Below are positions 1 to 64,000 of a stretch of DNA of 64,000 nucleotides, piece after piece; the first letter of the stretch is position 1, and the number at the start of each line of letters is the position of its first letter. The notes under the pieces were generated by a model. It made no database searches, was not told where the DNA came from, and worked only from the letters and a program-made list of their open reading frames with translations. This stretch comes from Streptomyces atriruber (GTDB lineage Bacteria; Actinomycetota; Actinomycetes; Streptomycetales; Streptomycetaceae): the NCBI RefSeq assembly GCF_001418325.1, contig NZ_LIPN01000124.1, positions 1-64,000 on the forward strand. Reading direction: 5' to 3'. Position numbers and translations under genes: made by a program.

Positions 1-86
1 CTGCCCCACCGCCCGCGCAACTGCTCGGCGCGCGGCCCGCCGCACCGGTGACTAGCTTGTCCCCATCACGATGATCGGAGTTCACC

Positions 87-1265
87 GTGTCTTCCTCGTC
101 TCCCTTGTCTCCCTTGTCGACGTTCCTCCCCTCCCGCCGCTCGGCCCTGCGCACGATCGCCGGAGTCGGCGCCGTCGTGCTCGGCGCTTCGGCCTGCGGC
201 CCCGGCGACACAGATGTCGCGAGCGCCGCCGCCGACCAGGACACGGACGCGAAGGGACGCCGCATGGGCGCCGAGTGGGAGAGCCACGCGCGCACGTTCA
301 TGTCGTGGCCCGCCCTGGAGTCGGTGTGGGAGGACGACCTGCGCTACGTACGCGAGGACATCGCCCGCGTCGCCCGCGCCATCGCGGAGTACGAGTACGT
401 CGTGATGATGGCGAGGCCCGACCAGGTGAAGGCGGCCCAGAAGGCGTGCGGGCGCGACGTCGAGGTCATCCCGCTGCCCGTCGACGACCTGTGGGCCCGC
501 GACACCGTGCCCGTGTTCGTGGAGGACGACGGCAAGGTCACCGGCATCGACTTCAACTTCAACGGATGGGGCAACAAGCAGGAGCACACGAACGACGGCC
601 GGGTGGGCCGGACGCTGCTCACCAAGTACGACATCCCCCGCGAGAAGGCTCCGCTGGTCGCCGAGGGCGGCTCGTTCGAGACCGACGGCGAGGGAACGCT
701 CCTGATCACCGAGAGCTCGATCGTCAACGACAACCGCAACCGCGGAAAGAGCCGGGACCAGATCGAGGCCGAGCTCAAGCAGACTCTGGGCATCAAGAAG
801 GTGATCTGGCTGGCCGGTGTGCGCGGCAAGGACATCACCGACGCGCACGTGGACAGCCTGGTGCGCTTCACCGAGCCGGGCGTGGTGCTCCTGGACAGGG
901 CGCACCCCGACACCCCGGCCGACTCGTGGTCGCGCGCGGCGGACCAGGCCAAGGCGGTGCTCAGCAAGGCGACCGACGCGAAGGGCCGTCCCTTCGAGAT
1001 CGTGGACCTGCCGCAGCCGGACCTGTACGAGATCACCGGCGAGGGCGACGACTTCGTGTCGACGTACGCGAACTTCTACGTGGCCAACGACTCCGTCTTC
1101 ATGCCCCGCTTCGGCGACCGGAAGGCCGACAAGCGGGCCAAGAGCATCCTCCAGGAGCACTTCCCCAAGCGGGACGTCGTGCAGGTGGAGATCGACACCA
1201 TCGCCTCCGGTGGCGGCGGCATCCACTGCTCCACGCACGACGAGCCCGGCAAGCCGGTCGACTGA
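87..1265 (+). CDS. Agmatine/peptidyl-arginine deiminase family protein, Tat lipoprotein
   Basis: 392 aa. The family hydrolyses guanidino groups (agmatine, free or peptidyl arginine) to ureido groups plus ammonia. The N-terminus has a twin-arginine signal (SRRSALRT, residues 16-23) running into a hydrophobic stretch and a lipobox-like LGASAC with Cys37, so export and lipid anchoring are predicted; intracellular agmatine deiminases lack this. Family motifs are all present: DLWARDTVPVF, EGGSFE, the His-Asp motif DAHVD, and the C-terminal nucleophile motif GGGGIHCSTHDEP with the catalytic Cys. It is followed after 26 bp by a DUF4436 membrane protein. A secreted form argues against a purely metabolic agmatine role and makes peptidyl-arginine a reasonable substrate. 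Whether it citrullinates the lasso peptide encoded at 22.7 kb is inference. Confidence 0.88.
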   Translation: MSSSSPLSPLSTFLPSRRSALRTIAGVGAVVLGASACGPGDTDVASAAADQDTDAKGRRMGAEWESHARTFMSWPALESVWEDDLRYVREDIARVARAIAEYEYVVMMARPDQVKAAQKACGRDVEVIPLPVDDLWARDTVPVFVEDDGKVTGIDFNFNGWGNKQEHTNDGRVGRTLLTKYDIPREKAPLVAEGGSFETDGEGTLLITESSIVNDNRNRGKSRDQIEAELKQTLGIKKVIWLAGVRGKDITDAHVDSLVRFTEPGVVLLDRAHPDTPADSWSRAADQAKAVLSKATDAKGRPFEIVDLPQPDLYEITGEGDDFVSTYANFYVANDSVFMPRFGDRKADKRAKSILQEHFPKRDVVQVEIDTIASGGGGIHCSTHDEPGKPVD

Positions 1266-1291
1266 CGCGCCCCGGAGCGGCCGTGGTCACG

Positions 1292-2200
1292 ATGCGACGC
1301 CTTTCCCGGTCCCGCGGCAGACTGCTCGCCGCGGGCCTGGTGCTCTGCGCCGTGGCCGTGGCGGCCGCCGTCGGGGTCCGGCTCCAGTTCGGCGAACGCC
1401 AGGCGCTGGACACCCGGTACCGGGCGGGCGGTTCGGCTCCCGACCGGGTGGACATCACGGCATCGGTCCAACGGGTCGACGCGGCGGGCCGCGAACTGGT
1501 GCTCCGTATCCTCGTGACCCCGCGCGGAAGCCTCGCGGAGCCGGGCGGTGTCTCTCCCGCGGAAGCCCTGACGCTCCAGACGTCCGCCTCCGTACGGGGA
1601 GACCTCACCTTCCCCGCGCACCGCAGGATCTCGACCGTGGACGTGCCGGTCACACTGTCGGCGGGCTCGATCACGGACTATCCGTTCGACGCGTACGAGA
1701 CGACGCTGGAGTTCGGCGCCGCGGTGCGGGACGACGAGACGGTGCCCGTCCGGATGACGCTCACCAACAACGACGCGCTGTTCGCGGCGGACGTCGACGC
1801 GTCCGAGGCATCCGGCGCCGCGGTGTTCGAGGTCGGCCTTGCGCGCTCCACCAGCGTGCTGATCTTCGTGGTGTTCATGATGGCCGCGATGTGGGCGCTG
1901 GCCATCGCGGTCCTGATCGGTGCGTGGTTCCTGCTCACCCGCCGAAAGGGGCTGACCTGGCCTGCCCTCGGCTGGATGGCCGCCACGCTCTTCGCCCTCG
2001 CGGCCTTCCGCAACACGGCCCCGGGCACCCCACCTATCGGCTCCCTCCTCGACTACGTCGCGTTCCTCTGGGCGGAGACGGTGGTCGCGTTCTGCGTGAT
2101 CACGGTGGTGGTGATGGGGATGCGAGCGGAATCCCACCCGCGGGACCCGGAGGACTCGCCGGACGCCGCAGAACCCTCCACAACTCGCGCGGGCTTGTGA
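1292..2200 (+). CDS. DUF4436-like membrane protein
   Basis: 302 aa from ATG 1292; a GTG nine bases upstream is an alternative. There is an N-terminal membrane anchor (about residues 8-28), then an extracytoplasmic beta-rich region of about 170 aa, then three hydrophobic segments near the C-terminus (around residues 190-215, 225-245 and 255-280) and a polar acidic tail. This arrangement, with the DYPFDAYETTLEF motif before the membrane part, resembles the actinobacterial DUF4436 family, whose function is unknown. It lies just behind the deiminase lipoprotein in the same direction, so co-transcription is likely. The extended upstream reading frame is a shadow of the deiminase gene and was not used as start. 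Confidence 0.8.
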   Translation: MRRLSRSRGRLLAAGLVLCAVAVAAAVGVRLQFGERQALDTRYRAGGSAPDRVDITASVQRVDAAGRELVLRILVTPRGSLAEPGGVSPAEALTLQTSASVRGDLTFPAHRRISTVDVPVTLSAGSITDYPFDAYETTLEFGAAVRDDETVPVRMTLTNNDALFAADVDASEASGAAVFEVGLARSTSVLIFVVFMMAAMWALAIAVLIGAWFLLTRRKGLTWPALGWMAATLFALAAFRNTAPGTPPIGSLLDYVAFLWAETVVAFCVITVVVMGMRAESHPRDPEDSPDAAEPSTTRAGL

Positions 2201-2273
2201 CGGAACCTTCTGGCCCGGCCAGGTATCTCATCACGTGGAGGCACCGTGCCTCCGATGAGAGGAGCTGTTCCGC

Positions 2274-3008
2274 ATGGTGCGTCGAGTCCAGGTGCTGCTG
2301 TTGGCCGCCCTGCTATTGGTGGCGGGCTCGGTGATGTCGAGTGCGCCCGCCTCCGCGGTCATCGGGGGATCGAAGAGCACCTATGGTCCGTGGGCGGTGC
2401 GCATGCTCGTCGACGGCAAGCCGACGTGCACCGGGACCGCGGTCACGACCCGATGGATCCTCACCGCGTCGCACTGCTTCTACGAGCAGGCGCAGCCGGT
2501 CGCCGACAAGCGGATCTCGTTCCGGGTCGGCAACCTCGATGTGCGCAAGGGCACCAAGGTCCGTCCGGTGCCCGGCAAGCGGGTGGGCAGCGCGCACGCC
2601 GACATGATGCTCATCAAGGTGGCGCGCATGAACGTCAAGCCCGCGCGCCTGGCCACGGCCCCGGTGCGCATCGGTCAGAACGTACGGCAGTACGGGTGGG
2701 GCGCCACCTGCACCCGGGACGAGAACGCCTGCCAGTCCCAGGTGCTCAAGCAGTCGAAACTGAAGGTCGTGAAGGCGGACACGCCCCGGTGCAAGGGGTA
2801 CGTCACGCCGAACGGCCCGGACTTCTGCATGAAGAAGGTGTCCGGGATTCCCGCCGGCGGCGACTCCGGCGGCCCGGTGATGAGCGTCGCCCCGCACGGC
2901 GCCGAAACGCTCGTCGGTGTCTTCAACGGCTCCGACCGCGAGCAGGTCGCCCAGGCCGGAAAGATCTCGCAGCAGCTCAACTGGATCCGTTCCGTCACGA
3001 GGCGATAG
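2274..3008 (+). CDS. Secreted trypsin-like serine protease (S1 family)
   Basis: 244 aa. The start ATG is preceded by GAGAGGAGCTG, a good ribosome binding site. A Sec signal peptide (about residues 1-28, ending SAPASA) leads to the VIGG-type start of a chymotrypsin fold. The catalytic triad is visible as TASHC (His), HADMMLIKV (Asp) and GGDSGGP (Ser). Several cysteines suggest disulfides, as in the family. There is no C-terminal binding domain, so it is a minimal secreted protease of usual length. A strong intrinsic terminator follows, so this is probably a monocistronic gene or the last gene of its unit. Confidence 0.92.
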   Translation: MVRRVQVLLLAALLLVAGSVMSSAPASAVIGGSKSTYGPWAVRMLVDGKPTCTGTAVTTRWILTASHCFYEQAQPVADKRISFRVGNLDVRKGTKVRPVPGKRVGSAHADMMLIKVARMNVKPARLATAPVRIGQNVRQYGWGATCTRDENACQSQVLKQSKLKVVKADTPRCKGYVTPNGPDFCMKKVSGIPAGGDSGGPVMSVAPHGAETLVGVFNGSDREQVAQAGKISQQLNWIRSVTRR

Positions 3009-3070
3009 CCCAGCGAGGAAACCGGACCGGCCGACCGTGAGGCGGCCGGTCCGACGGGGGACAGGACGAC

Positions 3071-3122
3071 AGAACGGCGCCCGGCCGGTGAAACACCGGT
3101 CGGGCGCCGTTCTCGGTTTTTC
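3071..3122 (+). terminator. Strong intrinsic terminator after the serine protease gene
   Basis: A 20-bp stem (3071-3090 with 3094-3113, one G-U pair) closes a three-base loop and is followed by a run of T (GGTTTTTCT). A second, shorter GC hairpin without a T run lies just upstream at 3024-3054. It marks the end of the protease transcript and also abuts the NACHT gene fragment on the other strand. Confidence 0.85.
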
Positions 3123-3125
3123 TAG

Positions 3126-3475
3126 GGGCGGGGTGTCCAAGGCCGCGGCGTGCAGGGCGGGAGGCAGTGCGTCGAATCCGTCGAGCAGCGGGACGATGCG
3201 TCCGCTGGCCAGCAGAGCCTGTGCCCGGTCGGCCGGTCGCGCGCCGTGCGGGGCGGTTCCGGCGGGCGCCGGGATGCGCAGGTCGGGGTAACTGCGCCGC
3301 AACTGCTCGGCCAGCCAGGCTCGGATCGAATCGTCGTGGGGTCCCAGGAGGCGAGGGAGAACAGGACCGGTACGGGGCCGCCGCCCTGTCGACGCTCGAT
3401 CAGGTCCCGGAGCGGAAGGTCCCGTCCCAGGATTCGGTCAGGGCCGCATCGGCTTGGCTCGATCGAGCCGCCGGG
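3126..3475 (-). pseudogene. Fragment of a NACHT/STAND NTPase gene
   Basis: Reading the minus strand from about 3475 gives the segment PDRILGRDLPLRDLIERRQ, then PVPVLFSLASWDP. After a one-base loss near 3340 the frame changes to HDDSIRAWLAEQLRRSYPDL and then SGRIVPLLDGFDALPPAL. This is the stretch just after Walker A through Walker B (LLDGFD) of the NACHT ATPases common in Streptomyces. Walker A, the regulatory N-terminus and everything after Walker B are missing, so it is a relic of about 115 codons with one frameshift. It sits between the protease terminator and the flavin oxidoreductase gene. No function is expected. Confidence 0.65.
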
Positions 3476-3551
3476 TCGCTGCCGGTCGTCGCCGCGACGC
3501 TTACCCTTCCTTCCGCCGACCAGGCCGTCTGCCTCCCTGCGGTGCGGCAGC

Positions 3552-4823
3552 CTACGCGGGGTGGTTCACTGCCTCGATGCCCCGCGAGGCCGACAGCCAG
3601 GCACGGTAGCGGCGCAGCGCTCCGCGCTGCTTCCACTGCTCGGAGAGCAGGGTGTACGCCGGATGGATCCGGGGCCTCGCGTCGCTACCGCGCGCGAGAC
3701 GGCCCATCTGGTGGCGGACCCGAGCCATTCCCGCAGCCGAAGCGAGGGCCTTGTCGGACCAGGCCACGGGCGCCATGTGGCGGTCGGCCTCACGGTGGTT
3801 CCGCCAGCGGTCGGGCAGATCCGGAGTGACGGCGAGGGCGGTGCCCATGCCGACGAGGGCCACGCCGCTGTCGAGGACCTGCTCCGCAGTGGCGCGGCGC
3901 GTGATGCCACCGGTGAGCATCAGCGGCAGGGGGCTGGTCCTGACCAGGTCCTTCGCCAGGTCCAGGAAGTAGGCCTCGCGCGCCTGGGTGCGTGCGTCGG
4001 CGGGGCGACCGGTCATCGCCGGGCTCTCGTAGCTCCCGCCGGACAGTTCGACCAGGTCGACGCCGAGAGGCTCGAGCATCGCGATGACCTGGCGGGCGTC
4101 ATCGGCATCGAATCCGCCGCGCTGGAAGTCGGCGGAGTTGAGCTTCACCGCGACCGCGAAGGACGGCGAGACGGCGGCACGGACGGCGCGGACCACGTCG
4201 AGCAGCATCCGGGCGCGGTTCTCCAGCGAACCGCCCCACTGATCGGTGCGTTTGTTGACCAGGGGAGACAGGAACTGCGACAGCAGATAGCCGTGGGCGG
4301 CGTGGACCTCCACGCCGTCGAAGCCCGCCTCCTCGGCACGCCGGGCCGTGACGGCGAACCGGGTGACGGTGGCCTCGATCTGGGCCGGGGTCATGGCGGT
4401 CGGACGGCCGAAGCGGCGGCTGTGCCGGCCCAGGTCGACGCCGGTGTCGGAGGGGCCCCACACGACGCCGGGCATGTCGGAGGAGACCTGCCGACCCGGG
4501 TGATTGATCTGCATCCATATCGCGCTGCTGCCGGACCTGCCGGTTTTGGCGGCCTCGGCCCACTCGACGAACGGCTGCAACGGCGCGTTCTCGTCGAGCA
4601 CGACGCCCCCGGGGCCCGTCAGCGCCTCGGCGTGCACCATGACGTTTCCGGTGATCAGCAGTCCGCTGCCGCCGTCGGCCCAGCGCCGGTAGAGCGTCAG
4701 CAACCTCTGATCGGGCAGCTGGCCGTCGCCCGCCATGTTCTCCTCCATCGCCGCCTTCGCGATCCGGTTGGTCAACACCTGCCCGGACCGCAGGGGCAGC
4801 GGCGAGAACAGTTCGCTGGACAT
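3552..4823 (-). CDS. NADH:flavin oxidoreductase, old yellow enzyme family
   Basis: 423 aa. The start ATG has GGAGAGGG upstream. It is a TIM-barrel FMN enzyme that reduces activated alkenes or related substrates with NAD(P)H. Visible family features are the N-terminal LTNRIAKAAMEENM, the active-site region GFDGVEVHAAHGYLLSQFLSPLVNKRTDQWGGS (HAAH motif), GGSLENRAR and the FMN-phosphate loop LMLTGGITRRA. The length fits a single-domain OYE without the iron-sulfur extension. It is divergent from the TetR gene across a 96-bp gap that contains paired palindromes, so the regulator next door probably represses it. Confidence 0.9.
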   Translation of the reverse strand: MSSELFSPLPLRSGQVLTNRIAKAAMEENMAGDGQLPDQRLLTLYRRWADGGSGLLITGNVMVHAEALTGPGGVVLDENAPLQPFVEWAEAAKTGRSGSSAIWMQINHPGRQVSSDMPGVVWGPSDTGVDLGRHSRRFGRPTAMTPAQIEATVTRFAVTARRAEEAGFDGVEVHAAHGYLLSQFLSPLVNKRTDQWGGSLENRARMLLDVVRAVRAAVSPSFAVAVKLNSADFQRGGFDADDARQVIAMLEPLGVDLVELSGGSYESPAMTGRPADARTQAREAYFLDLAKDLVRTSPLPLMLTGGITRRATAEQVLDSGVALVGMGTALAVTPDLPDRWRNHREADRHMAPVAWSDKALASAAGMARVRHQMGRLARGSDARPRIHPAYTLLSEQWKQRGALRRYRAWLSASRGIEAVNHPA

Positions 4824-4855
4824 CCCGATCCCTCTCCTTCGTCTCTACGACTTAC

Positions 4856-4904
4856 GATGTATGCAGCGTTCACATTAGACGAGAATGTAAGCACTGCAAA
4901 CATT
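4856..4904. promoter_or_regulatory. Paired palindromic operators between the OYE and TetR genes
   Basis: Two 21-bp imperfect palindromes, 4856-4876 and 4884-4904, lie in the divergent intergenic region. Each has the form ATGTNNGC-n3-GCNNACAT, allowing mismatches, and they match each other when one is inverted (16 of 21 bases by eye). They fall in the only AT-rich part of the gap. This fits a TetR dimer site pair controlling both genes; binding is inferred from position and symmetry only. Confidence 0.6.
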
Positions 4905-4919
4905 GAGGGAGTGTGACCT

Positions 4920-5516
4920 GTGCCGCAGGCCAGCACGTACCACCACGGCGATCTGCGCGCCGCCTGCCTGCGTGCCGCGCGCGAGCTCCTGGAGGAAGAC
5001 GGCAGCGCTGCCCTGTCCCTGCGTGCGGTCGCCCGGCGCGCGGGGGTGTCGGCGACGGCTCCCTACCGCCACTTCGCCGACCGTGACGCTCTCGTCTCCG
5101 GGGTGGCCGCCGAGGGGTACCGCGAGCTGGCCGGCCATCTGGCCGAGGCCCACCCCGCACCCTCAACACCCGACGAACTCGCCGCGGTTGCCGTCGCCTA
5201 CGTCAGGTTCGCGCTCGAACACCCGGCCCTGTTCCGCGTGATGTTCGCCGAACCCTGCGATCCGACCAGCGAAGAACGGGTCGCCGCCACCGAGGCCATC
5301 TCGGATTACGTCCGCGGCATCGTTCGCGCCACCTTCCCCGACGTGAACGCGGACGCCTTGTCGACCACGGTGTGGGCCCTCGTCCACGGACTGGCGTTCC
5401 TCCACCTCGACGGCAAGCTGGACAACTCCACTCCCGAGGCGGTCGCCACCCAGGTCCACGCGTCCGTACACGCCCTGTTCGATGCCTCTCGGGCAATGTC
5501 CCGGACGGCTGAATGA
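4920..5516 (+). CDS. TetR family transcriptional regulator
   Basis: 198 aa from GTG 4920 (GAGGGAG lies nine bases upstream). The N-terminal helix-turn-helix is clear: YHHGDLRAACLRAARELL, LSLRAVARRAGVSATAPYRHF. The C-terminal domain (ERVAATEAISDYV, TVWALVHGLAFLHLDGKL) is of the WHG/TetR_C_33 type that usually binds small hydrophobic ligands. It is divergent from the flavin oxidoreductase gene with candidate operators between them, so autoregulation and repression of the oxidoreductase are likely. The ligand cannot be read from sequence. Confidence 0.9.
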   Translation: MPQASTYHHGDLRAACLRAARELLEEDGSAALSLRAVARRAGVSATAPYRHFADRDALVSGVAAEGYRELAGHLAEAHPAPSTPDELAAVAVAYVRFALEHPALFRVMFAEPCDPTSEERVAATEAISDYVRGIVRATFPDVNADALSTTVWALVHGLAFLHLDGKLDNSTPEAVATQVHASVHALFDASRAMSRTAE

Positions 5517-5571
5517 GGTCGACCCGAGCGCTGTCCGGCTTCTCGACCGGCGGGGTCACCGTCCGACTGCT

Positions 5572-6249
5572 TCAGGGGGTGTGGGGCCGCGTCGGCATCA
5601 TCGCGGTATCCGAACTGTCCTGGTGGTCGTGCACGGCAGTCTGTGGCGGTTCCGGTTCGGAGCGTCTTTGGCCAGTGACAAGGCTCCATGCGTCGATGTC
5701 CTGATAGCGCCGCGGGCCTGAGTGGCCTCGTACTGTGCTGCCGACAAGGTGGAGGCGTTCGGTCCGCCAAGGGCTTCCGGTGAATCCGTCGAGGCGGGCG
5801 GCCGCAGCCGTCACGGACGCGTTGTCGTAGCGCCGAGCGCGGGCCAGCGTGAGGTGGGGGCGCAGTGGACGCTCGGCGAAGGCGATGCCGCAGTCCCTGA
5901 CCCGCGCACGCACTGCTTCGGCCAGCTCGTGCAGTCCTTCGAGATCACCCTCGATGCCACTCCACAGCACTCGCTCGTCGAAGTGCCCGCCGCCGACGAG
6001 CGCCAGTTCGAGAGGGTGGCGGGCAGCCGCAAGGTCGGCGAGGGGCGAACGAAGCCGGTGGACGGTGTGCACCGGCAGCTCGCCCAGGAAGGTCAGGGTG
6101 ATGTGCCAGTCCTCGATGCGGTTCCAGCGCAGGTCGGGATAGGCGGCGTAGGCCGGACTCAGGGCGTGCGCCAGCTCGTTCTTCGCATCGTCGGGCGGCG
6201 CGAGGGCGATGAACGCATGCTGGGTGGAAGTCTGGGGCAGTTCGGTCAC
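5572..6249 (-). CDS. thpR: RNA 2',3'-cyclic phosphodiesterase (2'-5' RNA ligase family)
   Basis: 225 aa from GTG 6249; the longer upstream frame is low-complexity and was rejected. It has the two HxT/S motifs of the 2H phosphoesterase superfamily, HITLTFLGEL and HLTLARARR, about 85 residues apart as in ThpR/LigT. These enzymes open 2',3'-cyclic phosphates and have weak 2'-5' ligase activity on RNA in vitro. The C-terminal 40 residues are polar and not part of the fold. It runs convergent to the TetR gene with a 55-bp gap. Nothing in the context specifies a role. Confidence 0.88.
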   Translation of the reverse strand: MTELPQTSTQHAFIALAPPDDAKNELAHALSPAYAAYPDLRWNRIEDWHITLTFLGELPVHTVHRLRSPLADLAAARHPLELALVGGGHFDERVLWSGIEGDLEGLHELAEAVRARVRDCGIAFAERPLRPHLTLARARRYDNASVTAAAARLDGFTGSPWRTERLHLVGSTVRGHSGPRRYQDIDAWSLVTGQRRSEPEPPQTAVHDHQDSSDTAMMPTRPHTP

Positions 6250-6638
6250 GGACGTCTTCTTACCTGATGCGTTCGTGGGGCTGCGGCCTGACCGCCGTGC
6301 CGCGCCGCGCTGTGCCGGGTCCTGCTCGTGCGACCGTCGGTACTCCGGACCGGGTATCCCGCAGACGCAGACGCAGACCGGCGCCGAGCCCCGTGGCAAG
6401 CGGCCCGCCGTCCTGGTGCGGCGCACAACGCCCGGTCCGAGCTGCCAAGAGGCTCCGCCTCACCGAGGCGCATCGCCGCTGCGGCAATCAACTCTTCGAC
6501 GCGGCCGCCACGTTGCCGATTCCGATCGCGGTCGTGATTTGTTCGCATTGTGTATGTCGACCATCGCTCAACGGACCATTTCCGGCCAACATCCAGCCAA
6601 TTGCTGACATGTACCTGGTTGAAGTGACACGCTCCCCC

Positions 6639-6672
6639 GCAACACGCTGCACGTACAGCAACACGCTGCACG
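6639..6672. repeat. Two 15-bp direct repeats upstream of the M4 protease gene
   Basis: The sequence GCAACACGCTGCACG occurs at 6639-6653 and again at 6658-6672, offset by 19 bp, about 70-100 bp before the metalloprotease start. Exact tandem copies with two-turn spacing suggest a regulator site, but no regulator can be named. The rest of the 490-bp gap (6250-6741) shows no convincing gene. Confidence 0.5.
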
Positions 6673-6741
6673 CCCGCATCGCGTCTTTTTCTGCTCCGGG
6701 CGGCCCTCCATGCCTCCCGGGCCCCCACAGATGGAGCTCGC

Positions 6742-8373
6742 GTGACTTCTGCTATATCCCGCAAGCGTTCGACGCTCGTGATCGCCACCGCCGTCGCAGC
6801 CGGAGCGCTGCTCACCGCCGGACTGACCACCGGCGCCTCCGCCCAGCCGGGCAAGGACAACGCGCCGTCCGGCTCTCCCGTCGCCCTCTCGGCGTCGGCC
6901 CGCGCGGACCTCCTCCAGGACGCGAGCGCCGAGAGATCGGCGACCGCCGAGCGGATCGGCCTCGGTGCCAAGGAGAAGCTCGTCGTCCGTGACGTCGTCA
7001 AGGACGCCGACGGCACCACGCACACCCGCTACGAGCGCACCTACGACGGCCTGCCCGTCCTCGGCGGCGACCTCGTCGTGCACACCGCCAAGAGCGGCGA
7101 ACTGAAGGGCGTCACCAAGGCGACCGAGGCCACGGTCAAGGTCGCCTCCACCGACGCGAAGCTCGGCAAGTCCTCCGTCGCGAAGTCCGCCGAGTCGACC
7201 GCCGCGAAGGCGAAGACCGCGCAGGCGGACGCGCAGGCTCCGCGCAAGGTGATCTGGGCCGCCTCCGGCAAGCCCGTCCTCGCGTACGAGACGGTTGTCA
7301 CCGGCGTGCAGAAGGACGGTACGCCCAGCAGGCTCCACGTCATCACGGACGCCGCGACCGGGAAGAAGCTGTACCAGTACCAGGCCATCGAGAACGGCAC
7401 CGGCAACAGCCAGTACAGCGGCAAGGTCACGGTCGGCTCCAAGAAGGGCACGAGCGGCTACGAGCTGACGGACAAGGCCCGGGGCGGTCACCGCACCTTC
7501 GACCTGAAGCACGCGGAGAGCGGCGCGGGCAAGCTCTTCAAGGACGCCAACGACGTCTGGGGCAACGGCAAGCCCACGAGCGCGCAGACCGCCGCCGTCG
7601 ACGCCGCCTACGGCGCCCAGCTCACCTGGGACTACTACAAGTCGGTGCACGGCCGCAGCGGCATCAACGGTGACGGCAAGGGTGCGACCTCGCGGGTCCA
7701 CTTCAGCAACAACTACGTCAACGCCTTCTGGGACGACAGCTGCTTCTGCATGACGTACGGCGACGGCGAGGGCAACAAGAAGCCCCTCACCTCGATCGAC
7801 GTGGCCGCCCACGAGATGACGCACGGCGTCACCTCGGCCACCGGCAACATGGAGTACAACGGCGAGTCCGGCGGTCTCAACGAGGCCACCTCGGACATCT
7901 TCGCCGCCGCCGTGGAGTTCAAGGCCAAGAACCCCAAGGACGTCGGCGACTACCTCGTCGGCGAGAAGATCGACATCAACGGCGACGGCACCCCGCTGCG
8001 TTACATGGACAAGCCGAGCAAGGACGGCGCCTCCCTGGACAAGTGGAGCTCCAACGCCGGCAACGTCGACGTCCACTACTCCTCGGGCATCGCCAACCAC
8101 TTCTTCTACCTGCTGTCCGAGGGCAGCGGGAAGAAGCGGATCAACGGCGTCGACTACAACTCGCCGACCGCCGACGGTTCCAAGGTGCTGGGCATCGGAC
8201 GCGGCAAGGCCGAGAAGATCTGGTACAAGGCCCTGACGACGTACTTCACGTCGACCACCAACTACAAGGCCGCCCGTAAGGGCACGTTGAGCGCTGCGAA
8301 GGACCTGTACGGCGCGAATTCCACCGAGTACAAGCGCGTGGCCGCCGCCTGGACCGGCGTCAACGTCAAGTAG
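6742..8373 (+). CDS. Secreted M4 family zinc metallopeptidase (thermolysin type)
   Basis: 543 aa from GTG 6742 with GGAG nine bases upstream. It has a Sec signal peptide (about 1-35, SAQP), then an FTP/PepSY propeptide (about 45-210, with KVIWAASGKPVLAYETVV) that inhibits and folds the enzyme, then the catalytic domain. Zinc ligands and catalytic residues are visible: HEMTH (H357, E358, H361) and NEATSD (E381). The C-terminal M4 alpha domain carries DVHYSSGIANHFFYLL with the transition-state histidine. There is no extra C-terminal domain. A GC hairpin follows the stop. The protein is expected to be exported and self-processed. Confidence 0.94.
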   Translation: MTSAISRKRSTLVIATAVAAGALLTAGLTTGASAQPGKDNAPSGSPVALSASARADLLQDASAERSATAERIGLGAKEKLVVRDVVKDADGTTHTRYERTYDGLPVLGGDLVVHTAKSGELKGVTKATEATVKVASTDAKLGKSSVAKSAESTAAKAKTAQADAQAPRKVIWAASGKPVLAYETVVTGVQKDGTPSRLHVITDAATGKKLYQYQAIENGTGNSQYSGKVTVGSKKGTSGYELTDKARGGHRTFDLKHAESGAGKLFKDANDVWGNGKPTSAQTAAVDAAYGAQLTWDYYKSVHGRSGINGDGKGATSRVHFSNNYVNAFWDDSCFCMTYGDGEGNKKPLTSIDVAAHEMTHGVTSATGNMEYNGESGGLNEATSDIFAAAVEFKAKNPKDVGDYLVGEKIDINGDGTPLRYMDKPSKDGASLDKWSSNAGNVDVHYSSGIANHFFYLLSEGSGKKRINGVDYNSPTADGSKVLGIGRGKAEKIWYKALTTYFTSTTNYKAARKGTLSAAKDLYGANSTEYKRVAAAWTGVNVK

Positions 8374-8396
8374 CCCCATCCGGTCGGTCACTTGAA

Positions 8397-8425
8397 GGGG
8401 CGGCGTCCGAAACGGACGCCGCCCC
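8397..8425 (+). terminator. GC hairpin after the M4 protease gene
   Basis: A perfect 13-bp stem (8397-8409 with 8413-8425) with a three-base loop starts 23 bp after the stop codon. There is no T run, which is common for Streptomyces terminators. It separates the protease from the degraded ALDH-tail copy at 8454. Confidence 0.7.
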
Positions 8426-8453
8426 CGCCGCGTTCACCGCATCAGCGGCGGCA

Positions 8454-8500
8454 GAACCCCAGCTTCTCGGGGCTGTACGAACAGAGATGTTCTTCGTCTC
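8454..8500 (-). repeat. Degenerate copy A of the ALDH 3' end
   Basis: On the minus strand this reads as a diverged version of the last 16-17 codons of the ALDH gene at 60953 (ETKNIS, then CSYSPEKLGF in a second frame after a one-base loss). By eye it agrees with that copy at roughly three quarters of positions. It begins directly at the stop codon of the FHA-flavoprotein gene. It is read as a decayed attachment-site copy; see the findings. Confidence 0.55.
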
Positions 8501-10370
8501 AGGCCGCCACCGCGGCCTCCTGCTGCGCGTAGAAGATGTCGATGTCGACCTCCTCGCCGCCGACGGTCTGGGTGTCCCACGGCCTGCTCCGGAGCAGTGT
8601 GTACAGGGTCTCGCTGCGCAACGTCTCCAGATGTGTGCGCAGCCGGTCGTCGTCCGGCATCCCCGCGATGCGTGGTGCCAACCGCTCGCGGATGGCCCGC
8701 AGTTGATCCAACAGTGCTTCGAGGTCGGCTTCCCGGTCGAGCGGCTGCTCCGCGGCCTCGGTGATGCTCTGCTCGATGACGTCCTTGATGGCGACGGTCT
8801 CCCCGTCCCCTTCCGTGGCGACCATGGCGTTCCAGGCGCGGCTCTTGTGCCGGTACTGGAGCATCGACATGGCTGCCTCGTGGCGGACGAAGTCCGCGTC
8901 CCGGAAGGGGCGTCCGCGCCAGGTGCCTGCGAGCGTACGGGCGAGCGAGATCGCCGATGCCAGGCCGCTGTTGAGGCCGCGGCCCGGCCAGAAGTGGATG
9001 GCGTTGGCGGCGTCGCCGAGCAGGAAGCCGTACGTTCCCGGTGTGGTGGCGGTCGCGGGGTGCAGGCGGGCGGTGAACCTGGGGCGCTGCACCATGTCCA
9101 GGCGGAACGCGGTGACCGCGGTCAGGTCCTCCTCGGCCACGCCGAACAGCGTGAGACCCTCCCGCACCCGCTTCCACAAGGCCGAGCCCTTGATCAGCGC
9201 GGGCAGGAACAGGGTGCTGTGGGTGTCGCACAGGAAATCGCCGTCCGGGCCGCGGTTCATCACGCAGGGGCGGGAGGCGATGCACTCCTCGAAGACCTGT
9301 CGGACGGGGTCGATCCCCACCACCTCCCGCGCCTCGCTGTCGGTGAGGCGCATGTTGAGGAAGCCCTCGCCGCGGAGCGAGTTCAGCAGGAACCGGTTCT
9401 GTGCCACGGTGAGGAGCACGGACATGGGGTCGGTGAGTTCGGAGGTGACCTTCAGTCCGAGGACGACGTCCTGCAAGTGCTCGCCGTCGAGGGAGTAAAT
9501 GGAGGAATCGGCCCGGCCGAACTTCGCCGTGAAGTGCTCCCGGGTCCGCGACCGGCCCCCCTCGCAGATGGCCAGGACGTGTCCGGCCGACGCCACCGCC
9601 CGGTGCTCGCCGGGGTCGAACCGCTCGGGGACCAGGCGGATCCGGTCCGGCTTCTGGCCCGCCAGGTCCAGGAGGACGTCCTCGACCCGGGCGATGCGGA
9701 TGTTGCGCGGCGCGTGGCCGTCCACCGAGTCCGGTCCCGCCGGCCACATCTCGCTGAACGAACCTTCCTGGAAGAGCCGTTCCCGCACTTCCCCGGGCAG
9801 CGCCAGGTACTGGCGGCTCTGGACCGTGACGACCTGTTGGCGGCGGACGTTGCCCTGCTTCTCGTCCTTCCACACCACCCGGCCCCCGTCGCGGGTCCAG
9901 CGCCCCTCGTACACCGTGACGCACACCCGCTGCCCGAGCAGCGATTCGAGCTGCAGAGCGAAGGCGAGGCCGACCGGCCCACCACCCGAGACGGTGACCT
10001 CGAGGACCGGGCCCGGTTCCTGTGTCGACGGCGGTGCGAGTGCCTCCAGGACGGACAGGTCAAGGATGGTCTCCATGGGGTCGGCCGCTTCGAAGCCGAA
10101 GGTCTCCTCGCCGATGGTGAACAGATCACCGGGTCGCAGCACGTGCGAGGTCGCGCGCTCCCCGTTCACCACCGTCCCGTTGGCGCTTCCCCTGTCGTAG
10201 AGGACGAACCCGTGCCCCTCCCGGCGAACCTCCGCGTGCAGCCGCGAGATGCTCGCGTCGGAGATCACCACGCTGTTCCCGCTCCTCCGGCCGAAGGTGA
10301 GCGGCTTGCTCCCGATCGCGAACCTCTGCCCGGCCAATGCTCCCCGGCGGCCGACAATCTCTGGAGGCAT
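8499..10370 (-). CDS. FHA domain-FAD monooxygenase-like fusion protein
   Basis: 623 aa. Residues about 5-95 form a forkhead-associated domain (FGRRSGNSVVISDASISRLHAEV, then DRGSANGTVVNG), which binds phosphothreonine peptides. From about residue 122 a Rossmann FAD fold starts (TVSGGGPVGLAFALQLE). Near residue 455 is the second FAD motif GDAANAIHFWPGRGLNSGL of group A flavoprotein monooxygenases. The C-terminal 130 residues are helical and unassigned. The fusion suggests a flavoprotein tethered to Ser/Thr kinase signalling; substrate unknown. No kinase gene is adjacent. The stop codon touches the degenerate ALDH-tail copy A, so the gene end lies at a possible recombination junction. The ribosome site is weak (CGGAG about nine bases upstream). 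Confidence 0.85.
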   Translation of the reverse strand: MPPEIVGRRGALAGQRFAIGSKPLTFGRRSGNSVVISDASISRLHAEVRREGHGFVLYDRGSANGTVVNGERATSHVLRPGDLFTIGEETFGFEAADPMETILDLSVLEALAPPSTQEPGPVLEVTVSGGGPVGLAFALQLESLLGQRVCVTVYEGRWTRDGGRVVWKDEKQGNVRRQQVVTVQSRQYLALPGEVRERLFQEGSFSEMWPAGPDSVDGHAPRNIRIARVEDVLLDLAGQKPDRIRLVPERFDPGEHRAVASAGHVLAICEGGRSRTREHFTAKFGRADSSIYSLDGEHLQDVVLGLKVTSELTDPMSVLLTVAQNRFLLNSLRGEGFLNMRLTDSEAREVVGIDPVRQVFEECIASRPCVMNRGPDGDFLCDTHSTLFLPALIKGSALWKRVREGLTLFGVAEEDLTAVTAFRLDMVQRPRFTARLHPATATTPGTYGFLLGDAANAIHFWPGRGLNSGLASAISLARTLAGTWRGRPFRDADFVRHEAAMSMLQYRHKSRAWNAMVATEGDGETVAIKDVIEQSITEAAEQPLDREADLEALLDQLRAIRERLAPRIAGMPDDDRLRTHLETLRSETLYTLLRSRPWDTQTVGGEEVDIDIFYAQQEAAVAA

Positions 10371-10667
10371 CTCCCCACTCCGATCCCGTGCACTCCCCGG
10401 GCCGCGACGTCCACGCTGCCCGCCATGGGCCTTGAGAGACGCTCGCGGCCTTCCCCTGTTGGTTCAGTACACACGGAGGTACGAGACGAATCGCGCAAGC
10501 GTTCAGGTGGAGGGCAAGTTGCGTGGTTCGGGGTCGGATCCGAGAGCAGGAGCGGGCCGACGTCGGCCGCTGGGGCCTCACCATCTGACGACCTCCAGGG
10601 GGCCCCACCGGCCTCCACCAGTAGGACCCCCGCCGGTGGCCTCAGGGCAGAGGAACCACCAGAGGCG

Positions 10668-11222
10668 TCAGCTCCGGAGAACCACCAGGGTGATGCCCGC
10701 CGCTACGGCGCCGAGCGCCACGGCGGCGACGCCGTGCACGAGGCGGTGTGCGCGCAGTACGGGAAGGAACCGATCGGCCGCGAGCTTGCCGGGTCCGGTC
10801 AGTGCCAGGCTCGCGGCGGCGACGAGGAGCAGCAGCTCGAACTCGATGCCGGTGGGGCTGAAGAAACCGCCACCCCACTTCACGGCGATCACGTTGAGCA
10901 TGATGCCCACGATGCCCGCCCCGGCGAGCGGGGTGAGCAGACCGGTCACGAGGCCCAGGCCGCACAGGGTCTCGGTGAGCCCGGCGACCACCGCCATGGT
11001 CTGTGCGGCCGAGTAGCCGTTGCTCGCGAAGAAGTCCGCGGTGCCGTCGAGGCCGCCCCCGCCGAACCAGCCGAAGAGCTTCTGGGCTCCGTGCGCGGCC
11101 ATGGTCAGGCCGACCGCCCAGCGCAGCAGCAGGAGCCCGGCGCTACTGCCGGACCGGGAGGTCGTGGTGAGGGAGGCGGCGTCGTTCAGGGATGTGGTGC
11201 GCGTGCTGGTGAAAATGGACAT
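10668..11222 (-). CDS. DoxX family membrane protein
   Basis: 184 aa from ATG 11222, with AGGAGAG upstream; the longer frame upstream is not supported. About 35 polar N-terminal residues are followed by four hydrophobic helices with the family hallmark RWAVGLTMAAHGAQKLFGWFGGGG and GLTETLCGLGLVTGLLTPLAG. DoxX-like proteins are small quinone-related or stress-associated membrane proteins. An added hydrophobic C-terminal segment (HGVAAVALGAVAAGITLVVL) gives a fifth helix. It probably stands alone; the next gene upstream on the same strand is a small membrane protein 111 bp away. Confidence 0.85.
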   Translation of the reverse strand: MSIFTSTRTTSLNDAASLTTTSRSGSSAGLLLLRWAVGLTMAAHGAQKLFGWFGGGGLDGTADFFASNGYSAAQTMAVVAGLTETLCGLGLVTGLLTPLAGAGIVGIMLNVIAVKWGGGFFSPTGIEFELLLLVAAASLALTGPGKLAADRFLPVLRAHRLVHGVAAVALGAVAAGITLVVLRS

Positions 11223-11332
11223 GCGTCTCTCCTGTGAGTGAAGGCCGTACGTTCGGCTGCCGCCGAAGGCATGGCGAAGTCGCACCGACCGGCCTTGTCC
11301 GGCCCTGTCGGCTTGCGGGTGGAGAGACCCGT

Positions 11333-11770
11333 CTACGTTCTGATGATCTGGATTCTGTACAGGTCGACCGACGTCGTGTCCGATTGCGACGTGCCGGAAG
11401 GGGCCAGAGGGGCGCACGGCGGAGCCGGGGGTGTGGACGTCGACTTGGGGACGGGCGAGCCCGGCTGTTCGGGGCGCGGCACCATCGCACCGTGCGGATC
11501 CGTCGGCTGCCCGTCGTGACAGCCCCGGTCGTCGTCGGGGAAGTCCGCCGAGGGCATGGCGTAGGAGGCGGTCGCGGTGCGGACGGTCGCCGGTCCGTCG
11601 GACGCCGAATCCGTCGTCACCTGGATGCCGAACAGCGGGACGAGGAAGAGGAAGATCAGTGCGAGCAGCGCCGTGCGGACCGTGCGGTCATCCTGTGGCC
11701 GCATCAGTCGCGTCGTCGTGCTCCGGCCGCTGCGCGGACGGCGCGGGCCGCTCTGGTTCATGCCGGGCAC
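11333..11770 (-). CDS. Small single-pass membrane protein, unknown
   Basis: 145 aa. A basic N-terminus is followed by one strongly hydrophobic helix (TALLALIFLFLVPLFG, about 33-48) and a Pro/Ser/Thr-rich tail. The amino-acid pattern (charged start, one anchor, disordered exterior) is typical of small Streptomyces membrane proteins. No family was recognised. Codon position bias favours this frame. The next 260 bp upstream hold only a terminator and ALDH-tail copy B. Confidence 0.5.
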   Translation of the reverse strand: MPGMNQSGPRRPRSGRSTTTRLMRPQDDRTVRTALLALIFLFLVPLFGIQVTTDSASDGPATVRTATASYAMPSADFPDDDRGCHDGQPTDPHGAMVPRPEQPGSPVPKSTSTPPAPPCAPLAPSGTSQSDTTSVDLYRIQIIRT

Positions 11771-11984
11771 CCTACCCGTCTTGAACTTTCAAGTAAATCT
11801 CGGTGCTCCCGCGAGTGAGCACCAAACGACCGCGTCGGCACCGGACACCGGCCGACTCCACGATGAGTGCGCCGGACGTGCGGACGTGCTCCTTCTGGGC
11901 CTGCCGGTCCTGATGCTCGGCGGGCCCTTCCCTGTGCCCATCCCGCCGCAGTTCGCCGGGACCTGCTCCGAGCGGGCCGACAGG

Positions 11985-12026
11985 AAGGCGCCTGACCGGC
12001 AGAAGCCGAGCTCAGGCGCCTTTTTG
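11985..12026. terminator. Terminator attached to ALDH-tail copy B
   Basis: The arms AAGGCGCCTGA (11985-11995) and TCAGGCGCCTT (12012-12022) with an inner CCGGC/GCCG stem precede a T5 run. It lies directly beyond the stop codon of the ALDH-tail copy, and a closely related hairpin follows copy C at 44733-44770, so the hairpin belongs to the duplicated unit. Confidence 0.75.
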
Positions 12027-12031
12027 TGCCT

Positions 12032-12097
12032 CTAGAAGAAGCCGGGCTTCTTCGGTGAGTACGACACGAGAAGGTTTTTCATCTGCTGGTGGTACAC
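12032..12097 (-). repeat. ALDH 3'-end copy B
   Basis: On the minus strand it encodes [20 protein letters not shown] followed by TAG. Against copy C it matches 66 of 72 bases by eye over the segment from GTGCCTCTAG to GGTACAC. Two amino acids differ from the conserved ALDH end (Met for Thr, Pro for Leu), fitting a non-coding relic. No ALDH body is attached. It is the left boundary candidate of the 12-44.8 kb island. Confidence 0.8.
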
Positions 12098-12281
12098 GTG
12101 GAGGGGGCTTTGCCGTGGTGCCACCTGGCACAGGTAGGTCCTGGACGGGCGCAACCGAGCCGACGCCGATCACCAACCGGTTTTCGATCACATCGACCGG
12201 TACGGCGAGCCGGCGCCGTCGGCGACGAGTCGCATCCCGCGGCAGGAGAGCGAACGGCCGGTCACGCGTGGTGGCCCCAGG

Positions 12282-13793
12282 TCACTCGCCGAAGGATTGG
12301 CCGAAGCCCTGGCGAGCGCCATCGGTGAGGCCGATCGCCGAGGCGGTGTACTCCGTCGCGCCGATGGCGGTGATCGCGCCTTTCGCGGCGGGCAGGATGT
12401 CGATGCGGCCGTTGTGGGACTCGTCGTCGCCGCCGGAGCCCACGACGAGGTCGGCGCGGTTGTCGCCGTTCAGGTCGGTCAGCTTCACGGCGGAGCCGAA
12501 GAAGTCGTATGAGGAGGGCTTGCCCGGCATGCCGTCGGTGCCCTTGAAGTACGACGTCGCGCCCTTGCCGGAGACACCGCCCTTGCCGCCGAGGAGGGTG
12601 GTCACCTGGCCGGTGTGCTCCAGCTCGCCGAGGCTCTCGACGGAGGAGCCGACGGCGAGGTCCGCGTAGCCGTCGCCGCTGATGTCCCCGACGGAGACCG
12701 AGACGCCGAAGTAGTCGTCCTTCTCGCTGGAGTCCGGGACGCCGTCGGTCTCCTGGGTGATCACCTGGACGGGACGGGTCGACTGACCGGTCTTGCCGCC
12801 ATAGACGACGCTGACCTGACCGGAGTAGATCGGCTCGTCGTAGGTCCACTCCTTGCCGACGACGATGTCCGCGTGACCGTCCTTGTCGAGGTCGCCGACG
12901 GCGACATGGCCGTCGGTGGCGGACCGGTTCACCAGGAGCTTGCCGTCGGCACCGGTCAGGTTGCCGGTGCGGAGCAGGCCATTGTTCGTGCCCCGATGGA
13001 GTTCGATCCGGTCGACGGGGCCCGTGCGCCCTGCGAAGACCTGGATGACGAGATCGGTGATGCCGTCGCCTGTCACATCGCCAGAGTCGAGGGCGGTGTG
13101 AACGTACGTCTGACCGTCCTTGAGGCCGAGGTTGATCACGGACTTGGCCTTGCCGGTGGTGCGGCTGATCGGCCCGTACAGCACCTCGCCGCCCCGCCCG
13201 GTGCTGTAGTCGCCGGTCGCCAGGTCGGTCTTGCCGTCGCCGTTGAAGTCACCGGCCGCCAGTGAGGAGCCCCGGCGGACATCGGGTTCCGTGGGCGGGG
13301 TCTGCTTCACGGTCACGGCCCCGTGCTTCGTCAGCCCGTTCTTCCCGCCCCAGACGATGAAGGTCTGACCGGCGTTGCGGCGGTAGGTGGTGCCGAAGGT
13401 GATGTCCTCACCGCTCGCCGAGATCGCGAGGTCGGTGAAACCGTCGCCGTCGTAGTCGCCCGCGACGGACTGGGAGCCGAAGCGGTCATAGCCCTCGGTG
13501 ATGCCGGGGACGCCCGGGGTGTTCTGCGTGATGACCTGGCGCTTGGCCGCGTTCACACCCTTCTTGGAGCCGTACAGCACCGCCACGGCGCCGCCCTCCG
13601 CCTTCTCCCCGGAGCTGCCGTGCTCGTTGACGACGAGGTCCCGATAGCCATCGCCGTTGAAGTCGGGGACGGCCGGCGCGGCCTTGGTTGCCTTGACGGC
13701 CTGCGCCGGTGCGGCGACTGCGCCGGGCGCGAGGCCGCCCACCAGGCATGTGGAAACCACGGCGATGGCGGTGTACAGGGTGCGCTGACGCAC
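12282..13793 (-). CDS. Secreted FG-GAP/VCBS repeat protein
   Basis: 503 aa from GTG 13793; GGGAGAAG sits just upstream, which decides this start over the longer frame. A Sec signal peptide (about 1-32, ending GAVAA) is followed by seven FG-GAP repeats with Ca2+-binding DxNGDGxxDL loops (for example DFNGDGYRDLVV, DYDGDGFTDLAI, DVTGDGITDLVI, DISGDGYADLAV), predicted to form a seven-bladed beta-propeller like integrin alpha chains. There is no enzymatic domain. It is probably an extracellular binding protein; ligand unknown. It lies just inside the island boundary next to copy B. Confidence 0.9.
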   Translation of the reverse strand: MRQRTLYTAIAVVSTCLVGGLAPGAVAAPAQAVKATKAAPAVPDFNGDGYRDLVVNEHGSSGEKAEGGAVAVLYGSKKGVNAAKRQVITQNTPGVPGITEGYDRFGSQSVAGDYDGDGFTDLAISASGEDITFGTTYRRNAGQTFIVWGGKNGLTKHGAVTVKQTPPTEPDVRRGSSLAAGDFNGDGKTDLATGDYSTGRGGEVLYGPISRTTGKAKSVINLGLKDGQTYVHTALDSGDVTGDGITDLVIQVFAGRTGPVDRIELHRGTNNGLLRTGNLTGADGKLLVNRSATDGHVAVGDLDKDGHADIVVGKEWTYDEPIYSGQVSVVYGGKTGQSTRPVQVITQETDGVPDSSEKDDYFGVSVSVGDISGDGYADLAVGSSVESLGELEHTGQVTTLLGGKGGVSGKGATSYFKGTDGMPGKPSSYDFFGSAVKLTDLNGDNRADLVVGSGGDDESHNGRIDILPAAKGAITAIGATEYTASAIGLTDGARQGFGQSFGE

Positions 13794-14407
13794 GATCTTC
13801 TCCCACGGTGGATTCTGCTGTTGCTTCTGTGACTCGCCGAGGAGACCAGCGACCCGGCCCGGAGGTTGTACGAGACGGCGAAGGGCCTGGCACGACATCA
13901 CGACCACCGGCGTCGTGATCGGCCCCCCGCCCTTCACTAGCACCTGGTCAACCAGCACCACGAGGAACCGCCGGCCCTTCTGCGCACCTTGCGCCCGGAT
14001 GCACCTGTGGAGCTGGAGCGGTTGGTCAGTCGACTCTCGGCCAAGGCCCCCGCCGGGCCGACGTCATTTCTAAGATCTCGCTCTCCCCGAGCGAAGCCAC
14101 CGATGGTGCGGTCGTTCCCGTGTGTATGACCGCCCACGAGAACTGCCCTGCCTGCCCAGGACCACACCCGGCTCGGGAGGGCCCGGCCGTGGCGCGCCGC
14201 GGCGGGGGCATGACGCACTTGGCTGGACGCCGCGCAGGAGCTCGCCACAACCGGCCTCGGCCGGGCTGACGGGCCCATGTCCGGCAGCCGTTTGTGCCCG
14301 AATATCCCACTGTGGCCAGTGAGTCGGACGGTTAGCCTGACTCCACTCGCGCGGCCGGCCGGTGAGAACGGGGCGCGCGCCGACCGGGGAGCGGAAGGGG
14401 AGCACCT
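13794..14407. other. 614-bp gap without a convincing gene
   Basis: A coding-like stretch of about 44 codons on the plus strand (around 13950-14080, containing PVELERLVSRLSAKAPAGP) is open but has no start and breaks off; it may be a gene remnant. Nothing else was recognised. The methyltransferase ribosome site (GGAAGGGGAG) lies at the right end. Confidence 0.4.
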
Positions 14408-15454
14408 GTGGCGAACGAGGAAACCAGGAAAGCCGAGCAGGCGGCCCGAGGGCACGTGGCCCAGCTGGCCTTCGGGAACATGGTGGTCCAGACCCTGCGC
14501 GCCGCGACGCGGCTGAAGGTCTTCGACCTGATCGGCGACGAGGAACGTACGTCCGCCGAGGTGGCCGGGGCGGCCGGGGCCCAGCCGCAGGCCATGAACC
14601 GGCTGCTGCGGGCCCTGGCCGGCCTCGGCCTCCTCACCGAGCGGGCCCCGGGTTCCTTCGCGGCCACGCCCGCGGGCATCCTGCTCGACACGGGCCGCCC
14701 CGACTCCATGGCGGCCCTGGTGGGCATGCTCACCGACCCCGAGATCCTGCGCCCCTGGGAACTCCTGGAGCAGGGCATACGGACCGGTGCCAGTACGTTC
14801 GAGACGGTCTTCGGCAAGGACTTCTTCTCCTACATCAAGGAACGCCCGGAGCTGTCCGCGCAGTTCAACGCCGCGATGAGCCAGGGCACCGCGGCGACCG
14901 CCGCCGCGCTGCCGCACGCCTTCGACTTCGGTCGGTTCACGAAGGTCACCGACGTCGGCGGTGGCGACGGCACACTGCTGACCGCGGTGCTCCGCGCGCA
15001 TCCCGCCCTGAGCGGAGTCGTCTACGACTCGGAGGAGGGACTCGCCCAGGCCCCCGAGAAGCTGCGGGAGCACGACCTCACGAGTCGGTGCACCCTGGTG
15101 GCCGGGGACTTCTTCAAGTCGGTGCCCAAGGGGTCCGACGTCTATCTGATCAAGAGCGTGCTGCACGACTGGTCCGACGACCTGGCGGCGACCATCCTGA
15201 GCAACTGCCGCGAAGTGCTGCCTCCCGACGGGCGGGTGCTGATCGTGGATCCCGTGCTGCCCGAGGTCGTCGACCCGCGGACCGCAGGCCTCACCTACCT
15301 GAGCGATCTCCACATGCTCGTGGGCGCGGGTGGCCGGGAACGCACGCGCAAGGACTTCGAGGAACTGTGCGGCCGGGCGGGACTCACGATCGTGTCGGTA
15401 CGCCCGATCGACGAGGCCTACGGATTCGGCCTCATCGAGGCGAAGGCGGCGTAG
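14408..15454 (+). CDS. SAM-dependent O-methyltransferase (COMT/AcnMT class)
   Basis: 348 aa from GTG 14408 with GGAAGGGGAG upstream. The N-terminal winged-helix dimerisation domain (about 15-100; QPQAMNRLLRALAGLGLL) is followed by the Rossmann methyltransferase fold. SAM motif I is VGGGDG (about 183-188). The catalytic base motif LHDWSDD contains His253. This architecture is that of natural-product O-methyltransferases acting on phenolic hydroxyls. There are no biosynthetic genes directly beside it, so the substrate is unknown. It may be a stray tailoring gene within the island. Confidence 0.9.
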   Translation: MANEETRKAEQAARGHVAQLAFGNMVVQTLRAATRLKVFDLIGDEERTSAEVAGAAGAQPQAMNRLLRALAGLGLLTERAPGSFAATPAGILLDTGRPDSMAALVGMLTDPEILRPWELLEQGIRTGASTFETVFGKDFFSYIKERPELSAQFNAAMSQGTAATAAALPHAFDFGRFTKVTDVGGGDGTLLTAVLRAHPALSGVVYDSEEGLAQAPEKLREHDLTSRCTLVAGDFFKSVPKGSDVYLIKSVLHDWSDDLAATILSNCREVLPPDGRVLIVDPVLPEVVDPRTAGLTYLSDLHMLVGAGGRERTRKDFEELCGRAGLTIVSVRPIDEAYGFGLIEAKAA

Positions 15455-15858
15455 CCGGGCTCGTCCCACCCCGGGCCGACCGGGTCCGGGACGTCTCTCG
15501 TGACCACCGGCGGTACCCGACCCACGGTCTGTCCGCATCACCGTTCAACGTGTCGTCCGTGCCGCTGGGCGAGCCGCGCCGTTGGCACTGGTGGTCGCAG
15601 GCCGACTGGATCTGGCTGCCCCCCCACCACTGGGCCGAGAACATGACCCGGACCCTGGATCCCTGCGACTTCGCCTTTCGTGGCTGCCGTCGGTGGTTGG
15701 GCTGTTGGAACAGGGTGAGGTGGGTGCTCGCCGTCGTTGGATGAGCTGCGGGAGGAAACCGACCGCAGCCAGGCCGAGCCGGCCGGGTTCGAGGACCTGT
15801 CCCGGCCCCGTGGAGGGGATGATCAGGGGCGCAGCCCGTCGTCGGGCCGCGGGGACGG
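15455..15858. other. 400-bp gap with a possible transposon-accessory remnant
   Basis: On the plus strand near 15680-15810 two frames together read LPSVVGLLEQGEVGARRR and DELREETDRSQAEPAG. This resembles the start of the small coiled-coil proteins that accompany some Streptomyces insertion sequences. It has a frameshift and no flanking repeats. Low confidence; the rest of the gap has no signal. Confidence 0.3.
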
Positions 15859-16635
15859 TCAGACCGTCGGCGCGAATGCGGTGATGACGTCGACGAGTTC
15901 GGCCGGGGCTTCCAGCGGAATCAGGTGACCGGTGCGGGGGACGACCACGAAGTCGGAGTGGGAGAGATAGGGCACGAGGTTGTCGCGGAGCACGCCGACG
16001 GGCTCCACCTGGTCGTGTTCTCCGGCGACGACGAGAGCGGGCACGCCGACCATGCGCGTGTGTTCGGTGATGTCCTGCGCGATGCCGTGCAGCGGCCACT
16101 CGGTCCGGGCGGCATCGGTGATGGTCCGCGAGTCGGCCACGATCTGCGCCTTGACCGGCTCGGGCAGCTCGGTCGCGGTGAGGACGTGATCCCGTGCCCC
16201 GGCCACGGACTCGGCGGAGTCGTAGGCGTGCGCCAGGGCCTCCTGGTACTCGGGAGTGACCTGTGCGGCAGGCTTCGCCGGGCCGGAGCCGACGAGAACG
16301 ATGCCGCGCAGCCCGGCGGGCCGGGTGGCCGCGACCAGCTGTGCGACCTTTCCGCCCATCGAATGCCCCACCAGGACGTAGTCGGTGACGCCCGCGTCCG
16401 CGAGCACGGCGAGCGTGTCGTCGGCGAGCTGACCGAGTGTGTAGGGACCGGGCAGAGCGCTCGACCGGCTCCACCCGCGGAAGTCCATCGTGAGCACGTC
16501 ACGGCCCGCAAGGCGGTCGACGACGAGGTCCCAGGTGCGGGCGGAACCGCCCCAATAGTGCAGGAACACCAGAGTCGGTCCGGTCCCCGTCCGATGGTCG
16601 TAAGTGGGCAGTAGCGTCTGCTGCGTCGTGTCCAT
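15859..16635 (-). CDS. Alpha/beta-fold hydrolase
   Basis: 258 aa from ATG 16635 (GGAAGAG nine bases upstream). The fold is clear: oxyanion region LVFLHYWGGSARTW, nucleophile elbow GHSMGGKVAQL, the acid in VVAGEHDQVEP, and the histidine in TGHLIPLEAP. Its size and motifs fit the haloperoxidase/esterase-like single-domain hydrolases. It is divergent from an AraC regulator with a 112-bp gap, the usual layout for a regulator controlling its neighbour. Substrate unknown. Confidence 0.9.
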   Translation of the reverse strand: MDTTQQTLLPTYDHRTGTGPTLVFLHYWGGSARTWDLVVDRLAGRDVLTMDFRGWSRSSALPGPYTLGQLADDTLAVLADAGVTDYVLVGHSMGGKVAQLVAATRPAGLRGIVLVGSGPAKPAAQVTPEYQEALAHAYDSAESVAGARDHVLTATELPEPVKAQIVADSRTITDAARTEWPLHGIAQDITEHTRMVGVPALVVAGEHDQVEPVGVLRDNLVPYLSHSDFVVVPRTGHLIPLEAPAELVDVITAFAPTV

Positions 16636-16747
16636 GATGGCTCTTCCGGTCGATGCTCTGGGTTGTTTTCCCCGTGCATTCATTGAAACTTCTGCACCCG
16701 GACGGGGCATTGGCGTGACTGGTCGCCCGATGATGAAAACTGGACAC

Positions 16748-17575
16748 ATGAGCGTGATCCGGCAGATGACCTACCAGCCCGCGGGGCGTCCCGCCGCCTC
16801 GGTCGAGACGATGACGTTCGGCCGCCTTCGCGAGCTGAACGACGGCGGCACGCAGCGCGCCGACTTCCACGTCCTTGCCGTCATCGACGCCGGACCCGGC
16901 GCAGTCGCCGTCGATTTCCACCGCCACCCGCTCGAAGACCGGTCCGCGGTGTGGATTCCACCCGGCGCGGTGCACCGGTGGGATGACATCGCCGACGTGG
17001 CAGGGCACCTCGTGCTGTTCGTGCCGACCGCGCCGGTCACCCACGCCACCCGAGAACTGGCCGCCTCCTCTGACCCGGCCGGGCACTGGATCATCCCCGA
17101 CGCCGACTGGCCCTTCGTCGACACGGCGCGCAGCCATCTCCTCCTCGAAGCATCCGCCCCGCCCGGTGACTCCCGGACCGAGCTTCCCGAAATCCTGCTC
17201 TCCGCGCTCATCACCCGGCTGCAACCGCCGCATGCCGAAGCGCGGCTCGCCCCTCAGGTGTTCCGGTTGTTCCGCTCCAGCGTCGAAGCGCACTTCCGGC
17301 AGCACCACGACGCCGGCTACTACGCCCGTGCGCTGGGATACGCGCCCCGCACCCTCTCACGAGCGGTGCAGCAGGCCACGGGCCGCACCGCGAAGGCGTA
17401 CATCGTCGAACGGATCACCCTGGAGGCCAAACGGCTCCTCGCACACGACCGCCTCACCGCCGCCCGCTGCGCCGACCTGCTCGGCTTCCCCGACGCATCC
17501 GCCTTCTCGGTGTTCTTCCACAAGGCAACAGGCAAACGCCCGGGCGCATGGCAGGCGACGGTGGTCACCGAGTGA
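16748..17575 (+). CDS. AraC family transcriptional regulator
   Basis: 275 aa from ATG 16748. The N-terminal cupin-like sensor (FHVLAVIDAGPGAVAVDFHRHPLEDRSAVWIPPGAVHRWDD) is followed by a C-terminal double helix-turn-helix (YYARALGYAPRTLSRAVQQATGRTAKAYIVERITLEAKRLL, then LGFPDASAFSVFFHKATGKRPGAW). It has the usual length and order for AraC regulators that sense a small molecule. It is divergent from the alpha/beta hydrolase gene, its most likely target. Confidence 0.92.
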   Translation: MSVIRQMTYQPAGRPAASVETMTFGRLRELNDGGTQRADFHVLAVIDAGPGAVAVDFHRHPLEDRSAVWIPPGAVHRWDDIADVAGHLVLFVPTAPVTHATRELAASSDPAGHWIIPDADWPFVDTARSHLLLEASAPPGDSRTELPEILLSALITRLQPPHAEARLAPQVFRLFRSSVEAHFRQHHDAGYYARALGYAPRTLSRAVQQATGRTAKAYIVERITLEAKRLLAHDRLTAARCADLLGFPDASAFSVFFHKATGKRPGAWQATVVTE

Positions 17576-17639
17576 GGAGGCACCCACACGAACACGCACA
17601 TCTATGCGCATGTGCGTCACAAGCCGTGAACACCGGCCG

Positions 17640-17905
17640 CCCGTGCTCGCCTCTCTATCCACCTACACTTCACGCCGCCCGACTCGCCTTGGCTGAACCG
17701 GGTGGAACGGTGGTTCGCCGAGCTCACACAGAAGAACTTCAAGCTCGGCGTCAACCGCCGGGTCCAGGCCCTCGAACACGACATCCGGTCCCGGCCGGCC
17801 GACTGGAACGAGCTACCCGGGAACGTTCGTCCGGACGAAGACCGCCGACGAAATCCTCGACACAGTGACTGCCTGCTGCCGACGAATCTCCGGCTCAGAT
17901 CACGG
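17640..17905 (+). pseudogene. IS630-type transposase C-terminal remnant
   Basis: Fragments in two frames give HLHFTPPDSPWLNRVERWFAELTQK, then FVRTKTADEILDTVTACCRRISGSDH. This is the end of IS630-family transposases, including the last catalytic acid (VERW/F region). The 5' half is missing and at least one frameshift near 17820 separates the two parts. No terminal inverted repeats were found. It is inactive debris inside the island. Confidence 0.75.
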
Positions 17906-18649
17906 GGTGCGTTCGCCTGGTTGTAGGCGGAAACCGCCAAGGAGCCGGACGCGCCCGGCTGGGAGGGCGAGCGCCGGAATCCGAACGGCGTGAAGACGGC
18001 GATCGGCCGACGCCTCCACACGACCTGCACAGTTCGGGGCGTCGCAAGCCGTTCTGTCGAGCGACACTCCGGCCGCGGCCGCCTGATCGTGGTGCGTGGG
18101 GGACGGGCCGCCCGGTCAAGGGTGCCCGCGGCGGCGCTTCGTCCCGGACCCGCCTACCCGCAGACGGGGGAGGATGGCGACGGCGGGCATGAGGAACGCC
18201 GAGGGACGGCCGCTGATCAGCTGGCAGGCGGGGGGGATTGGTCCTGCCGCGGATCGCACCGCTGATCGGGGGTGGTCATGGTGGCCCTCTGTGCGAACTG
18301 CACGATCCTCTTCAGACGGTGCTGGTCCGTGCCGGGGCCTCGATGAGTTGCCAGTCGCCGCCGCGGTCTTCCTTCGCAAGGCGCGCGGCGAGGTCGGGGA
18401 CGCGGAGTTCGCCCTGGATCACGTTGACGAAGGGCCGCAGCACGCGGTCGTAGTTCGCCGACGCGGTCGGCAGGTCACCGGGGTGGCATGCTTCGCACCA
18501 CTGAGGGCGCCGCAACGTAGCGCCCCAGTTGGTCCATGCATGGTCCGGATCTTGGGCATGACGGAGTTGTACTCCGCCACCCGGGCGGGCATCGCCCCCC
18601 TGCTGTTGCGGCTCCTCGATCAACGAACCAGTCCTCGCCCTACGCCATC
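17906..18649. other. 740-bp stretch of unassigned, probably decayed sequence
   Basis: The minus strand around 18312-18500 has a coding-like run (YDRVLRPFVNVIQGELRVP, then DLAARLAKEDRGGDWQLIE) without a start or recognisable family. Its neighbours are transposase remnants, so it is probably a broken passenger gene. No other feature seen. Confidence 0.35.
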
Positions 18650-18942
18650 CCGACTCGGCAGGTCCCTAACTGCCCTGAACTCGAGGTCCTGACCGGTCAC
18701 GTCCGGTTCTTCGCCCAGATGCTCGCCGAGCGCTTGGGCGAACGCCTCCCGCAGTGGCTCTACGCCGTCCGCCAGGAGGGCCTTCCCAGCCTCCACACTC
18801 TCGCGGCCGGCATCGCCTGACGCTGCCCTGGGGCTCCGGCGTCGTCGAAGGACACGTCAACCGGATCAAGATGCTCAAGCGCCAGATGTACGGACGCGTC
18901 GGCTTCACTCTGCTCCGCAAGCGGGTCCTCCTCGCCCCGTGA
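18650..18942 (+). pseudogene. ISL3-type transposase C-terminal remnant
   Basis: The plus strand reads NCPELEVLTGHVRFFAQMLAER and LPQWLYAVRQEGLPSLHTLAAGI. After a deletion and frame change near 18819 it continues with LPWGSGVVEGHVNRIKMLKR and RKRVLLAP then stop. GVVEGHVNRIKMLKRQMYGR is the signature end of ISL3-family transposases. The first two thirds of the gene and the terminal inverted repeats are missing. Confidence 0.8.
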
Positions 18943-19440
18943 CCGATGTCAGTGGCTCCTGGAACCAGAACGGGTCGAAGGCGGGGCCGAAGCCGTTGCC
19001 GCCGGTGCCCTCGTCGCCAGCACCCTCCCGGACAGCCCCATCGTGATCGACCCCGATAACGGCCCCCGCCAGTCCCTGCCCGAACTGCCGATTTCGCTTT
19101 GCGCGTCTGCGAGACTCGCACTGGGCCGGGTTCTCCAGGACGGATCAGAGATGGCAACCGGCTGGGTGGACAGCGCCGACGCCGACCGGCGGCGCCGGAG
19201 TGTGCGACAGGTCCTCCCATCACTCGAAACACCCGCTGATCACTAGTTGTGACCGCCTCACGGAAGTCGTGCCAGAACCACAACCCGTGAATAGAGCCAG
19301 CCTCGCGCCCCCTCCTGCTCCCACTGCTCCAGAACAGTGGTTCTCGCACGCCACGCAGTTGCTTGCCCTCCCCGAAGCAGGAGCGTGGCCAACGCTGTAG
19401 ATGGAGCAGGGCGGCATGGAGCGCGCGACGAGGAGAAGGC
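18943..19440. other. 500-bp intergenic stretch, no assignable gene
   Basis: An open plus-strand frame (about 18950-19245) has Streptomyces-like codon use but no start codon and no recognisable domain. The ribosome site for the ThrE gene (GAGGAGAA) lies at the right end. Confidence 0.35.
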
Positions 19441-20829
19441 ATGGGTGAGGGAGGCAAGCCCAAACGGGGCAAGGGCAAGCAGGAGGGTGCCGAAGTCCTG
19501 GATCGGCTCAAACACACCGCCTACGACGGGACAGTGAAGACCAGCGCCAAACCACTGTCGCAGCGCGATGCCCTACGGGTGATGGACTTCGCACTGCGGC
19601 TCGGTCAGGAGCTGTTTCTGTCCGGGTTCGACACTCAGGACATCGAGTCCTCCGTGATCGCGGCCTCTGTCGCGTTGGGCCTCAACCACCTGGACATTGA
19701 CATCACCGCACGCACCTTGCATCTCCAGTACGCGCCCCCGAATGCCGCCCCGATGTCGATGATGCGAGTCACACGAACGGTCGAGGATCCCAGGGACCTG
19801 CGGCGCATGGCGGCGCTGCACCGCCTGGTCGGGCACGTGGTCGAGGACGGGCTCGATGTGCGGCAGGCTGCCGAGGCGCTGCGCCGGATCCAGTCGGCCC
19901 CACCGCCGTGGCCCTGGTGGTCGCGCACCGCCGGCAGCGGGATCCTCGCAGCCGCACTGACCGTGCAGGTGGGCGGTTCGGCGTGGGCCGCGCTCATGTC
20001 GGTGGCAGTCGTGCTGATCTGTGATCGCGCGGGTTGGCTTCTGCAGCGCAGCGCGATGCCGTTCTTCCTGGTCATCGCTGCTCAGGCCGCCCTGACAGTA
20101 GTCCTGGGCATCGCCCTGCTGAACATCGCGCTGATCGACCCGTACAGTACCGCCGTCGTGACGGCCAACCTGGTCGTGCTGTTGCCGCTCGGCCCACTGA
20201 TCGCGCTACCGCAGGATGGCATTACCGGTTTCTCACTCATGGCCGCGACCCGCGCCGTGAACGTAGCGCTCGCGCTGGCCGGGATGGCCACCGGAGTTGT
20301 CTTGGTGGCTGTGCTCGCCGACCAAGCGGCAGCCGACCTGTACGCGCCCCACATCGATCACACTGTGCTGCCCGTGTGGGGAATCCTGGTGATGTCCGCC
20401 GTCGGCGCACTCGGCAACTGCTGCGCCATGGGCGGCTCCCGCCGTCAGCTCCCCTTCGCCGTGACCGCGGGACTGCTCGCCGGAAGTATCCATACCGCCG
20501 TGACACACGCCGTCCCGGACGCACAGGCCGTGGCCGTGCTGTGCGCGGCCACGGCCCTTGGGGCCAGCGCGGCGCTCTGCAGCCCGCTGCTGCGCGTACC
20601 TGCGGCAGTCATCGTCGTACCAGGAGCCGCGGGCTCCTTGCTGCCGAGCCTTCAGGTATATGAGAGCATCACTCAACTCTCCGTCGGCCGCGACGAAGCA
20701 GTGCAGTACGCACTGCTCGGCCTGGTATCCACCAGCGCCATCGGCGTCGGCGTGGTCACGGGTGCCATGATGGGCAACGCGGCCCTGCGTACCCTCAGAC
20801 GCTTCCAGCCAACCCCGCAGCCGCAATAG
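19441..20829 (+). CDS. thrE: Threonine/serine exporter family protein
   Basis: 462 aa from ATG 19441 with GAGGAGAAGG upstream. The N-terminal cytoplasmic region (about 40-150) contains ALRLGQELFLSGFDTQDIESSV and NHLDIDITARTLHLQYAP, the soluble part of the ThrE/DUF1212 domain. Then come about ten hydrophobic helices in two sets (ThrE and ThrE_2 halves), ending in ALLGLVSTSAIGVGVVTGAMMGNAALR. ThrE proteins export threonine and serine using the proton gradient. It stands alone between IS debris and a methyltransferase relic. Confidence 0.9.
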   Translation: MGEGGKPKRGKGKQEGAEVLDRLKHTAYDGTVKTSAKPLSQRDALRVMDFALRLGQELFLSGFDTQDIESSVIAASVALGLNHLDIDITARTLHLQYAPPNAAPMSMMRVTRTVEDPRDLRRMAALHRLVGHVVEDGLDVRQAAEALRRIQSAPPPWPWWSRTAGSGILAAALTVQVGGSAWAALMSVAVVLICDRAGWLLQRSAMPFFLVIAAQAALTVVLGIALLNIALIDPYSTAVVTANLVVLLPLGPLIALPQDGITGFSLMAATRAVNVALALAGMATGVVLVAVLADQAAADLYAPHIDHTVLPVWGILVMSAVGALGNCCAMGGSRRQLPFAVTAGLLAGSIHTAVTHAVPDAQAVAVLCAATALGASAALCSPLLRVPAAVIVVPGAAGSLLPSLQVYESITQLSVGRDEAVQYALLGLVSTSAIGVGVVTGAMMGNAALRTLRRFQPTPQPQ

Positions 20830-21966
20830 GTAAGCGCCGGTCGTACGGCAGCGGCGTAGGCTCACCCGCCCCACGCTAAACGAAGTGTGTGTTTAGCCTT
20901 GGGGTGGGATTGGCGGAACTTGTCCGCGCCCGGCCGCGGGCCTGCACACACATCGTCTGCACGCGGCCGCAGTGACCCTCATCCCTCAGAACACGTGCGA
21001 GCGCAGATCAACCATCGTCAGCACTGTCACTGCTACCTCCTGTTCCCTGGCACAGCAGCAACCCTCGCGTAATGTCGTCGGGGTCTTGGCGGCCATGATG
21101 TGTCTGCTCGATATGCGTTGACGTAGGGCATGCGCGGCATGGCCGGCGCATGGCCACGGTTGAGCCCGCGTGCACGTGTTCCGGCCCGGGCCGCTTCGAC
21201 GATGATGTCGCCGGCGCCCAACGCTTCGCTCGACCCGTCGGAGAACTCCCGGGTGAGGAAAAAGGAACTCGGTCACTGCCACAACAGGCCCAGGGTGGTG
21301 GTGCCATCTGGTGAATCGCCCGGCTGGATCGAGGAACGCTTGAGGGCGGTCTCAGTGACGCCGACTGCTGTGATCAACGGCCTTTCGATCGAGTGCCCGT
21401 TGCCAGCAGTTCGGCCTGTCAGGCTTGCAACCGCTTCGGCGGGCCGCATAATTCCACGCTAGTCAAACATCGATTCCCTTGACAGGTGCATCGGCCTTGC
21501 AGCCGAATTTCCGGTTGGCTCCCGCGCCCTGAGGGCGTACGCCGGATCTTTCTGAAGCATCTCCCACACGGTGAACGCGCTGTTTCAACAGTGAGTTGAT
21601 CAGAGCTCCCTCGTACGTTATTGAGGTCGGTTCTCACAGAAAATGAGGCCGCCGCCCTGATGCCCGCAGAGCAGGGCACTTGCCGACGGAAAGGACCGGG
21701 GTGATTAAGCCTGAAGGCGCCCGGCGGGAATGGTTCACAGGATTCGACGACCCCGCCGTACCGCATCTTGCCTAGACCGTGGCCACCGAGGTGCATGAGC
21801 GTGAAGGTGGAACGGGACGGCACAAAGAGGTTTCCCCGTGTAAACGGGTTTCGGTATGCGATGAGTTGAGCGGCGCAGACAGGCCGGTGAGTGGTTGTCT
21901 GAGTCGACTTGTCGCGCTGCGGAATCGGTTCAGTGGGCGGCCTCCGGCAGCTTATGTGCCATTCGT
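20830..21966. other. 1.1-kb stretch without a recognisable gene
   Basis: Short open frames occur on both strands, none with a credible start, ribosome site and domain. Base composition around 21450-21800 is visibly less GC-rich than the flanks, which fits accumulated foreign or decayed DNA. Confidence 0.4.
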
Positions 21967-22330
21967 CTAGGCGGGCTTGCGGCGGGAGGCGATGCGGATG
22001 TAGTTGACGTGGTCGCTGCGGTAGCTGTCCAGGTACGGCTGCTCGATCCCTGTGGCGAGATGGGACTTCGAGCACAGCTCCCAGTACGGGATGGCGGGCT
22101 CGGTGAGGCCGTCGACCCGGTAGAGGGGTCAGACCGGCGTCGATGAGAGCGCGCAGGTACGTGGTGCGGCGGTGGGTGTGGCAGTGGTAGTGCTCGTCGA
22201 TGGCTGCGGCCTCGGGCGGGTGCGGGTTGAGGGCGTCGTTGTTGCACCAGGTCACTAGGACGTAGCGTCCTCCGGGCTTGAGGATGCGGGCGAACTCGGC
22301 GAGCATGTCTATGCTGCGAGCGTTCGTCTT
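21967..22330 (-). pseudogene. C-terminal remnant of a GPP 2-C-methyltransferase-like SAM enzyme
   Basis: The minus strand reads LAEFARILKPGGRYVLVTW, then DEHYHCHTHRRTTYLRALID. After a one-base loss near 22130 it continues LTEPAIPYWELCSKSHLATG and IEQPYLDSYRSDHVNYIRIA before a stop. ILKPGGRYVLVTW is the post-motif region of class I methyltransferases, and the IPYWELR..S..TGIE pattern recalls geranyl diphosphate C-methyltransferases of the 2-methylisoborneol pathway. The N-terminal half with the SAM motif is absent and no terpene cyclase is nearby. Confidence 0.6.
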
Positions 22331-22509
22331 GGGCCGAAGCCGGGGTTCTGCGAAGTGTGAGCCGCTGACCGTGAGGGCGCCTTCTCCGTCCGCCTGTTCA
22401 GTGCGTCCCTGATCGACAAGCCGCTGAGCATCAACTGGCGCGCCGTTCCGGCCGACGTCGTTCCGTTCGGGCGTTGACTCCAGCGGCATTGCAGAAGGTT
22501 CCACGATAA

Positions 22510-22524
22510 TCCGCAATTTGCGGA
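22510..22524. promoter_or_regulatory. 15-bp palindrome upstream of the lasso cluster
   Basis: TCCGCAATTTGCGGA is a near-perfect inverted repeat around a central base. It lies in an AT-rich patch about 200 bp before the precursor gene and about 60 bp before a possible promoter. It may be an operator for the cluster; no regulator gene is present in the cluster. Confidence 0.4.
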
Positions 22525-22582
22525 GATACAGGTTGAAACGTTTCTCTTAATTCTCCATATTGTCGCATTTATGCGTGCGGCC

Positions 22583-22613
22583 TTGTCATGAGCTCTGGTT
22601 GTACACATAGCTA
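22583..22613 (+). promoter_or_regulatory. Possible sigma-70-type promoter of the lasso cluster
   Basis: TTGTCA (22583-22588) resembles a -35 box and TAGCTA (22608-22613) an actinomycete -10 box, spaced 19 bp. It is 117 bp before the precursor ATG. The spacing is slightly long, so this is only a candidate. Confidence 0.35.
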
Positions 22614-22729
22614 GGTGCTGCGACCACTTCCTCGCCCCGGGGTTCCCGATGAGTCCTGGGCAGGTCGACGGAGCCCCGCGCGCCGTCGACCGGGGGAGGC
22701 GGCGCCCATCCTCAACCAGAGGAGAAGTC

Positions 22730-22840
22730 ATGAAGAAGGCCTACGAAGCGCCGGCGCTCGTCCGGCTCGGGACATTCCGGAAGAAGACCGGGCTGCTGCA
22801 GCGGTCCGGAAACGACCGGCTCATCCTGAGTAAGAACTGA
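22730..22840 (+). CDS. Lasso peptide precursor (citrulassin type)
   Basis: 36 aa, start ATG with AGAGGAGAAG upstream. The leader (1-21) has the YxxP recognition motif at Y5-P8 (AYEAPALVRLGTF) bound by the RRE protein, and Thr20 at the conserved penultimate position. Cleavage after Gly21 releases the 15-residue core LLQRSGNDRLILSKN, in which Asp8 would close an eight-residue ring with Leu1. The core closely resembles citrulassin A as recalled (LLGLAGNDRLVLSKN), keeping the GNDRL and LSKN blocks, so Arg9 is the position expected to become citrulline. A second Arg at core position 4 is unusual. If processing were one residue earlier, a nine-residue Gly1-Asp9 ring would form, but the Thr(-2) rule favours Leu1. 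First gene of an A-C-B1-B2-D operon. Confidence 0.9.
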   Translation: MKKAYEAPALVRLGTFRKKTGLLQRSGNDRLILSKN

Positions 22841-22866
22841 CGACCGGCGGTCCTTGACCCGACGTC

Positions 22867-24714
22867 ATGACTGAATCGCACGAGAGTGCGGGGACGGGCC
22901 CCGGCGACGCGCATTTCGCGGTCTTCACCGACCGCGAGGACGCGGCCGCCGTGGCCCGGTCCTTCACCCACTCCGGAACGCGCGAAATCCGTGTCCTCGA
23001 ACACCCGTCGGGCCGGCCATGGCTCGTGGGGCAGTGGGACGACGAGGAGATCGTCACGGCACGCGCTGGACGCACCGCACTGGCCGTTGTCGGCTGCTGC
23101 CCCGTCGACGCCGCCGAACTGGACTCCAGGGCAGGGAGGTTGCGCGACCTGGCGGAGCTGGACGCGCTGGCCCGCTCCCTGCCCGGCAGCTTCCACCTCG
23201 TCGCCGCCATGGACGGTCGGCTCAGGGTGCAGGGCACCGCGTCCGGGCTCCGGCTGGTCTTCCACGCCGCCGTGGACGGCGTGCGGGTGGCCGCCACCCG
23301 CGCCGATGTCCTCGCCGACGCGCTGGGCCACGACCCCGACGAGGAGCAGCTCGCCGTCCGGCTGCTGTGGCCGGTGCCCTATCCGCTCTCCGAGACGTCC
23401 CTGTGGCGTGGCGTCACCGCCGTCCCGCCGCAGGACGCCCTGATCATTGCCGCGGACGGGCGAACCGTACGCCACACGCGGTGGTGGACCCCGCCGGAGC
23501 CGGTCCGTACGCTCGCCGACGGCGCCCCGATGGTCCGCGAGGCCCTCGTCGCGGCCGTCGACGCCCGCACCCGGCAAGGCGGTGTGGTCAGCTGCGACCT
23601 GTCCGGCGGCCTCGACTCCACCTCCATCTGCTTCCTGGCCGACCGGTCGCCCGCCCAAGTGGTGGCCAGCACGTGGCCCGGGCGCGATCCCGCCGACACC
23701 GACCTGCACTGGGCGGAGCAGGCGACGAAGCATCTGCCGGACGTCGAGCACGTGGTGTGGGACGCACACGCCTCACCGCTGGTCTACGACGACCTGCTGG
23801 GCATCGACGACCTGCTGGACGAACCGACCATCGGCGTCATGGACCGTTCGCGGGTCCTGCACCACCTGCCGGGAATGGCGGAACGCGGCAGCCGACTGCA
23901 TCTCACGGGCATCGGCGGCGACCACGTGGCCTGGTGCTCCGAGGCGTACTACCACCGACTGGCGCGCACCCGACCGCTGTTCGCGCTCCGGCAGCTGCGC
24001 GGATTCCGGGCCCTGTGGCAGTGGCCGCTCGGCGCCACGGCGCGTGCCCTCGCCGACTCCCGCCCCTACGGCAGGTGCCTCGCCGACGCCGCAGGACACC
24101 TTCGCGAACCGCTCCCCGCCACCGCCACCACCAGCCTCGGCTGGGGCATGCCCCCACGCCTCTTCGACTGGGTCACCCCCGACGCCGAACACATGGTCCG
24201 GCGGGCCTTGCGAGAAGCCGCCTCGACGGTCACGCCGCTGCACCCGGACCGCGGCCTGCACACCGACCTGGAACAGATCCGCTCCTGCACACGCATCATC
24301 CGCCAGTGGGACCGGATGGCGGCCCGCGCCGGCGTACCCATGGCATCACCGTTCCTCGACGACAGGGTCATCGAGGCGTGCCTCGCGATCCGGCCGGACG
24401 AACGCGTCACGCCCTGGGCGTACAAGCCCGTCCTCACCGCCGCGATGCGCGGCATCGTGCCCGAGACCTGTCTGCGGCGCACCACTAAGGCCGCCGCAGC
24501 CATGGACGCGGCCGATGGCTTGCGACGGCACCGCGCCGACCTGCTGGCCCTGTGGGAGGACTCCCGGCTGGAACGGCTCGGCCTCGTCGACGGCGACGCG
24601 CTGCGTCACCTCGCGCAGCGGCCCTCCGCCCCCGGACTGCGCGACGCCATCCTCTACTCCACCATCGCCGCCGAGGTATGGCTGCGCGGTTTGTCCCCCA
24701 CACGTGCCCGTTGA
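22867..24714 (+). CDS. Lasso peptide macrolactam synthetase (asparagine synthetase-like, C protein)
   Basis: 615 aa. It adenylates the core Asp8 side chain and drives ring closure onto the new N-terminus. The N-terminal about 200 residues are a glutaminase-like domain lacking the catalytic Cys2, as in lasso cyclases. The ATP pyrophosphatase loop is CDLSGGLDSTSICF (S246-T252), with the downstream motif GIGGDHVAW. It starts 26 bp after the precursor stop. Length and order are normal for the family. No TTA codon was seen. Confidence 0.93.
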   Translation: MTESHESAGTGPGDAHFAVFTDREDAAAVARSFTHSGTREIRVLEHPSGRPWLVGQWDDEEIVTARAGRTALAVVGCCPVDAAELDSRAGRLRDLAELDALARSLPGSFHLVAAMDGRLRVQGTASGLRLVFHAAVDGVRVAATRADVLADALGHDPDEEQLAVRLLWPVPYPLSETSLWRGVTAVPPQDALIIAADGRTVRHTRWWTPPEPVRTLADGAPMVREALVAAVDARTRQGGVVSCDLSGGLDSTSICFLADRSPAQVVASTWPGRDPADTDLHWAEQATKHLPDVEHVVWDAHASPLVYDDLLGIDDLLDEPTIGVMDRSRVLHHLPGMAERGSRLHLTGIGGDHVAWCSEAYYHRLARTRPLFALRQLRGFRALWQWPLGATARALADSRPYGRCLADAAGHLREPLPATATTSLGWGMPPRLFDWVTPDAEHMVRRALREAASTVTPLHPDRGLHTDLEQIRSCTRIIRQWDRMAARAGVPMASPFLDDRVIEACLAIRPDERVTPWAYKPVLTAAMRGIVPETCLRRTTKAAAAMDAADGLRRHRADLLALWEDSRLERLGLVDGDALRHLAQRPSAPGLRDAILYSTIAAEVWLRGLSPTRAR

Positions 24715-24760
24715 GCCCCTACCCGCCAGGCCCGCCACCGGAGAAAGGCAGTCACCCACC

Positions 24761-25015
24761 ATGGCATTGCGGTTCGGCCCCGATGTCTCCACCACGGAGA
24801 CCGACTACGGCACCGTCCTCCTGGACCAGCGCAGCGGAAGCTACTGGGAGCTCAACCCCACCGGCACCCTGGTCGTGAAGACCCTCCTCAAGGGCGGCGA
24901 CGAAACGGCCGCGGTCGACGCGCTCGTCACGGAATTCGCCATCGGCAGGGCCCGCGCGGAGCAGGACGTCACGGCACTCGTGCGGGAACTCAGGGAGTCG
25001 GGGCTGGCCTCATGA
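24761..25015 (+). CDS. Lasso RRE protein (PqqD-like, B1)
   Basis: 84 aa winged-helix RiPP recognition element. It binds the YxxP leader and presents the precursor to the peptidase. The PqqD-like pattern DYGTVLLDQRSGSYWELNPTG, then a helical half ending VRELRESGLAS, is typical. It lies 46 bp after the cyclase gene and its stop overlaps the next start (ATGA), indicating translational coupling with the peptidase, as usual for split B proteins in actinobacteria. Confidence 0.92.
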   Translation: MALRFGPDVSTTETDYGTVLLDQRSGSYWELNPTGTLVVKTLLKGGDETAAVDALVTEFAIGRARAEQDVTALVRELRESGLAS

Positions 25016-25455
25016 CGACGCCGAGCGCCCTGGAACGGCCCACCGGCGTCCCCTTCACCCGGCGGCTGGCCGCCCGCCTCGTACTGCTGCCGGCTGTCGC
25101 CCTCTCGTTCCTGCCCCCGCGCCGGATCCGTGCCGTCCTGGATGTCTTACGTCGCGGCGCCGCGCCGGCCACCGCCGCACAGGCCAGGAGTGCCCGGGAC
25201 GCGATGTGCGCGGTAAGCCTGCTATGCGCCGGTCCGAAAGGCTGCCTGCCCCGCTCGCTGGGCGCCGCCCTGCTGTGCCGGCTGACGGGCGGCTGGGCCA
25301 CGTGGTGCACCGGGGCGAGCGTGGTGCCGCCCTTCAACGCGCACGCGTGGATCGAGGCGGAGGGCCGCCCCGTCGGTGAAGACGTGCCCGACGACTACTT
25401 CGCGCGGCTGCTCGCTGTGGAGCCGCGGGCGGCGAACCGGTCGCCCCGCCGATGA
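25012..25455 (+). CDS. Lasso leader peptidase (transglutaminase-like, B2)
   Basis: 147 aa cysteine protease that removes the leader after the Thr-Gly pair. Catalytic residues visible are Cys78 in GCLPRSLGAALLCRL and His111 in FNAHAWIE, with an acidic partner downstream (GEDVPDD). The N-terminal helical part (RRLAARLVLLPAVALSFLPP) is usual for the family. Codon 46 is TTA (25147-25149), rare in Streptomyces and read only by the bldA tRNA, so leader removal may depend on developmental state. It overlaps the ABC gene start by four bases (ATGA). Confidence 0.92.
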   Translation: MTTPSALERPTGVPFTRRLAARLVLLPAVALSFLPPRRIRAVLDVLRRGAAPATAAQARSARDAMCAVSLLCAGPKGCLPRSLGAALLCRLTGGWATWCTGASVVPPFNAHAWIEAEGRPVGEDVPDDYFARLLAVEPRAANRSPRR

Positions 25456-27317
25456 CGGACTCCCGGGCGCAGACGGACCGCCACACACGGGAGGCGGAGT
25501 CCCCCGCGAAGGCGCCGAACCGTTCGACGCGGGCCGCGGTGGCCACCATGTACCGGCTCACCACCGGGCACCGGACCTCCGTCGTCGTGGCCACCGTGCT
25601 CACACTCGTCGGCTCCGCCCTCGGGCTCGCCCAGCCCCTCGTCGCCAAACAGATCGTGGACGCGAGCGGGCACGGGCGGGCGTACTGGCCACTGTTACTG
25701 GTCCTGGCCGTGCTGTTCGTCAGCGAGGCGGCCACCGGTGCCATCGGCCGCTTCGTCCTGGAACGCATGGGCGAAAGAGTCGTACGACAGCTCCGCCACG
25801 GCCTGGTCGCACGACTGCTGCGGCTGGAGATGCGGGAGTACGACCGGCACCGCACCGGCGACCTGATCTCCCGCGTGACCACCGACACCACCCTGCTGCG
25901 GGAGGTGGTCTCCCAGGCCCTCGTCGACCTCGTCACGGGAGCCCTCGTCGCGGCCGGCGCGATCGCCCTCATGATGTGGATCGACCCGCTGCTGCTGGCC
26001 CTGGTCGCCCTCACCGTGGCCACCGCGGCCGCAGTCGTGGCGTCGCTCCTGAAGGGCATCCGTGCCGCGTCGGAGCACATGCAGACCTCCGTCGGCGCCG
26101 TCGCCGCCGATCTCGAGCGCGCGCTCGGCGCCCTGCCCATGGTCCGCGTCCACCGGGCCGAGGACCGCGAAGCCCGGCGCATCGGTGAGCGCGTCGAGTC
26201 GGCTTACGACGCGGGCGTGCGGACCGCGAAACTCGCGTCCGTGATGAGCCCGGCCGTCGAACTCGCCGTCCAGGGCTCTTTCCTGCTCGTCCTGGTCATC
26301 GGCGGCCTGCGTGTCACCGGCCACGCCAACTCCCTCGGCGACCTCGTGGCCTTCCTGCTCTACGCCTCCTACCTCGTCCTGCCCCTGTCCTCGGTCTTCC
26401 GCGCGGTCGGCCTGATCCAGCGCGGCATGGGCGCCTACCAGCGCATCGAAGAAGCCCTGCGCCTGCCCGCGGAGCCCGCACCGGCCGGACGGCTGTCCGT
26501 ACAACACCGTACGAGCGAGGCCGCGCCGGACGAGGCACCCGCACTCGAACTGCGGGATCTCACCTTTGGCTACGACCCCGGCCGATCGGTCCTGCGCGGT
26601 GTCACCTTCTCCGTGCCCCACCGGCGCCAGACGGCCCTCGTCGGCCGGTCGGGTGCCGGAAAGAGCACGATCTTCGCGCTGGTGGCCAGGTTCTACGAAC
26701 CGGACTCCGGAACCCTGCTCTTCGACGGGCGGCCTACCACCGAACTGACCCGTGCGGACTGCCGCGCACGGATCGCCGTCGTCGATCAGAACACCCATGT
26801 CGTCCACGGGACCCTGCGCGACAACATCACCTACGCTGTGCCAGACGCCAGCGATACCGAGGTGCGGCGCGTCATCGAGCTGGCCCAACTCGACCATGTT
26901 GTAAGGCGGTTGAGCGGCGGCCTGACCGGCATGCTCGGCGACCGCGGCAACACCCTCTCGGGAGGTGAGCGCCAGCGCGTCGCCCTGGCCCGCGCCCTGC
27001 TCGCCCGCCCCGCACTGCTCCTGCTCGACGAGCCCACCTCCCACCTCGACGCCATCAACGAAACGGCGCTCACCACGGTGATGAAGGACGTCGCACAGGA
27101 ATGCGCCCTGCTGGTGATCGCACACCGGCTCTCCACCGTCCAGCACGCCGACCGCATCGTCGTACTGGACGACGGCCGCACGACCGCCCACGGACGCCAC
27201 GAGGAACTGCTCATCGCCAGCCCCCTCTACCGAGAACTGGCGGCCGGACAGATTCTCCGCCCGGCCGCCGCGCACCCCTTGCCCGCGAGGACGGCCCACA
27301 CTCACCCACCGCCCTGA
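25452..27317 (+). CDS. Lasso peptide ABC exporter (D protein)
   Basis: 621 aa fused transmembrane and nucleotide-binding ABC half-transporter that exports the mature lasso peptide and gives self-immunity. The membrane domain (about 35-340) has six predicted helices. The NBD has Walker A GRSGAGKST (about 396-404), the Q-loop, signature LSGGERQRVALARALL, Walker B LLLLDEPTSHLD and the H-loop IAHRLST. Codon 82 is TTA (25695-25697). It overlaps the peptidase gene by four bases and closes the cluster. A Pro-rich tail follows the NBD. Confidence 0.93.
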   Translation: MTDSRAQTDRHTREAESPAKAPNRSTRAAVATMYRLTTGHRTSVVVATVLTLVGSALGLAQPLVAKQIVDASGHGRAYWPLLLVLAVLFVSEAATGAIGRFVLERMGERVVRQLRHGLVARLLRLEMREYDRHRTGDLISRVTTDTTLLREVVSQALVDLVTGALVAAGAIALMMWIDPLLLALVALTVATAAAVVASLLKGIRAASEHMQTSVGAVAADLERALGALPMVRVHRAEDREARRIGERVESAYDAGVRTAKLASVMSPAVELAVQGSFLLVLVIGGLRVTGHANSLGDLVAFLLYASYLVLPLSSVFRAVGLIQRGMGAYQRIEEALRLPAEPAPAGRLSVQHRTSEAAPDEAPALELRDLTFGYDPGRSVLRGVTFSVPHRRQTALVGRSGAGKSTIFALVARFYEPDSGTLLFDGRPTTELTRADCRARIAVVDQNTHVVHGTLRDNITYAVPDASDTEVRRVIELAQLDHVVRRLSGGLTGMLGDRGNTLSGGERQRVALARALLARPALLLLDEPTSHLDAINETALTTVMKDVAQECALLVIAHRLSTVQHADRIVVLDDGRTTAHGRHEELLIASPLYRELAAGQILRPAAAHPLPARTAHTHPPP

Positions 27318-27385
27318 GCGCGAACCGGACACGCGCGCCCCTGGCAGCGCCGCGCCGTTCCCTTGGGGCCGTCGGCGCCGCGACG

Positions 27386-28063
27386 GTGACTGAGACGACG
27401 GACGCCAGTTTGATGAGTGCGTGGGAGTCGGGGCGACGCCGTAAGGGAAAGCGGAACCGCGCGGGACTGTGCCAGCTGTACCGCGAACGCCCGGAGGTCC
27501 TGTTCGCGCATCAGGACGGGGCGGCGACCAGCGTGCTGGAGACCTCCGGCACCGCGGTGGTCGTCAAAGTCCTCACCCGCTGGACGGACTTGGTCGAGTC
27601 GATGGTCGACGTTGTCGCGGGAGTGCGTGAGCAACTCGTGGTCACCGGCAGCCGGTCGCGGGAGAAGGCGTACCTCGCGGCGATCGAGACCGCCGTGGCC
27701 CAGCACCCCGACCTCGTCCACTACCGCGTCCTCTACGGCTCTCCGCGGCATCGGGCGCTCGCCGACCACCTGGCGAGGCTGCTGGAGCTGCGTGATCCGG
27801 CCGCGCGCCGCAACGGCATCAAGACGCTGCACCTCGGGATGGTGGCGCCCACCGAGGCTCTGGAACGTTTCTTCGTCGCCTCGGAGACGGCCGCAGTGGT
27901 ACCGCTGCCGTCGTTCCACGGGGCGGAGGGATTCGACTGCGGCGTTTCACTCAGTCGCGAGGCAGTGGTGGGTCTGGTCCACCATGGGCGGGAGGCGTGC
28001 GCGTCCGCTCGGCCGGTGGAGACGATCGAGGCGGTCCGTGCGCTGCCGGTTCGGCACAACTGA
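27386..28063 (+). CDS. N-terminally truncated XRE-type regulator
   Basis: About 225 aa from GTG 27386 (ATG 27413 is the alternative); neither has a good ribosome site. The protein opens at SLMSAWESGRRRKGKRNRAG, which in related regulators is the recognition helix end of a Cro/C1 helix-turn-helix, so roughly the first 30-40 residues are missing. The rest (EVKVLTRW-type region, VVTGSRSREKAYLAAIETAV, HLGMVAPTEALERFFVA) is the C-terminal sensor domain usually attached to such HTH proteins. It is probably a decayed gene or translated without DNA-binding ability. It precedes an M20 peptidase by 16 bp. Confidence 0.6.
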   Translation: MTETTDASLMSAWESGRRRKGKRNRAGLCQLYRERPEVLFAHQDGAATSVLETSGTAVVVKVLTRWTDLVESMVDVVAGVREQLVVTGSRSREKAYLAAIETAVAQHPDLVHYRVLYGSPRHRALADHLARLLELRDPAARRNGIKTLHLGMVAPTEALERFFVASETAAVVPLPSFHGAEGFDCGVSLSREAVVGLVHHGREACASARPVETIEAVRALPVRHN

Positions 28064-28079
28064 CGTGGTGGGGAGAACC

Positions 28080-29276
28080 GTGAGCGAGGACCTTCAGCAG
28101 CAGGCCGAGGAACGTACGGCATCTGTGGTGGAGCTCGCCCGGGAGCTGGTCAAGCGACCAAGCAGGGGTGAGGTCGACGGCTATGGGCCAGTCCTGGGTG
28201 TGCTGGAGGATTGGCTCGCCCTGCGCGGCCTGCCACACCGCCATCTGCGCGATGATGACGATGAGTTGGTGGGTCTCCTGGTGGAGATTCCCGGGCGGCG
28301 TCCGGGGGCCTGGTGGACGCTGGACGCGTGCCTGGACACCGCCTCGTACGGGGACGAGCAGGCGTGGTCTTTCCCGCCCGCCTGTGGGGATGTTGTGGAC
28401 GGCTGGCTGCGAGGGCGGGGCGCGGCCGACTCCAAGCTCGCCGCGGCGATGTTCTGCCACATCGCCGCCGACCTCGTGCCCCGCGCTGAGAGCCTGCACG
28501 GCGGACTCGCCGTTCTGTTGGACGTGGATGAGCACACCGGTGGCTTCGGCGGTGCCCGCGCCTACCTCGCCGACCCGCAGGCGCCCCGCCCCGCCGGGGT
28601 GATGATCGGCTACCCCGGCATGGACCACCTCGTGGTCGGCGGCCGGGGCCTGTGGCGGGCCTCGATCGCCGTGCATACCCCCTCCGGGCACTCCGGCTCC
28701 AGCAAGAGCGTGGTCGGAGCAATCTCCCGCGCCGCCCGCCTCGTCAAGCTCCTGGACGACGCCGAACTCCCCGGCACGGCAGGGACCTCAAGCTCGGGTT
28801 TCCCGCTGCCGCCGAAGCTATCGGTCACGTCGTTCCACGGCGGCGAGGGCTTCTCCGTCACCCCCGACCGGTGCGACCTGAACATCGACATCCGCACCAC
28901 GCCGTCCTTCGACGGCCACGATGCCGAGACGCTGGTCCGCAAGGCCGTTGCCGAGCTCGATGCGGAGCTGCCCGCTCCGACGCCCACCGAGATCATTCCG
29001 ATCGCCGCGTGGCCCCCCTTCCGCCTCGCCGAGGACGAACAGCCCGCCGCCGTCCTGCTGAACGCCGCCGCTGAGGCAGGGCTCGCAGTGAAGTCAAAGA
29101 CCGCAGGACCCTCCAACATCGGCAACCTGCTCGCCGGGGAAGGCATCCCGGCGACCGCCGGCTTCGGCGTGCCGTGCGAGGGGCTGCACGGCATCGACGA
29201 GCGCGCCCACCTCGCCGAACTTCCCATGGTGTACGCCGTCTACCAGCGTGCCGTCCTCAACCTTCTGGAGGGCTGA
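28080..29276 (+). CDS. M20 family metallopeptidase
   Basis: 398 aa from GTG 28080, with GGGGAG upstream. It is a dizinc aminoacylase/carboxypeptidase fold: GRGAADSKLAAAMF (bridging Asp), DVDEHTGG (catalytic and ligand acids), a lid domain (about 190-300, VHTPSGHSGSSKS) and a C-terminal region with GLHGIDERAHLAEL (last His ligand). The first zinc motif, usually GHxDTV, reads LDACLDTAS, with Cys at the His position. Activity may be altered or use Cys as ligand. It is cotranscribed with the truncated XRE gene. Substrate unknown. Confidence 0.82.
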   Translation: MSEDLQQQAEERTASVVELARELVKRPSRGEVDGYGPVLGVLEDWLALRGLPHRHLRDDDDELVGLLVEIPGRRPGAWWTLDACLDTASYGDEQAWSFPPACGDVVDGWLRGRGAADSKLAAAMFCHIAADLVPRAESLHGGLAVLLDVDEHTGGFGGARAYLADPQAPRPAGVMIGYPGMDHLVVGGRGLWRASIAVHTPSGHSGSSKSVVGAISRAARLVKLLDDAELPGTAGTSSSGFPLPPKLSVTSFHGGEGFSVTPDRCDLNIDIRTTPSFDGHDAETLVRKAVAELDAELPAPTPTEIIPIAAWPPFRLAEDEQPAAVLLNAAAEAGLAVKSKTAGPSNIGNLLAGEGIPATAGFGVPCEGLHGIDERAHLAELPMVYAVYQRAVLNLLEG

Positions 29277-29356
29277 GGTCACTGGCGGAGCGCGGCTATT
29301 CCTCCTCGGCGGTATTCCTGTCGGCATAAGGAGAGAAGACGCCAAGGGGTCGCAGG

Positions 29357-29605
29357 TCATGAACGCTCCGCAGAGGATAGATCCGGACCTCCTCCGTCGG
29401 GGGGTGACGACGAGGCGGACCCGTCTCGCCCAGCGTGGGGCCGACGCTCACGAAGGCGGACTGCTACGGCAATCCCGGCCCCAGCCACTGTCGCTGCTGC
29501 GGTTGCGCGGTCGGGGTCCAACACGTCACCGAGCACAAGTCCACACACCACTGCTGTGACACCCAACGCTGCGGTGGCCCACCCCGCTCGCTTCTTCCTG
29601 GCCAT
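29357..29605 (-). CDS. Small membrane protein, divergent from the NACHT gene
   Basis: 82 aa from ATG 29605 with GGGAGG upstream, which decides against the longer frame. Two closely spaced hydrophobic helices (WATAALGVTAVVCGLVLGDVL and ATAAATVAGAGIAVAV) are followed by a charged, Ser/Pro-rich tail. No family recognised. It is divergent from the NACHT-FGE gene across 184 bp, so it could be a membrane partner of that system; this is position-based inference only. Confidence 0.55.
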   Translation of the reverse strand: MARKKRAGWATAALGVTAVVCGLVLGDVLDPDRATAAATVAGAGIAVAVRLRERRPHAGRDGSASSSPPDGGGPDLSSAERS

Positions 29606-29789
29606 CACATCTGCCTCCCTTCGCCGTTGGTTCGGACCAGCAACCTGGTCGCAAATCGACCATGCCTCCGTTCCGGCCGTGCCGGCCGTTTCTGCATCAA
29701 GCTGGAACGGATCGGCACATGCTGGTTCGCGGTCCGCTAGCGTGGAACACGCAGTGACCGGGGATGCGCTGTGAGTAAGGAAGTCGGTA

Positions 29790-31877
29790 GTGACGGGACC
29801 GGAACGCACTGAAGACGAGAGTCACGAAGCGAGCTCCGTGGCGGACTTACTGAGTCAACTGCGCAAGACAGCAGGGACACCGTCGCTCCGCGAAATCGCT
29901 GCCCGAACAAACAACTTGATGCAACGTCACCAGGCGCAAGGCGCGTCACGACTGACTGGGCCACACGTGCAGCCGACGCGAGTGCCCCTGGTCACCCTCA
30001 GCCGCCTCTTCAAGGGCGAGCTCATCACGCAATGGGCCCAGGTCTACACAACCTTGTGGGCGTTGGGTGATTCGCAACAGCGCCCGCCGCAGGCCCAGGT
30101 GGAAGCCTTACGACGCTTGTGGAATGCACGATATGACGCTGAACGAGGCGGCGAGGCCGTTGCCGATGACCGTGAGGCGGTCGTATACCGGCGCGACATC
30201 CATCTCGCCTGCGGCAGCCTGCTGCGAGGGCCCTTGTTACCGCTCACGATCTGGCAGCCTTCCCATGGCACGGCTGACGCCCGTGAGGCCCTGCGGACAT
30301 GGCTTGCCTCGACACAGCGTCTGAGCACGGTCGTTGGCGGCGTCGGGTACGGGAAGTCGATGCTTGCCATGTGGCTGGCAGATGAACTGGCCCAGGAACC
30401 GAACGGCCCCGTACCGGTACGCGTGTCCGCGCGACGAGTGCTGGGCAACACAGGACAGGACACGAGCGCGGTCAGCGACACGGACATGTCCCTGCTCCGC
30501 TTTGCCCATCCACCGCTCCCTAAGCGACTGAGGGAAAGCATCGGCGGCGGGGACACCGACGCTGTGGTCATCCTCGATGACCTGGATGAAGTCGGTGCAC
30601 TGACTGCTACCGGCTTCGACTCATCACGGCGTGTGCTCCACCAGGCATTCACCTCCCTTGGGTCGAACATCCGCATCGTGGTTTGCTGCCGAGCCGTCGC
30701 GCTCAACTATTCAGATCCCAGCCATGCAACCGAACAGCGTGCCCTTATGGAGGAAACAGAGTTCGCGGTGCGGCAGGTGATCGACCCTGATGTCACGGGG
30801 TCCACTCTGTTAGGGATCGATGCTGTGGAGCAGGACGAAGCCGAGGCGTTTCTACGCCAGCGGGGGGTTTCAGATGAGTGGTTCGCCAGTGTCGGTTGGC
30901 CGCTGCCCATAGAACTCACTCCCCAGTTGATCCAGCTACTAGTCACTCTAGGCCGGACCTCCCGGGGGAAGGCCCACGAGCTCTCCCTGGATCAGATCTA
31001 TGAGCAGGTGGCATTCGCTTGGAAACGGAGTGTGCCGATCCTTGAGCGAGCCGAACGTCGAGACTGGTCCGCACTCCTCACATACCTGGAGCAGCGCTCG
31101 GCCTCCTTCATGCGTCCCATGCGGGTGTCTCCGGAGCTGGACAGACTCGCCGAACTGGCGGGGTTCCTCAGCTCCGATCAGCTAGGCAGCTTGAGGTTCA
31201 CACATTTCTCGTGGCAGGAGTTCTTCCTCGCCAGGTACCTTGCCGCCGAAATCTTGTCCAATAGGGCCGCTCTCTTGTCACGACTCAACCTGCTGTTCGA
31301 TTCAAACATCAACCGCTTCCTCGTGCCGCAACTCCTCCGCGGTCGCCGCTATAGAGCCATAACGACTAGCCAGCAACTTAGGGTTGTCACGGTCGGGGAT
31401 TTCAAGGAATTCCTGGCGGACACGAAGTGGCGTGGCGGGATCGGCTGGGGAGTCCACCCTGCAGGAGAACGCATCCGCGATCGATGGCGGCCGCCAGGAG
31501 ACATGACAGGTTCCCTGAGCGCAGAAGGCGGTCCGCCGCTCGGTGCAGCGGACAACGACCCGGTGACCCATGTCTCCTGGTACGACGCCGAGCGGTTCGC
31601 GGCCTGGATGGGGGGACGTCTACCACTAGGCGACTCGCCCGCCCCCCGCTCCCATAAACAGACTGCCCCACGTTATGCATGGACCGAAAGATGGGCCGAA
31701 GAATCTATGGCCGAGATGGAACTCCAACCTCTGCAGCAGAACCTGACTGCCCAGAAGACTTCGCGTAACCCCGACTTCAGGAGCCCCCAGATCGGCATCG
31801 CAGTGATGACCACGATGCCGTATTGGTCGGGGTTCAACCTTTCCGGTTCGACCACTTCTCACCTGGAAGGCGGGTAG
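29790..31877 (+). CDS. NACHT NTPase with C-terminally truncated FGE-sulfatase domain
   Basis: 695 aa from GTG 29790 (AAGGAAG upstream). The N-terminus (20-100, SVADLLSQLRKTAGTPSLREI) is HTH-like. The STAND/NACHT core follows: Walker A GGVGYGKSMLAM (about 182-190), Walker B DAVVILDDLDEVG (about 257), then the FTHFSWQEFFLARYLAAE motif of the helical NACHT region. From about 545 a formylglycine-generating-enzyme/C-type-lectin domain begins (VGDFKEFLADTKWRGGIGWG, then NDPVTHVSWYDAERFAAWMG). It loses similarity after GGRLP and ends in unrelated sequence, so the C-terminal half of the sensor domain is gone. Such NACHT-FGE proteins are candidate immunity sensors. Codon use is unlike its neighbours; at least three TTA codons occur (first at 29847-29849). 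Confidence 0.78.
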   Translation: MTGPERTEDESHEASSVADLLSQLRKTAGTPSLREIAARTNNLMQRHQAQGASRLTGPHVQPTRVPLVTLSRLFKGELITQWAQVYTTLWALGDSQQRPPQAQVEALRRLWNARYDAERGGEAVADDREAVVYRRDIHLACGSLLRGPLLPLTIWQPSHGTADAREALRTWLASTQRLSTVVGGVGYGKSMLAMWLADELAQEPNGPVPVRVSARRVLGNTGQDTSAVSDTDMSLLRFAHPPLPKRLRESIGGGDTDAVVILDDLDEVGALTATGFDSSRRVLHQAFTSLGSNIRIVVCCRAVALNYSDPSHATEQRALMEETEFAVRQVIDPDVTGSTLLGIDAVEQDEAEAFLRQRGVSDEWFASVGWPLPIELTPQLIQLLVTLGRTSRGKAHELSLDQIYEQVAFAWKRSVPILERAERRDWSALLTYLEQRSASFMRPMRVSPELDRLAELAGFLSSDQLGSLRFTHFSWQEFFLARYLAAEILSNRAALLSRLNLLFDSNINRFLVPQLLRGRRYRAITTSQQLRVVTVGDFKEFLADTKWRGGIGWGVHPAGERIRDRWRPPGDMTGSLSAEGGPPLGAADNDPVTHVSWYDAERFAAWMGGRLPLGDSPAPRSHKQTAPRYAWTERWAEESMAEMELQPLQQNLTAQKTSRNPDFRSPQIGIAVMTTMPYWSGFNLSGSTTSHLEGG

Positions 31878-31993
31878 TCGACGATAAGGGCGCATATTGA
31901 CCCATAGCACTTAGAGCATGACGGCAAATCCGCCCTGGAACAAATTCTGTTGCAGTGTTTCCAAGAGTCGAGTTTCCAAGTGGCGGAGTGCCC

Positions 31994-34333
31994 CTATTCG
32001 GAGGGTGCGGTATTCCTCGATGGACGGGCGTCCTCTTGGTCCCGTACTGCGAGGTAGGCCGACCAGTTGGGTTGCGAGTAGGAGGCCCGCTTGTGAGCGG
32101 TCTGGATGTTGATCTCCAGTAGGTGGGCGAGGACGGCGGCGGGCAGCTGTTCGGCCAGGGAGACCAGAGCGGCGCTGCGTCCGGGGACGGCGTGGAAGCC
32201 GGATTGGCGCATGAGCAGGCTGAAGCCCGCGGCGGAGAGCGGCTGACCAGGGACAATGCCAGGGAACAGCCACAGTTTGGCGCCATCGTCGGCGGGGAGC
32301 AGGGTCTCCTCGGCGGCCACCTCGGCGAGTTGGCGGAGGAGGCGGGCGAGTCGAGGCGGGATGAACAGCTCCTGCCGGTGCAGGCGAAGGTGGATCTCAT
32401 CGCCGCGCTTCTTGATGTCGTCCACGGCGAGGCGTCGGATGCGCTCGCTGGACAGGCCATAGAGGAGGGTGAGGGCGCGGGCAACGCGCACGCGTAGCGT
32501 CAGGGCACCGGAGTTGCGACATGTACGCAGTTCTGACCAGCGCTGTTCGTCCGTCAGCGGGGGCGGACCGTTTCCGGCGGGGGCGTGGGTGATGTCTTGC
32601 TTGCCGGTCAGCCCGCGGCGGAAGGCCCAGGTGAGGAAGGTGCAGATGTCATGGCGCCGTCCCGGCCCTGCGGCAAGCCAGTCCTCCAGGTGCCCTTGGC
32701 GCACGGTGGTGAGGCTCAGCTTGCGCTCATCGAGCCAGGCCAGGAAGGAGGGGATCAACAAGACCTCTGCGCGGATCCTGTTTCCGGCCCGGTGGACGGC
32801 GCGGCCCCGAGCGGCGCGGTGACGGGCTTTTCGCAGCAGTACCCACTGGGTGTAGGGCTGGACCAGACGCGCGTGGCCGGCTGGGCGGTCGGTCAAGACC
32901 CGGGCCAGCCAGGGGGTGATGCGCTCGAGGGACTCTTCGGGCTTAGGAAGGACGTGGGTGCGAACGAGCAGGGATCGCACGTAGCACTCCGCGTGGCTGG
33001 GCGGTAGTTCGTCGAGGATCTCGTGGGTGAGGGGACGTCCGGTGGCGGCCAGGTGACCGAGCAGTCGGGCGCTGTTGCTGCCCTGGAGCCAGGCGAGGAG
33101 ACGGATCGGACGGCCGGATTTCGTCAACAGGGCGATGAGTGGTTGGAGTTCTTGCGGCACCTGCCCCCTGGGGCCTGCGAGACGCTCGCGGAGCTGCTGG
33201 GTCAGAGTGCAGCGGATGCACCGGCCGTGGGCGTAGACCTCGCCGTCTTGGCAGTTGCCGCAGGGCGGTGGCGGCGGGTGTCCGGCGCAAGGTCCGCAGA
33301 TTCCGGTGCCGACGCTGTCCCGGCATGTCAGCGGACGTACTTGGTTGCAGTGCCGGCAGCGACGTCCGGTGTAGCGCAGGGTGCCGTAGCACGACTGGCA
33401 TACCGGGCCCAGCGGCCAGTTGGCGGCCACGATGCGCAGCTGCCCGCAATGCCCGCATGCGCGACGCGGCGGTGGCGTGCACTCCCGACAGGTCCATTCC
33501 TGCCCGCCCCTGCGCATGCATTCGCGCTGCCGTCCGCAGATAGTGCAGCGGGTGTGCTGGGTGGGGCGCCGGTAGCAGCGATAGCAGCGGGCGGGGTGCT
33601 CGTCGGAGGCACGCGCAGCGAGCGGGGCGATTTCGCCGCATTGCCCGCACTCGCCCTGGGGCCGGTGCTGCTGGTAGCACTGCGGGCACCAGGGGCCGTC
33701 GTCGGTCACCAGCTTGACCCGGTCCCGAGTGCCGCAGCCGGCGCACTGCCGTTGCGGACGGGGCCAGCAGCGTTCGCACAAGGGGGTGTCGTCTTCGCTC
33801 CGGGCGGCGGGGGCCCGGATGCGGCCGCACTGCCCGCAGGGCTTTCTGACCTGTGGATCATGGCTGTAACAGCGGTAGCAGATGCCGCCTTCGGGACGCC
33901 GCGCGGCGATCAGGGCCTGCCGTCCGCAGCGTGCACAGGTCTGCGGTGCCCGAGCCGGTTTGCATCTGCTGCACACCCGTCGGCCCTCCCTGTCGAGGAA
34001 GAGCCGATCGGGCAGGGCCCCGCAGGCAGTGCAGCCCGGGACGGGAACCTCGTGTCCGGCATCATGCAGGACTTTCGCAACCCGGTGGTGAGCAAGAGGG
34101 AAGGCGCGTCCCGGATCGGCGAGTGCGCTCGGCCGCAGTTGCCGGTAGGCGTCCAGCTCGCGGGCCGCACGCCCGGTCCAGGCTCGGGCGTCGCGCGAGG
34201 CGTTCTCAGCCTCGTGTTCCCTGATCCCCGGAAGCGCCCGCTCAAGGCACGCGACCAGGCGGCGCCGGACGTCGTCCCGACTCCCTTGCTCCGGGATGTG
34301 ACCCGGACGTGTAGCGCCGTCGTGGATGGTCAC
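31994..34333 (-). CDS. Zinc-ribbon-array protein with tyrosine-recombinase-like C-terminus
   Basis: 779 aa from GTG 34333. Residues about 100-375 hold 18 CxxC knuckles, enough for nine tandem zinc ribbons, each of the form CxxCGRxR...CxxCY. After a linker, residues about 450-770 look like a phage-integrase SAM-like core-binding plus catalytic domain (LERITPWLARVL, then ALTLLYGLSSERIRRLAVDD). The catalytic set is eroded: the GLRxSE arginine position reads GLSSER, the HxxR box reads PGRSAAL, and a Tyr remains in RASYSQPNW. It is the last gene of a three-gene unit, overlapping the XRE frame by a GTGA junction. It is likely a DNA-binding accessory recombinase subunit rather than a catalyst. Confidence 0.75.
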   Translation of the reverse strand: MTIHDGATRPGHIPEQGSRDDVRRRLVACLERALPGIREHEAENASRDARAWTGRAARELDAYRQLRPSALADPGRAFPLAHHRVAKVLHDAGHEVPVPGCTACGALPDRLFLDREGRRVCSRCKPARAPQTCARCGRQALIAARRPEGGICYRCYSHDPQVRKPCGQCGRIRAPAARSEDDTPLCERCWPRPQRQCAGCGTRDRVKLVTDDGPWCPQCYQQHRPQGECGQCGEIAPLAARASDEHPARCYRCYRRPTQHTRCTICGRQRECMRRGGQEWTCRECTPPPRRACGHCGQLRIVAANWPLGPVCQSCYGTLRYTGRRCRHCNQVRPLTCRDSVGTGICGPCAGHPPPPPCGNCQDGEVYAHGRCIRCTLTQQLRERLAGPRGQVPQELQPLIALLTKSGRPIRLLAWLQGSNSARLLGHLAATGRPLTHEILDELPPSHAECYVRSLLVRTHVLPKPEESLERITPWLARVLTDRPAGHARLVQPYTQWVLLRKARHRAARGRAVHRAGNRIRAEVLLIPSFLAWLDERKLSLTTVRQGHLEDWLAAGPGRRHDICTFLTWAFRRGLTGKQDITHAPAGNGPPPLTDEQRWSELRTCRNSGALTLRVRVARALTLLYGLSSERIRRLAVDDIKKRGDEIHLRLHRQELFIPPRLARLLRQLAEVAAEETLLPADDGAKLWLFPGIVPGQPLSAAGFSLLMRQSGFHAVPGRSAALVSLAEQLPAAVLAHLLEINIQTAHKRASYSQPNWSAYLAVRDQEDARPSRNTAPSE

Positions 34334-34649
34334 GACTGTCCGGGACGGCGGATAACCGTGTGTCGTACCGGCGGCGGAGCCGCCGTTTCACCAGCGGCCT
34401 TGGGGATCTGCCGATCGACCACCTGCACCTCGATCAGGTCGTTCGGGGTGCAGTCGAGGATGTCGCACAGCGCCGCCAGCGTGTCCATCGACAGTCGCTG
34501 TGGCGCCTGCGTCACCAACCGGTAGACCTGCTGCGGGACAACTGCACGCCGCGTTCCGCGAGCAGCGGCACCAACTCGGAGGTCTGGAACATGCCTTGCT
34601 CGGCCATCTTGTGCCGCAGCTTCCAGGAACAGCCCATCTTTCGGATCAC
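34330..34649 (-). pseudogene. XRE-type helix-turn-helix gene with one frameshift
   Basis: From GTG 34649 the minus strand reads KLRHKMAEQGMFQTSELVPL and LLAERGVQLS. After a one-base loss near 34540 it continues as QQVYRLVTQAPQRLSMDTLA and ALCDILDCTPNDLIEV to a stop at 34330. This is a Cro/C1-type HTH followed by a short tail, about 105 aa if repaired. Both ends overlap neighbours by GTGA (recombinase stop upstream, zinc-ribbon gene start downstream), so the three genes formed one coupled operon. The frameshift removes a functional product unless it is a sequencing error. Confidence 0.75.
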
Positions 34650-35766
34650 TCCGGCTCACCCCACAGGTCGTCTCGGTGCTCGGACAGGGCTCGGCGCAGC
34701 AGCCGTGTGCGGTACTCATCGGACACCCCCGTGTACAACGCCGTGGTCGACGCGTGCAGGTGTCCGACCTGCTCTTGCACGAACCGCTCGGGATAGTCGA
34801 ACTCGATCAGGTGGGTCACTTAGGAATGCCGAAGGCGGTGCGGATCCAGCTCCGTCGGCAGACCGGCCAGGTCCCGCACCGTGACGAAGGCATCGTTGAC
34901 CGACCGGCGGTCCAGGCGCCCGCCCCGCTCAGTAACCCACAGCGCAGGGTGGGCGCCAGGCCGCAGAAGTGGGCGGACCTCGCCGACCCACTGCTCAAGG
35001 ACCGGCACGATCCAGTCGATCTCGGGCACCAGCAAGATCGTTCGCCGCTTCGGCGCACTGCCCCGCGACGCCTTGCCGAACCGGACGTACACGGCACCAA
35101 AATGCCCGAACCGAGCTGTGCGCGGCACCCGTCGAAAGTCGACCAGGTCCAGCCCCGCTGACTCCTGCCGCCGCAGGCCAAAGGCGTAGACCGTCTTGAG
35201 GAGCGCGGCATCGCGCATCGCAGGCAGTGCCCCCTTCACCCGGCGCGCTCGGATCTGTTCCACCCGGCTGTCGGCAGCGTCGAACAGAGCCTGCACCTCG
35301 TCATAGTGCAAGGGGCGACGTCGTGGGTCGCCCTCGTACTCGGTGACGTGCAAGACCGTGTTCCACTCGTGGAACACCTGCTGCGGCACTGTCCCAAAGC
35401 GCCGTTCGCACTCCTTGGGCCAGTCATAGCGTGGATCGCTGATATAGGCGCAGAACATCTGGATCGAGACCTCGTAGCCCCGGGCCGTGGACACCATGAT
35501 CGGCCGGGTTCCGGACCGCAGATGGCTGGAAAGCCTCTGCCTCAGCCCGGCGTCCACTGCCAGGGATACAGCCCGGAGAACTCCGCCAGCCGACGAACCA
35601 GCGCCAAACGCGGAACGATCGTGCTGCTCTCGCGTAGAAAGCGAGCCTGCTGCTGCCGTGCCCAGCCATCCAACATCGCCTGGAACACGGCCGCTTCAGG
35701 GTCCAACGGGCGGACATTGCCAGCGAGTTCGACGACCGCAGACCCCGGAGGCTTACCGATGGACAC
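34646..35766 (-). pseudogene. Tyrosine recombinase gene with two indels and an ochre stop
   Basis: Starting at GTG 35766 (GGGAGGTG upstream) the frame encodes an N-terminal SAM-like domain (AVFQAMLDGWARQQQARFLR). It is broken by two indels near 35530-35550, then continues from about 35510 through TARGYEVSIQMFCAYISDPR to AFGLRRQESAGLDLVDF (first catalytic Arg) and DPHRLRHS (HxxR). A TAA codon (34820-34822) replaces what is normally Tyr in HSYVTH. In the same frame the rest follows: VQEQVGHLHASTTALYTG, with the GH motif and catalytic Tyr, then a stop at 34646. So the gene is complete in content, about 370 codons, but has three lesions. It is first in the unit with the XRE and zinc-ribbon genes. 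Confidence 0.8.
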
Positions 35767-35945
35767 CGCCCACCTCCCGTGTTGCATCCGACGCATCATC
35801 GTTGCGCCAGATCGGGTTGTCGGGGAATGCCCTGATCGGGTGCTCCGGGGCTATGGGCTTCGATTCGCTACTCGGCCTCTGGACCTGGGAGAACCACGTC
35901 CTCCTGCGTGAGGCTATGTTGCATCGCTTGCAATAGCCGCTGGTT

Positions 35946-35984
35946 CCCAGGCGCGTCCCAGGTTTCTCCCAGATCCACTCCCAG
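35946..35984. repeat. Four CCCAG iterons at 11-12-bp spacing
   Basis: CCCAG starts at 35946, 35957, 35968 and 35980, i.e. one helical turn apart, with inverted CTGGG copies at 35885 and 36004. The array lies between the divergent recombinase (start 35766) and the small peptide gene (start 36080). This looks like a binding array for a DNA-binding protein, plausibly the recombinase complex or the HTH regulator of the module. Confidence 0.5.
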
Positions 35985-36079
35985 CAAGTCCCCAACTCCG
36001 TCTCTGGGAACGGACCTTGTCTCGCGGTGACATGGAGTCAGCACCACTCCGCATCCACTGATGACAAGGGAGGCCAGTC

Positions 36080-36244
36080 ATGGCCGAGCAGACCATCGCC
36101 ACCATCAAGCCGGTTGAGGACAAGCTCGCAAAACCGGTCACGGGCAGCTTCGCGCCGCAGCTCAGCACCCACTGGGTGACCGAGGCCATCCGCGGCCGCC
36201 AGACGTTCAACGACTCCGACAAGGACAACTACTTCGAAGGCTGA
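36080..36244 (+). CDS. Small 54-aa peptide, possible RiPP-like precursor
   Basis: 54 aa from ATG 36080 with a strong ribosome site (AAGGGAGG). The N-terminal part (TIKPVEDKLAKPVTGSF) is leader-like and the C-terminal part (RQTFNDSDKDNYFEG) is polar, acidic and aromatic. There is no signal peptide and no Cys. Its size and two-part look suit a ribosomal peptide precursor, but no maturase gene is next to it. The following gene is a frameshifted conserved protein of unknown function. Too short for family assignment; precursor status is inference. Confidence 0.5.
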   Translation: MAEQTIATIKPVEDKLAKPVTGSFAPQLSTHWVTEAIRGRQTFNDSDKDNYFEG

Positions 36245-36330
36245 TCTCCCTTCGACCGTGGGCGCGGCGCCCTCGCGCCTGCCAGCGCGGCTCCGTGCCA
36301 GTCCACCTTCATCTATCCCAGGAGATCACC

Positions 36331-36856
36331 ATGGACATCAGCACTGCCGTCGATCCCGCAACGGACCAGGAAGAGAGCCCCAGCCCGCCGTTCACCCCGG
36401 CGCTGTCCGCTGCCCCGGTCGTGAGGGCTACCCTTGGCCGCGAAGTGGGCACGGCTCCCTCTACTCGGCACGCCCCATCACGATAGGCCGCCCGCTATGG
36501 CGGGTGGATCTCCGCCAGGACGTGAATGCCACGCCGGGCACCTTCGACCGCACTCACCATCATCCCGACATCGTCGGATGGGAACCCGGCCCGCGAGCCT
36601 TCGCCCAGAAGCTGTCCGATGATCCGCTGTCGTGGCTGACCGGCAAGCTCACCGATGCCTCCGCCCTGTTGACGGTACCGGCGCCTCTCCGGAAGAAACC
36701 TCGTCAGAGGATGCGGAAAGCCATTGTGCGGCGGCACCTGAGGTGGTGGACACCTTGCGCCGGCTGCTGGAGCGGGTGTGGTCCGGCGACTTCGGCCACC
36801 CCAGGGGCGCCACGGAGGCGGGAGCGGTGACCAGTATCCGCGCCAGCTGGCTTTAG
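36331..36856 (+). pseudogene. Conserved hypothetical protein gene with two frameshifts
   Basis: ATG 36331 has CAGGAGATCACC upstream. Frame 1 gives MDISTAVDPATDQEE through ALSAAPVVR. Near 36425 the reading moves to GYPWPRSGHGSLYSARPITI, GRPLWRVDLRQDV, TPGTFDRTHHHPDIVGWEPG. Near 36670 it moves again to EVVDTLRRLLERVWSGDFGH and SIRASWL then stop. The joined product is about 175 aa. The TFDRTHHHP block and the SIRASWL end recall a widespread actinobacterial family of unknown function. It follows the small peptide gene by 86 bp in the same direction. Confidence 0.6.
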
Positions 36857-37505
36857 GCAGTGCCCGACGAAGAACGTGTCACAGGCTCCGCGAGCCGCCA
36901 GTAGGTGAGAGGTTGGCCGGGGTCCCGGGGACCGACCTCGCCGCCCCGGCCCTTCGCCTCTGGGCGGCGGCACGCAGCATGTGTACACACCACATGCACT
37001 CCTTTTCCTCATGCAGGGGCGAAGAGAGCCAGTAGGCGCCGGTCAGGAGGGAGCCTGAGCTCTCCGTGGCCGGGGCGGTGTGCACGTCGTCCATGTCCCG
37101 CCCAACGACCCGAAGTGGCCGAGGAAGCGAGCGTTGTCAGCTTCAGCGGACGACTGCCATACGTACGCTTGAAGAACATCGCAGGGAGGCATCGACTGCG
37201 CCGGAGGGGGCACGAGCAGTGGCTCGGCCCCCTCCCGGAGGCTGCTGCCCGAGGAGCGCGGACCCCGCTGCGTCGGCTCCGTCAACGACCGCCGGTGAGG
37301 GCAGTGCCGCCCCTTGCGCGGACCGATCGTCACACCAGGATGTTGGTCCGGGGGCGGGCTGTGGGCCACCGCGACCGCTGCGCGATACACCCGAACGGCT
37401 CTCGACCCCCTGCTGTCAGGTGGTGCGCCGGTTGTACTGAGAAGGGGTGGCGGTACCGGGCGGACCGGGCCCGGCATCCGGACACCTTCGAGCGAGGCGG
37501 GCGAG
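36857..37505. other. 650-bp stretch without a recognisable gene
   Basis: Open frames here are shadows with no domain or ribosome site. The right end holds the GAGCGAGGCGGGCGAG region before the lipase-like gene. No repeats stand out. Confidence 0.4.
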
Positions 37506-38906
37506 ATGACAGTCGACACAGCAGCCGAGGCGGCCGACCGGATACCCGCCGGCTCACGCCGACCCCTCGATACCGACGCGCTGGTGGAGGCGTCGGTTCT
37601 CCTGGCGGATGCCGCGCTGGCGGCGCGGAGAGCCGGAGCGGAACTGACCGCGGCCTGCTCCAGCTGGAAGCTCGGGATGCAGGCGGTGCGCCGACCGCTG
37701 TGGGGGATGGGCGCGGCCCTGGCCGCAGGGCGCGCCGTGACCAATTCCGCGGGCCTCGGATTCGCTGTCAACGGCGGCCCGGTCGGCGAGGTCCTCCGTT
37801 CCATGGGCACTGTCACGCGCCGCAGAGCCGCCGCCGTGACGATGGCGGCCGACGCGTTCGCCCTGCGCATAGAGGCGGCCGCCGCCGAGCATCCCAACCT
37901 GGCCACGCCTGCCGCCAAACGGCTCACCGACGCGGCCGTGGCCGGCCGCAGAACGGCGATGCTGCGTGCCGCCAGGGAGCTGGTGCGGCTGCACGGCGTC
38001 ACGCGCACGCTCACCACGATCAGCCCCGTGATCATGGAGCTGCTCGCGCTCCTCGCGCTCCTGGACGAGAACCCGACCAACGACAGCTTCGCCTGGGTGA
38101 CGCTCGCCGGAGGCGTGCCCACCACCGAACCGTTGCTGGGCCTGCCGCGTGCACTGATCGAGCGCTTCAGCCAAGGCCCGGGACGGGCCGAACGGGCCGA
38201 GGGCGACGCCCTCCTCGCCCGGGTGCTGGCCCGCTCCGGCAACGAGATCGTCAGCTACATCGACGACATTTCCGCCCTCGGCAACCACGGCCTCGCACTC
38301 CTGCGGCGGATCGAGTGCGCCGACGGAGCGGAACGGTACGTCCTGCTGCTGCCGGGCACCAGCTTCGGACGGCTCAGGAACAGCACCCCCCAGGACCTTG
38401 CCGGGGCCTTCGACAACCTGCTGCGCATCGACACCACGTACACCCGAGCCATCACCTCCCTCCTCGTACGCGCGGGGGTGCCCGAAGGCGCCGAGCTCAT
38501 GATCGTCGGGCACAGTCTCGGTGGCATCGCCGCCATGAACCTGGCCTCCGACGTCTCCTTCGTGTCCCGCTACCGGCTCACCCATGTGATCGGCGTCGGG
38601 TCACCCATCGACACCAAGCGCCCGGTCGATCCCGCCGTCCAAGTGGTCAGTCTCGTCAACAAACACGATGTGATCCCCGGCCTCGACGGTCGTGGACCGG
38701 CCTCGGCCACCCGCCTCCCCGGCGGGTGGGTGGAGCTCGCGTGGCTGGACGAGACGTACGACTACCCGCTGTCGCACGCCCCCCAGGCGTACGCCGCCAC
38801 GCTGCGCACCAGCCAAGCTCGACACCGCGCACGGGTGAACGAACTGATCACCGCGTACGACGGCGAGATCGTCGGCAACCAGCCCTATCTGCTCCTGGAC
38901 AAGTGA
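37506..38906 (+). CDS. Lipase-like alpha/beta hydrolase
   Basis: 466 aa from ATG 37506. The first 230 residues are helical and Ala-rich. The C-terminal half is a lipase class 3/PE-PPE-like alpha/beta hydrolase: ERYVLLLPGTSFGRL (oxyanion side), nucleophile elbow IVGHSLGGIAAMNLA (Ser about 337), an acid in NKHDVIPGLDG and a late His in YPLSHAPQAY. No signal peptide is seen. It starts a run of genes (lipase, P450-like protein, acyltransferase, ACP, ketosynthase) that looks like a lipid-modifying cluster, where it could release or transfer acyl chains. Confidence 0.72.
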   Translation: MTVDTAAEAADRIPAGSRRPLDTDALVEASVLLADAALAARRAGAELTAACSSWKLGMQAVRRPLWGMGAALAAGRAVTNSAGLGFAVNGGPVGEVLRSMGTVTRRRAAAVTMAADAFALRIEAAAAEHPNLATPAAKRLTDAAVAGRRTAMLRAARELVRLHGVTRTLTTISPVIMELLALLALLDENPTNDSFAWVTLAGGVPTTEPLLGLPRALIERFSQGPGRAERAEGDALLARVLARSGNEIVSYIDDISALGNHGLALLRRIECADGAERYVLLLPGTSFGRLRNSTPQDLAGAFDNLLRIDTTYTRAITSLLVRAGVPEGAELMIVGHSLGGIAAMNLASDVSFVSRYRLTHVIGVGSPIDTKRPVDPAVQVVSLVNKHDVIPGLDGRGPASATRLPGGWVELAWLDETYDYPLSHAPQAYAATLRTSQARHRARVNELITAYDGEIVGNQPYLLLDK

Positions 38907-38944
38907 CCCGCCATGCCCCGTACGCACGACCGAGGAGACAGGCG

Positions 38945-40390
38945 ATGAAGGCCGGCGACACCACCACCGCACCGCTTCGGCCCGCCACGGCGTGGCCTTT
39001 GGAGAACGCCTTGTTCAGCGCGGCCATCGCCGCCGAGCGCATCTCCTGGATCGATGCCCCGGCGCGGGCACTGGGCCTGCGGATGTTCACCCGGCGGTAT
39101 CTGACGCGCCAGGTCCTCGCCCAACTGCGGCGCACCGCGCGCAGCCGTCCGCTGTTGCTGCGCACCGCGTTCGGCACATTCGTGACCCCGCTGACCGCCG
39201 AGGACGCCCGGAGCCTGATCGGCGAGGCGGAGGAGGCCGGGGTCCGCGGCACCGTCACCGGAGTGACCGCCCGCGGCCACCGCCTGCGCCTGACGCCGCA
39301 CGTCCCGTTGCCCATTGCGCTGGCCGCCCTGAACGCGCGGGCACGGTCGACCGCGGCCGACGCCGCCCTGGAACTCCTCGGAACGCGCGGCCCGGGCGAC
39401 CGCCTGGAACACGCCGACTGGTGCGCCGTCGCCCGACGCGTCGCGCGGCGGATCGTGCTCGGTGACAAGGCCGCCGACGACACGCTCGTCAGCGACATCC
39501 TGGACCTGACGGCGCATGCCGCGGACTCCACTGAGCACGCCGCTCGTCTGGCCGCGTTGCGCCGTCGCCTCGGCCTTTACGTCCACGATCCGGACCCGGG
39601 GTCACTCGTGGCCGCAGTGCCGGACGACGACACCAGGCAGGGTGTGGTCGCGCACGCCCTGGAGACCGTCACCCGAGCACTGACCGACACGGTGTTCCAG
39701 GCTCTGGCGCTCGCCTCGGTACTCCCGGTCGCTCCTGCCACCGACCGCGGCGAGCAGGCGGTGTCCTCGGCGCTGCGCCGCTACCCGCCGCTCTCCGCCA
39801 CCGTGCACGAGGTGTGCGCTCCCTTCCGGTGGCGCGGCATGGGCATCGATTCCGGCACCGACATCCTGTACGCGGCCGCCTGGCTGCGCGACTTGGACCA
39901 GGAGCACGGGCACGGAGATGACGGACCCTCGGCCTCGCTGTGTGCCGCACCGGTGCCCTGCGCCGCCGCCGAACTCGCCGTCCTGGCCGCGACGGAGGTC
40001 ACCCGCGCCGTGCTCCGGCACGCCGAACCCGTCGTACACGCCCCGCGGATCGACCCCGGCGCCCCGCCCGCCGATCTCCACGCCGACTCGCTCGACCTCG
40101 CCCTCCCGGACACCGACCCGCGCGCGGGCAGCGGAGTCCTCGCACCGGGAACGGCCGCGTTCACACCCAGCGTGGGAGGCGGAAGGTCCGCTCATCACGC
40201 CGCACTTGCCCACGACAGTGCCCGCAGTCTCGACGAGCAGGCCCGGCAACTGGCGGACTGCGCGAGGCAGCCCGAATGGAACCACAACGCCTTCGGCGAG
40301 CAGTGCCGGATGACGCTGCTGGCCCATGCGGAACGCTGCGCCCGCGCTGCCGAAGATGTACGCCGTGCCGCACAGTGGATGGAGAGGTAG
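38945..40390 (+). CDS. Unknown protein with weak P450-like features, no heme cysteine
   Basis: 481 aa from ATG 38945 (CGAGGAGACAGGCG upstream). It is helical and Ala/Arg-rich. A segment around residues 240-315 (RALTDTVFQALALASVLPVA, then ALRRYPPLSATVHEVCAPFR and GMGIDSGTDILYAAAWLRD) recalls the helix I-K part of cytochrome P450. However, the K-helix ExxR glutamate is not in place and no FxxGxHxCxG heme loop was found. It may be a degenerate P450 or an unrelated helical protein. It lies 38 bp after the lipase-like gene, so it is probably cotranscribed with it. Confidence 0.5.
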   Translation: MKAGDTTTAPLRPATAWPLENALFSAAIAAERISWIDAPARALGLRMFTRRYLTRQVLAQLRRTARSRPLLLRTAFGTFVTPLTAEDARSLIGEAEEAGVRGTVTGVTARGHRLRLTPHVPLPIALAALNARARSTAADAALELLGTRGPGDRLEHADWCAVARRVARRIVLGDKAADDTLVSDILDLTAHAADSTEHAARLAALRRRLGLYVHDPDPGSLVAAVPDDDTRQGVVAHALETVTRALTDTVFQALALASVLPVAPATDRGEQAVSSALRRYPPLSATVHEVCAPFRWRGMGIDSGTDILYAAAWLRDLDQEHGHGDDGPSASLCAAPVPCAAAELAVLAATEVTRAVLRHAEPVVHAPRIDPGAPPADLHADSLDLALPDTDPRAGSGVLAPGTAAFTPSVGGGRSAHHAALAHDSARSLDEQARQLADCARQPEWNHNAFGEQCRMTLLAHAERCARAAEDVRRAAQWMER

Positions 40391-40417
40391 TCCTTCGGCC
40401 AGGCCGGGCGGAGACCG

Positions 40418-41158
40418 TCACCAGAAGGCGGTCGTCCGTCGGCGCACGTCGCGGTCGACCATCCCCTGCACGGTGAACCAGACCTCGTCGCACAACCGGC
40501 GTGTGGCGGCGGAGCGTTCGGCGAAGGTATCGCTGGAGGCAGGGGCGGGCACTGGTTCTCCGACGGTGATCCGCCACTTCGCCGGGAGCGGCAGGAGCGT
40601 GGTGACGGGGAAGTAGGGCAGGTCGAAGCGGCGGGCCAGTGACGCGATGCTGCCCAGCTTGGGATACGTCTCCTCGGCTCCCACGATCGACACCGGGATG
40701 ACAGGTACCTGCGTCCGCATGGCGGTCACCGCGAATCCGGGGCTGAAGGGACGCAGACGGTAGCGCTGGGAGAAGGGCTTGCCGACCCCGTCGAGTCCCT
40801 CAGGGAAGACCCCCACGAGGTGGCCCTCGGTCAGCCGGTCACTGCCCAGCGTCGGGTCATCGGCGAAAGCGCCGTGCTGCCGCGCGTAGGAGGCCACCGG
40901 AGGCAGCCGGAAGACGATGGGGGAGGCGTGGAAGTACACGGGGCGCCGCAATTCCCGGTGCAGCAGATTGTGCAGCACGAACGCGTCCAGGCCCCAGGCC
41001 CCTGAATGATTGGCGATCAGCATGGCGGGACTGCACTCCGGAATGTTGTCCAACCCGGACACCTCGACCCGCAGATAGTCGCTGGCCAGCCATTCGAGCA
41101 CGCTGCTCAAGGCGTCGGTGGCGATCGTGTCGAGCGACCTGGGATTCGGTTCCTCCAT
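40418..41158 (-). CDS. 1-acyl-glycerol-phosphate acyltransferase family protein (PlsC-like)
   Basis: 246 aa. It transfers an acyl chain to a glycerolipid hydroxyl, usually at the membrane. Family blocks are IANHSGAWGLDAFVL (the NHx(n)D catalytic motif, in the wider-spaced variant), VGVFPEGLDGVGKP (FPEG, phosphate binding) and VIPVSIVGAEETYP. There is no clear membrane anchor. It is divergent from the ACP gene (110-bp gap) and convergent with the P450-like gene. Together with ACP and ketosynthase this suggests that a dedicated acyl chain is built and esterified. Confidence 0.85.
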   Translation of the reverse strand: MEEPNPRSLDTIATDALSSVLEWLASDYLRVEVSGLDNIPECSPAMLIANHSGAWGLDAFVLHNLLHRELRRPVYFHASPIVFRLPPVASYARQHGAFADDPTLGSDRLTEGHLVGVFPEGLDGVGKPFSQRYRLRPFSPGFAVTAMRTQVPVIPVSIVGAEETYPKLGSIASLARRFDLPYFPVTTLLPLPAKWRITVGEPVPAPASSDTFAERSAATRRLCDEVWFTVQGMVDRDVRRRTTAFW

Positions 41159-41268
41159 AAGATCCCACTTTCTACCGAAAATGGGTTACCGCAATATCGC
41201 GAAAGCCAACCAGGTGGTCCCCTTGAGTGTCGGCCCGAGCCCGGGTCCATCTCTTCAGGGAAGGCGCC

Positions 41269-41535
41269 ATGAATTCGTCCGCCACACCGCCTCCGATCAA
41301 GACAGCCAGGTCCACGGACCTCATCGCGGACCTGATCGTCGACAAGTTCCAGGCCGACCCGGCCACCATCAGAGCAGAGACCCCGATGACCGACCTGCTC
41401 GTCGATTCGCTGATGATCGTGGAGATGGCCATCGCGCTCAAGGACGAACTGGGCATCGCTGCCACCGAGGACGAGCTGCGCACACTCACCTTCGGCGAGT
41501 TCACCGCACGCGTCGACCAGGGATGCGCACGGTGA
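41269..41535 (+). CDS. Acyl carrier protein
   Basis: 88 aa from ATG 41269 with CAGGGAAGG upstream. The four-helix ACP pattern is present with the phosphopantetheine site DSL (Ser47) in MTDLLVDSLMIVEMAIAL. The N-terminal 15 residues are a flexible extension. Its end overlaps the ketosynthase start (GTGA), so the two are translationally coupled, as in type II fatty-acid and polyketide systems. Confidence 0.88.
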   Translation: MNSSATPPPIKTARSTDLIADLIVDKFQADPATIRAETPMTDLLVDSLMIVEMAIALKDELGIAATEDELRTLTFGEFTARVDQGCAR

Positions 41536-42734
41536 GCCCAGGGACCGACGTCGTCGTGACCGGGATCGGCCTGGTCACGGCGGCGGGCAACGACGTGGAA
41601 TCCACCTGGGACGCCGTGCGCGAGGGGCGCGCCACGGCCCGCCGGGATCCGGAACTGCGGGATCTCCCCGTCTCCTTGAGCTGCCGCGCGGACCTCGCGG
41701 ACTCGGCGCCGAAGCTCAGCCCCACCCTGCGGCCCGACCCTTGCGCACGCATGGGCCTGACCGCCGTCACCCAAGCGCTGGAACGGGCCAAACTCGATCC
41801 CGCCGACTGGGACCCCACCCGCGTGGCCGTCGTCACGGGCTGCTCTCTGGGCGGCATGCACACCGCGAACGTCGCCGCCGAGAGGTTCACCGCCGGCGGC
41901 CCGACGAGTGTGTCGCCGTACTTCCTCACCGGCTATCTCATCAACATGGTGTCCGCCACCATCGCCCTGCACCTGGGCGTGCTGGGCCCCACTCTGAACG
42001 TCGCGACCGCGTGTGCCTCCGGTGCCACCGCCCTCGGCACGGCCCGTGATCTGCTCACCTCGGGCCAGTGCGACATCGCCGTCGTGTGCGGTGCCGACGC
42101 CGCTGTCACCCCGTCCGTCGTGACGGGCTTCACCCAGCTGGGCGCGTTGTCCGACCGGAGCTCACGCCCGTTCGACACCGACCGCGACGGATTCGTCATC
42201 GCCGAGGGCGCGGGGGCCCTCGTCCTCGAACGGGGCGAGCACGCGGCCGCCCGCTCCGCTCCGCACCTGGCACGCTTCATCGGTTTCGCAGCCACCACCG
42301 ATGCCCACCACCTAGTCGCGCCGCATCCCCAAGGGCAGGGGGCCGAACGGGCTCTACGGGAGGCGCTCGTGGAGGCGGGCATCAGCCCGGGCGAAGTCGA
42401 CCACGTCAACGCACACGGCACATCCACGCCTCGCGGCGACGCGGTGGAAGCAGCCCTCCTGGCACGCTTCTTTCCCCACGCCCCCACGGTGACCTCCGCC
42501 AAGGGTGCCCTGGGCCATACCTTGGGCGCGGCCGGCGCGATCGAAGCCGTCCTGACCGTGCTCGCGTTGCGTACGGACATGGTCCCGCCCGTCGCCGGGC
42601 TGCGTGAGCCCGACCCGGCCTTCGCCATCGACCTCGTCACCGGGGCGCCCCGCCAGCAGGAGATCGCCTTCGCGGTCAGCAACTCCTTCGGCTTCGGCGG
42701 ACACAACGCGGTCGTGGTCCTCGCGAAGGCGTGA
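41532..42734 (+). CDS. Beta-ketoacyl-ACP synthase II-like (FabF/KS-alpha type)
   Basis: 400 aa from GTG 41532 (overlaps the ACP stop); ATG 41523 is an alternative. It is a thiolase-fold condensing enzyme with catalytic Cys161 in TACASGATALG, His295 in NAHGTSTPRGD and His329 in KGALGHTLGAAGAIE, plus the C-terminal NSFGFGGHNA. A full Cys-His-His set means an active condensing enzyme, not a chain-length factor. With only one KS and no ketoreductase or malonyl transferase here, it probably borrows housekeeping partners. It is last in the lipid cluster. Confidence 0.92.
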   Translation: MSPGTDVVVTGIGLVTAAGNDVESTWDAVREGRATARRDPELRDLPVSLSCRADLADSAPKLSPTLRPDPCARMGLTAVTQALERAKLDPADWDPTRVAVVTGCSLGGMHTANVAAERFTAGGPTSVSPYFLTGYLINMVSATIALHLGVLGPTLNVATACASGATALGTARDLLTSGQCDIAVVCGADAAVTPSVVTGFTQLGALSDRSSRPFDTDRDGFVIAEGAGALVLERGEHAAARSAPHLARFIGFAATTDAHHLVAPHPQGQGAERALREALVEAGISPGEVDHVNAHGTSTPRGDAVEAALLARFFPHAPTVTSAKGALGHTLGAAGAIEAVLTVLALRTDMVPPVAGLREPDPAFAIDLVTGAPRQQEIAFAVSNSFGFGGHNAVVVLAKA

Positions 42735-42804
42735 CGCGGCGTCGGCCGACGGGGTGAGCGCGCATTCCTGATCGGCCTACGGTCCGCTGCACCCGAGGCG
42801 GCGG

Positions 42805-42960
42805 CGCCGCATCATCGCTTCAGCAGCGTTCGACGCGGGCCGCCGCCGCGGTCGGTCTGGCGCTCGCCGTCGGCGTGACGTTCCTTCCCGCGAAGGCGGC
42901 AAGCGCACAGACCCCGGCGCGGTGCCGGGCCGTACCAGCGGCAGTTGGGGAAGTACCTGA
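42805..42960 (+). pseudogene. Signal-peptide fragment of a secreted protein
   Basis: The plus strand reads [20 protein letters not shown] then AKAASAQTP, a typical Sec signal with an AxA site, but there is no start codon. Soon after, the frame is lost into the truncated AKR gene on the other strand. It is best read as the relic of a secreted protein cut by a deletion whose junction lies near 42970. Confidence 0.4.
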
Positions 42961-42984
42961 AGCCGGGCACCGCGGATGCGGCGT

Positions 42985-43265
42985 GCCCGGTCGCCGGCGC
43001 TGCGGTCGATGCCGAATTTGGTGGCCAGCTGCACCTGGTCCCGGCGGCCGTGGATGGCCCGGCCCACCAGCACCTCGTTGTGCCCGGTGCCGTAGGCGTC
43101 GGCGGTGTCCAGGAACGTGATGCCCAGCTCCAGGGCCCGGTCGATGGTGGCCAGGCCGCCGTCCCAGTCGGCGGCGCCGTAGCTCTCGCTCATCCCCATG
43201 CACCCCAGGCCCATCGCGCTGACGGTGAGACCGGGCGAGCCGAGCGTGGTTCGTTCGGGTGATCA
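42985..43265 (-). pseudogene. Aldo/keto reductase N-terminal remnant
   Basis: The minus strand gives [20 protein letters not shown], then [20 protein letters not shown] and [15 protein letters not shown]. These are the first strands of an AKR barrel with the catalytic Asp, Tyr (DTADAYG) and Lys (ATKFG). The start is out of frame by one base (MITR... near 43265) and the sequence stops after about 90 codons, where the secreted-protein relic begins. It lost three quarters of its length. Confidence 0.75.
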
Positions 43266-43419
43266 TGCGCGGACACTCCTCCTGCCCGGCGGACCGGGCG
43301 GTACCTCGAGGGCTGACGAATGCCTCTGAAACTAAGACGTGGAGCGCGCTCGAAATCCAGCCGAAGGACCGGCCCCGCCCGCAGGTCAGGGTGAGGGTGA
43401 AACGGTCCACCGGCAACAG

Positions 43420-44617
43420 GCGGCCATAGAGCCCGGACACTGTGTAGACGGCCCGACGAGCAGAGGGGACTGCCGGCGTCCGAGCTGCGAGCCATCGAAC
43501 AGCGCACGACGTGGTACGACCTTGCCCACGAATACATCGACCAACGGTGGGACCGTACCCCGGGCAACACCCGTCGCACCCTGGCTGACGCTTTCGCCAC
43601 CATCACGCGTGCGCTGGTGCGCCCTGGCGCAACGTATTCGGAGCCGCGGGTGCTGCGGCGCGCCTTGTACTCGTGGGCATTGAACAAGAACGCATGGGCC
43701 GAGGAGCTGACCGAGGAGTGGCGGAAAGCCCTGGACTGGCTCAAGCGAAACTCCTTGCTGGTCAGTGCCCTCGCGGAAGTCGATGTGCTGCGACGGGCGC
43801 TGGACGCCCTGTGTCGCAAGGTGGACGGAAAGGCGGCCGCGGCCAAGACGGCATGACGTAAGAGGGCCGCGTTCGATGAGGTACTCAACACCGCAGTCGA
43901 GAAGGGGCACTTCGCAGCGAATCCGCTCAACGGGCTCAGGTGGAAGGCTCCGGCGGTTAACGAGGAGGCGGACCCGGCTGCGGTTCCCAACCCGGCACAG
44001 GTCACCCGGCTGCTCGCGGCGGTTGCCCAGTTGCCCCGGCGAGGCCCTCACCTGGAGGCGTTCTTCGGCTGCATGTACTTCGCGGCGATGCGGCCAGCGG
44101 AGGTCATTCACCTCCGGCTCGACCAGGGCCATCTGCCCGAGACGGGGTGGGGGATGCTCAATCTGTCGGGCGGTGTCGTCATCGCGGGGAAGGAGTGGAC
44201 GGATGACGGCGCGGTGCACGAGATTCATTCGCTCAAGCGTCGCGCGGCGACAGCGACCCGCCCGGTGCCCATCCCGCCGCGGTTCGTGCGCATCCTCCTG
44301 GCTCACGTCGATCGGTTCGGGGTGGCGCCGGATGGCAGGCTGTTCCGGAACCAGGCGGGCAACTACGTGGACGCAGCCGCCTATGGCACGACATGGGCGC
44401 GCGCACGGAAGTACGTCCTGACCCGCACGGAACTCGCCTCCGGGCTGGCCAAGCGTCCCTACGACCTCCGGCGCGCCGGGCGGGCCAGAGCATCGAGGTC
44501 CTCTTCCGTCACTACGCCAAGTTTCTGGACGGCGTCCGGGAGCAGGCCAACCGGCTCATCGAGGAGTCCATGGAGGAGTGGGACCGCGTCAGCCAGGGCG
44601 GGGCGTCTGCGGGCTGA
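43420..44617 (+). pseudogene. Tyrosine integrase gene with a nonsense codon and internal deletion
   Basis: One plus-strand frame reads LPASELRAIEQRTTWYDLAH and RRTLADAFATITRALV through VLRRALYSWALNKNAW and LRRALDALCRKVDGK. It then meets TGA (43854-43856) and continues in frame with RKRAAFDEVLNTAVEKGHFA, FFGCMYFAAMRPAEVIHLRL (first catalytic Arg) and LAKRPYDLR (second Arg). Near 44472 about 20 codons are missing and the frame changes to RAGQSIEVLFRHYAKFLDG (catalytic Tyr region) and the C-terminus. The architecture matches integrases of actinomycete integrative elements. The gene ends 115 bp before the hairpin of ALDH-tail copy C, the usual int-att arrangement. The product is inactive; the 5' end is ill-defined. 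Confidence 0.82.
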
Positions 44618-44732
44618 GCCTGGAGGACTTGGACCGGAAATAGACCGGAACAGCTGGTCAGGAGCGGGGTAGCGGCGGGAGGAGCTGGGAGTTAAGCCGT
44701 GAACCGGACCCTGTTCTGCATAGGCCGAACGG

Positions 44733-44770
44733 AAGGCGCCTGACGGGTAAAAGCCCAGTGCAGGCGCCTT
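44733..44770. terminator. Terminator attached to ALDH-tail copy C
   Basis: The arms AAGGCGCCTG (44733-44742) and CAGGCGCCTT (44761-44770) enclose an inner GGGT/GCCC pairing. It is homologous to the hairpin beside copy B at 11985 and lies at the same distance from the ALDH stop codon. Confidence 0.7.
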
Positions 44771-44781
44771 CTCGTGTGCCT

Positions 44782-44847
44782 CTAGAAGAAGCCGAGCTTC
44801 TTCGGTGAGTACGACACCAGGAGGTTCTTGGTCTGCTGGTGGTACAC
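44782..44847 (-). repeat. ALDH 3'-end copy C (candidate attachment site)
   Basis: The minus strand encodes [20 protein letters not shown] and TAG, the canonical ALDH C-terminus with normal GC-rich codons, but no ALDH body. It shares the 17-bp core GTTCTTGGTCTGCTGGT (44824-44840) exactly with the live gene at 60995-61011. It is flanked on the left by the broken integrase. It forms the boundary between the two islands. Confidence 0.85.
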
Positions 44848-45220
44848 GCTCGCTCGCTCCTCTGACCTGCAGCTAAAGGCGGGATTGCCTGTTACAGAGC
44901 CGAGTTGGTCCGCTCCTGGTCCGGATCTTGGTGTGCGGTTTGCTGTGCAGACGAGAGGGCCGCGCGGGACCACACGGCACAGGTGGGCGGAACCGTCTTC
45001 TGAAATCCACGTAGTCTGAATCGATGCTGTTCACGCAGGTGGAGCTCATTGTGGTCCGGGTGTGCCGATGGTGTTCGTGACAGGAACGTGACACGTGAGG
45101 CGCTTCTGGCGGCCCCGGTTCGACGGCGGTTCTGCGTAGGCGGAGCGTGAGGCGACGGGCCTCGTCGGGGTGTTCTGGCGAGGTCATCGTGTGGTTGGCC
45201 AAAAGGCTGCCGGGGTCTGC
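44848..45220. other. 370-bp stretch beyond copy C, no gene seen
   Basis: It contains no open frame with a credible start. It is the presumed left end of the second inserted element, where arm-type recombinase sites could lie, but no clear repeats were found. Confidence 0.35.
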
Positions 45221-46348
45221 TTACCAGAGGGCGTCCTGCTCGGCTGACGGACTGGAAGGCTGAGGTGCCGCGGCCGGGCGCACTTGCGTCTTGGCGTTGA
45301 TGGCACGAGGTTCTGTCGTCACTGCGCCCGCGTCGCGGAGCTGCCGGACGGCGGCGATCACTTGGGCGGGCCGGTAGACGGTTTCCAAGAGGGCGTATCG
45401 CTTGAGTTCCGGGATTGTGCGTCCGTCGGGAGATCCGGAGATGAATTCGTGCAGGATCCGACGGAGCGGAGCGGTATCAGGCTCGAAGACGAGCTCGAGC
45501 ATCTGTTGTTGGGTGTCCCTGGGGTCGCGGTAGCGGACGCCGTAGGAAGGGTCCACCTTCCACATGGCGTCCTTCATCTTCTCCAGCCCCAGTTCGTGCC
45601 GGGTACCGAAGATCAGGTATAGCTTCCTGTTCCCCTCGTCGATCATTTCGAAGTACAGCGTGTGTGTGAAGCCGGCCTGGCGGAGTGTGGCTCGGTACTG
45701 CTCGCGCAGGAAGGTGAAATTGTGCGCGGAAGGCTGGTGGTATACGGCTTGCCACTCCTGGCTGCCGAAGGCTGCGTCCCCGAGTTGGCGGTGGCCGTCG
45801 TGGGTCTCGGCGAATCGCGTGAGAAAGGCGGGTTCAAAGGTCACCATCACTTCGGTGCTGGGGTGACGTCCCAACTCCTGCAGGAGGGAGAAAGGGATGT
45901 CGGGGCCGCCGAAACTGTCGATCAGGACGAACAGGGGTTTCCCTAACGTTCCGGTGTTCCGCAGCTTCTGCAGGAGAGCTGGATGGAAGTCTCCGTGACG
46001 TATGTCCACTGCCACTCGCTGGGCGATGCTGTCCGTCTGCCGGGAGCGGGCGAGTTCCATCTGGTGCTGTAATTCCTTGACGCGCCGTGCGTCTTCTTCC
46101 ATGAGGATCACACGCATGTGTTTCGGGAACCTGCGCAGAGCGTCGGCGAAGACCTCGTACGCGATGACGGGGGAGCCGGGCTCGCCCCGTTTGTAGACGC
46201 CGGCTCCCGCGAACCCTTCCGCGTAGCTGATCACGTCGTGCCGTGACAGCAGAATCGGCGCCCATGCCTTCAAGTACTGCTGCAGTAAGTCGTGTTTAGC
46301 CGCCGTGTGCGGATCACGTTCCCACACGGCTTCCTTCGGTACGGCCAC
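45221..46348 (-). CDS. tcmP: Three-Cys-motif partner protein (TcmP)
   Basis: 375 aa from GTG 46348 with GGGGGAG upstream. Family traits: the N-terminal WERDPHTAAKHDLLQQYLKA and WAPILLSRHDVISYAEGFAGAGVY, a methyltransferase-like Rossmann region (VFADALRRFPKHMRVILMEE), LFVLIDSFGGPDIP and a winged-helix-like tail. TcmP is defined by its constant pairing with the three-Cys radical-SAM-like protein DUF5131/Gp37-Gp68, which is indeed encoded 101 bp upstream on the same strand. The function of the pair is unknown. It was recognised from the pairing and overall pattern. Confidence 0.8.
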   Translation of the reverse strand: MAVPKEAVWERDPHTAAKHDLLQQYLKAWAPILLSRHDVISYAEGFAGAGVYKRGEPGSPVIAYEVFADALRRFPKHMRVILMEEDARRVKELQHQMELARSRQTDSIAQRVAVDIRHGDFHPALLQKLRNTGTLGKPLFVLIDSFGGPDIPFSLLQELGRHPSTEVMVTFEPAFLTRFAETHDGHRQLGDAAFGSQEWQAVYHQPSAHNFTFLREQYRATLRQAGFTHTLYFEMIDEGNRKLYLIFGTRHELGLEKMKDAMWKVDPSYGVRYRDPRDTQQQMLELVFEPDTAPLRRILHEFISGSPDGRTIPELKRYALLETVYRPAQVIAAVRQLRDAGAVTTEPRAINAKTQVRPAAAPQPSSPSAEQDALW

Positions 46349-46449
46349 GACCGCTCCCCCTTGCTTCCGCCGGCCCCGCCGGGGAGAGGGTCACACATCG
46401 TTGATATATGCCACCAGAGTGCGTACGGCGTGCTGCTGGACGTTGGCCG

Positions 46450-47205
46450 TTAATGAGCTGCCACAGGAAGGCGGGGAGGCATTTCGCCCCAGATCGCTCC
46501 ATCGAGTTCGCGACCCCCGGACTTCGGCGTGCGGCCCCCCCACTGTTTGAAGAAGAAGGGCACGTCGGCGCTGTTGCAGGCATCGCGGATGTCTACCAGC
46601 CACTCTTCCTGGACGGGGCGGTGGTGGGGCCCGGACTCCCCTCCGGCGATCACCCAGCCGATGCCGTCCAGGCGCAGGCCGGTCAGTGGGCCGAGGAGTG
46701 GTTCACAGGACAGGAAGCGCACGGCGGCGGGAACGTGTCGCAGGTCGGCGACGCGATCGAGGTGCTCCGCGCTTTCGACGGAGACGCCCATCCACAGGTT
46801 GGGCGGCCAGTCGAGTTCGCCGGCCACGCGTCGCAGTCTGCGGGCCCGTTTGGTGAGTAGCTGGTAGGTGTGCTGAGGCGTCTCGGTGATCACCTGGAAG
46901 ACCTGTCGAACGAAGTCCAGGGGGACCTTCGCGTGGAAGAGATCGCTCATGGAGTTGACGAAGACCATCCGCGGCGCTTTCCACTGACGGGGAACGGCCA
47001 GCGCGTCTGGATGCGGCGTGAGACCGAAACCTGGGCCGGATGTCCTGGGATCACCGTCCGCCTGGTACTTCGCGACCCCCATCGCCTTCAGGCGCCTGGA
47101 TAACGTCAGGGCGTAGCAGTTGTCGCACCCGGCAGAGATCCGGTCGCATCCTGTGGTGGGATTCCACGTCGCCTCAGTCCACTCGATGGTGCTGCGATCG
47201 CCCAT
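46450..47205 (-). CDS. DUF5131 / phage Gp37-Gp68 family three-Cys protein
   Basis: 251 aa from ATG 47205 (GGGAGGGG upstream decides this start). The N-terminal IEWTEATWNPTTGCDRISAG then CDNCYA carries the CX6CX2C triad, a variant of a radical-SAM cluster motif. Other family blocks are MVFVNSMSDLFHAKVP, TYQLLTKRARRLRR, NLWMGVSVES, RFLSCEPLLGPL, WVIAGGESGPHHRPV and VPFFFKQWGG. It is found in phages, plasmids and islands and partnered with TcmP, as here. The reaction is unknown; the HRP and KQWG motifs are diagnostic. Confidence 0.92.
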   Translation of the reverse strand: MGDRSTIEWTEATWNPTTGCDRISAGCDNCYALTLSRRLKAMGVAKYQADGDPRTSGPGFGLTPHPDALAVPRQWKAPRMVFVNSMSDLFHAKVPLDFVRQVFQVITETPQHTYQLLTKRARRLRRVAGELDWPPNLWMGVSVESAEHLDRVADLRHVPAAVRFLSCEPLLGPLTGLRLDGIGWVIAGGESGPHHRPVQEEWLVDIRDACNSADVPFFFKQWGGRTPKSGGRELDGAIWGEMPPRLPVAAH

Positions 47206-48139
47206 GGGTCCCCTCCCGTAGCGGGTGGACAAGAGCCATCAGCGCTTGTCCCGCCCGGCGCATCGACTGCGCTGCATAACGAGCGGCGTGCCGAACTGGC
47301 ACGCGATCGCCCCCATCCTTCACGTCGAACACGCGTGCTGAGAAGGGGGTCTTGGGATCGAGGTTCGATCTGGGGTTGAGCTCGGTCAACAGCGGTGTGC
47401 TCGACAGCCAGCTGTCCGCCTGGTTTCGACCGCGAGAAGTACCAGGCCCTCCGCGCAGGCCCGTCGACACAATACTTGTCCGCGCATGCGCTGTCGGTGC
47501 TGGAAGTCGCCGTCGAATAGCAGTCAGTCCCGGCTGGTGGGCCAGGCATGCGCAGGACCTCGCCCAGTACACCTCCATCATCCAGCAGTTCACACTGCTG
47601 CGCTTCCCACGGCACCGTGAGGGGGTCGACGGGCTCGGGCGGCGAGCCAGGGCGGTCAGGCATTGCCACAGGCCAGCGCGCAGAGGCAGGGTGAAGTCAT
47701 CGGGGGCAGCCACCGGACGGGGGCGATGTCTGAGGGGTAGGCCGTCGCGGGGCAAGGAAGACCTGCTGCTCCTCTTCGACGGTTGGTCGGCCGTGGCAGA
47801 GAAGTCGGTAGGAGAACGCTCTTCGGCTTGGTTGGGGTGTCCGATGGTCCGACGCCTCCGCGCGTATGCCTCGTCACGGGTGCCGTCAGCATCAGGCCCG
47901 GCGCGGATGGAGAGAGCGCCACTGGAAGCCCGCGCCGATCCAGGAGGGCGGGACGACGCCGTACGCTGTGCCGGGGGGGGCAAGAGGGACTCGTCTTCGA
48001 CGTCACCATGACCGAGGAAGCCACCCGCCACCGCGTCGCCCAACTCGCCGACCTTGTACGGACCGGGGCACGTCGCACTGGGCGCGCCGTGCCCCGACTC
48101 CGCATCAGCTCAGAACTCTTCAGCTCGGAACTCAGCGGC
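47206..48139. other. 930-bp stretch without an assignable gene
   Basis: Open frames on both strands lack domains and ribosome sites. A plus-strand run MTEEATRHRVAQLADLVRTG near 48008 looks coding but breaks off. Three 15-bp near-repeats (CAGCTCAGAACTCTT type, 48109-48153) overlap the end of the lipoprotein gene. The segment is probably decayed DNA. Confidence 0.4.
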
Positions 48140-48580
48140 TCAGAACTCCTCGTTGGTGACGAGGGCGTTGCCGAAGACGTCGTACACCGAGACGTAGCCC
48201 TCCTTGGAGTCCTTCCAGTCGTCGAAGGCCGCGGTGAGCGCGCGTGCGGTGGCCAGGGGCTCCTTGACCGGCGTTGTCCCACCGTTGATGTCGGTGGAGA
48301 TGTAGGCGTTGCCGGTTCTGTCGTCCCACTCGCCGATGACGCGCCGTACGCGGGACGCCGCCTTCTTCTGCTCCTGGGTGCCGTTGGCCTCGACCCACGC
48401 GCGGAAGTCGTCGGCGTTCTTCCTCGACTGCTTCTTGTCGGCGTCGGGCGGCAGGGTCTCCTGCTCGGTGGCGGTGCCCTGGGCCGTCGTGTCGGTCCAC
48501 TCGCAGCCACTCGTGAGGCCGATGGCGACGCACGCGCCAAGGGCGAGCGCCGCGGATCGGATCAGCCGGGGGTGCATCAT
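48140..48580 (-). CDS. Small secreted lipoprotein, unknown function
   Basis: 146 aa from ATG 48580 with GGAGGAGCGC upstream. A lipoprotein signal ends in LTSGC (Cys about 26), followed by a low-complexity linker and a compact domain (RVRRVIGEWDDRTGNAYIST, then PLATARALTAAFDDWKDSKE and GYVSVYDVFGNALVTNEEF). No family was recognised. It starts 13 bp downstream of the I36 inhibitor gene stop on the same strand, so the two are probably cotranscribed and both act outside the cell. Confidence 0.75.
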   Translation of the reverse strand: MMHPRLIRSAALALGACVAIGLTSGCEWTDTTAQGTATEQETLPPDADKKQSRKNADDFRAWVEANGTQEQKKAASRVRRVIGEWDDRTGNAYISTDINGGTTPVKEPLATARALTAAFDDWKDSKEGYVSVYDVFGNALVTNEEF

Positions 48581-48593
48581 GCGCTCCTCCCTC

Positions 48594-49316
48594 TCAGAAC
48601 TTGATCGCGTCGGCCTTGTCGTTCCAGTTACCACCGTAAGCGTAGGAAATCTTCTTGAAGTTCGGGTACCGGGTGTATCCGGCCCCGAGGAAGAGGTGCG
48701 GGTCGGGCATGCCGGAGCGGAAGTCGTACAGCTCCACACCGCGCTGGGGGCGGTTGACGTACGCGGAGGACGCCTTGTCCCGGAAGCTCGGGCTGTACTG
48801 GTCCAGGTGGCGGGTCTTTGCGGTGTCGTACGTCGGCCACTGCAGGCGACGGCCCTTGAAGTCCGCGTCCTGCCACAGGCACACCCAGCTCTTGGGGCAG
48901 TCCAGCCAGCTGCTGCGCAGGGCGGTGGCGGCCCGCGCCGTTTTCGGGGCGCTCTGGGCGGCTGCGCCCTCGCGCGCCTGCGGGGTCGGCGCGTGCTCGG
49001 CGAGGTAGGCGTCGGCCTCGGCCTGGTCGTCGAAGCACTCCATCGTGCCGTCCTGCGACACCTCGGCGCAGACCTGCGCGCCGCCGAGGTCGTCGGACCG
49101 GGAGTCGATCTTCTCCCCGTGGTAGTACATCTCGACCTTCGGCGCGTTCTCCACCTCCTGGTGGACCTGCGCCTCCTCTTCGGCGGTCGCGGTGCCGGAG
49201 ACGGCGCCGGGGACCTCGGGGAGGGAGCTGTCGGCGAAGGCCGGAGCGGCGGTGATGCCTGCGGTCGCGAGGGCGAGGGTGGCGGCGGCCATGGTGGTGC
49301 GGGCGCTGATGTGCAC
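48594..49316 (-). CDS. Secreted peptidase inhibitor family I36 (beta/gamma-crystallin-like) protein
   Basis: 240 aa from GTG 49316 (GGGGAAC seven bases upstream); ATG 49340 has no ribosome site. It has a Sec signal (about 1-27, APAFA), an acidic propeptide-like region (about 30-130), then a Cys-containing crystallin-like domain (SSWLDCPKSWVCLWQDADFK, GRRLQW, DKASSAYVNRPQRGVELYD). I36 proteins of Streptomyces (SMPI type) inhibit metalloproteases, and an M4 metalloprotease is encoded 41 kb away at 6742. It precedes the lipoprotein gene on the same strand. Confidence 0.82.
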   Translation of the reverse strand: MHISARTTMAAATLALATAGITAAPAFADSSLPEVPGAVSGTATAEEEAQVHQEVENAPKVEMYYHGEKIDSRSDDLGGAQVCAEVSQDGTMECFDDQAEADAYLAEHAPTPQAREGAAAQSAPKTARAATALRSSWLDCPKSWVCLWQDADFKGRRLQWPTYDTAKTRHLDQYSPSFRDKASSAYVNRPQRGVELYDFRSGMPDPHLFLGAGYTRYPNFKKISYAYGGNWNDKADAIKF

Positions 49317-49753
49317 GGGTGTTCCCCAGAAAGACGTCATGTTCGAGCGGACCCACGGAGTTCCGGGTTCTCCGGAGCGCGGATCCGATCAAGGAACGTA
49401 TTGCATGGAGTGTGCACCGATCTAGCGGATGAATCCGCTTAAAGCCGACAAGTTCTACCCACCCCATCTGTGGCGTTAAGCATGGTTGTACGGCGAGGGA
49501 TAACAGCCCCATCAAGATCGACTCACGGCGCGGTCAAGCACCTCGTGACCTGGCGTCACGTGGTGACGAGTCCTCATATGTCCCTCGTGGCGCCCGGTTT
49601 ACAGCCGCCCTTATCCACGCCTTACGATGATCAATCCCATTTCCCCCACACCTCACAGCTTGACCGGCAACGCACCGACAACACGGGAGAAAACCCGTAT
49701 CACGCCATTGGTGCGGCTTTGCCATGCGCCAACTGTGAGAGGAAGAGCATGAG

Positions 49754-52700
49754 TTGACATCGCACATACGGAGACCGGCACGCGCCGGGATCGCGGGCCT
49801 CGCCGCCGCCGCGGTCCTGGCCGGGCTGATCCAGACCGGCACGGCCCACGCCGCACCCGACGGCACGACCGTCGCCTCCCAGCCGAAGTCGGCAGCTGAC
49901 GGACCCGGTTCGGGTGCCGTCGCCGACCCCGACGAGAAGCTCGGCAAGGACTGGGACACCTCGAAGGACCGGGCCGTCACCGCCGCCGCCGACTCCGAGG
50001 GACTGCGCATTCTCGCCGCCGCGTCGGACGAGGCGTACGCGTGGAAGACCGCCGCCGTCCTCAACGAGCCCGGAATGCCCGCCGATTCGTGGATCGGCAA
50101 CCAGTGCGTCATGGACGACTCCCATGTCGCCGCCGTGTACGCGCCGCGCGCGTTCACCAACAAGCCGGACCTGATGCAGGGCGGCGCGTTCACCGCGATC
50201 GTGAACACGAGGACGGGGGACGTGACGAAGCTGCCGTTCACCGGCACCCTCGCCTACTTCGACCCGACCTGTAACACCACCACGCGCACCGCGGCCTTCA
50301 CCCAGTACCGCGACATGAACGACGTGTCGCAGGTGAAGACACAGGTGATCACGGTGGACACGGCGGGCAGGACCGTCGCCAAGACCGGTGAGCTGCGCGG
50401 CCAGGTGTCGTCGGCGGCGCCTGTGAAGGACGGTGTGGTCGCCGGTCTCGGCCGCGACCTCGTCCACGTCGACGGCAAGGGCAGGATCCGCAAGGTCGCC
50501 GAGGGCGACAGCGTTCCCTTCGACATCCGCCCCATGGGCGGCGACCGCGTCGGCTTCGTGGACCGCAAGGGCACGAAGACGGCGCAGGCGAAGGTGTACG
50601 ACGGGCACGGCGAGCCCCGCACGATCGCCACCGGACGCCTCGGCGAACTGGGCCTCGAAACCGGCGCGCGGGGCCGCACGTTCCTGACCGGCGAGGCCAA
50701 GGACGTACGGCTGCGGGACAGCGGGGTCACTCGGGTCGACGCGCCCGCCGACACCGACCTCTCCTCGCACGGCCGGCTCGCCGTCGCGCCCGTCCTCACC
50801 CCCGGCGTCCGCGCCGGACTGACCCGCATCAAGGGGGCGGGCAAGGGCTTCGACAAGGCGAACGAGCCCGAGGCGGGCGTGCGTTCGCGCTCCGGCCAGG
50901 CCCCGGGCACCGCGGACGACGAGACCACCATCACCGTGACGTCGACCGCGACGACCACCGGCGAGGAGGTCGAGCAGCGGGTCGAGTCGGCGCGGCCGCG
51001 CACCACCGCGGGTCTCTCTCCCGCCCTGACCGGCGACAACAAGCCGCGCACGCTGACCCGCGCCTCGGCCGTCAAGACCGCGGCCGCGTCCGCGCCCGTC
51101 TCGCACGATCCCGTCGACACCGACCGCTGGTGCTCCGTCTCGCGCAACGACATGAGTGCCCAGGCGTTGCAGCCGACGCCGAACCAGGTGGAGTGGGCGG
51201 TGGACATGGCCGTACGCGGTGAGCTGCGCGCCAAGTGGATCCGTCAGGGCGACTACCGGGGCCAGGCGGGGCTCGGTACGATCGACCCGCAGGGCCTGTT
51301 CCCGCTGCCGAAGCTGAACGGGGGCGGCCGGATCCCGGCGAGCGTGCTCCTCGGCATCCTGGCGCAGGAGTCCAACCTGTGGCAGGCCGAGTCCGGCGCG
51401 ATCCCCGGCCAGATGGGCAATCCGCTGGCCGCCGTGGACGGCTACTACGGCCACAAGGCGAAGGACACGCTCCTCGGCTACTGGCGCATCAACTGGGACA
51501 AGTCCGACTGCGGTTACGGCGTCGGCCAGGTCACCGACGGCATGCGCCTGAAGGGGCACGAGAAGAAGGACGAGACGAGCCTCGACCCGAAGCTGCAGAA
51601 GGTCATCGCGGTCGACTACGCGACCAACATCGCCGCCTCCATGAAGATCCTCGCCGACAAGTGGAACGAGGTGCACAAGGACGGGCAGAAGATCACGGTC
51701 AACAACGACGATCCGTCCCGCATGGAGAACTGGTTCACCGCCGCCTGGAACTACAACCTCGGCTTCAACCCCAAGTCGGAGTCGGGCAAGAACGGCGGAC
51801 ACTGGGGCCTCGGCTGGTACAACAACCCGGCCAACCCCATGTACAAGAAGGGTGCCTGGGACCACCCGTTCATGGATGTCAGCCTCAACGCGAACAACAT
51901 CCGTGACGCGGCGCACCCGCAGGACTGGCCGTACGAGGAGAAGGTGATGGGCTGGTCCGCCTGGTCCATCGACACCGGCTTCTCCTACGGCACGGACGGC
52001 AAGCAGGACTGGAAGGGCGAGTCCGGCTTCAACACCGCCGGGTTCCGTCCCGCGTGGTGGGCGAGCATCGCCGACCGGTCCCGTGTCAGCCCGCCGCTGG
52101 ACACGTTCTGCAACAAGAAGAACAACTGCGACCCGGCCAACCCGGTCGACTGCCCGGACGAGGCCTGCTACCGGCAGTTCTGGTGGACGCAGGAGAAGGC
52201 GGAATGGAAGCCCGACTGCGACCAGACGTGCGGGCACGAGAGCATCAAGTACGCCACGCTGCGCTCCGAGCCGGGCCGCGGCTACCGGCTGAAGAACGGC
52301 GATCCGGTGTGCGGGGGCGCCCCCGCGGGTTCCGACGTCGTCGCCTCCGTACCCAACGGAACGCCGACCTGGTCCACGTGCGGCAAGGCGTCCTCGACGG
52401 GCTCGTTCCGGTTCACCTTCCATCCTGACTGGGACAAGCATTACGAGGCGAAGGCCGATCTGCACTCCATCGGCGGCGGCCACGGCGGCCACTTCTGGTA
52501 CACCCACACCCGTAACGAGGACCACCTCGGCGGCGACGGCAACCGGATGACGATCGAGGGCGAGTGGACGGCGGGCAAGAAGTACGACCTCGCCGCCGTC
52601 TACGCCTACGTCCCCGACACCGGGGCGCAGACCAGGCACGCGACGTACGTCGTCAGCGGCGCGTCCGGCGGCCCCTACGAGCGGGTCGTCGACCAGAACG

Positions 52701-54193
52701 CGAACAACGGCAAGTGGGTGCCGCTGGGCGCCTACAAGTTCACGGGCACGCCGAAGGTGAAGCTCACGAACTACACGAAGACAGGCACCGCCGACCGCGA
52801 CATCGCCTGGAACTCCGTGGCGTTCAAGCCGATCAAGGGCAAGTTCGTGCACCGCTCGCTGACCGCCGCGGCGATCTTCGACCCGAACCAGGAGCTGAAC
52901 TCCAACTGGCCGGTGTCGACCGAGATCAACTCGCCCGTGCAGTCGATGAAGGCGCTCTACGACTGGGGTCTCGGCCTCGCCGACCACGGTCCGCTGTGGA
53001 ACAACCCGGAGGGCGCCGACGCCGTCGGCATGTCCTCCAAGGCGCGCTGCCCTTCGGCGAAGGCCGTCGGCGAGTGCACGGGCCAGAAGACGTGGGACGC
53101 GGCCGACAAGTGGGCCAAGGAGATCAAGGCGGGCGGCTGGAAGCCGCGCGCCGACGGCTCCGCCCCCGCGCACTCCATCCCGCGCTGGATGGCCATGTCC
53201 AACGAGCGGCCCGACCCGGCCGCGCCCGCGTCCAAGGCGTACGCGGACCCGAACAGCTACAAGATCAAGTCTGATGTGAACGTGACGTTCGTGGTCGGTG
53301 AGGACGGGAAGATCGTCGACGGCAGCGTGGGGTCCGACTACCGCGCCCGCGTCGGCAACGCCCACCTGCCGCACTTCGTCACGGACATCATGCAGGCGAT
53401 CGAGGCGGACTACGGCATCCCGGCGCCGGACATCGACTACACCACGCAGGACGCGCTCGAGTACGGCAACGTCCACACGTCCCACCCCTACAAGGACGGT
53501 GACACCCCTGGTCAGGCGTACTTCCCGCACTTCCGCGGCGCACGTCTGGACGACGCCAAGCAGTGCGTCGACTTCCGCGGGGTCGGCGGCGGTGTGCACG
53601 GCTACCGGGCGATGATCGGCCACAAGTCCGTCAACGACAACGTCAAGGCGTGGGTGGACCAGGTCAACAACGACCTGGAGACCAACCACACCGTGCGGCG
53701 GTTCGCCGGGGACGTCTACTCGATGTTCTTCAAGAACACCGGGAAGTGGAACAACAACATGTTCGGCTCCATGATCGGCAACGCTCCGCCGATCTGGCAG
53801 GACATCGCCGCGGCCTTCTGCGCCGACGGCTCCGTGAAGCCGACTCACCTGCAGAAGAACAAGGACGCCAACCCGTCCGACGGCATCGTCTTCCAGTCGT
53901 ACATGCCGGACCTCTATCTGTACGTGGACGACCGGCTGACCGACAACCTCGGCCGGAAGTCGAACCACCGCATCAGCGGCGGCGACTGGCGGAACTTCTC
54001 CAACTTCCCCGCCACCGCGCCGAACGGCAACGCCTTCGCCTCCTGCTCCGCCTACCACCGGGGCAGCGGCGGCAATCCGTGGGGCGTGGACGCCCCCGTT
54101 CCGCTCCTTGGGGACGGGCCGGGGAACCGTCCCGGCAGTGTGGTGCACTGTGACGAGCCGGCGAACAAGTTCACCGAGAACCTCACCCGGTGA
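49754..54193 (+). CDS. Very large secreted protein with lysozyme-fold and golvesin-like domains
   Basis: 1479 aa from TTG 49754, the first usable start after GAGAGGAAG. A Sec signal (1-34, TAHA) is followed by about 400 residues of beta-propeller-like sequence (about 95-330), a linker, then a lytic-transglycosylase/lysozyme-like module (about 520-760) with RIPASVLLGILAQESNLWQA (catalytic Glu candidate) and DCGYGVGQVTDGM. Next is a Cys-rich segment and a golvesin-type beta-sandwich (about 880-1030, ATYVVSGASGGPYERVVDQN). The last about 450 residues are unassigned. It is probably a cell-wall- or spore-associated exoprotein. Its length makes it the largest gene of the window. A large antisense open frame here is a codon-bias artefact. 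Confidence 0.82.
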   Translation: MTSHIRRPARAGIAGLAAAAVLAGLIQTGTAHAAPDGTTVASQPKSAADGPGSGAVADPDEKLGKDWDTSKDRAVTAAADSEGLRILAAASDEAYAWKTAAVLNEPGMPADSWIGNQCVMDDSHVAAVYAPRAFTNKPDLMQGGAFTAIVNTRTGDVTKLPFTGTLAYFDPTCNTTTRTAAFTQYRDMNDVSQVKTQVITVDTAGRTVAKTGELRGQVSSAAPVKDGVVAGLGRDLVHVDGKGRIRKVAEGDSVPFDIRPMGGDRVGFVDRKGTKTAQAKVYDGHGEPRTIATGRLGELGLETGARGRTFLTGEAKDVRLRDSGVTRVDAPADTDLSSHGRLAVAPVLTPGVRAGLTRIKGAGKGFDKANEPEAGVRSRSGQAPGTADDETTITVTSTATTTGEEVEQRVESARPRTTAGLSPALTGDNKPRTLTRASAVKTAAASAPVSHDPVDTDRWCSVSRNDMSAQALQPTPNQVEWAVDMAVRGELRAKWIRQGDYRGQAGLGTIDPQGLFPLPKLNGGGRIPASVLLGILAQESNLWQAESGAIPGQMGNPLAAVDGYYGHKAKDTLLGYWRINWDKSDCGYGVGQVTDGMRLKGHEKKDETSLDPKLQKVIAVDYATNIAASMKILADKWNEVHKDGQKITVNNDDPSRMENWFTAAWNYNLGFNPKSESGKNGGHWGLGWYNNPANPMYKKGAWDHPFMDVSLNANNIRDAAHPQDWPYEEKVMGWSAWSIDTGFSYGTDGKQDWKGESGFNTAGFRPAWWASIADRSRVSPPLDTFCNKKNNCDPANPVDCPDEACYRQFWWTQEKAEWKPDCDQTCGHESIKYATLRSEPGRGYRLKNGDPVCGGAPAGSDVVASVPNGTPTWSTCGKASSTGSFRFTFHPDWDKHYEAKADLHSIGGGHGGHFWYTHTRNEDHLGGDGNRMTIEGEWTAGKKYDLAAVYAYVPDTGAQTRHATYVVSGASGGPYERVVDQNANNGKWVPLGAYKFTGTPKVKLTNYTKTGTADRDIAWNSVAFKPIKGKFVHRSLTAAAIFDPNQELNSNWPVSTEINSPVQSMKALYDWGLGLADHGPLWNNPEGADAVGMSSKARCPSAKAVGECTGQKTWDAADKWAKEIKAGGWKPRADGSAPAHSIPRWMAMSNERPDPAAPASKAYADPNSYKIKSDVNVTFVVGEDGKIVDGSVGSDYRARVGNAHLPHFVTDIMQAIEADYGIPAPDIDYTTQDALEYGNVHTSHPYKDGDTPGQAYFPHFRGARLDDAKQCVDFRGVGGGVHGYRAMIGHKSVNDNVKAWVDQVNNDLETNHTVRRFAGDVYSMFFKNTGKWNNNMFGSMIGNAPPIWQDIAAAFCADGSVKPTHLQKNKDANPSDGIVFQSYMPDLYLYVDDRLTDNLGRKSNHRISGGDWRNFSNFPATAPNGNAFASCSAYHRGSGGNPWGVDAPVPLLGDGPGNRPGSVVHCDEPANKFTENLTR

Positions 54194-54310
54194 CCCGGAG
54201 TGGGTGAGTGAGCGTATGACCGCCGACTGATCCGATGCACGAAGAGAGGGGACGGACCGGCCCGCACCGGCCGGCCCGTCCCCCCTCCGCACGTCTAGGG
54301 AGAAATCCTC

Positions 54311-54499
54311 ATGGGCTTTCTGTACTTGGCCTTCTTCGCCGCGTTCCTCTACCTGGTGCCCGTGGCCCTGCTCTGCAGGAAGGTCGCGATCAAGACAACG
54401 GCGAAGATGGGCTGGACCATGGCGTTCCTGCTGATCGTCTTCCCCGTCGTCCTGCTGGTCATCGGCGGCGTGGTGGACGCCAAGGGAGCCGCGTCGTAG
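54311..54499 (+). CDS. Small two-helix membrane protein
   Basis: 62 aa from ATG 54311 with AGGGAG upstream. Two hydrophobic helices (YLAFFAAFLYLVPVALLC and WTMAFLLIVFPVVLLVIGGV) are separated by a basic loop. No family recognised. It lies 117 bp after the large exoprotein gene and may be cotranscribed. Confidence 0.7.
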   Translation: MGFLYLAFFAAFLYLVPVALLCRKVAIKTTAKMGWTMAFLLIVFPVVLLVIGGVVDAKGAAS

Positions 54500-54557
54500 G
54501 CATCTGCCGCATCGCGCACAGAGGGAGCACGGCATGCGCATTCCTGGCCCCGAACCG

Positions 54558-55140
54558 AGGGTGGACGAAACTGTGCCGCCGGAGAAGGCCGCAGCCTTGA
54601 AGGATATGCCGCCGCCGGAGAACGTCGCGTTGCGGAAAGTGACGTTGCCATCGGAAAAGGTAGCCCCAAGGAAGCTGCACACACTGCCGGAGAACTTCGC
54701 GAAGTCGAAGGTAACCGTGCCACCGGAGAACACCGCTGCAGTGAAGTCGCCGCCGTCGAAGGTAGCTCCGGTGAAATCGAGGTCGTATCCACACCAGGTG
54801 GTGGGCGGAACGGGCTGGAGGAGATGGTCGCGGATGGTTCTGATGATGGTGAGGTGGACTTCCCGCTCGCCGGTCCTAAACCCTGCCGCGTTGGGGGCGG
54901 GTTCGTAGGGCATGCGCAGGTAGGCGCAGAGGACGTCGATGCAGACCTGGCGTTGTTCGGGCCAGTCGTCGGCCAGGCGTGCCATGGCGTAGACCCCGGG
55001 CGAGGCGAACCGCAGCCTGGTCGTGACCCAGCTGCTCTGCGGCAGTGGTGTAGCGCTCAGCAAGCTGGGTGGCGTCCGCGCGGTGGGAGGCCCCCTCGTC
55101 GTGAAGCTGCCCGCCGTACAGTGCGGCCCCCGAGGCACCG
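54558..55140 (-). pseudogene. Pentapeptide repeat protein gene, frameshifted and truncated
   Basis: The minus strand reads ATQLAERYTTAAEQLGHDQA and AVRLA. After a one-base insertion near 54998 it gives GVYAMARLADDWPEQRQVCI, DVLCAYLRMPYEP, then pentapeptide repeats (DFTGATFDGGDFTAAVFSGG, ATFSDGNVTFRNATFSGG) up to about 54560, where it fuses to unrelated sequence. The N-terminal part is the helical segment that precedes the repeats in Streptomyces proteins of this family. The C-terminal repeats and stop are lost. Confidence 0.75.
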
Positions 55141-55199
55141 GTCCTGAGAGCAGGATCTCAGTGAAGCCGCACCCAGTTCTCCGGGGCCAGCAGCGATGG

Positions 55200-55808
55200 T
55201 TACTCTGGAGAATCCGAGTGCAGACATCCGTAGATGATGCCTGGAACGTTGGTCGGCCCCATCAGGGTGGCGGGCCCCTGTTGTAGCGTCTCAAGTACTT
55301 TCTCGAAGTACGAAGCGATCGATGGGAACTGTGGTTCGCCGAGTTCGTAATTCCCGTCCAGCGTCGACCAGCGGCCCACTCCGCGCATCGCGGGGTCATC
55401 AGAGATGTAAAGGCCAGGGATGACCTCCTCATCCGTACTCAACCAGGCCACCCACTGCTCGGCACCCCACGGGTCGGACTCCGGAAAACTGATTCGGGGC
55501 TGTGTGCTCAGCGCCGGGCCGAGAAGGACGCCGTCCGGCAGAAAGTCACCAGACGCGACCTCGCCTTCATCTTGATCCTCCTCGATCTCTAGGTTCTCCA
55601 CGCCACCGCAGACCCGCCACAGCGCGGTCAGCTCCTGAGGGAATCCGTAGCCGGCGTAGTGTCGGAGCGGTTCTTCAGCCTTTGTGACGTCCTTATGTGC
55701 GGCCGGCGGGAGCATCGATTCCGCCGAGGTCGGCGCATTCTCTCGCAACCACGTCTCGACCCGGCGCCAGGCCGTAACAACCGGCTCTACGTGCATCTGA
55801 TCAGACAT
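55200..55808 (-). CDS. SUKH (SMI1/KNR4) family protein
   Basis: 202 aa from ATG 55808. It has the SUKH pattern: an N-terminal helix (VVTAWRRVETWLRENAP), PPAAHKDVTKAEEPLRHYAG then YGFPQELTALWRVCGGVENL, and acidic beta strands ending in SIASYFEKVLETLQQG. SUKH proteins are common immunity proteins against contact-dependent or secreted toxins. No toxin gene lies beside it, so it may be an orphan immunity gene, which is typical of islands. A pentapeptide relic and an IS relic flank it. Confidence 0.8.
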   Translation of the reverse strand: MSDQMHVEPVVTAWRRVETWLRENAPTSAESMLPPAAHKDVTKAEEPLRHYAGYGFPQELTALWRVCGGVENLEIEEDQDEGEVASGDFLPDGVLLGPALSTQPRISFPESDPWGAEQWVAWLSTDEEVIPGLYISDDPAMRGVGRWSTLDGNYELGEPQFPSIASYFEKVLETLQQGPATLMGPTNVPGIIYGCLHSDSPE

Positions 55809-55989
55809 GGCGCCTACGGTACCGACCAACAACCGTGTTGTTCTGGGCTTGATGCAGACGAGTCCAGCGGGTGCTCTCGGGCCGCAACTTGCCAATGTGT
55901 AGCGCGGCCCCGCACTCGTGCACGACGCGGGCTCAAGGGCCTTGATGGGCAACTCGGCCATCCGGAACGCCTCCCTTTCAGGAGGGGGG

Positions 55990-56520
55990 CGGACCACTCA
56001 TATCGCTGCGCCGCTGTCACCATGTCGGCGTCGTTTGCCGCTGTTCGGGATCTCGAAGTCGGCCGCGGACCGGGCCCTGGATCATCTGGGACCGCTGTTG
56101 GCGATCTCGCCGGCCCGACGTAAACGCGAGGATACTGTCTACATCGTCGACGGGACGCTGGTCCCCACCCGGGACCGCACCGTCGCATCCTCGAGCAAGA
56201 ACTACCGGTACTCGACGAACCTGCAGGTCGTCATCGACGCGAACAGCCGCCTGGTGGTGGCCATCGGTGACCCGTTGCCTGGCAGCCGCAATGACTGCCG
56301 GGCGTTCACCGAGTCCGACGTCGATGTCGCCTGCCCAGGTGTTCCGTGATCGCTGACGGCGGCTACCAAGGCACCGGCCGCCTGCTAGAACTGGAAGATC
56401 CTTCGGGACTGCCGACTCAAGGGCAACGGAGTTCACCGAGCCATCCTCGGCATCGCCCGACTCCACAACATGGCCCTCACGGGATAACCCCAGCCCCATA
56501 CGGGACAACCTCTAGGAGTT
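55990..56520 (+). pseudogene. IS5-superfamily DDE transposase remnant
   Basis: The plus strand reads ISKSAADRALDHLGPLLAIS, then DTVYIVDGTLVPTRDRTVAS and YRYSTNLQVVIDANSRLVVA followed by SRNDCRAFTESDVD. After a one-base loss near 56343 the frame continues VIADGGYQGTGRLLELE. These are the first and second catalytic Asp regions of DDE_Tnp_4. The N-terminus and the last acidic residue region are disrupted. No inverted repeats were identified. Confidence 0.78.
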
Positions 56521-56812
56521 CTCTTTGGCGGTCTGGAAGGCGAAACGGTAGTTGGCGCAGCCTTAGGTGAGGGGCTGGTCCGGACATGGTCCGGATCTTG
56601 GTCTGGTGGTGTCGGCTCGGTTCGTGCTGCGACTGCAGTGCGAGTGGCTCCGCGGCATTGTGTCCACCGCGCTCTCCGCTACCTGTACGAAGCAGGAGAG
56701 GGCCGCAGGGCGTGCCGGATCGAGCGAGGTCTGAACGGGAGCTAGCTCAAGTCGGTCGGAGTGCCAGTGGTCATGGCGATACTCGGAAGATGTGCAACTG
56801 ACTTTCAGGCGC

Positions 56813-57330
56813 ATGTCCAGGAGTCCTCGACCGAGTAGGAACGAATTGACACCCGAGAGCGACACGGTGCCCGACCGCGACCTGTACCTGCTGGCGCAGA
56901 TGCGAGAGGCCTTCGGGCGCGTGGTCTACAGTCACAAGACCCATGAGAAGCAGGCGGACATTTGCTTCACTGAGCACCGGTGGCAGCAGGGCGTCCTCAT
57001 TGTTCTCACCGCGATCAGCTCGGGCACCTTCCTGGCCGCGGTGGTCGGCCTTCTCGGCAGCGCAGTGCTGACGAGCCTCGCGACCTCTTCTATCGCGCTC
57101 CTGGTCAGCTGGATGAGCCTTGGGACGAAGACCTTCAAGTTCGAGGAGGAGTCCGAGGCCCACCGCGGCATCGACTCCCGGCTGTGGGACATCCGGGAGT
57201 CGTACATCTCCCTCATCACCGACGTGATGTCCGGCACCGTCTCCAACGCGGAGGGCCGAGAGCGGCGGGACGAGCTGCAGCAGGCCGTGCGCGACGCCTC
57301 GCCAACGCGCCCAGGACGAGCAGCAGGGCA
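56813..57330 (+). pseudogene. SLATT-type two-TM protein gene, C-terminally frameshifted
   Basis: From ATG 56813 (start uncertain) the frame gives LYLLAQMREAFGRVVYSHKT, HEKQADICFTEHRWQQG, two hydrophobic helices (VLIVLTAISSGTFLAAVVGL, LTSLATSSIALLVSWMSLG) and KTFKFEEESEAHRGIDSRLW with a helical tail. This is the layout of SLATT membrane effectors linked to cyclic-nucleotide immune systems. Near 57300 the natural end (ANAPRTSSRA) is in another frame, so the last residues are altered. A CD-NTase scrap follows at once. Confidence 0.7.
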
Positions 57331-57335
57331 GGGGA

Positions 57336-57392
57336 GTGTCCGACCTCGACATGATCTTCATCCTCCCGCCCGGTATCCGGTCGAGCTACGAG
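57336..57392 (+). pseudogene. CD-NTase (SMODS) active-site fragment
   Basis: The reading VSDLDMIFILPPGIRSSYE directly follows the SLATT relic. SDLDMxxILP resembles the metal-binding DxD strand of SMODS/CD-NTase nucleotidyltransferases, which pair with SLATT genes in CBASS-type operons. Only about 20 codons remain before similarity ends, so a deletion removed nearly the whole gene. The assignment rests on this short motif plus its neighbour. Confidence 0.45.
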
Positions 57393-57736
57393 GGGGACAC
57401 GGCCGCCTCAGAGCGGCCGCTGCGGCACGTGGCCGCGACGCCCTGCACGTCTCGTCGCTGGGAACTGCGCTGCCCTGGGGGCTGAGCCCCCCCCTCACGG
57501 GCCGCGTAACGCGGTCCAGGATGCGCGAGCAGCCTGTGCCGTCGTTCTCCAGACTTGGCGGTGTCTCATGAGACACCGCGATCAGATGGTGGCGGCGCCG
57601 GACGCACACCCAGTTCCCAGATGTAGGCCGCGCGAACCTGACCGGAACTGGTCCATGGACATGCCGTAGGCGCTGTCCGACGGCTGTGCGACCGCGTCGC
57701 CGTCGGACTCGACCGCGCTCCCGAAGCGGGCTCGGC
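57393..57736. other. 340-bp stretch, no gene seen
   Basis: No open frame with a ribosome site or domain. It lies between the CBASS-like debris and the GPP34 gene end. Confidence 0.4.
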
Positions 57737-58336
57737 TCACGGTCCGCGCCAGAGGTTGGCGAAGGCGGCGTTCTCGATGGTCCGCCTTTGGCGTACGGCC
57801 TCCAGCTCCATCACCGCGTCGTGGACGGCGGCCAGCACGGTCGTCACCGCCTCGTCCTCGAGGCCGGGCTCACCGTCGGATGGTTCGTCGTCGATGCCCA
57901 CGGCCGAGGCGAGGGAGGCCAGGACGGGTTCCTTCTCTTTCCAGCGGTCGGCTGCACGCCGGCGCGCGGGCGTATCGACCAGTTCCATGCGCTGCGAGCC
58001 GAAAGGCAACCGGCCGCTGAGCTGCGGCTTCAGCTCGTCGTTCTCCTCCATGGCGGCCTGATACGCGGCCGAGAGGTCTCGGCCCCGGCGCCACATCCAG
58101 TCCTCGATCCGCTCGTAGGGCGCCTGTCGAGTGAGCCCTGCCGCAGCCTCGCCCATGAACCGATCGTCCAGCGTCGGCTGTCCACCCGGCACGATGCGGT
58201 CGCCGTCCACGGTGACCACCCCCGCACCGATGAGATCGATCAGCTCGGCTCCCGCGAGTGCGAGGGACAGATCGCCCTGTCCCACGGAATGCTTCAGGTC
58301 CATGGCGATGATGAACAGGTCTTTCGCCGTGGTCAT
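57737..58336 (-). CDS. GOLPH3/GPP34 family protein
   Basis: 199 aa from ATG 58336 with GAGGGGAGCC upstream. The family start is visible: TTAKDLFIIAMDLKHSVGQG then DLSLALAGAELIDLIGAGVV, followed by VDGDRIVPGGQPTLDDRFMG and a helical C-terminus. GPP34 proteins in Streptomyces are paralogues of the Golgi phosphoinositide-binding protein GOLPH3; their bacterial role is unclear. It stands alone, opposite to the EF-hand genes. Confidence 0.88.
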   Translation of the reverse strand: MTTAKDLFIIAMDLKHSVGQGDLSLALAGAELIDLIGAGVVTVDGDRIVPGGQPTLDDRFMGEAAAGLTRQAPYERIEDWMWRRGRDLSAAYQAAMEENDELKPQLSGRLPFGSQRMELVDTPARRRAADRWKEKEPVLASLASAVGIDDEPSDGEPGLEDEAVTTVLAAVHDAVMELEAVRQRRTIENAAFANLWRGP

Positions 58337-58826
58337 GAACGGCTCCCCTCGGAGACATCGACAAAGGTGCGTCCCCACCCACCGGGCCCGCGTCCGAGGC
58401 CAGCGCGGCGGTGGGGCGACTGTCACCACCAGTATCGCCCCGCCCGCGCGGCCGAGGTCTTTTCGCCAGGTGGCGGGAGTTTCTGCCGACGACGTCGGAA
58501 CGGCGGGTCTTCGCTGTAGCGGATCCCGAGCCGGTTCGTCCGCCTGTCCCTCGAGCGGCTGCGAACGGTCGATGAGAACAAGATCATCAGGCGCGTGGCG
58601 TCTTCGCACGAGTCCTGCCGCAGGGAGGGATGAGACATGTTGAAGCATCTGGAGAAGCGTCGAACTTCGGCTCGTACCGTGAAGTCCGCGAGCTGACGGC
58701 TGATGTGCTCCATGCTGTTGGGCACGGGGACAGCAATCCGCCACGTGAACGCACGGCCCCTCCTGTTCGAGTCGGCGGCCGGGAATAGGCCTAGGCGCGC
58801 CACTGAGGCGCATTTACCGTGCGCCT
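58337..58826. other. 490-bp stretch upstream of the EF-hand genes, no gene seen
   Basis: Open frames here are short and without start signals. It serves as the shared upstream region of the GPP34 and EF-hand genes. Confidence 0.4.
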
Positions 58827-59248
58827 ATGGGTGAGCTGCGCACACGCAAGTACGAGCGATGGTTCCGCGCCGCAGACGTCGACGGCGACAGCGCGATATC
58901 GCGGCAGGACGTCGTCACGATGAGCGAGCGCTACGTCCGGGCCAGGGGATCGCCCCCGACTCCCCTCAGGCGCGGCAGATGTACGAGACCATGCACGGGT
59001 TCTGGGAGTCCGTGATCGCCCCCGCCGACGCCGACGAGGACGACAGGGTGACCTTGTCGGAGGTCACACAGGCGTTCGCCGCCACTTTCGCCGATCGCGC
59101 CCGCTACTGCGAGGAGCTTGCGCCGGTCGCCGACCGCTTCTTTGACCCCGCCGACGGCGATGGCGACGGTGCGATCAGCCGCACCGAGTTCTTCTACGGA
59201 GACGATCCCGGCTCGCCGGCCAACCACATCTTCGGCCGTCTTGCATAA
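58827..59248 (+). pseudogene. EF-hand calcium-binding protein gene with a frameshift
   Basis: ATG 58827 opens KYERWFRAADVDGDSAISRQ, a first EF-hand. Near 58945 one base is missing and the second frame continues QGIAPDSPQARQMYETMHGF, ADADEDDRVTLSEV (second loop) and FFDPADGDGDGAISRTEFFY (third loop) to a stop at 59248. The joined protein would be about 140 aa, a calmodulin-like calerythrin/CalB type. A second EF-hand gene follows. A sequencing error cannot be excluded. Confidence 0.75.
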
Positions 59249-59385
59249 GGGAATTGGGCTGGCTCCCTTACGCACATCGAGACCTGAAGCTCCGATGGAA
59301 CCCCAGGGAGTGCCGACTCCAGGTTCCAAGGTTGGGCCGACCAGCTTCAGTGCCCAGACCAACCGCTCCGTTCAAGGAGGCCGCT

Positions 59386-59937
59386 GTGGCGCAGAACAGC
59401 ACCGAGCAGAAGTTCACCTTCCTGTTCACTTGGTTCGACCGCACTAGCGACGGCTACCTCACCCGCGATGACTTCCAGCAGATCGGTGAGGTGTTCGCCG
59501 CGGTAGCGCCGGACGAGAGCAACAAGAGCGCGCTGCGCGAGGCATTCATGCTCTGGTGGGACGTCCTGGGCGAGGCCGGTGCTCCGGACGCTCAGGGCCG
59601 CATCGGGCGCCAACAGTTCATCACCGCCATGCGCTCCCACATCGCTGCTGATGCCAAGACCGTCGAACGCCTGGTGACGCCCATCATCGACGCCCTCATG
59701 CGCGCCCTGGACACCGACAAGAGCGGCATGCTCACCGCTGATGAGTACGTCCGCATGTACGAGGCCCTCGGTATCGACCCGGCCACCTCCAGCGCGGCCT
59801 TCCAGCGCCTCGACCGCAACGGCAGCGGCACCATCACCCACGACGAGTTCCGCACCGCCATCGAGGAGTTCTACCTCAGCACCGACACCGAGGCACCCGG
59901 CAACTGGCTGCTCGGCTCGCCACTGCCGCGCAGCTGA
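59386..59937 (+). CDS. EF-hand calcium-binding protein
   Basis: 183 aa from GTG 59386 with AAGGAGG upstream. There are four EF-hand positions: WFDRTSDGYLTRDDF, a degenerate second one (DAQGRIGRQQF), ALDTDKSGMLTADEY and RLDRNGSGTITHDEF, i.e. three good DxDxSG-type loops. It is the calerythrin-like sarcoplasmic type common in Streptomyces. It is the intact paralogue of the frameshifted gene 137 bp upstream. Confidence 0.92.
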   Translation: MAQNSTEQKFTFLFTWFDRTSDGYLTRDDFQQIGEVFAAVAPDESNKSALREAFMLWWDVLGEAGAPDAQGRIGRQQFITAMRSHIAADAKTVERLVTPIIDALMRALDTDKSGMLTADEYVRMYEALGIDPATSSAAFQRLDRNGSGTITHDEFRTAIEEFYLSTDTEAPGNWLLGSPLPRS

Positions 59938-60008
59938 TCGGTCCCGATACGGGCAGGCTGCCCGGGACCTGATCACGGCCGTGTTGGCGACGAGCTGACA
60001 GCGTGAGG

Positions 60009-60770
60009 TCACGAATGGGTGAGGCTTTCGTGGTCCCACTGCTCCAGCAGCGTCTCCGCCGGCAGCGCGCTGCCGGCGGAGGGAAGGTGCTGGACAGGCA
60101 TGTCGTGGGAGGCGCACGCGAGCAGTTGCTCAGCGACGAGGTGAGGAACGAGCAAGGCTGTGGCGCCTGATTTTCGGGTGAAAGCTACCTGGTAGGTGGC
60201 AATGACTGATGCCTTCCATAGGGTGAGAGGGTCGCGTTCCGGCTCGCTGTGGCGGGTGCGGGGAAGAGCGGGTGCCTTGACTGCCACCAGCTGCCACGGT
60301 GTGGTGGTGGTGGGGCGGGCGGCTTCTTCGCGTGCCTGGCGGATCCAGCCGGCGGTGAGCCGACGGAAGGCGGTGTGAGCTTCGGGCTTCCCCCTGCGGC
60401 GGCGCCCGAAGGCGTCGCTGACGACGGTGTACACCGAGAAGCCATGATCCTCCAGGCGCTGCCAGGACCAGGTGGCTCGGCGACTCCACTCGTTCCACGC
60501 TCGCCGGAAGGTCTTCTCCGCTTCCGCTCCCAACCCGACGAAGCCGGGATCGCCGGAGAACTGAGGCGTGGGCAGGACGCGTACGGCAGCAGCCTCCAGC
60601 AGATGGGCCGGCTGGACGAGTTCCGCGAAAGCCCGACGTTCGGCGTCGAGGACTGCGGTGAGCCGATTCTGCAGCCCCTCGACCCAAGGGGCGAGGAACG
60701 GGAAATCGGCTACTGCCCACGCCAGGCAAGCGCATTGCAGGGCCCGAGCGGTTCCGCTAGGTCGTGCCAC
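60009..60770 (-). CDS. Hypothetical protein, unknown
   Basis: About 253 aa from a tentative GTG 60770; an open frame reaches 60923, inside the ALDH terminator, so that start is unlikely. The sequence (FLAPWVEGLQNRLTAVLDAE, then RRAFAELVQPAHLLEAAAVR and HLVAEQLLACASHDMPVQHL) is soluble and mixed helical. No domain or catalytic motif was recognised. It is the last gene of the second island, adjacent to the attachment site, where an element's integrase or excision gene would be expected, but it does not look like a recombinase. Confidence 0.5.
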   Translation of the reverse strand: MARPSGTARALQCACLAWAVADFPFLAPWVEGLQNRLTAVLDAERRAFAELVQPAHLLEAAAVRVLPTPQFSGDPGFVGLGAEAEKTFRRAWNEWSRRATWSWQRLEDHGFSVYTVVSDAFGRRRRGKPEAHTAFRRLTAGWIRQAREEAARPTTTTPWQLVAVKAPALPRTRHSEPERDPLTLWKASVIATYQVAFTRKSGATALLVPHLVAEQLLACASHDMPVQHLPSAGSALPAETLLEQWDHESLTHS

Positions 60771-60902
60771 CACAGGTGTCAGAGGGCTGTCGCCTGCCGC
60801 ACCCCGGACGGCAGTCTGGTCCGTGACTGGTCCGGGGACAGTCCTCGTGCAGGTCGACGGTCGACCTGGGGCAGCCTGTTGCTTACCCAGAGTGACCCCC
60901 GT

Positions 60903-60944
60903 GTCGGTTTGCCTGGAGTGCAACGGCGTTTCCAGGCAACCGAC
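60903..60944. terminator. Terminator of the ALDH gene
   Basis: The arms GTCGGTTTGCCTGG (60903-60916) and CCAGGCAACCGAC (60932-60944) pair with one bulged base. It starts nine bases beyond the ALDH stop codon. Its sequence differs from the hairpins at copies B and C, so the live gene now ends in a different terminator. Confidence 0.65.
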
Positions 60945-60952
60945 TTCAGGCT

Positions 60953-61011
60953 CTAGAAGAACCCAAGCTTCTTTGGACTGTATGAAACAAGAACGTTCTT
61001 GGTCTGCTGGT
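60953..61011 (-). repeat. ALDH 3'-end copy D (live gene, recoded tail)
   Basis: The 3' end of the intact ALDH gene. From the 17-bp core (60995-61011) to the stop the codons run GTT CTT GTT TCA, TAC AGT CCA, then AAG AAG CTT GGG TTC TTC. The protein matches copy C apart from Val for Leu just after the core, while about one third of the bases differ. Codon choice departs sharply from the rest of the gene, as expected if this end came in with an element. Confidence 0.85.
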
Positions 61012-62476
61012 AGTGCTCCAGCATCATCTTGTGGGTCTCACGGCCGACCCCCGACTGCTTGTATCCGCCGAACGCCGCGTGCGCCGGATACGCGTGGTAG
61101 CAGTTCGTCCACACACGGCCCGCCTGAATGGCCCGGCCCGCCCGGTACGCCGTGTTGATGTCACGCGTCCACACCCCGGCCCCCAGACCGTAGAGCGTGT
61201 CATTGGCGATCTTGATGGCGTCGTCGAAGTCGTTGAACGACGCGACCGAGACGATCGGGCCGAAGATCTCCTCCTGGAAGATCCGCATGCGGTTGTCGCC
61301 CTCGAAGATCGTCGGTTGGACGTAGTAACCACCGGCCAGTTCACCGTCGTACTCGATGCGCTGCCCGCCCGTCAGCACCTTCGCGCCCTCCTGCTGGCCG
61401 ATGTCCAGGTAGGAGAGGATCTTCTCCAGCTGGTCGTTGGACGCCTGTGCGCCGATCATGGTCTCGGTGTCCAGCGGGTGCCCGGCCTTGATCTGCTCCG
61501 TGCGGGCGACGGCCGCTTCGAGGAACTCGTTGTACTGCCCGCGCTGCACCAGCGCCCTCGACGGACAGGTGCACACCTCGCCCTGGTTGAGCGCGAACAT
61601 CGTGAAGCCTTCGAGTGCCTTGTCCCGGAAGTCGTCGTTGGCGGCCCACACGTCGTCGAAGAAGATGTTCGGCGACTTGCCGCCCAGCTCCAACGTCACC
61701 GGCTTGATGTTCTCCGAGGCGTACTGCATGATCAACCGCCCCGTGGTGGTCTCCCCGGTGAAGGCGACCTTGGCGACCCGCGGACTGGACGCCAGCGGCT
61801 TGCCCGCCTCCACGCCGAACCCGTTGACGATGTTGACGACCCCGGGCGGCAGCAGATCGGCGACCAGACTCATCCAGTAGTGGACGGAGGCCGGGGTCTG
61901 CTCGGCAGGCTTGAGGACGACCGCGTTGCCCGCGGCGAGCGCGGGCGCCAGCTTCCACGTGGCCATCAGGATCGGGAAGTTCCACGGAATGATCTGCGCG
62001 ACGACACCGAGCGGCTCGTGGAAGTGGTAAGCGATGGTGTCCTCGTCGACCTCGCTCAGCGACCCCTCCTGCGCGCGAATGACTCCCGCGAAGTACCGGA
62101 AGTGGTCGATGGCGAGGGGGATGTCCGCGGCGAGCGTTTCGCGGATCGGCTTGCCGTTCTCCCAGCTCTCGGCGACCGCGAGCTTCTCGAGGTTCGCCTC
62201 CATCCGGTCGGCGATCTTCAGGAGTACTTCCGCGCGCCCGGTGGCCGACGTGCGTCCCCACCCGGGCGCCGCCGCATGCGCCGCGTCGAGGGCGCGCTCG
62301 ACGTCCTCCGCCGTGCCCCGGGCGATCTCGGTGAAGGTCTGCCCGTTGACCGGACTCGGATTCTCGAAGTACTGGCCACGGGCGGGTGCCACATACTCGC
62401 CGCCGATGAAGTGGTCGTAGCGCGACTGGTAGGAGACGATCGCGCCCTCGGTGCCGGGCGCTGCATAACGGGTCAT
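60953..62476 (-). CDS. NAD-dependent aldehyde dehydrogenase (AldA/ExaC type)
   Basis: 507 aa from ATG 62476 with GGGAGGCC upstream. It oxidises aldehydes such as acetaldehyde to acids with NAD+. Features: [20 protein letters not shown] (cofactor binding), FTGETTTGR, catalytic Glu in LELGGKSPN, catalytic Cys in [13 protein letters not shown], and the C-terminus [15 protein letters not shown]. The length and the CTCPS active site fit the AldB/ExaC group. The last 14 codons are recoded relative to the body (copy D). The GAF regulator gene just upstream on the same strand (56-bp gap) is its probable activator. Confidence 0.95.
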
Positions 62477-62531
62477 CTTGGCTGGCCTCCCGGGAAAGAC
62501 TGCCCGCCGTTGGGCAGCTCTCGCCCGGAGG

Positions 62532-63902
62532 CTAGACACGAGGACGTTGCATCGACGTTGCGATCCTCCCGTCGCAGGTTTCTCTCCCTCCGTCGTACGT
62601 CGCTTTCCTTCCGCCGTACGCCGCCTCCGCCCCCTCGCCGTGGCCGTCCGAGGGCGAGGAGAGTTCGGCGTCGAGCTCCTCCAGACGGGCCCGGACGGGA
62701 GCCGTCGGCCGCAGTGAGGCCAGCGCGCGCCACACCGCCAAGTCGTCCTCACCCCACGGAGCATGCGCCCAGTTCATCAGCAGATCCGGGTCATTGCGCT
62801 CGATGAGTGCCGCCCGCAACTGATCTGCCAGCCTGCGGCGGAGCCGGACGAGAGCGGGGGCCTGGGACTGCGGGAGCAACGGTCCGGCATACGCTGCCGC
62901 GGCCGCCGTCACCGCCCCCGCACCCAGCCGACGTTCCACCGCGTCGACATCCGACTCGACTGGCACCGCCAGCCGATACGGCCGCGACCGCAGCAGCTCC
63001 GCCCCCAGAACCCGCCGCAGCCGAGCCATCTCGGCCCGCAGCGTCACCTGCGACACCGACTCGTCCTCGTACAAGTCGTACAGCAACTCGTCCCCCGACA
63101 GTCCCTCCGGATGCCGAGACAGGAGCACCACGATCTCGCTGTGCCTGCGGCTGAGCCGAACCTTGCGCCCCGCCACGAGCAACAACGCCTCGTCCCGCCC
63201 CAGCGCGGCCAACTCGACCGTATCCCGCGCGCCCACCGGCGGCGCGAGCAGTGCCAGTTGGGACTCCGCCGCTCGCGCGACCGCCTGCACGAAGGCGAGA
63301 CTGTGCGGGTGCGCGAGCCCGTCCCCGCCGGTGATGTCGACCGCGCCGATGAGCCGCCCCGTCCGTGGATCGTGCACGGGAGCCGCCGCGCACGTCCACG
63401 GCTGCACGCGCCGCATGTAGTGCTCGGTGGCGAAGACCTGCACCGGTCGGCCCACGGCGACCGCAGTGCCGGGGGCGTTCGTCCCCATGGCGGACTCCGC
63501 CCACCGCGCACCCGGCACGAAGTTCATCCGTCCCGCCCGCCGCCGCGTCACCGCGTGCCCCTCGACCCACAGCAACCTGCCCTGCGCGTCGCACACGGCG
63601 AGCAGGTGCTCCCCGTCCGCCGCGAAGGTGCCCATCAACTCGCGGAAGAGCGGCATCACCCGCGCCAGCGGATGCTCCGACCGGTACGCCCCGAGGTCGC
63701 CGTCGGTCAGTTCCACCGCCGCGCCAGTGCCCTCCGGACTCACCCGCGCCCTCGCCGACCTCCGCCACGAGTCGGCCACCACCGAACGCACCGGACGGGA
63801 AATCGTCCCCTCGGCGGTGAACCTCTCGTGCGCCCGACGCACCACCCGCACCCGCTCGACGGGATCGGCACCCGGCTCCAGGGCCAGCCATGGCTCGGTC
63901 AA
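62532..63902 (-). CDS. GAF domain transcriptional regulator (AcoR-like, no AAA+ domain)
   Basis: 456 aa from TTG 63902, which has GGGAGG seven bases upstream. The N-terminal helical AcoR region ([20 protein letters not shown]) leads to a GAF sensor (about 85-235, [40 protein letters not shown]). The C-terminal third has a winged-helix DNA-binding part ([40 protein letters not shown]). It lacks the sigma-54 AAA+ domain of classical AcoR, as in actinobacteria. Such genes regulate the adjacent aldehyde/alcohol metabolism, here ALDH. Confidence 0.88.
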
Positions 63903-64000
63903 ATCGGCCTCCCGGGACGGCGATGCGGTGCTGCCATCGTCGCCCCGGAGGCGGAAGCCGACAAGGACGCGCCGTGTTTCAGGCGAAGTTGACGAGGCGT

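Follow-up and report, generated by a model that had tools for sequence, protein, structure and literature searches.

The window, a stretch of 64 000 nucleotides from Streptomyces atriruber, probably holds a decayed copy of a Tsy-like tyrosine recombinase (YR) transposon, whose proteins would divide the labour of insertion between them. The int protein, in which alone a YR active site can be recognised, would carry out cutting and joining, the HTH protein may act as an accessory or regulator, and the long protein, with its LIM/GATA-like knuckles and nucleophile-less YR fold, would bind target DNA and set the site at which int inserts. Comparison with relatives established the gene order, the element ends, the presence of cargo, the lack of Tyr at the nucleophile position, and insertion that is precise and has targets biased by clade; from it we infer that the long protein reads the target and that int acts on both ends, possibly through a circular intermediate.

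The whole inserted element lies on the minus strand at 29277–35938 (approx. 6.66 kb), with borders uncertain by about 6 bp and GCTG present at the border in both flanks. It sits just 3' of the stop codon (29274–29276) of a gene assigned by Pfam as an M20 peptidase. Uninterrupted relatives (loci L102–L106) have the block that starts at window position 35939–35945 directly abutting that stop codon; because the two are joined in this way, an earlier right border at 31947, drawn at a weak inverted repeat, was dropped. When 199 genomes were searched, the block from 35945 to 36237/36244 matched four other genomes at 77–80% and positions 35939–36048 matched a fifth at 84%; the other flank alone (31300–31990) yielded nothing useful in these 199 genomes. 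The CCCAG repeats that the preliminary description assigned to the divergent side of the module do exist, at approximately 35945–36010, but they were rejected as element DNA since this block adjoins the peptidase gene without the module in five relatives. The right end (29277–29290) reads CTCCGCCAGTGACC on the minus strand and resembles the CC[AG]CCAGTA right ends of the Kutzneria loci L043/L061 and those of L047, L050 and L055. At the left end, the minus-strand dyad TTGCAAGCGATGCAA (35919–35933) is the counterpart of TTGCATCnGATGCAA, which many relatives carry ahead of int, usually 100–165 bp before the called start. As cargo, the element carries a 695-aa ORF on the plus strand (29790–31877) with an NACHT-like NTPase and a cut FGE-sulfatase domain (Pfam: FGE-sulfatase 7.4e-10, profile positions 44–138 of 255; NACHT 1.3e-4, below the cut-off).

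Judged by their sequences and those of their relatives, the three window genes are the core of a mobile element that has since decayed. They run in the order int-HTH-long on the minus strand and had been described as joined by GTGA overlaps. The order and both overlaps stand, one at 34330–34333 and a second (34646–34649) that links int and HTH once lesions are allowed for; int and HTH proved to be broken. The catalytic recombinase gene int (34646–35799, minus strand; Pfam Phage_integrase 2.1e-9 on the open part) has a frameshift at approximately 35527–35545 and an in-frame TAA at 34820–34822, upstream of the catalytic-Tyr region, and is 87% identical across 291 aa to the open int of relative L066. 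The HTH gene (34330–34649, minus strand; Pfam HTH_26 1.9e-10 on the open part) is frameshifted near 34535; its counterpart in L066 is open. These lesions were read from a draft assembly of 703 contigs. With the two genes broken, autonomous movement of the window copy is not to be expected. A tRNA-Arg call at 35601–35675 falls within int and was read as a false positive.

The long gene (31994–34333, minus strand) is an open ORF of 779 aa, encoding N-terminal helices, a CxxC array (residues 101–375), a helical linker and a YR fold (484–766). It has exactly the 18 CxxC knuckles, or nine tandem pairs, first counted, at a pair-to-pair spacing of 30–34 aa. All 15 window-like relatives (L041–L055) share exactly 18, so on this comparison we regard a chance origin of the cysteines as excluded; L058 has 20, and L062, from the other clade, has 16. 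Profiles from Pfam and NCBIfam yielded zero matches to the protein. An AlphaFold2 model (pLDDT 76.9, pTM 0.50) nevertheless bore out the recombinase-like fold: residues approximately 484–766 gave a VIA Z-score of 14.5 against the YR recombinases XerA (5hxy) and Tn1549 integrase (6en2), and the best Foldseek E-value was 3.8e-5. A sequence search against solved structures gave weak matches only, to GATA-3 (0.0065), LIM-type proteins (0.036–0.054) and XerD (0.078). The knuckle array gave LIM-type matches. Sequence similarity between the long protein and int was not found with hhalign, so the evidence for the fold is the model, and the nucleophile column was placed by matching a motif. That column holds W in 62, L in 5 and R in 1 of 68 rows of long proteins and Tyr in none, which does not fit the view of catalytic residues 'eroded' in this protein. 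With Tyr missing from all 68 relatives, the long protein probably selects targets without taking part in catalysis, though Y760, nearly invariant (67/68 rows), could be a displaced nucleophile. In some annotations the long gene goes under the name of an XRE or Cro regulator.

The trio is conserved in the order int-HTH-long at 76 of 82 places, and the zinc-ribbon gene does not occur mostly alone; two of the six exceptions (L072 and L130) have int split by a nested trio. HTH_26 is the third gene of the trio in the window, L034, L036 and L130. Intact copies with exact ends were found in genome G089 (three copies of approx. 4.97 kb, 99.74–99.98% identical) and in Kutzneria viridogrisea (two 100% identical 4015-bp copies on two contigs, with different flanks), and such near-identical multi-copy relatives carry open int genes. 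The Kutzneria element encodes one Pfam-positive YR, the HTH protein and a long protein lacking a Phage_integrase match, and terminates 18 bp past the long gene. The family is widespread in actinobacteria, and many intact relatives from soil bacteria lie no more than a few bases from active-site codons in recombinase genes that belong to other mobile elements.

Insertion is precise and the targets differ between clades. In the clade with 805-aa long proteins, 24 of 28 sites lie in YR genes, 3 or 7 bp past the codon for the catalytic Tyr. A first set of 17 left ends contributed 14 such interruptions; a further 17 plasmid loci yielded 11 recognisable left ends, of which 10 interrupt a YR gene at this codon. 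Pfam Phage_integrase matched 10 of the 13 first-set targets tested, nine of which stop at profile position 165 of 172, and one further plasmid target was recognised by Pfam; for L036a, L078 and L080, which gave no Pfam match, the YR assignment rests on motif. Apart from the TAC core and some of the protein motif, little conservation was found in the DNA around these sites. A fourth YR gene was rejected as part of the element of this clade, since identity does not extend past the border and copies differ in the YR gene upstream. Among the relatives nearest the window, eight loci are inserted in YR genes at the Arg-I motif, directly after [GAM]MRxxE, with the right half restarting at the next codon in five of them, and two lie in Tn3 transposase genes. 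Pfam found nothing in the upstream halves of the Arg-I targets (7/7, L050 left out) and no integrase in the right halves (0/5); that these are YR genes is suggested by motifs (e.g. FRR...H...Y) and by a match to an uninterrupted gene. Two rejoined target genes match uninterrupted genes. YR, Tn3 and nrdJ sites are mixed in this nearest clade. The targets assigned, in tallies that leave out 25 loci with a left-end candidate, are YR, Tn3 transposase, UPF0102 and 2'-5' RNA ligase-like genes and the 3' ends of nrdJ and M20 genes; the window copy itself, inserted 3' of the M20 peptidase gene, does not interrupt a recombinase gene.

Specificity could reside in int instead, with the long protein an end-binding or architectural partner, like the Tfp of SEs, that serves synapsis and not target choice. 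A YR-fold protein that lacks RHRY, Tfp/GinC, is present in SE/GInt elements, where its role is described as unproven (PMC10214605), and the TTGCA dyads at the element ends need a binder. We nevertheless think this arrangement unlikely: the TnsF of Tsy bound target DNA in EMSA and was required for insertion (PMC10293859), and clades with different targets differ in CxxC number (18, 16, 13 and 6), a correlation that is not decisive. Conservation of the trio, the precise ends and targets and the analogy with Tsy support the first proposal, in which a targeting subunit works alongside a catalytic recombinase. More tentatively, the family may be a hyperparasitic one, in which the inactive YR-fold protein uses a long zinc-knuckle array, particular to each clade, to read degenerate DNA where the active sites of rival recombinases and transposases are encoded. 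If so, targets would be available nearly everywhere, at low cost to the host and with rivals disarmed, and arrays would vary together with their target motifs, both being swappable.

An immobile relic or domesticated regulator, in which the long protein is a transcription factor or a repressor akin to YR-fold phage repressors, would suit the broken window copy, the regulator names given to some long genes and the further fold matches of the model to SroF, YopR and MrpR (Z-scores 10.1–11.5), but is very improbable, since elements occur in several near-identical copies whose ends are exact and whose int genes are open. Filing the trio under Tn554 was rejected in view of DUF6262, which we take to be TnpC: at L126 the trio lies inside the short YR gene of a set comprising that YR, a 719-aa YR and DUF6262, and pBD2 and pRHL3, plasmids listed by Van Houdt et al. 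(2012), have DUF6262 genes and no match to the long-protein family profile. Membership of the actinobacterial Tn554-like class of those authors is very improbable, even though members of the class, likewise from Actinobacteria, encode one long (611–828 aa) and one short YR and frequently a third gene (PMC3414803), as that third gene is TnpC-like against HTH_26 here and Tn554 has RHRY in both YRs (PMC10214605).

Several known systems share parts of this design. Tn554 and its actinobacterial relatives likewise keep short and long YR genes together, and Tn554 is target-specific, but it has two RHRY proteins and TnpC in place of HTH_26 and a Tyr-less long protein (PMC3414803); neither the TnpC (DUF6262) third gene nor the RHRY long YR of the actinobacterial Tn554-like elements was found here. 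SE/GInt elements resemble the family in having a YR operon that includes a YR-fold protein without RHRY, and imperfect inverted repeats at their ends, but SEs have two catalytic YRs, Tfp and Srap, and the passages cited here do not mention zinc knuckles (PMC10214605); the Kutzneria element lacks the combination of two RHRY recombinases with Tfp and Srap. RITs also consist of three overlapping genes, all three encoding catalytic YRs (PMC3414803, PMC10214605), which is not the case here. The TnsF of the Tn7-like Tn6022 combines zinc fingers with a catalytically inactive YR domain for target choice, although its partners are TniQ and a Tn7-type transposase rather than a YR (PMC10293859).

The closest system is Tsy, an experimentally studied transposon with the order YRec-HTH-TnsF that targets comM (Faure et al. 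2023, PMC10293859), so the combination, for which the preliminary description recognised no function, had in fact been described. The gene order is that of the window and its relatives; the long protein has N-terminal zinc fingers (zinc being predicted here) and a YR fold; and the TnsF N-terminus matched a LIM protein, as does our knuckle array (PMC10293859). In both, the 5' part of the target lies upstream of the recombinase gene and the 3' part downstream, sometimes past cargo, the target comprises codons of a conserved protein motif (Walker B of comM for Tsy), and the far end ...CCCAGTC resembles CCGCCAGTA here (PMC10293859). The words 'actinobacteri' and 'actinomyc' are absent from the main text of that paper. 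The catalytic domain of TnsF is active and required in ZooTsy (PMC10293859), whereas the family here lacks Tyr in the nucleophile column and must rely on a different chemistry, which raises the question of whether a recombinase can work with a nucleophile-less partner. One Tsy branch has a GIY-YIG nuclease (PMC10293859), a gene absent from the 4015-bp Kutzneria element. Tsy inserts in comM (PMC10293859), the present family in recombinase and other genes; target choice of the Tsy/TnsF kind is thereby extended beyond a single host gene, since this widespread family of actinobacteria has several targets, most conspicuously recombinase genes carried by other mobile elements, related trios included. 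Pairs of selector clade and target motif offer a route to how a zinc-knuckle/YR-fold protein reads DNA. What is new relative to Tsy is the apparently inactive selector with its nine knuckle pairs and the use of recombinase genes as targets.

The long protein encoded in the window (minus strand, 31994–34333) is an open reading frame of 779 aa with 18 CxxC motifs in nine pairs, spaced 30–34 aa. Pfam and NCBIfam searches with it gave no match, and an AlphaFold2 model built on 18 aligned sequences predicts a tyrosine recombinase (YR) fold at approximately residues 484–766, as the preliminary description had anticipated. The nine tandem units proposed there also hold as nine CxxC pairs, but the array modelled alone (pLDDT 74.8, pTM 0.33) resembles LIM and, weakly, GATA fingers, so ‘zinc knuckles’ is a safer name than ‘zinc ribbons’. 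This is the only long-gene copy in its genome (8.89-Mb draft, 703 contigs), and the accompanying int (catalytic YR) and HTH genes are both broken. At the related locus L066 both partner genes are open, yet a stop lies inside the long gene. An ARAGORN tRNA-Arg call inside int (35601–35675) is probably false.

The catalytic residues had been thought eroded. We located the nucleophile column as the last position of LGxHxxTAxxW, set opposite recombinase LGHxxxxTTxxY by motif; the 68 aligned C-domains hold Trp (62), Leu (5) or Arg (1, the window) there, and none holds Tyr. Nucleophile loss is therefore a family trait and not decay, and it goes with strong conservation elsewhere in the domain; Arg at 719 and Tyr at 760 are each kept in 67 of 68. 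The window copy deviates further from the family (E740, R749). In a maximum-likelihood tree built from 68 C-domains (L081 left out), the window forms a long branch next to the Arg-I/Tn3/nrdJ clade (support 98/94), and the 27 rows of the 805-aa, or Tyr-codon, clade group together (100/100). Most window-like members have 18 CxxC motifs (L033 has 16, L071 17 and L058 20); the 805-aa clade has 15–16, L075/L077 have 13 and the L079 type has 6, and truncated long ORFs give lower counts. L079, L083, L085, L097 and L099 form a divergent long-protein clade with only 6 CxxC as called.

The long protein is present in 66 of 150 genomes of the genus and the family profile matches in 19 of 296 genomes of the phylum, own genome counted in both; by tblastn, 221 plasmid records match, including 91 from Streptomyces and 57 from Rhodococcus. 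Gene order was surveyed at loci L031–L100 and L118–L134 and in the window, counting the 82 places where the C-terminal domain is nearly complete and no less than 3.6 kb of upstream sequence is available. The proposed three-gene module is conserved: HTH and int both lie upstream on the same strand in 76 of these, a total that contains duplicates (L048/L067 are the same place, L064/L074 apparently so) and copies (L043/L061; L036–L038). One or both partner genes were not found upstream in L119, L127, L064 and L074, and a nested trio splits int in L072 and L130.

Intact multi-copy elements allowed the ends to be mapped. Genome G089 carries three copies with 99.74–99.98% identity across approximately 4.97 kb, stopping together at both ends, with a GNAT acetyltransferase gene (L036 7112–7882) separating int from HTH within the operon. 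Kutzneria viridogrisea has two copies with different flanks that are identical over 4,015 bp exactly; this stretch opens 108 bp ahead of the int start as called and closes 18 bp past the long gene. Many loci have the dyad TTGCATCnGATGCAA at the left end, and five window-like elements have CC[AG]CCAGTA at the right. The window block 35945–36244 recurs in four genomes (one reaching only 36237) and 35939–36048 in a fifth. As this block directly follows a peptidase-gene stop codon in all five loci (L102–L106), and the same stop lies at 29276 in the window, the insert spans approximately 29277–35938. Inside it, 29790–31877 is a cargo ORF that combines a NACHT-like NTPase and a cut FGE-sulfatase domain; it appears truncated at its C-terminus and resembles defence or conflict genes. 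Beyond the insert, a 54-aa ORF (MAEQTIATIKPVEDKLAK..., 36080–36244) lies behind TCCCAG repeats, and in other genomes its neighbour is an M20 peptidase gene; it has the appearance of a RiPP-like peptide precursor locus preceded by an iteron-like region.

Insertion sites are precise. In the 805-aa clade the DNA upstream of the element codes for a tyrosine recombinase, departing from the recombinase frame just past the catalytic-Tyr codon, and 24 of 28 recognised left ends over two sets lie in YR genes. The first set contributes 14 of 17 (L035, L036, L037, L038, L039, L040, L062, L072, L078, L080, L081, L084, L086 and L087, with L037 and L038 further copies of the L036 element). Pfam Phage_integrase was matched in 10 of 13 targets tested, and in nine of them the match stops at profile position 165 of 172. 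The other three are L092 and two 2'-5' RNA-ligase-like targets, L089 (2.5e-6) and L090 (0.003, below the cut-off). The second set comprises 17 loci from the first 24 plasmid rows (H42, H47, H50, H54, H56, H61 and H62 skipped), of which 11 show a left end that could be recognised and six do not. Ten of the 11 lie in YR genes by motif (L126 also by Pfam), and the eleventh, L124, is presumably in an IS3-type transposase, judging by a motif. Measured from the Tyr codon, the conserved left-end sequence starts at a distance of 3 bp in 22 of the 24; the exceptions are L128 and L131, at 7 bp. Since the interrupted recombinases differ from one another, most insertions are separate events. Each retains the Tyr and exchanges the tail for a new one (of 33 residues in ten loci), so the host recombinase need not be inactivated.

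In the clade nearest the window, the Arg-I motif of YR genes ([GAM]MRxxE) precedes eight left ends (L036b, L043, L047, L050, L055, L056, L059 and L061), which need not be independent as L047 and L059 are 76% identical over 8.5 kb; the L050 target is a short remnant. Six of the eight could be read on the right side as well: in L043, L061, L047, L050 and L055 the interrupted gene continues there from the next codon, and in L059 it does not. Tn3-family transposase genes are the targets of L042 (Pfam 1.6e-4, below the cut-off) and L045 (1e-36), and L041 lies just past a ribonucleotide reductase gene, at what we take to be the nrdJ C-terminus. In another window-like clade, L046 and L053 interrupt UPF0102 genes and L048 the same motif by translation; all three have long flanks in common and may represent a single event. 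Not covered by these assignments are 25 loci that have a candidate left end, among them L092. Two rejoined target genes match uninterrupted plasmid genes, at least 80% being covered in one place by 59 of 67 matching plasmid records for the first and 79 of 281 for the second.

Some elements sit on others. The L126 trio lies within the short YR gene of a set continuing with a 719-aa YR and a DUF6262 gene, and those at L130 (886–9002) and L072 (3209–11949) lie within int of another zinc-knuckle trio. Insertion may disarm a rival element. L036 has two different trios approximately 3 kb apart in neighbouring recombinase genes (5823–10788 and 13833–17863), one at the catalytic-Tyr codon and the other at the Arg-I codon. 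L035 (NZ_CP050438.1) is a small circular plasmid record of 13.7 kb with an 805-aa-type trio within a recombinase gene; it may represent either a larger element after excision or a plasmid that the transposon has hit.

In a literature search that did not extend to most subscription papers or to the PMC10293859 supplements, we recognised no published account of such elements aiming at recombinase genes. In PMC3414803, pBD2 and pRHL3 are listed as plasmids of the Tn554-like actinobacterial class; both contain DUF6262, and the long-protein family was sought in them and is absent. The closest known system is Tsy (PMC10293859), which has the order YRec-HTH-TnsF and a DNA-binding selector aimed at conserved comM codons; the two halves of the target gene flank the element, and some members carry cargo. 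As far as anatomy tells, the trio works in the same way, and we infer that its long protein reads the target, perhaps through the knuckles. However, this selector lacks the nucleophile that ZooTsy needs, and no assigned trio target is comM; for these two reasons we do not file the trio as Tsy.
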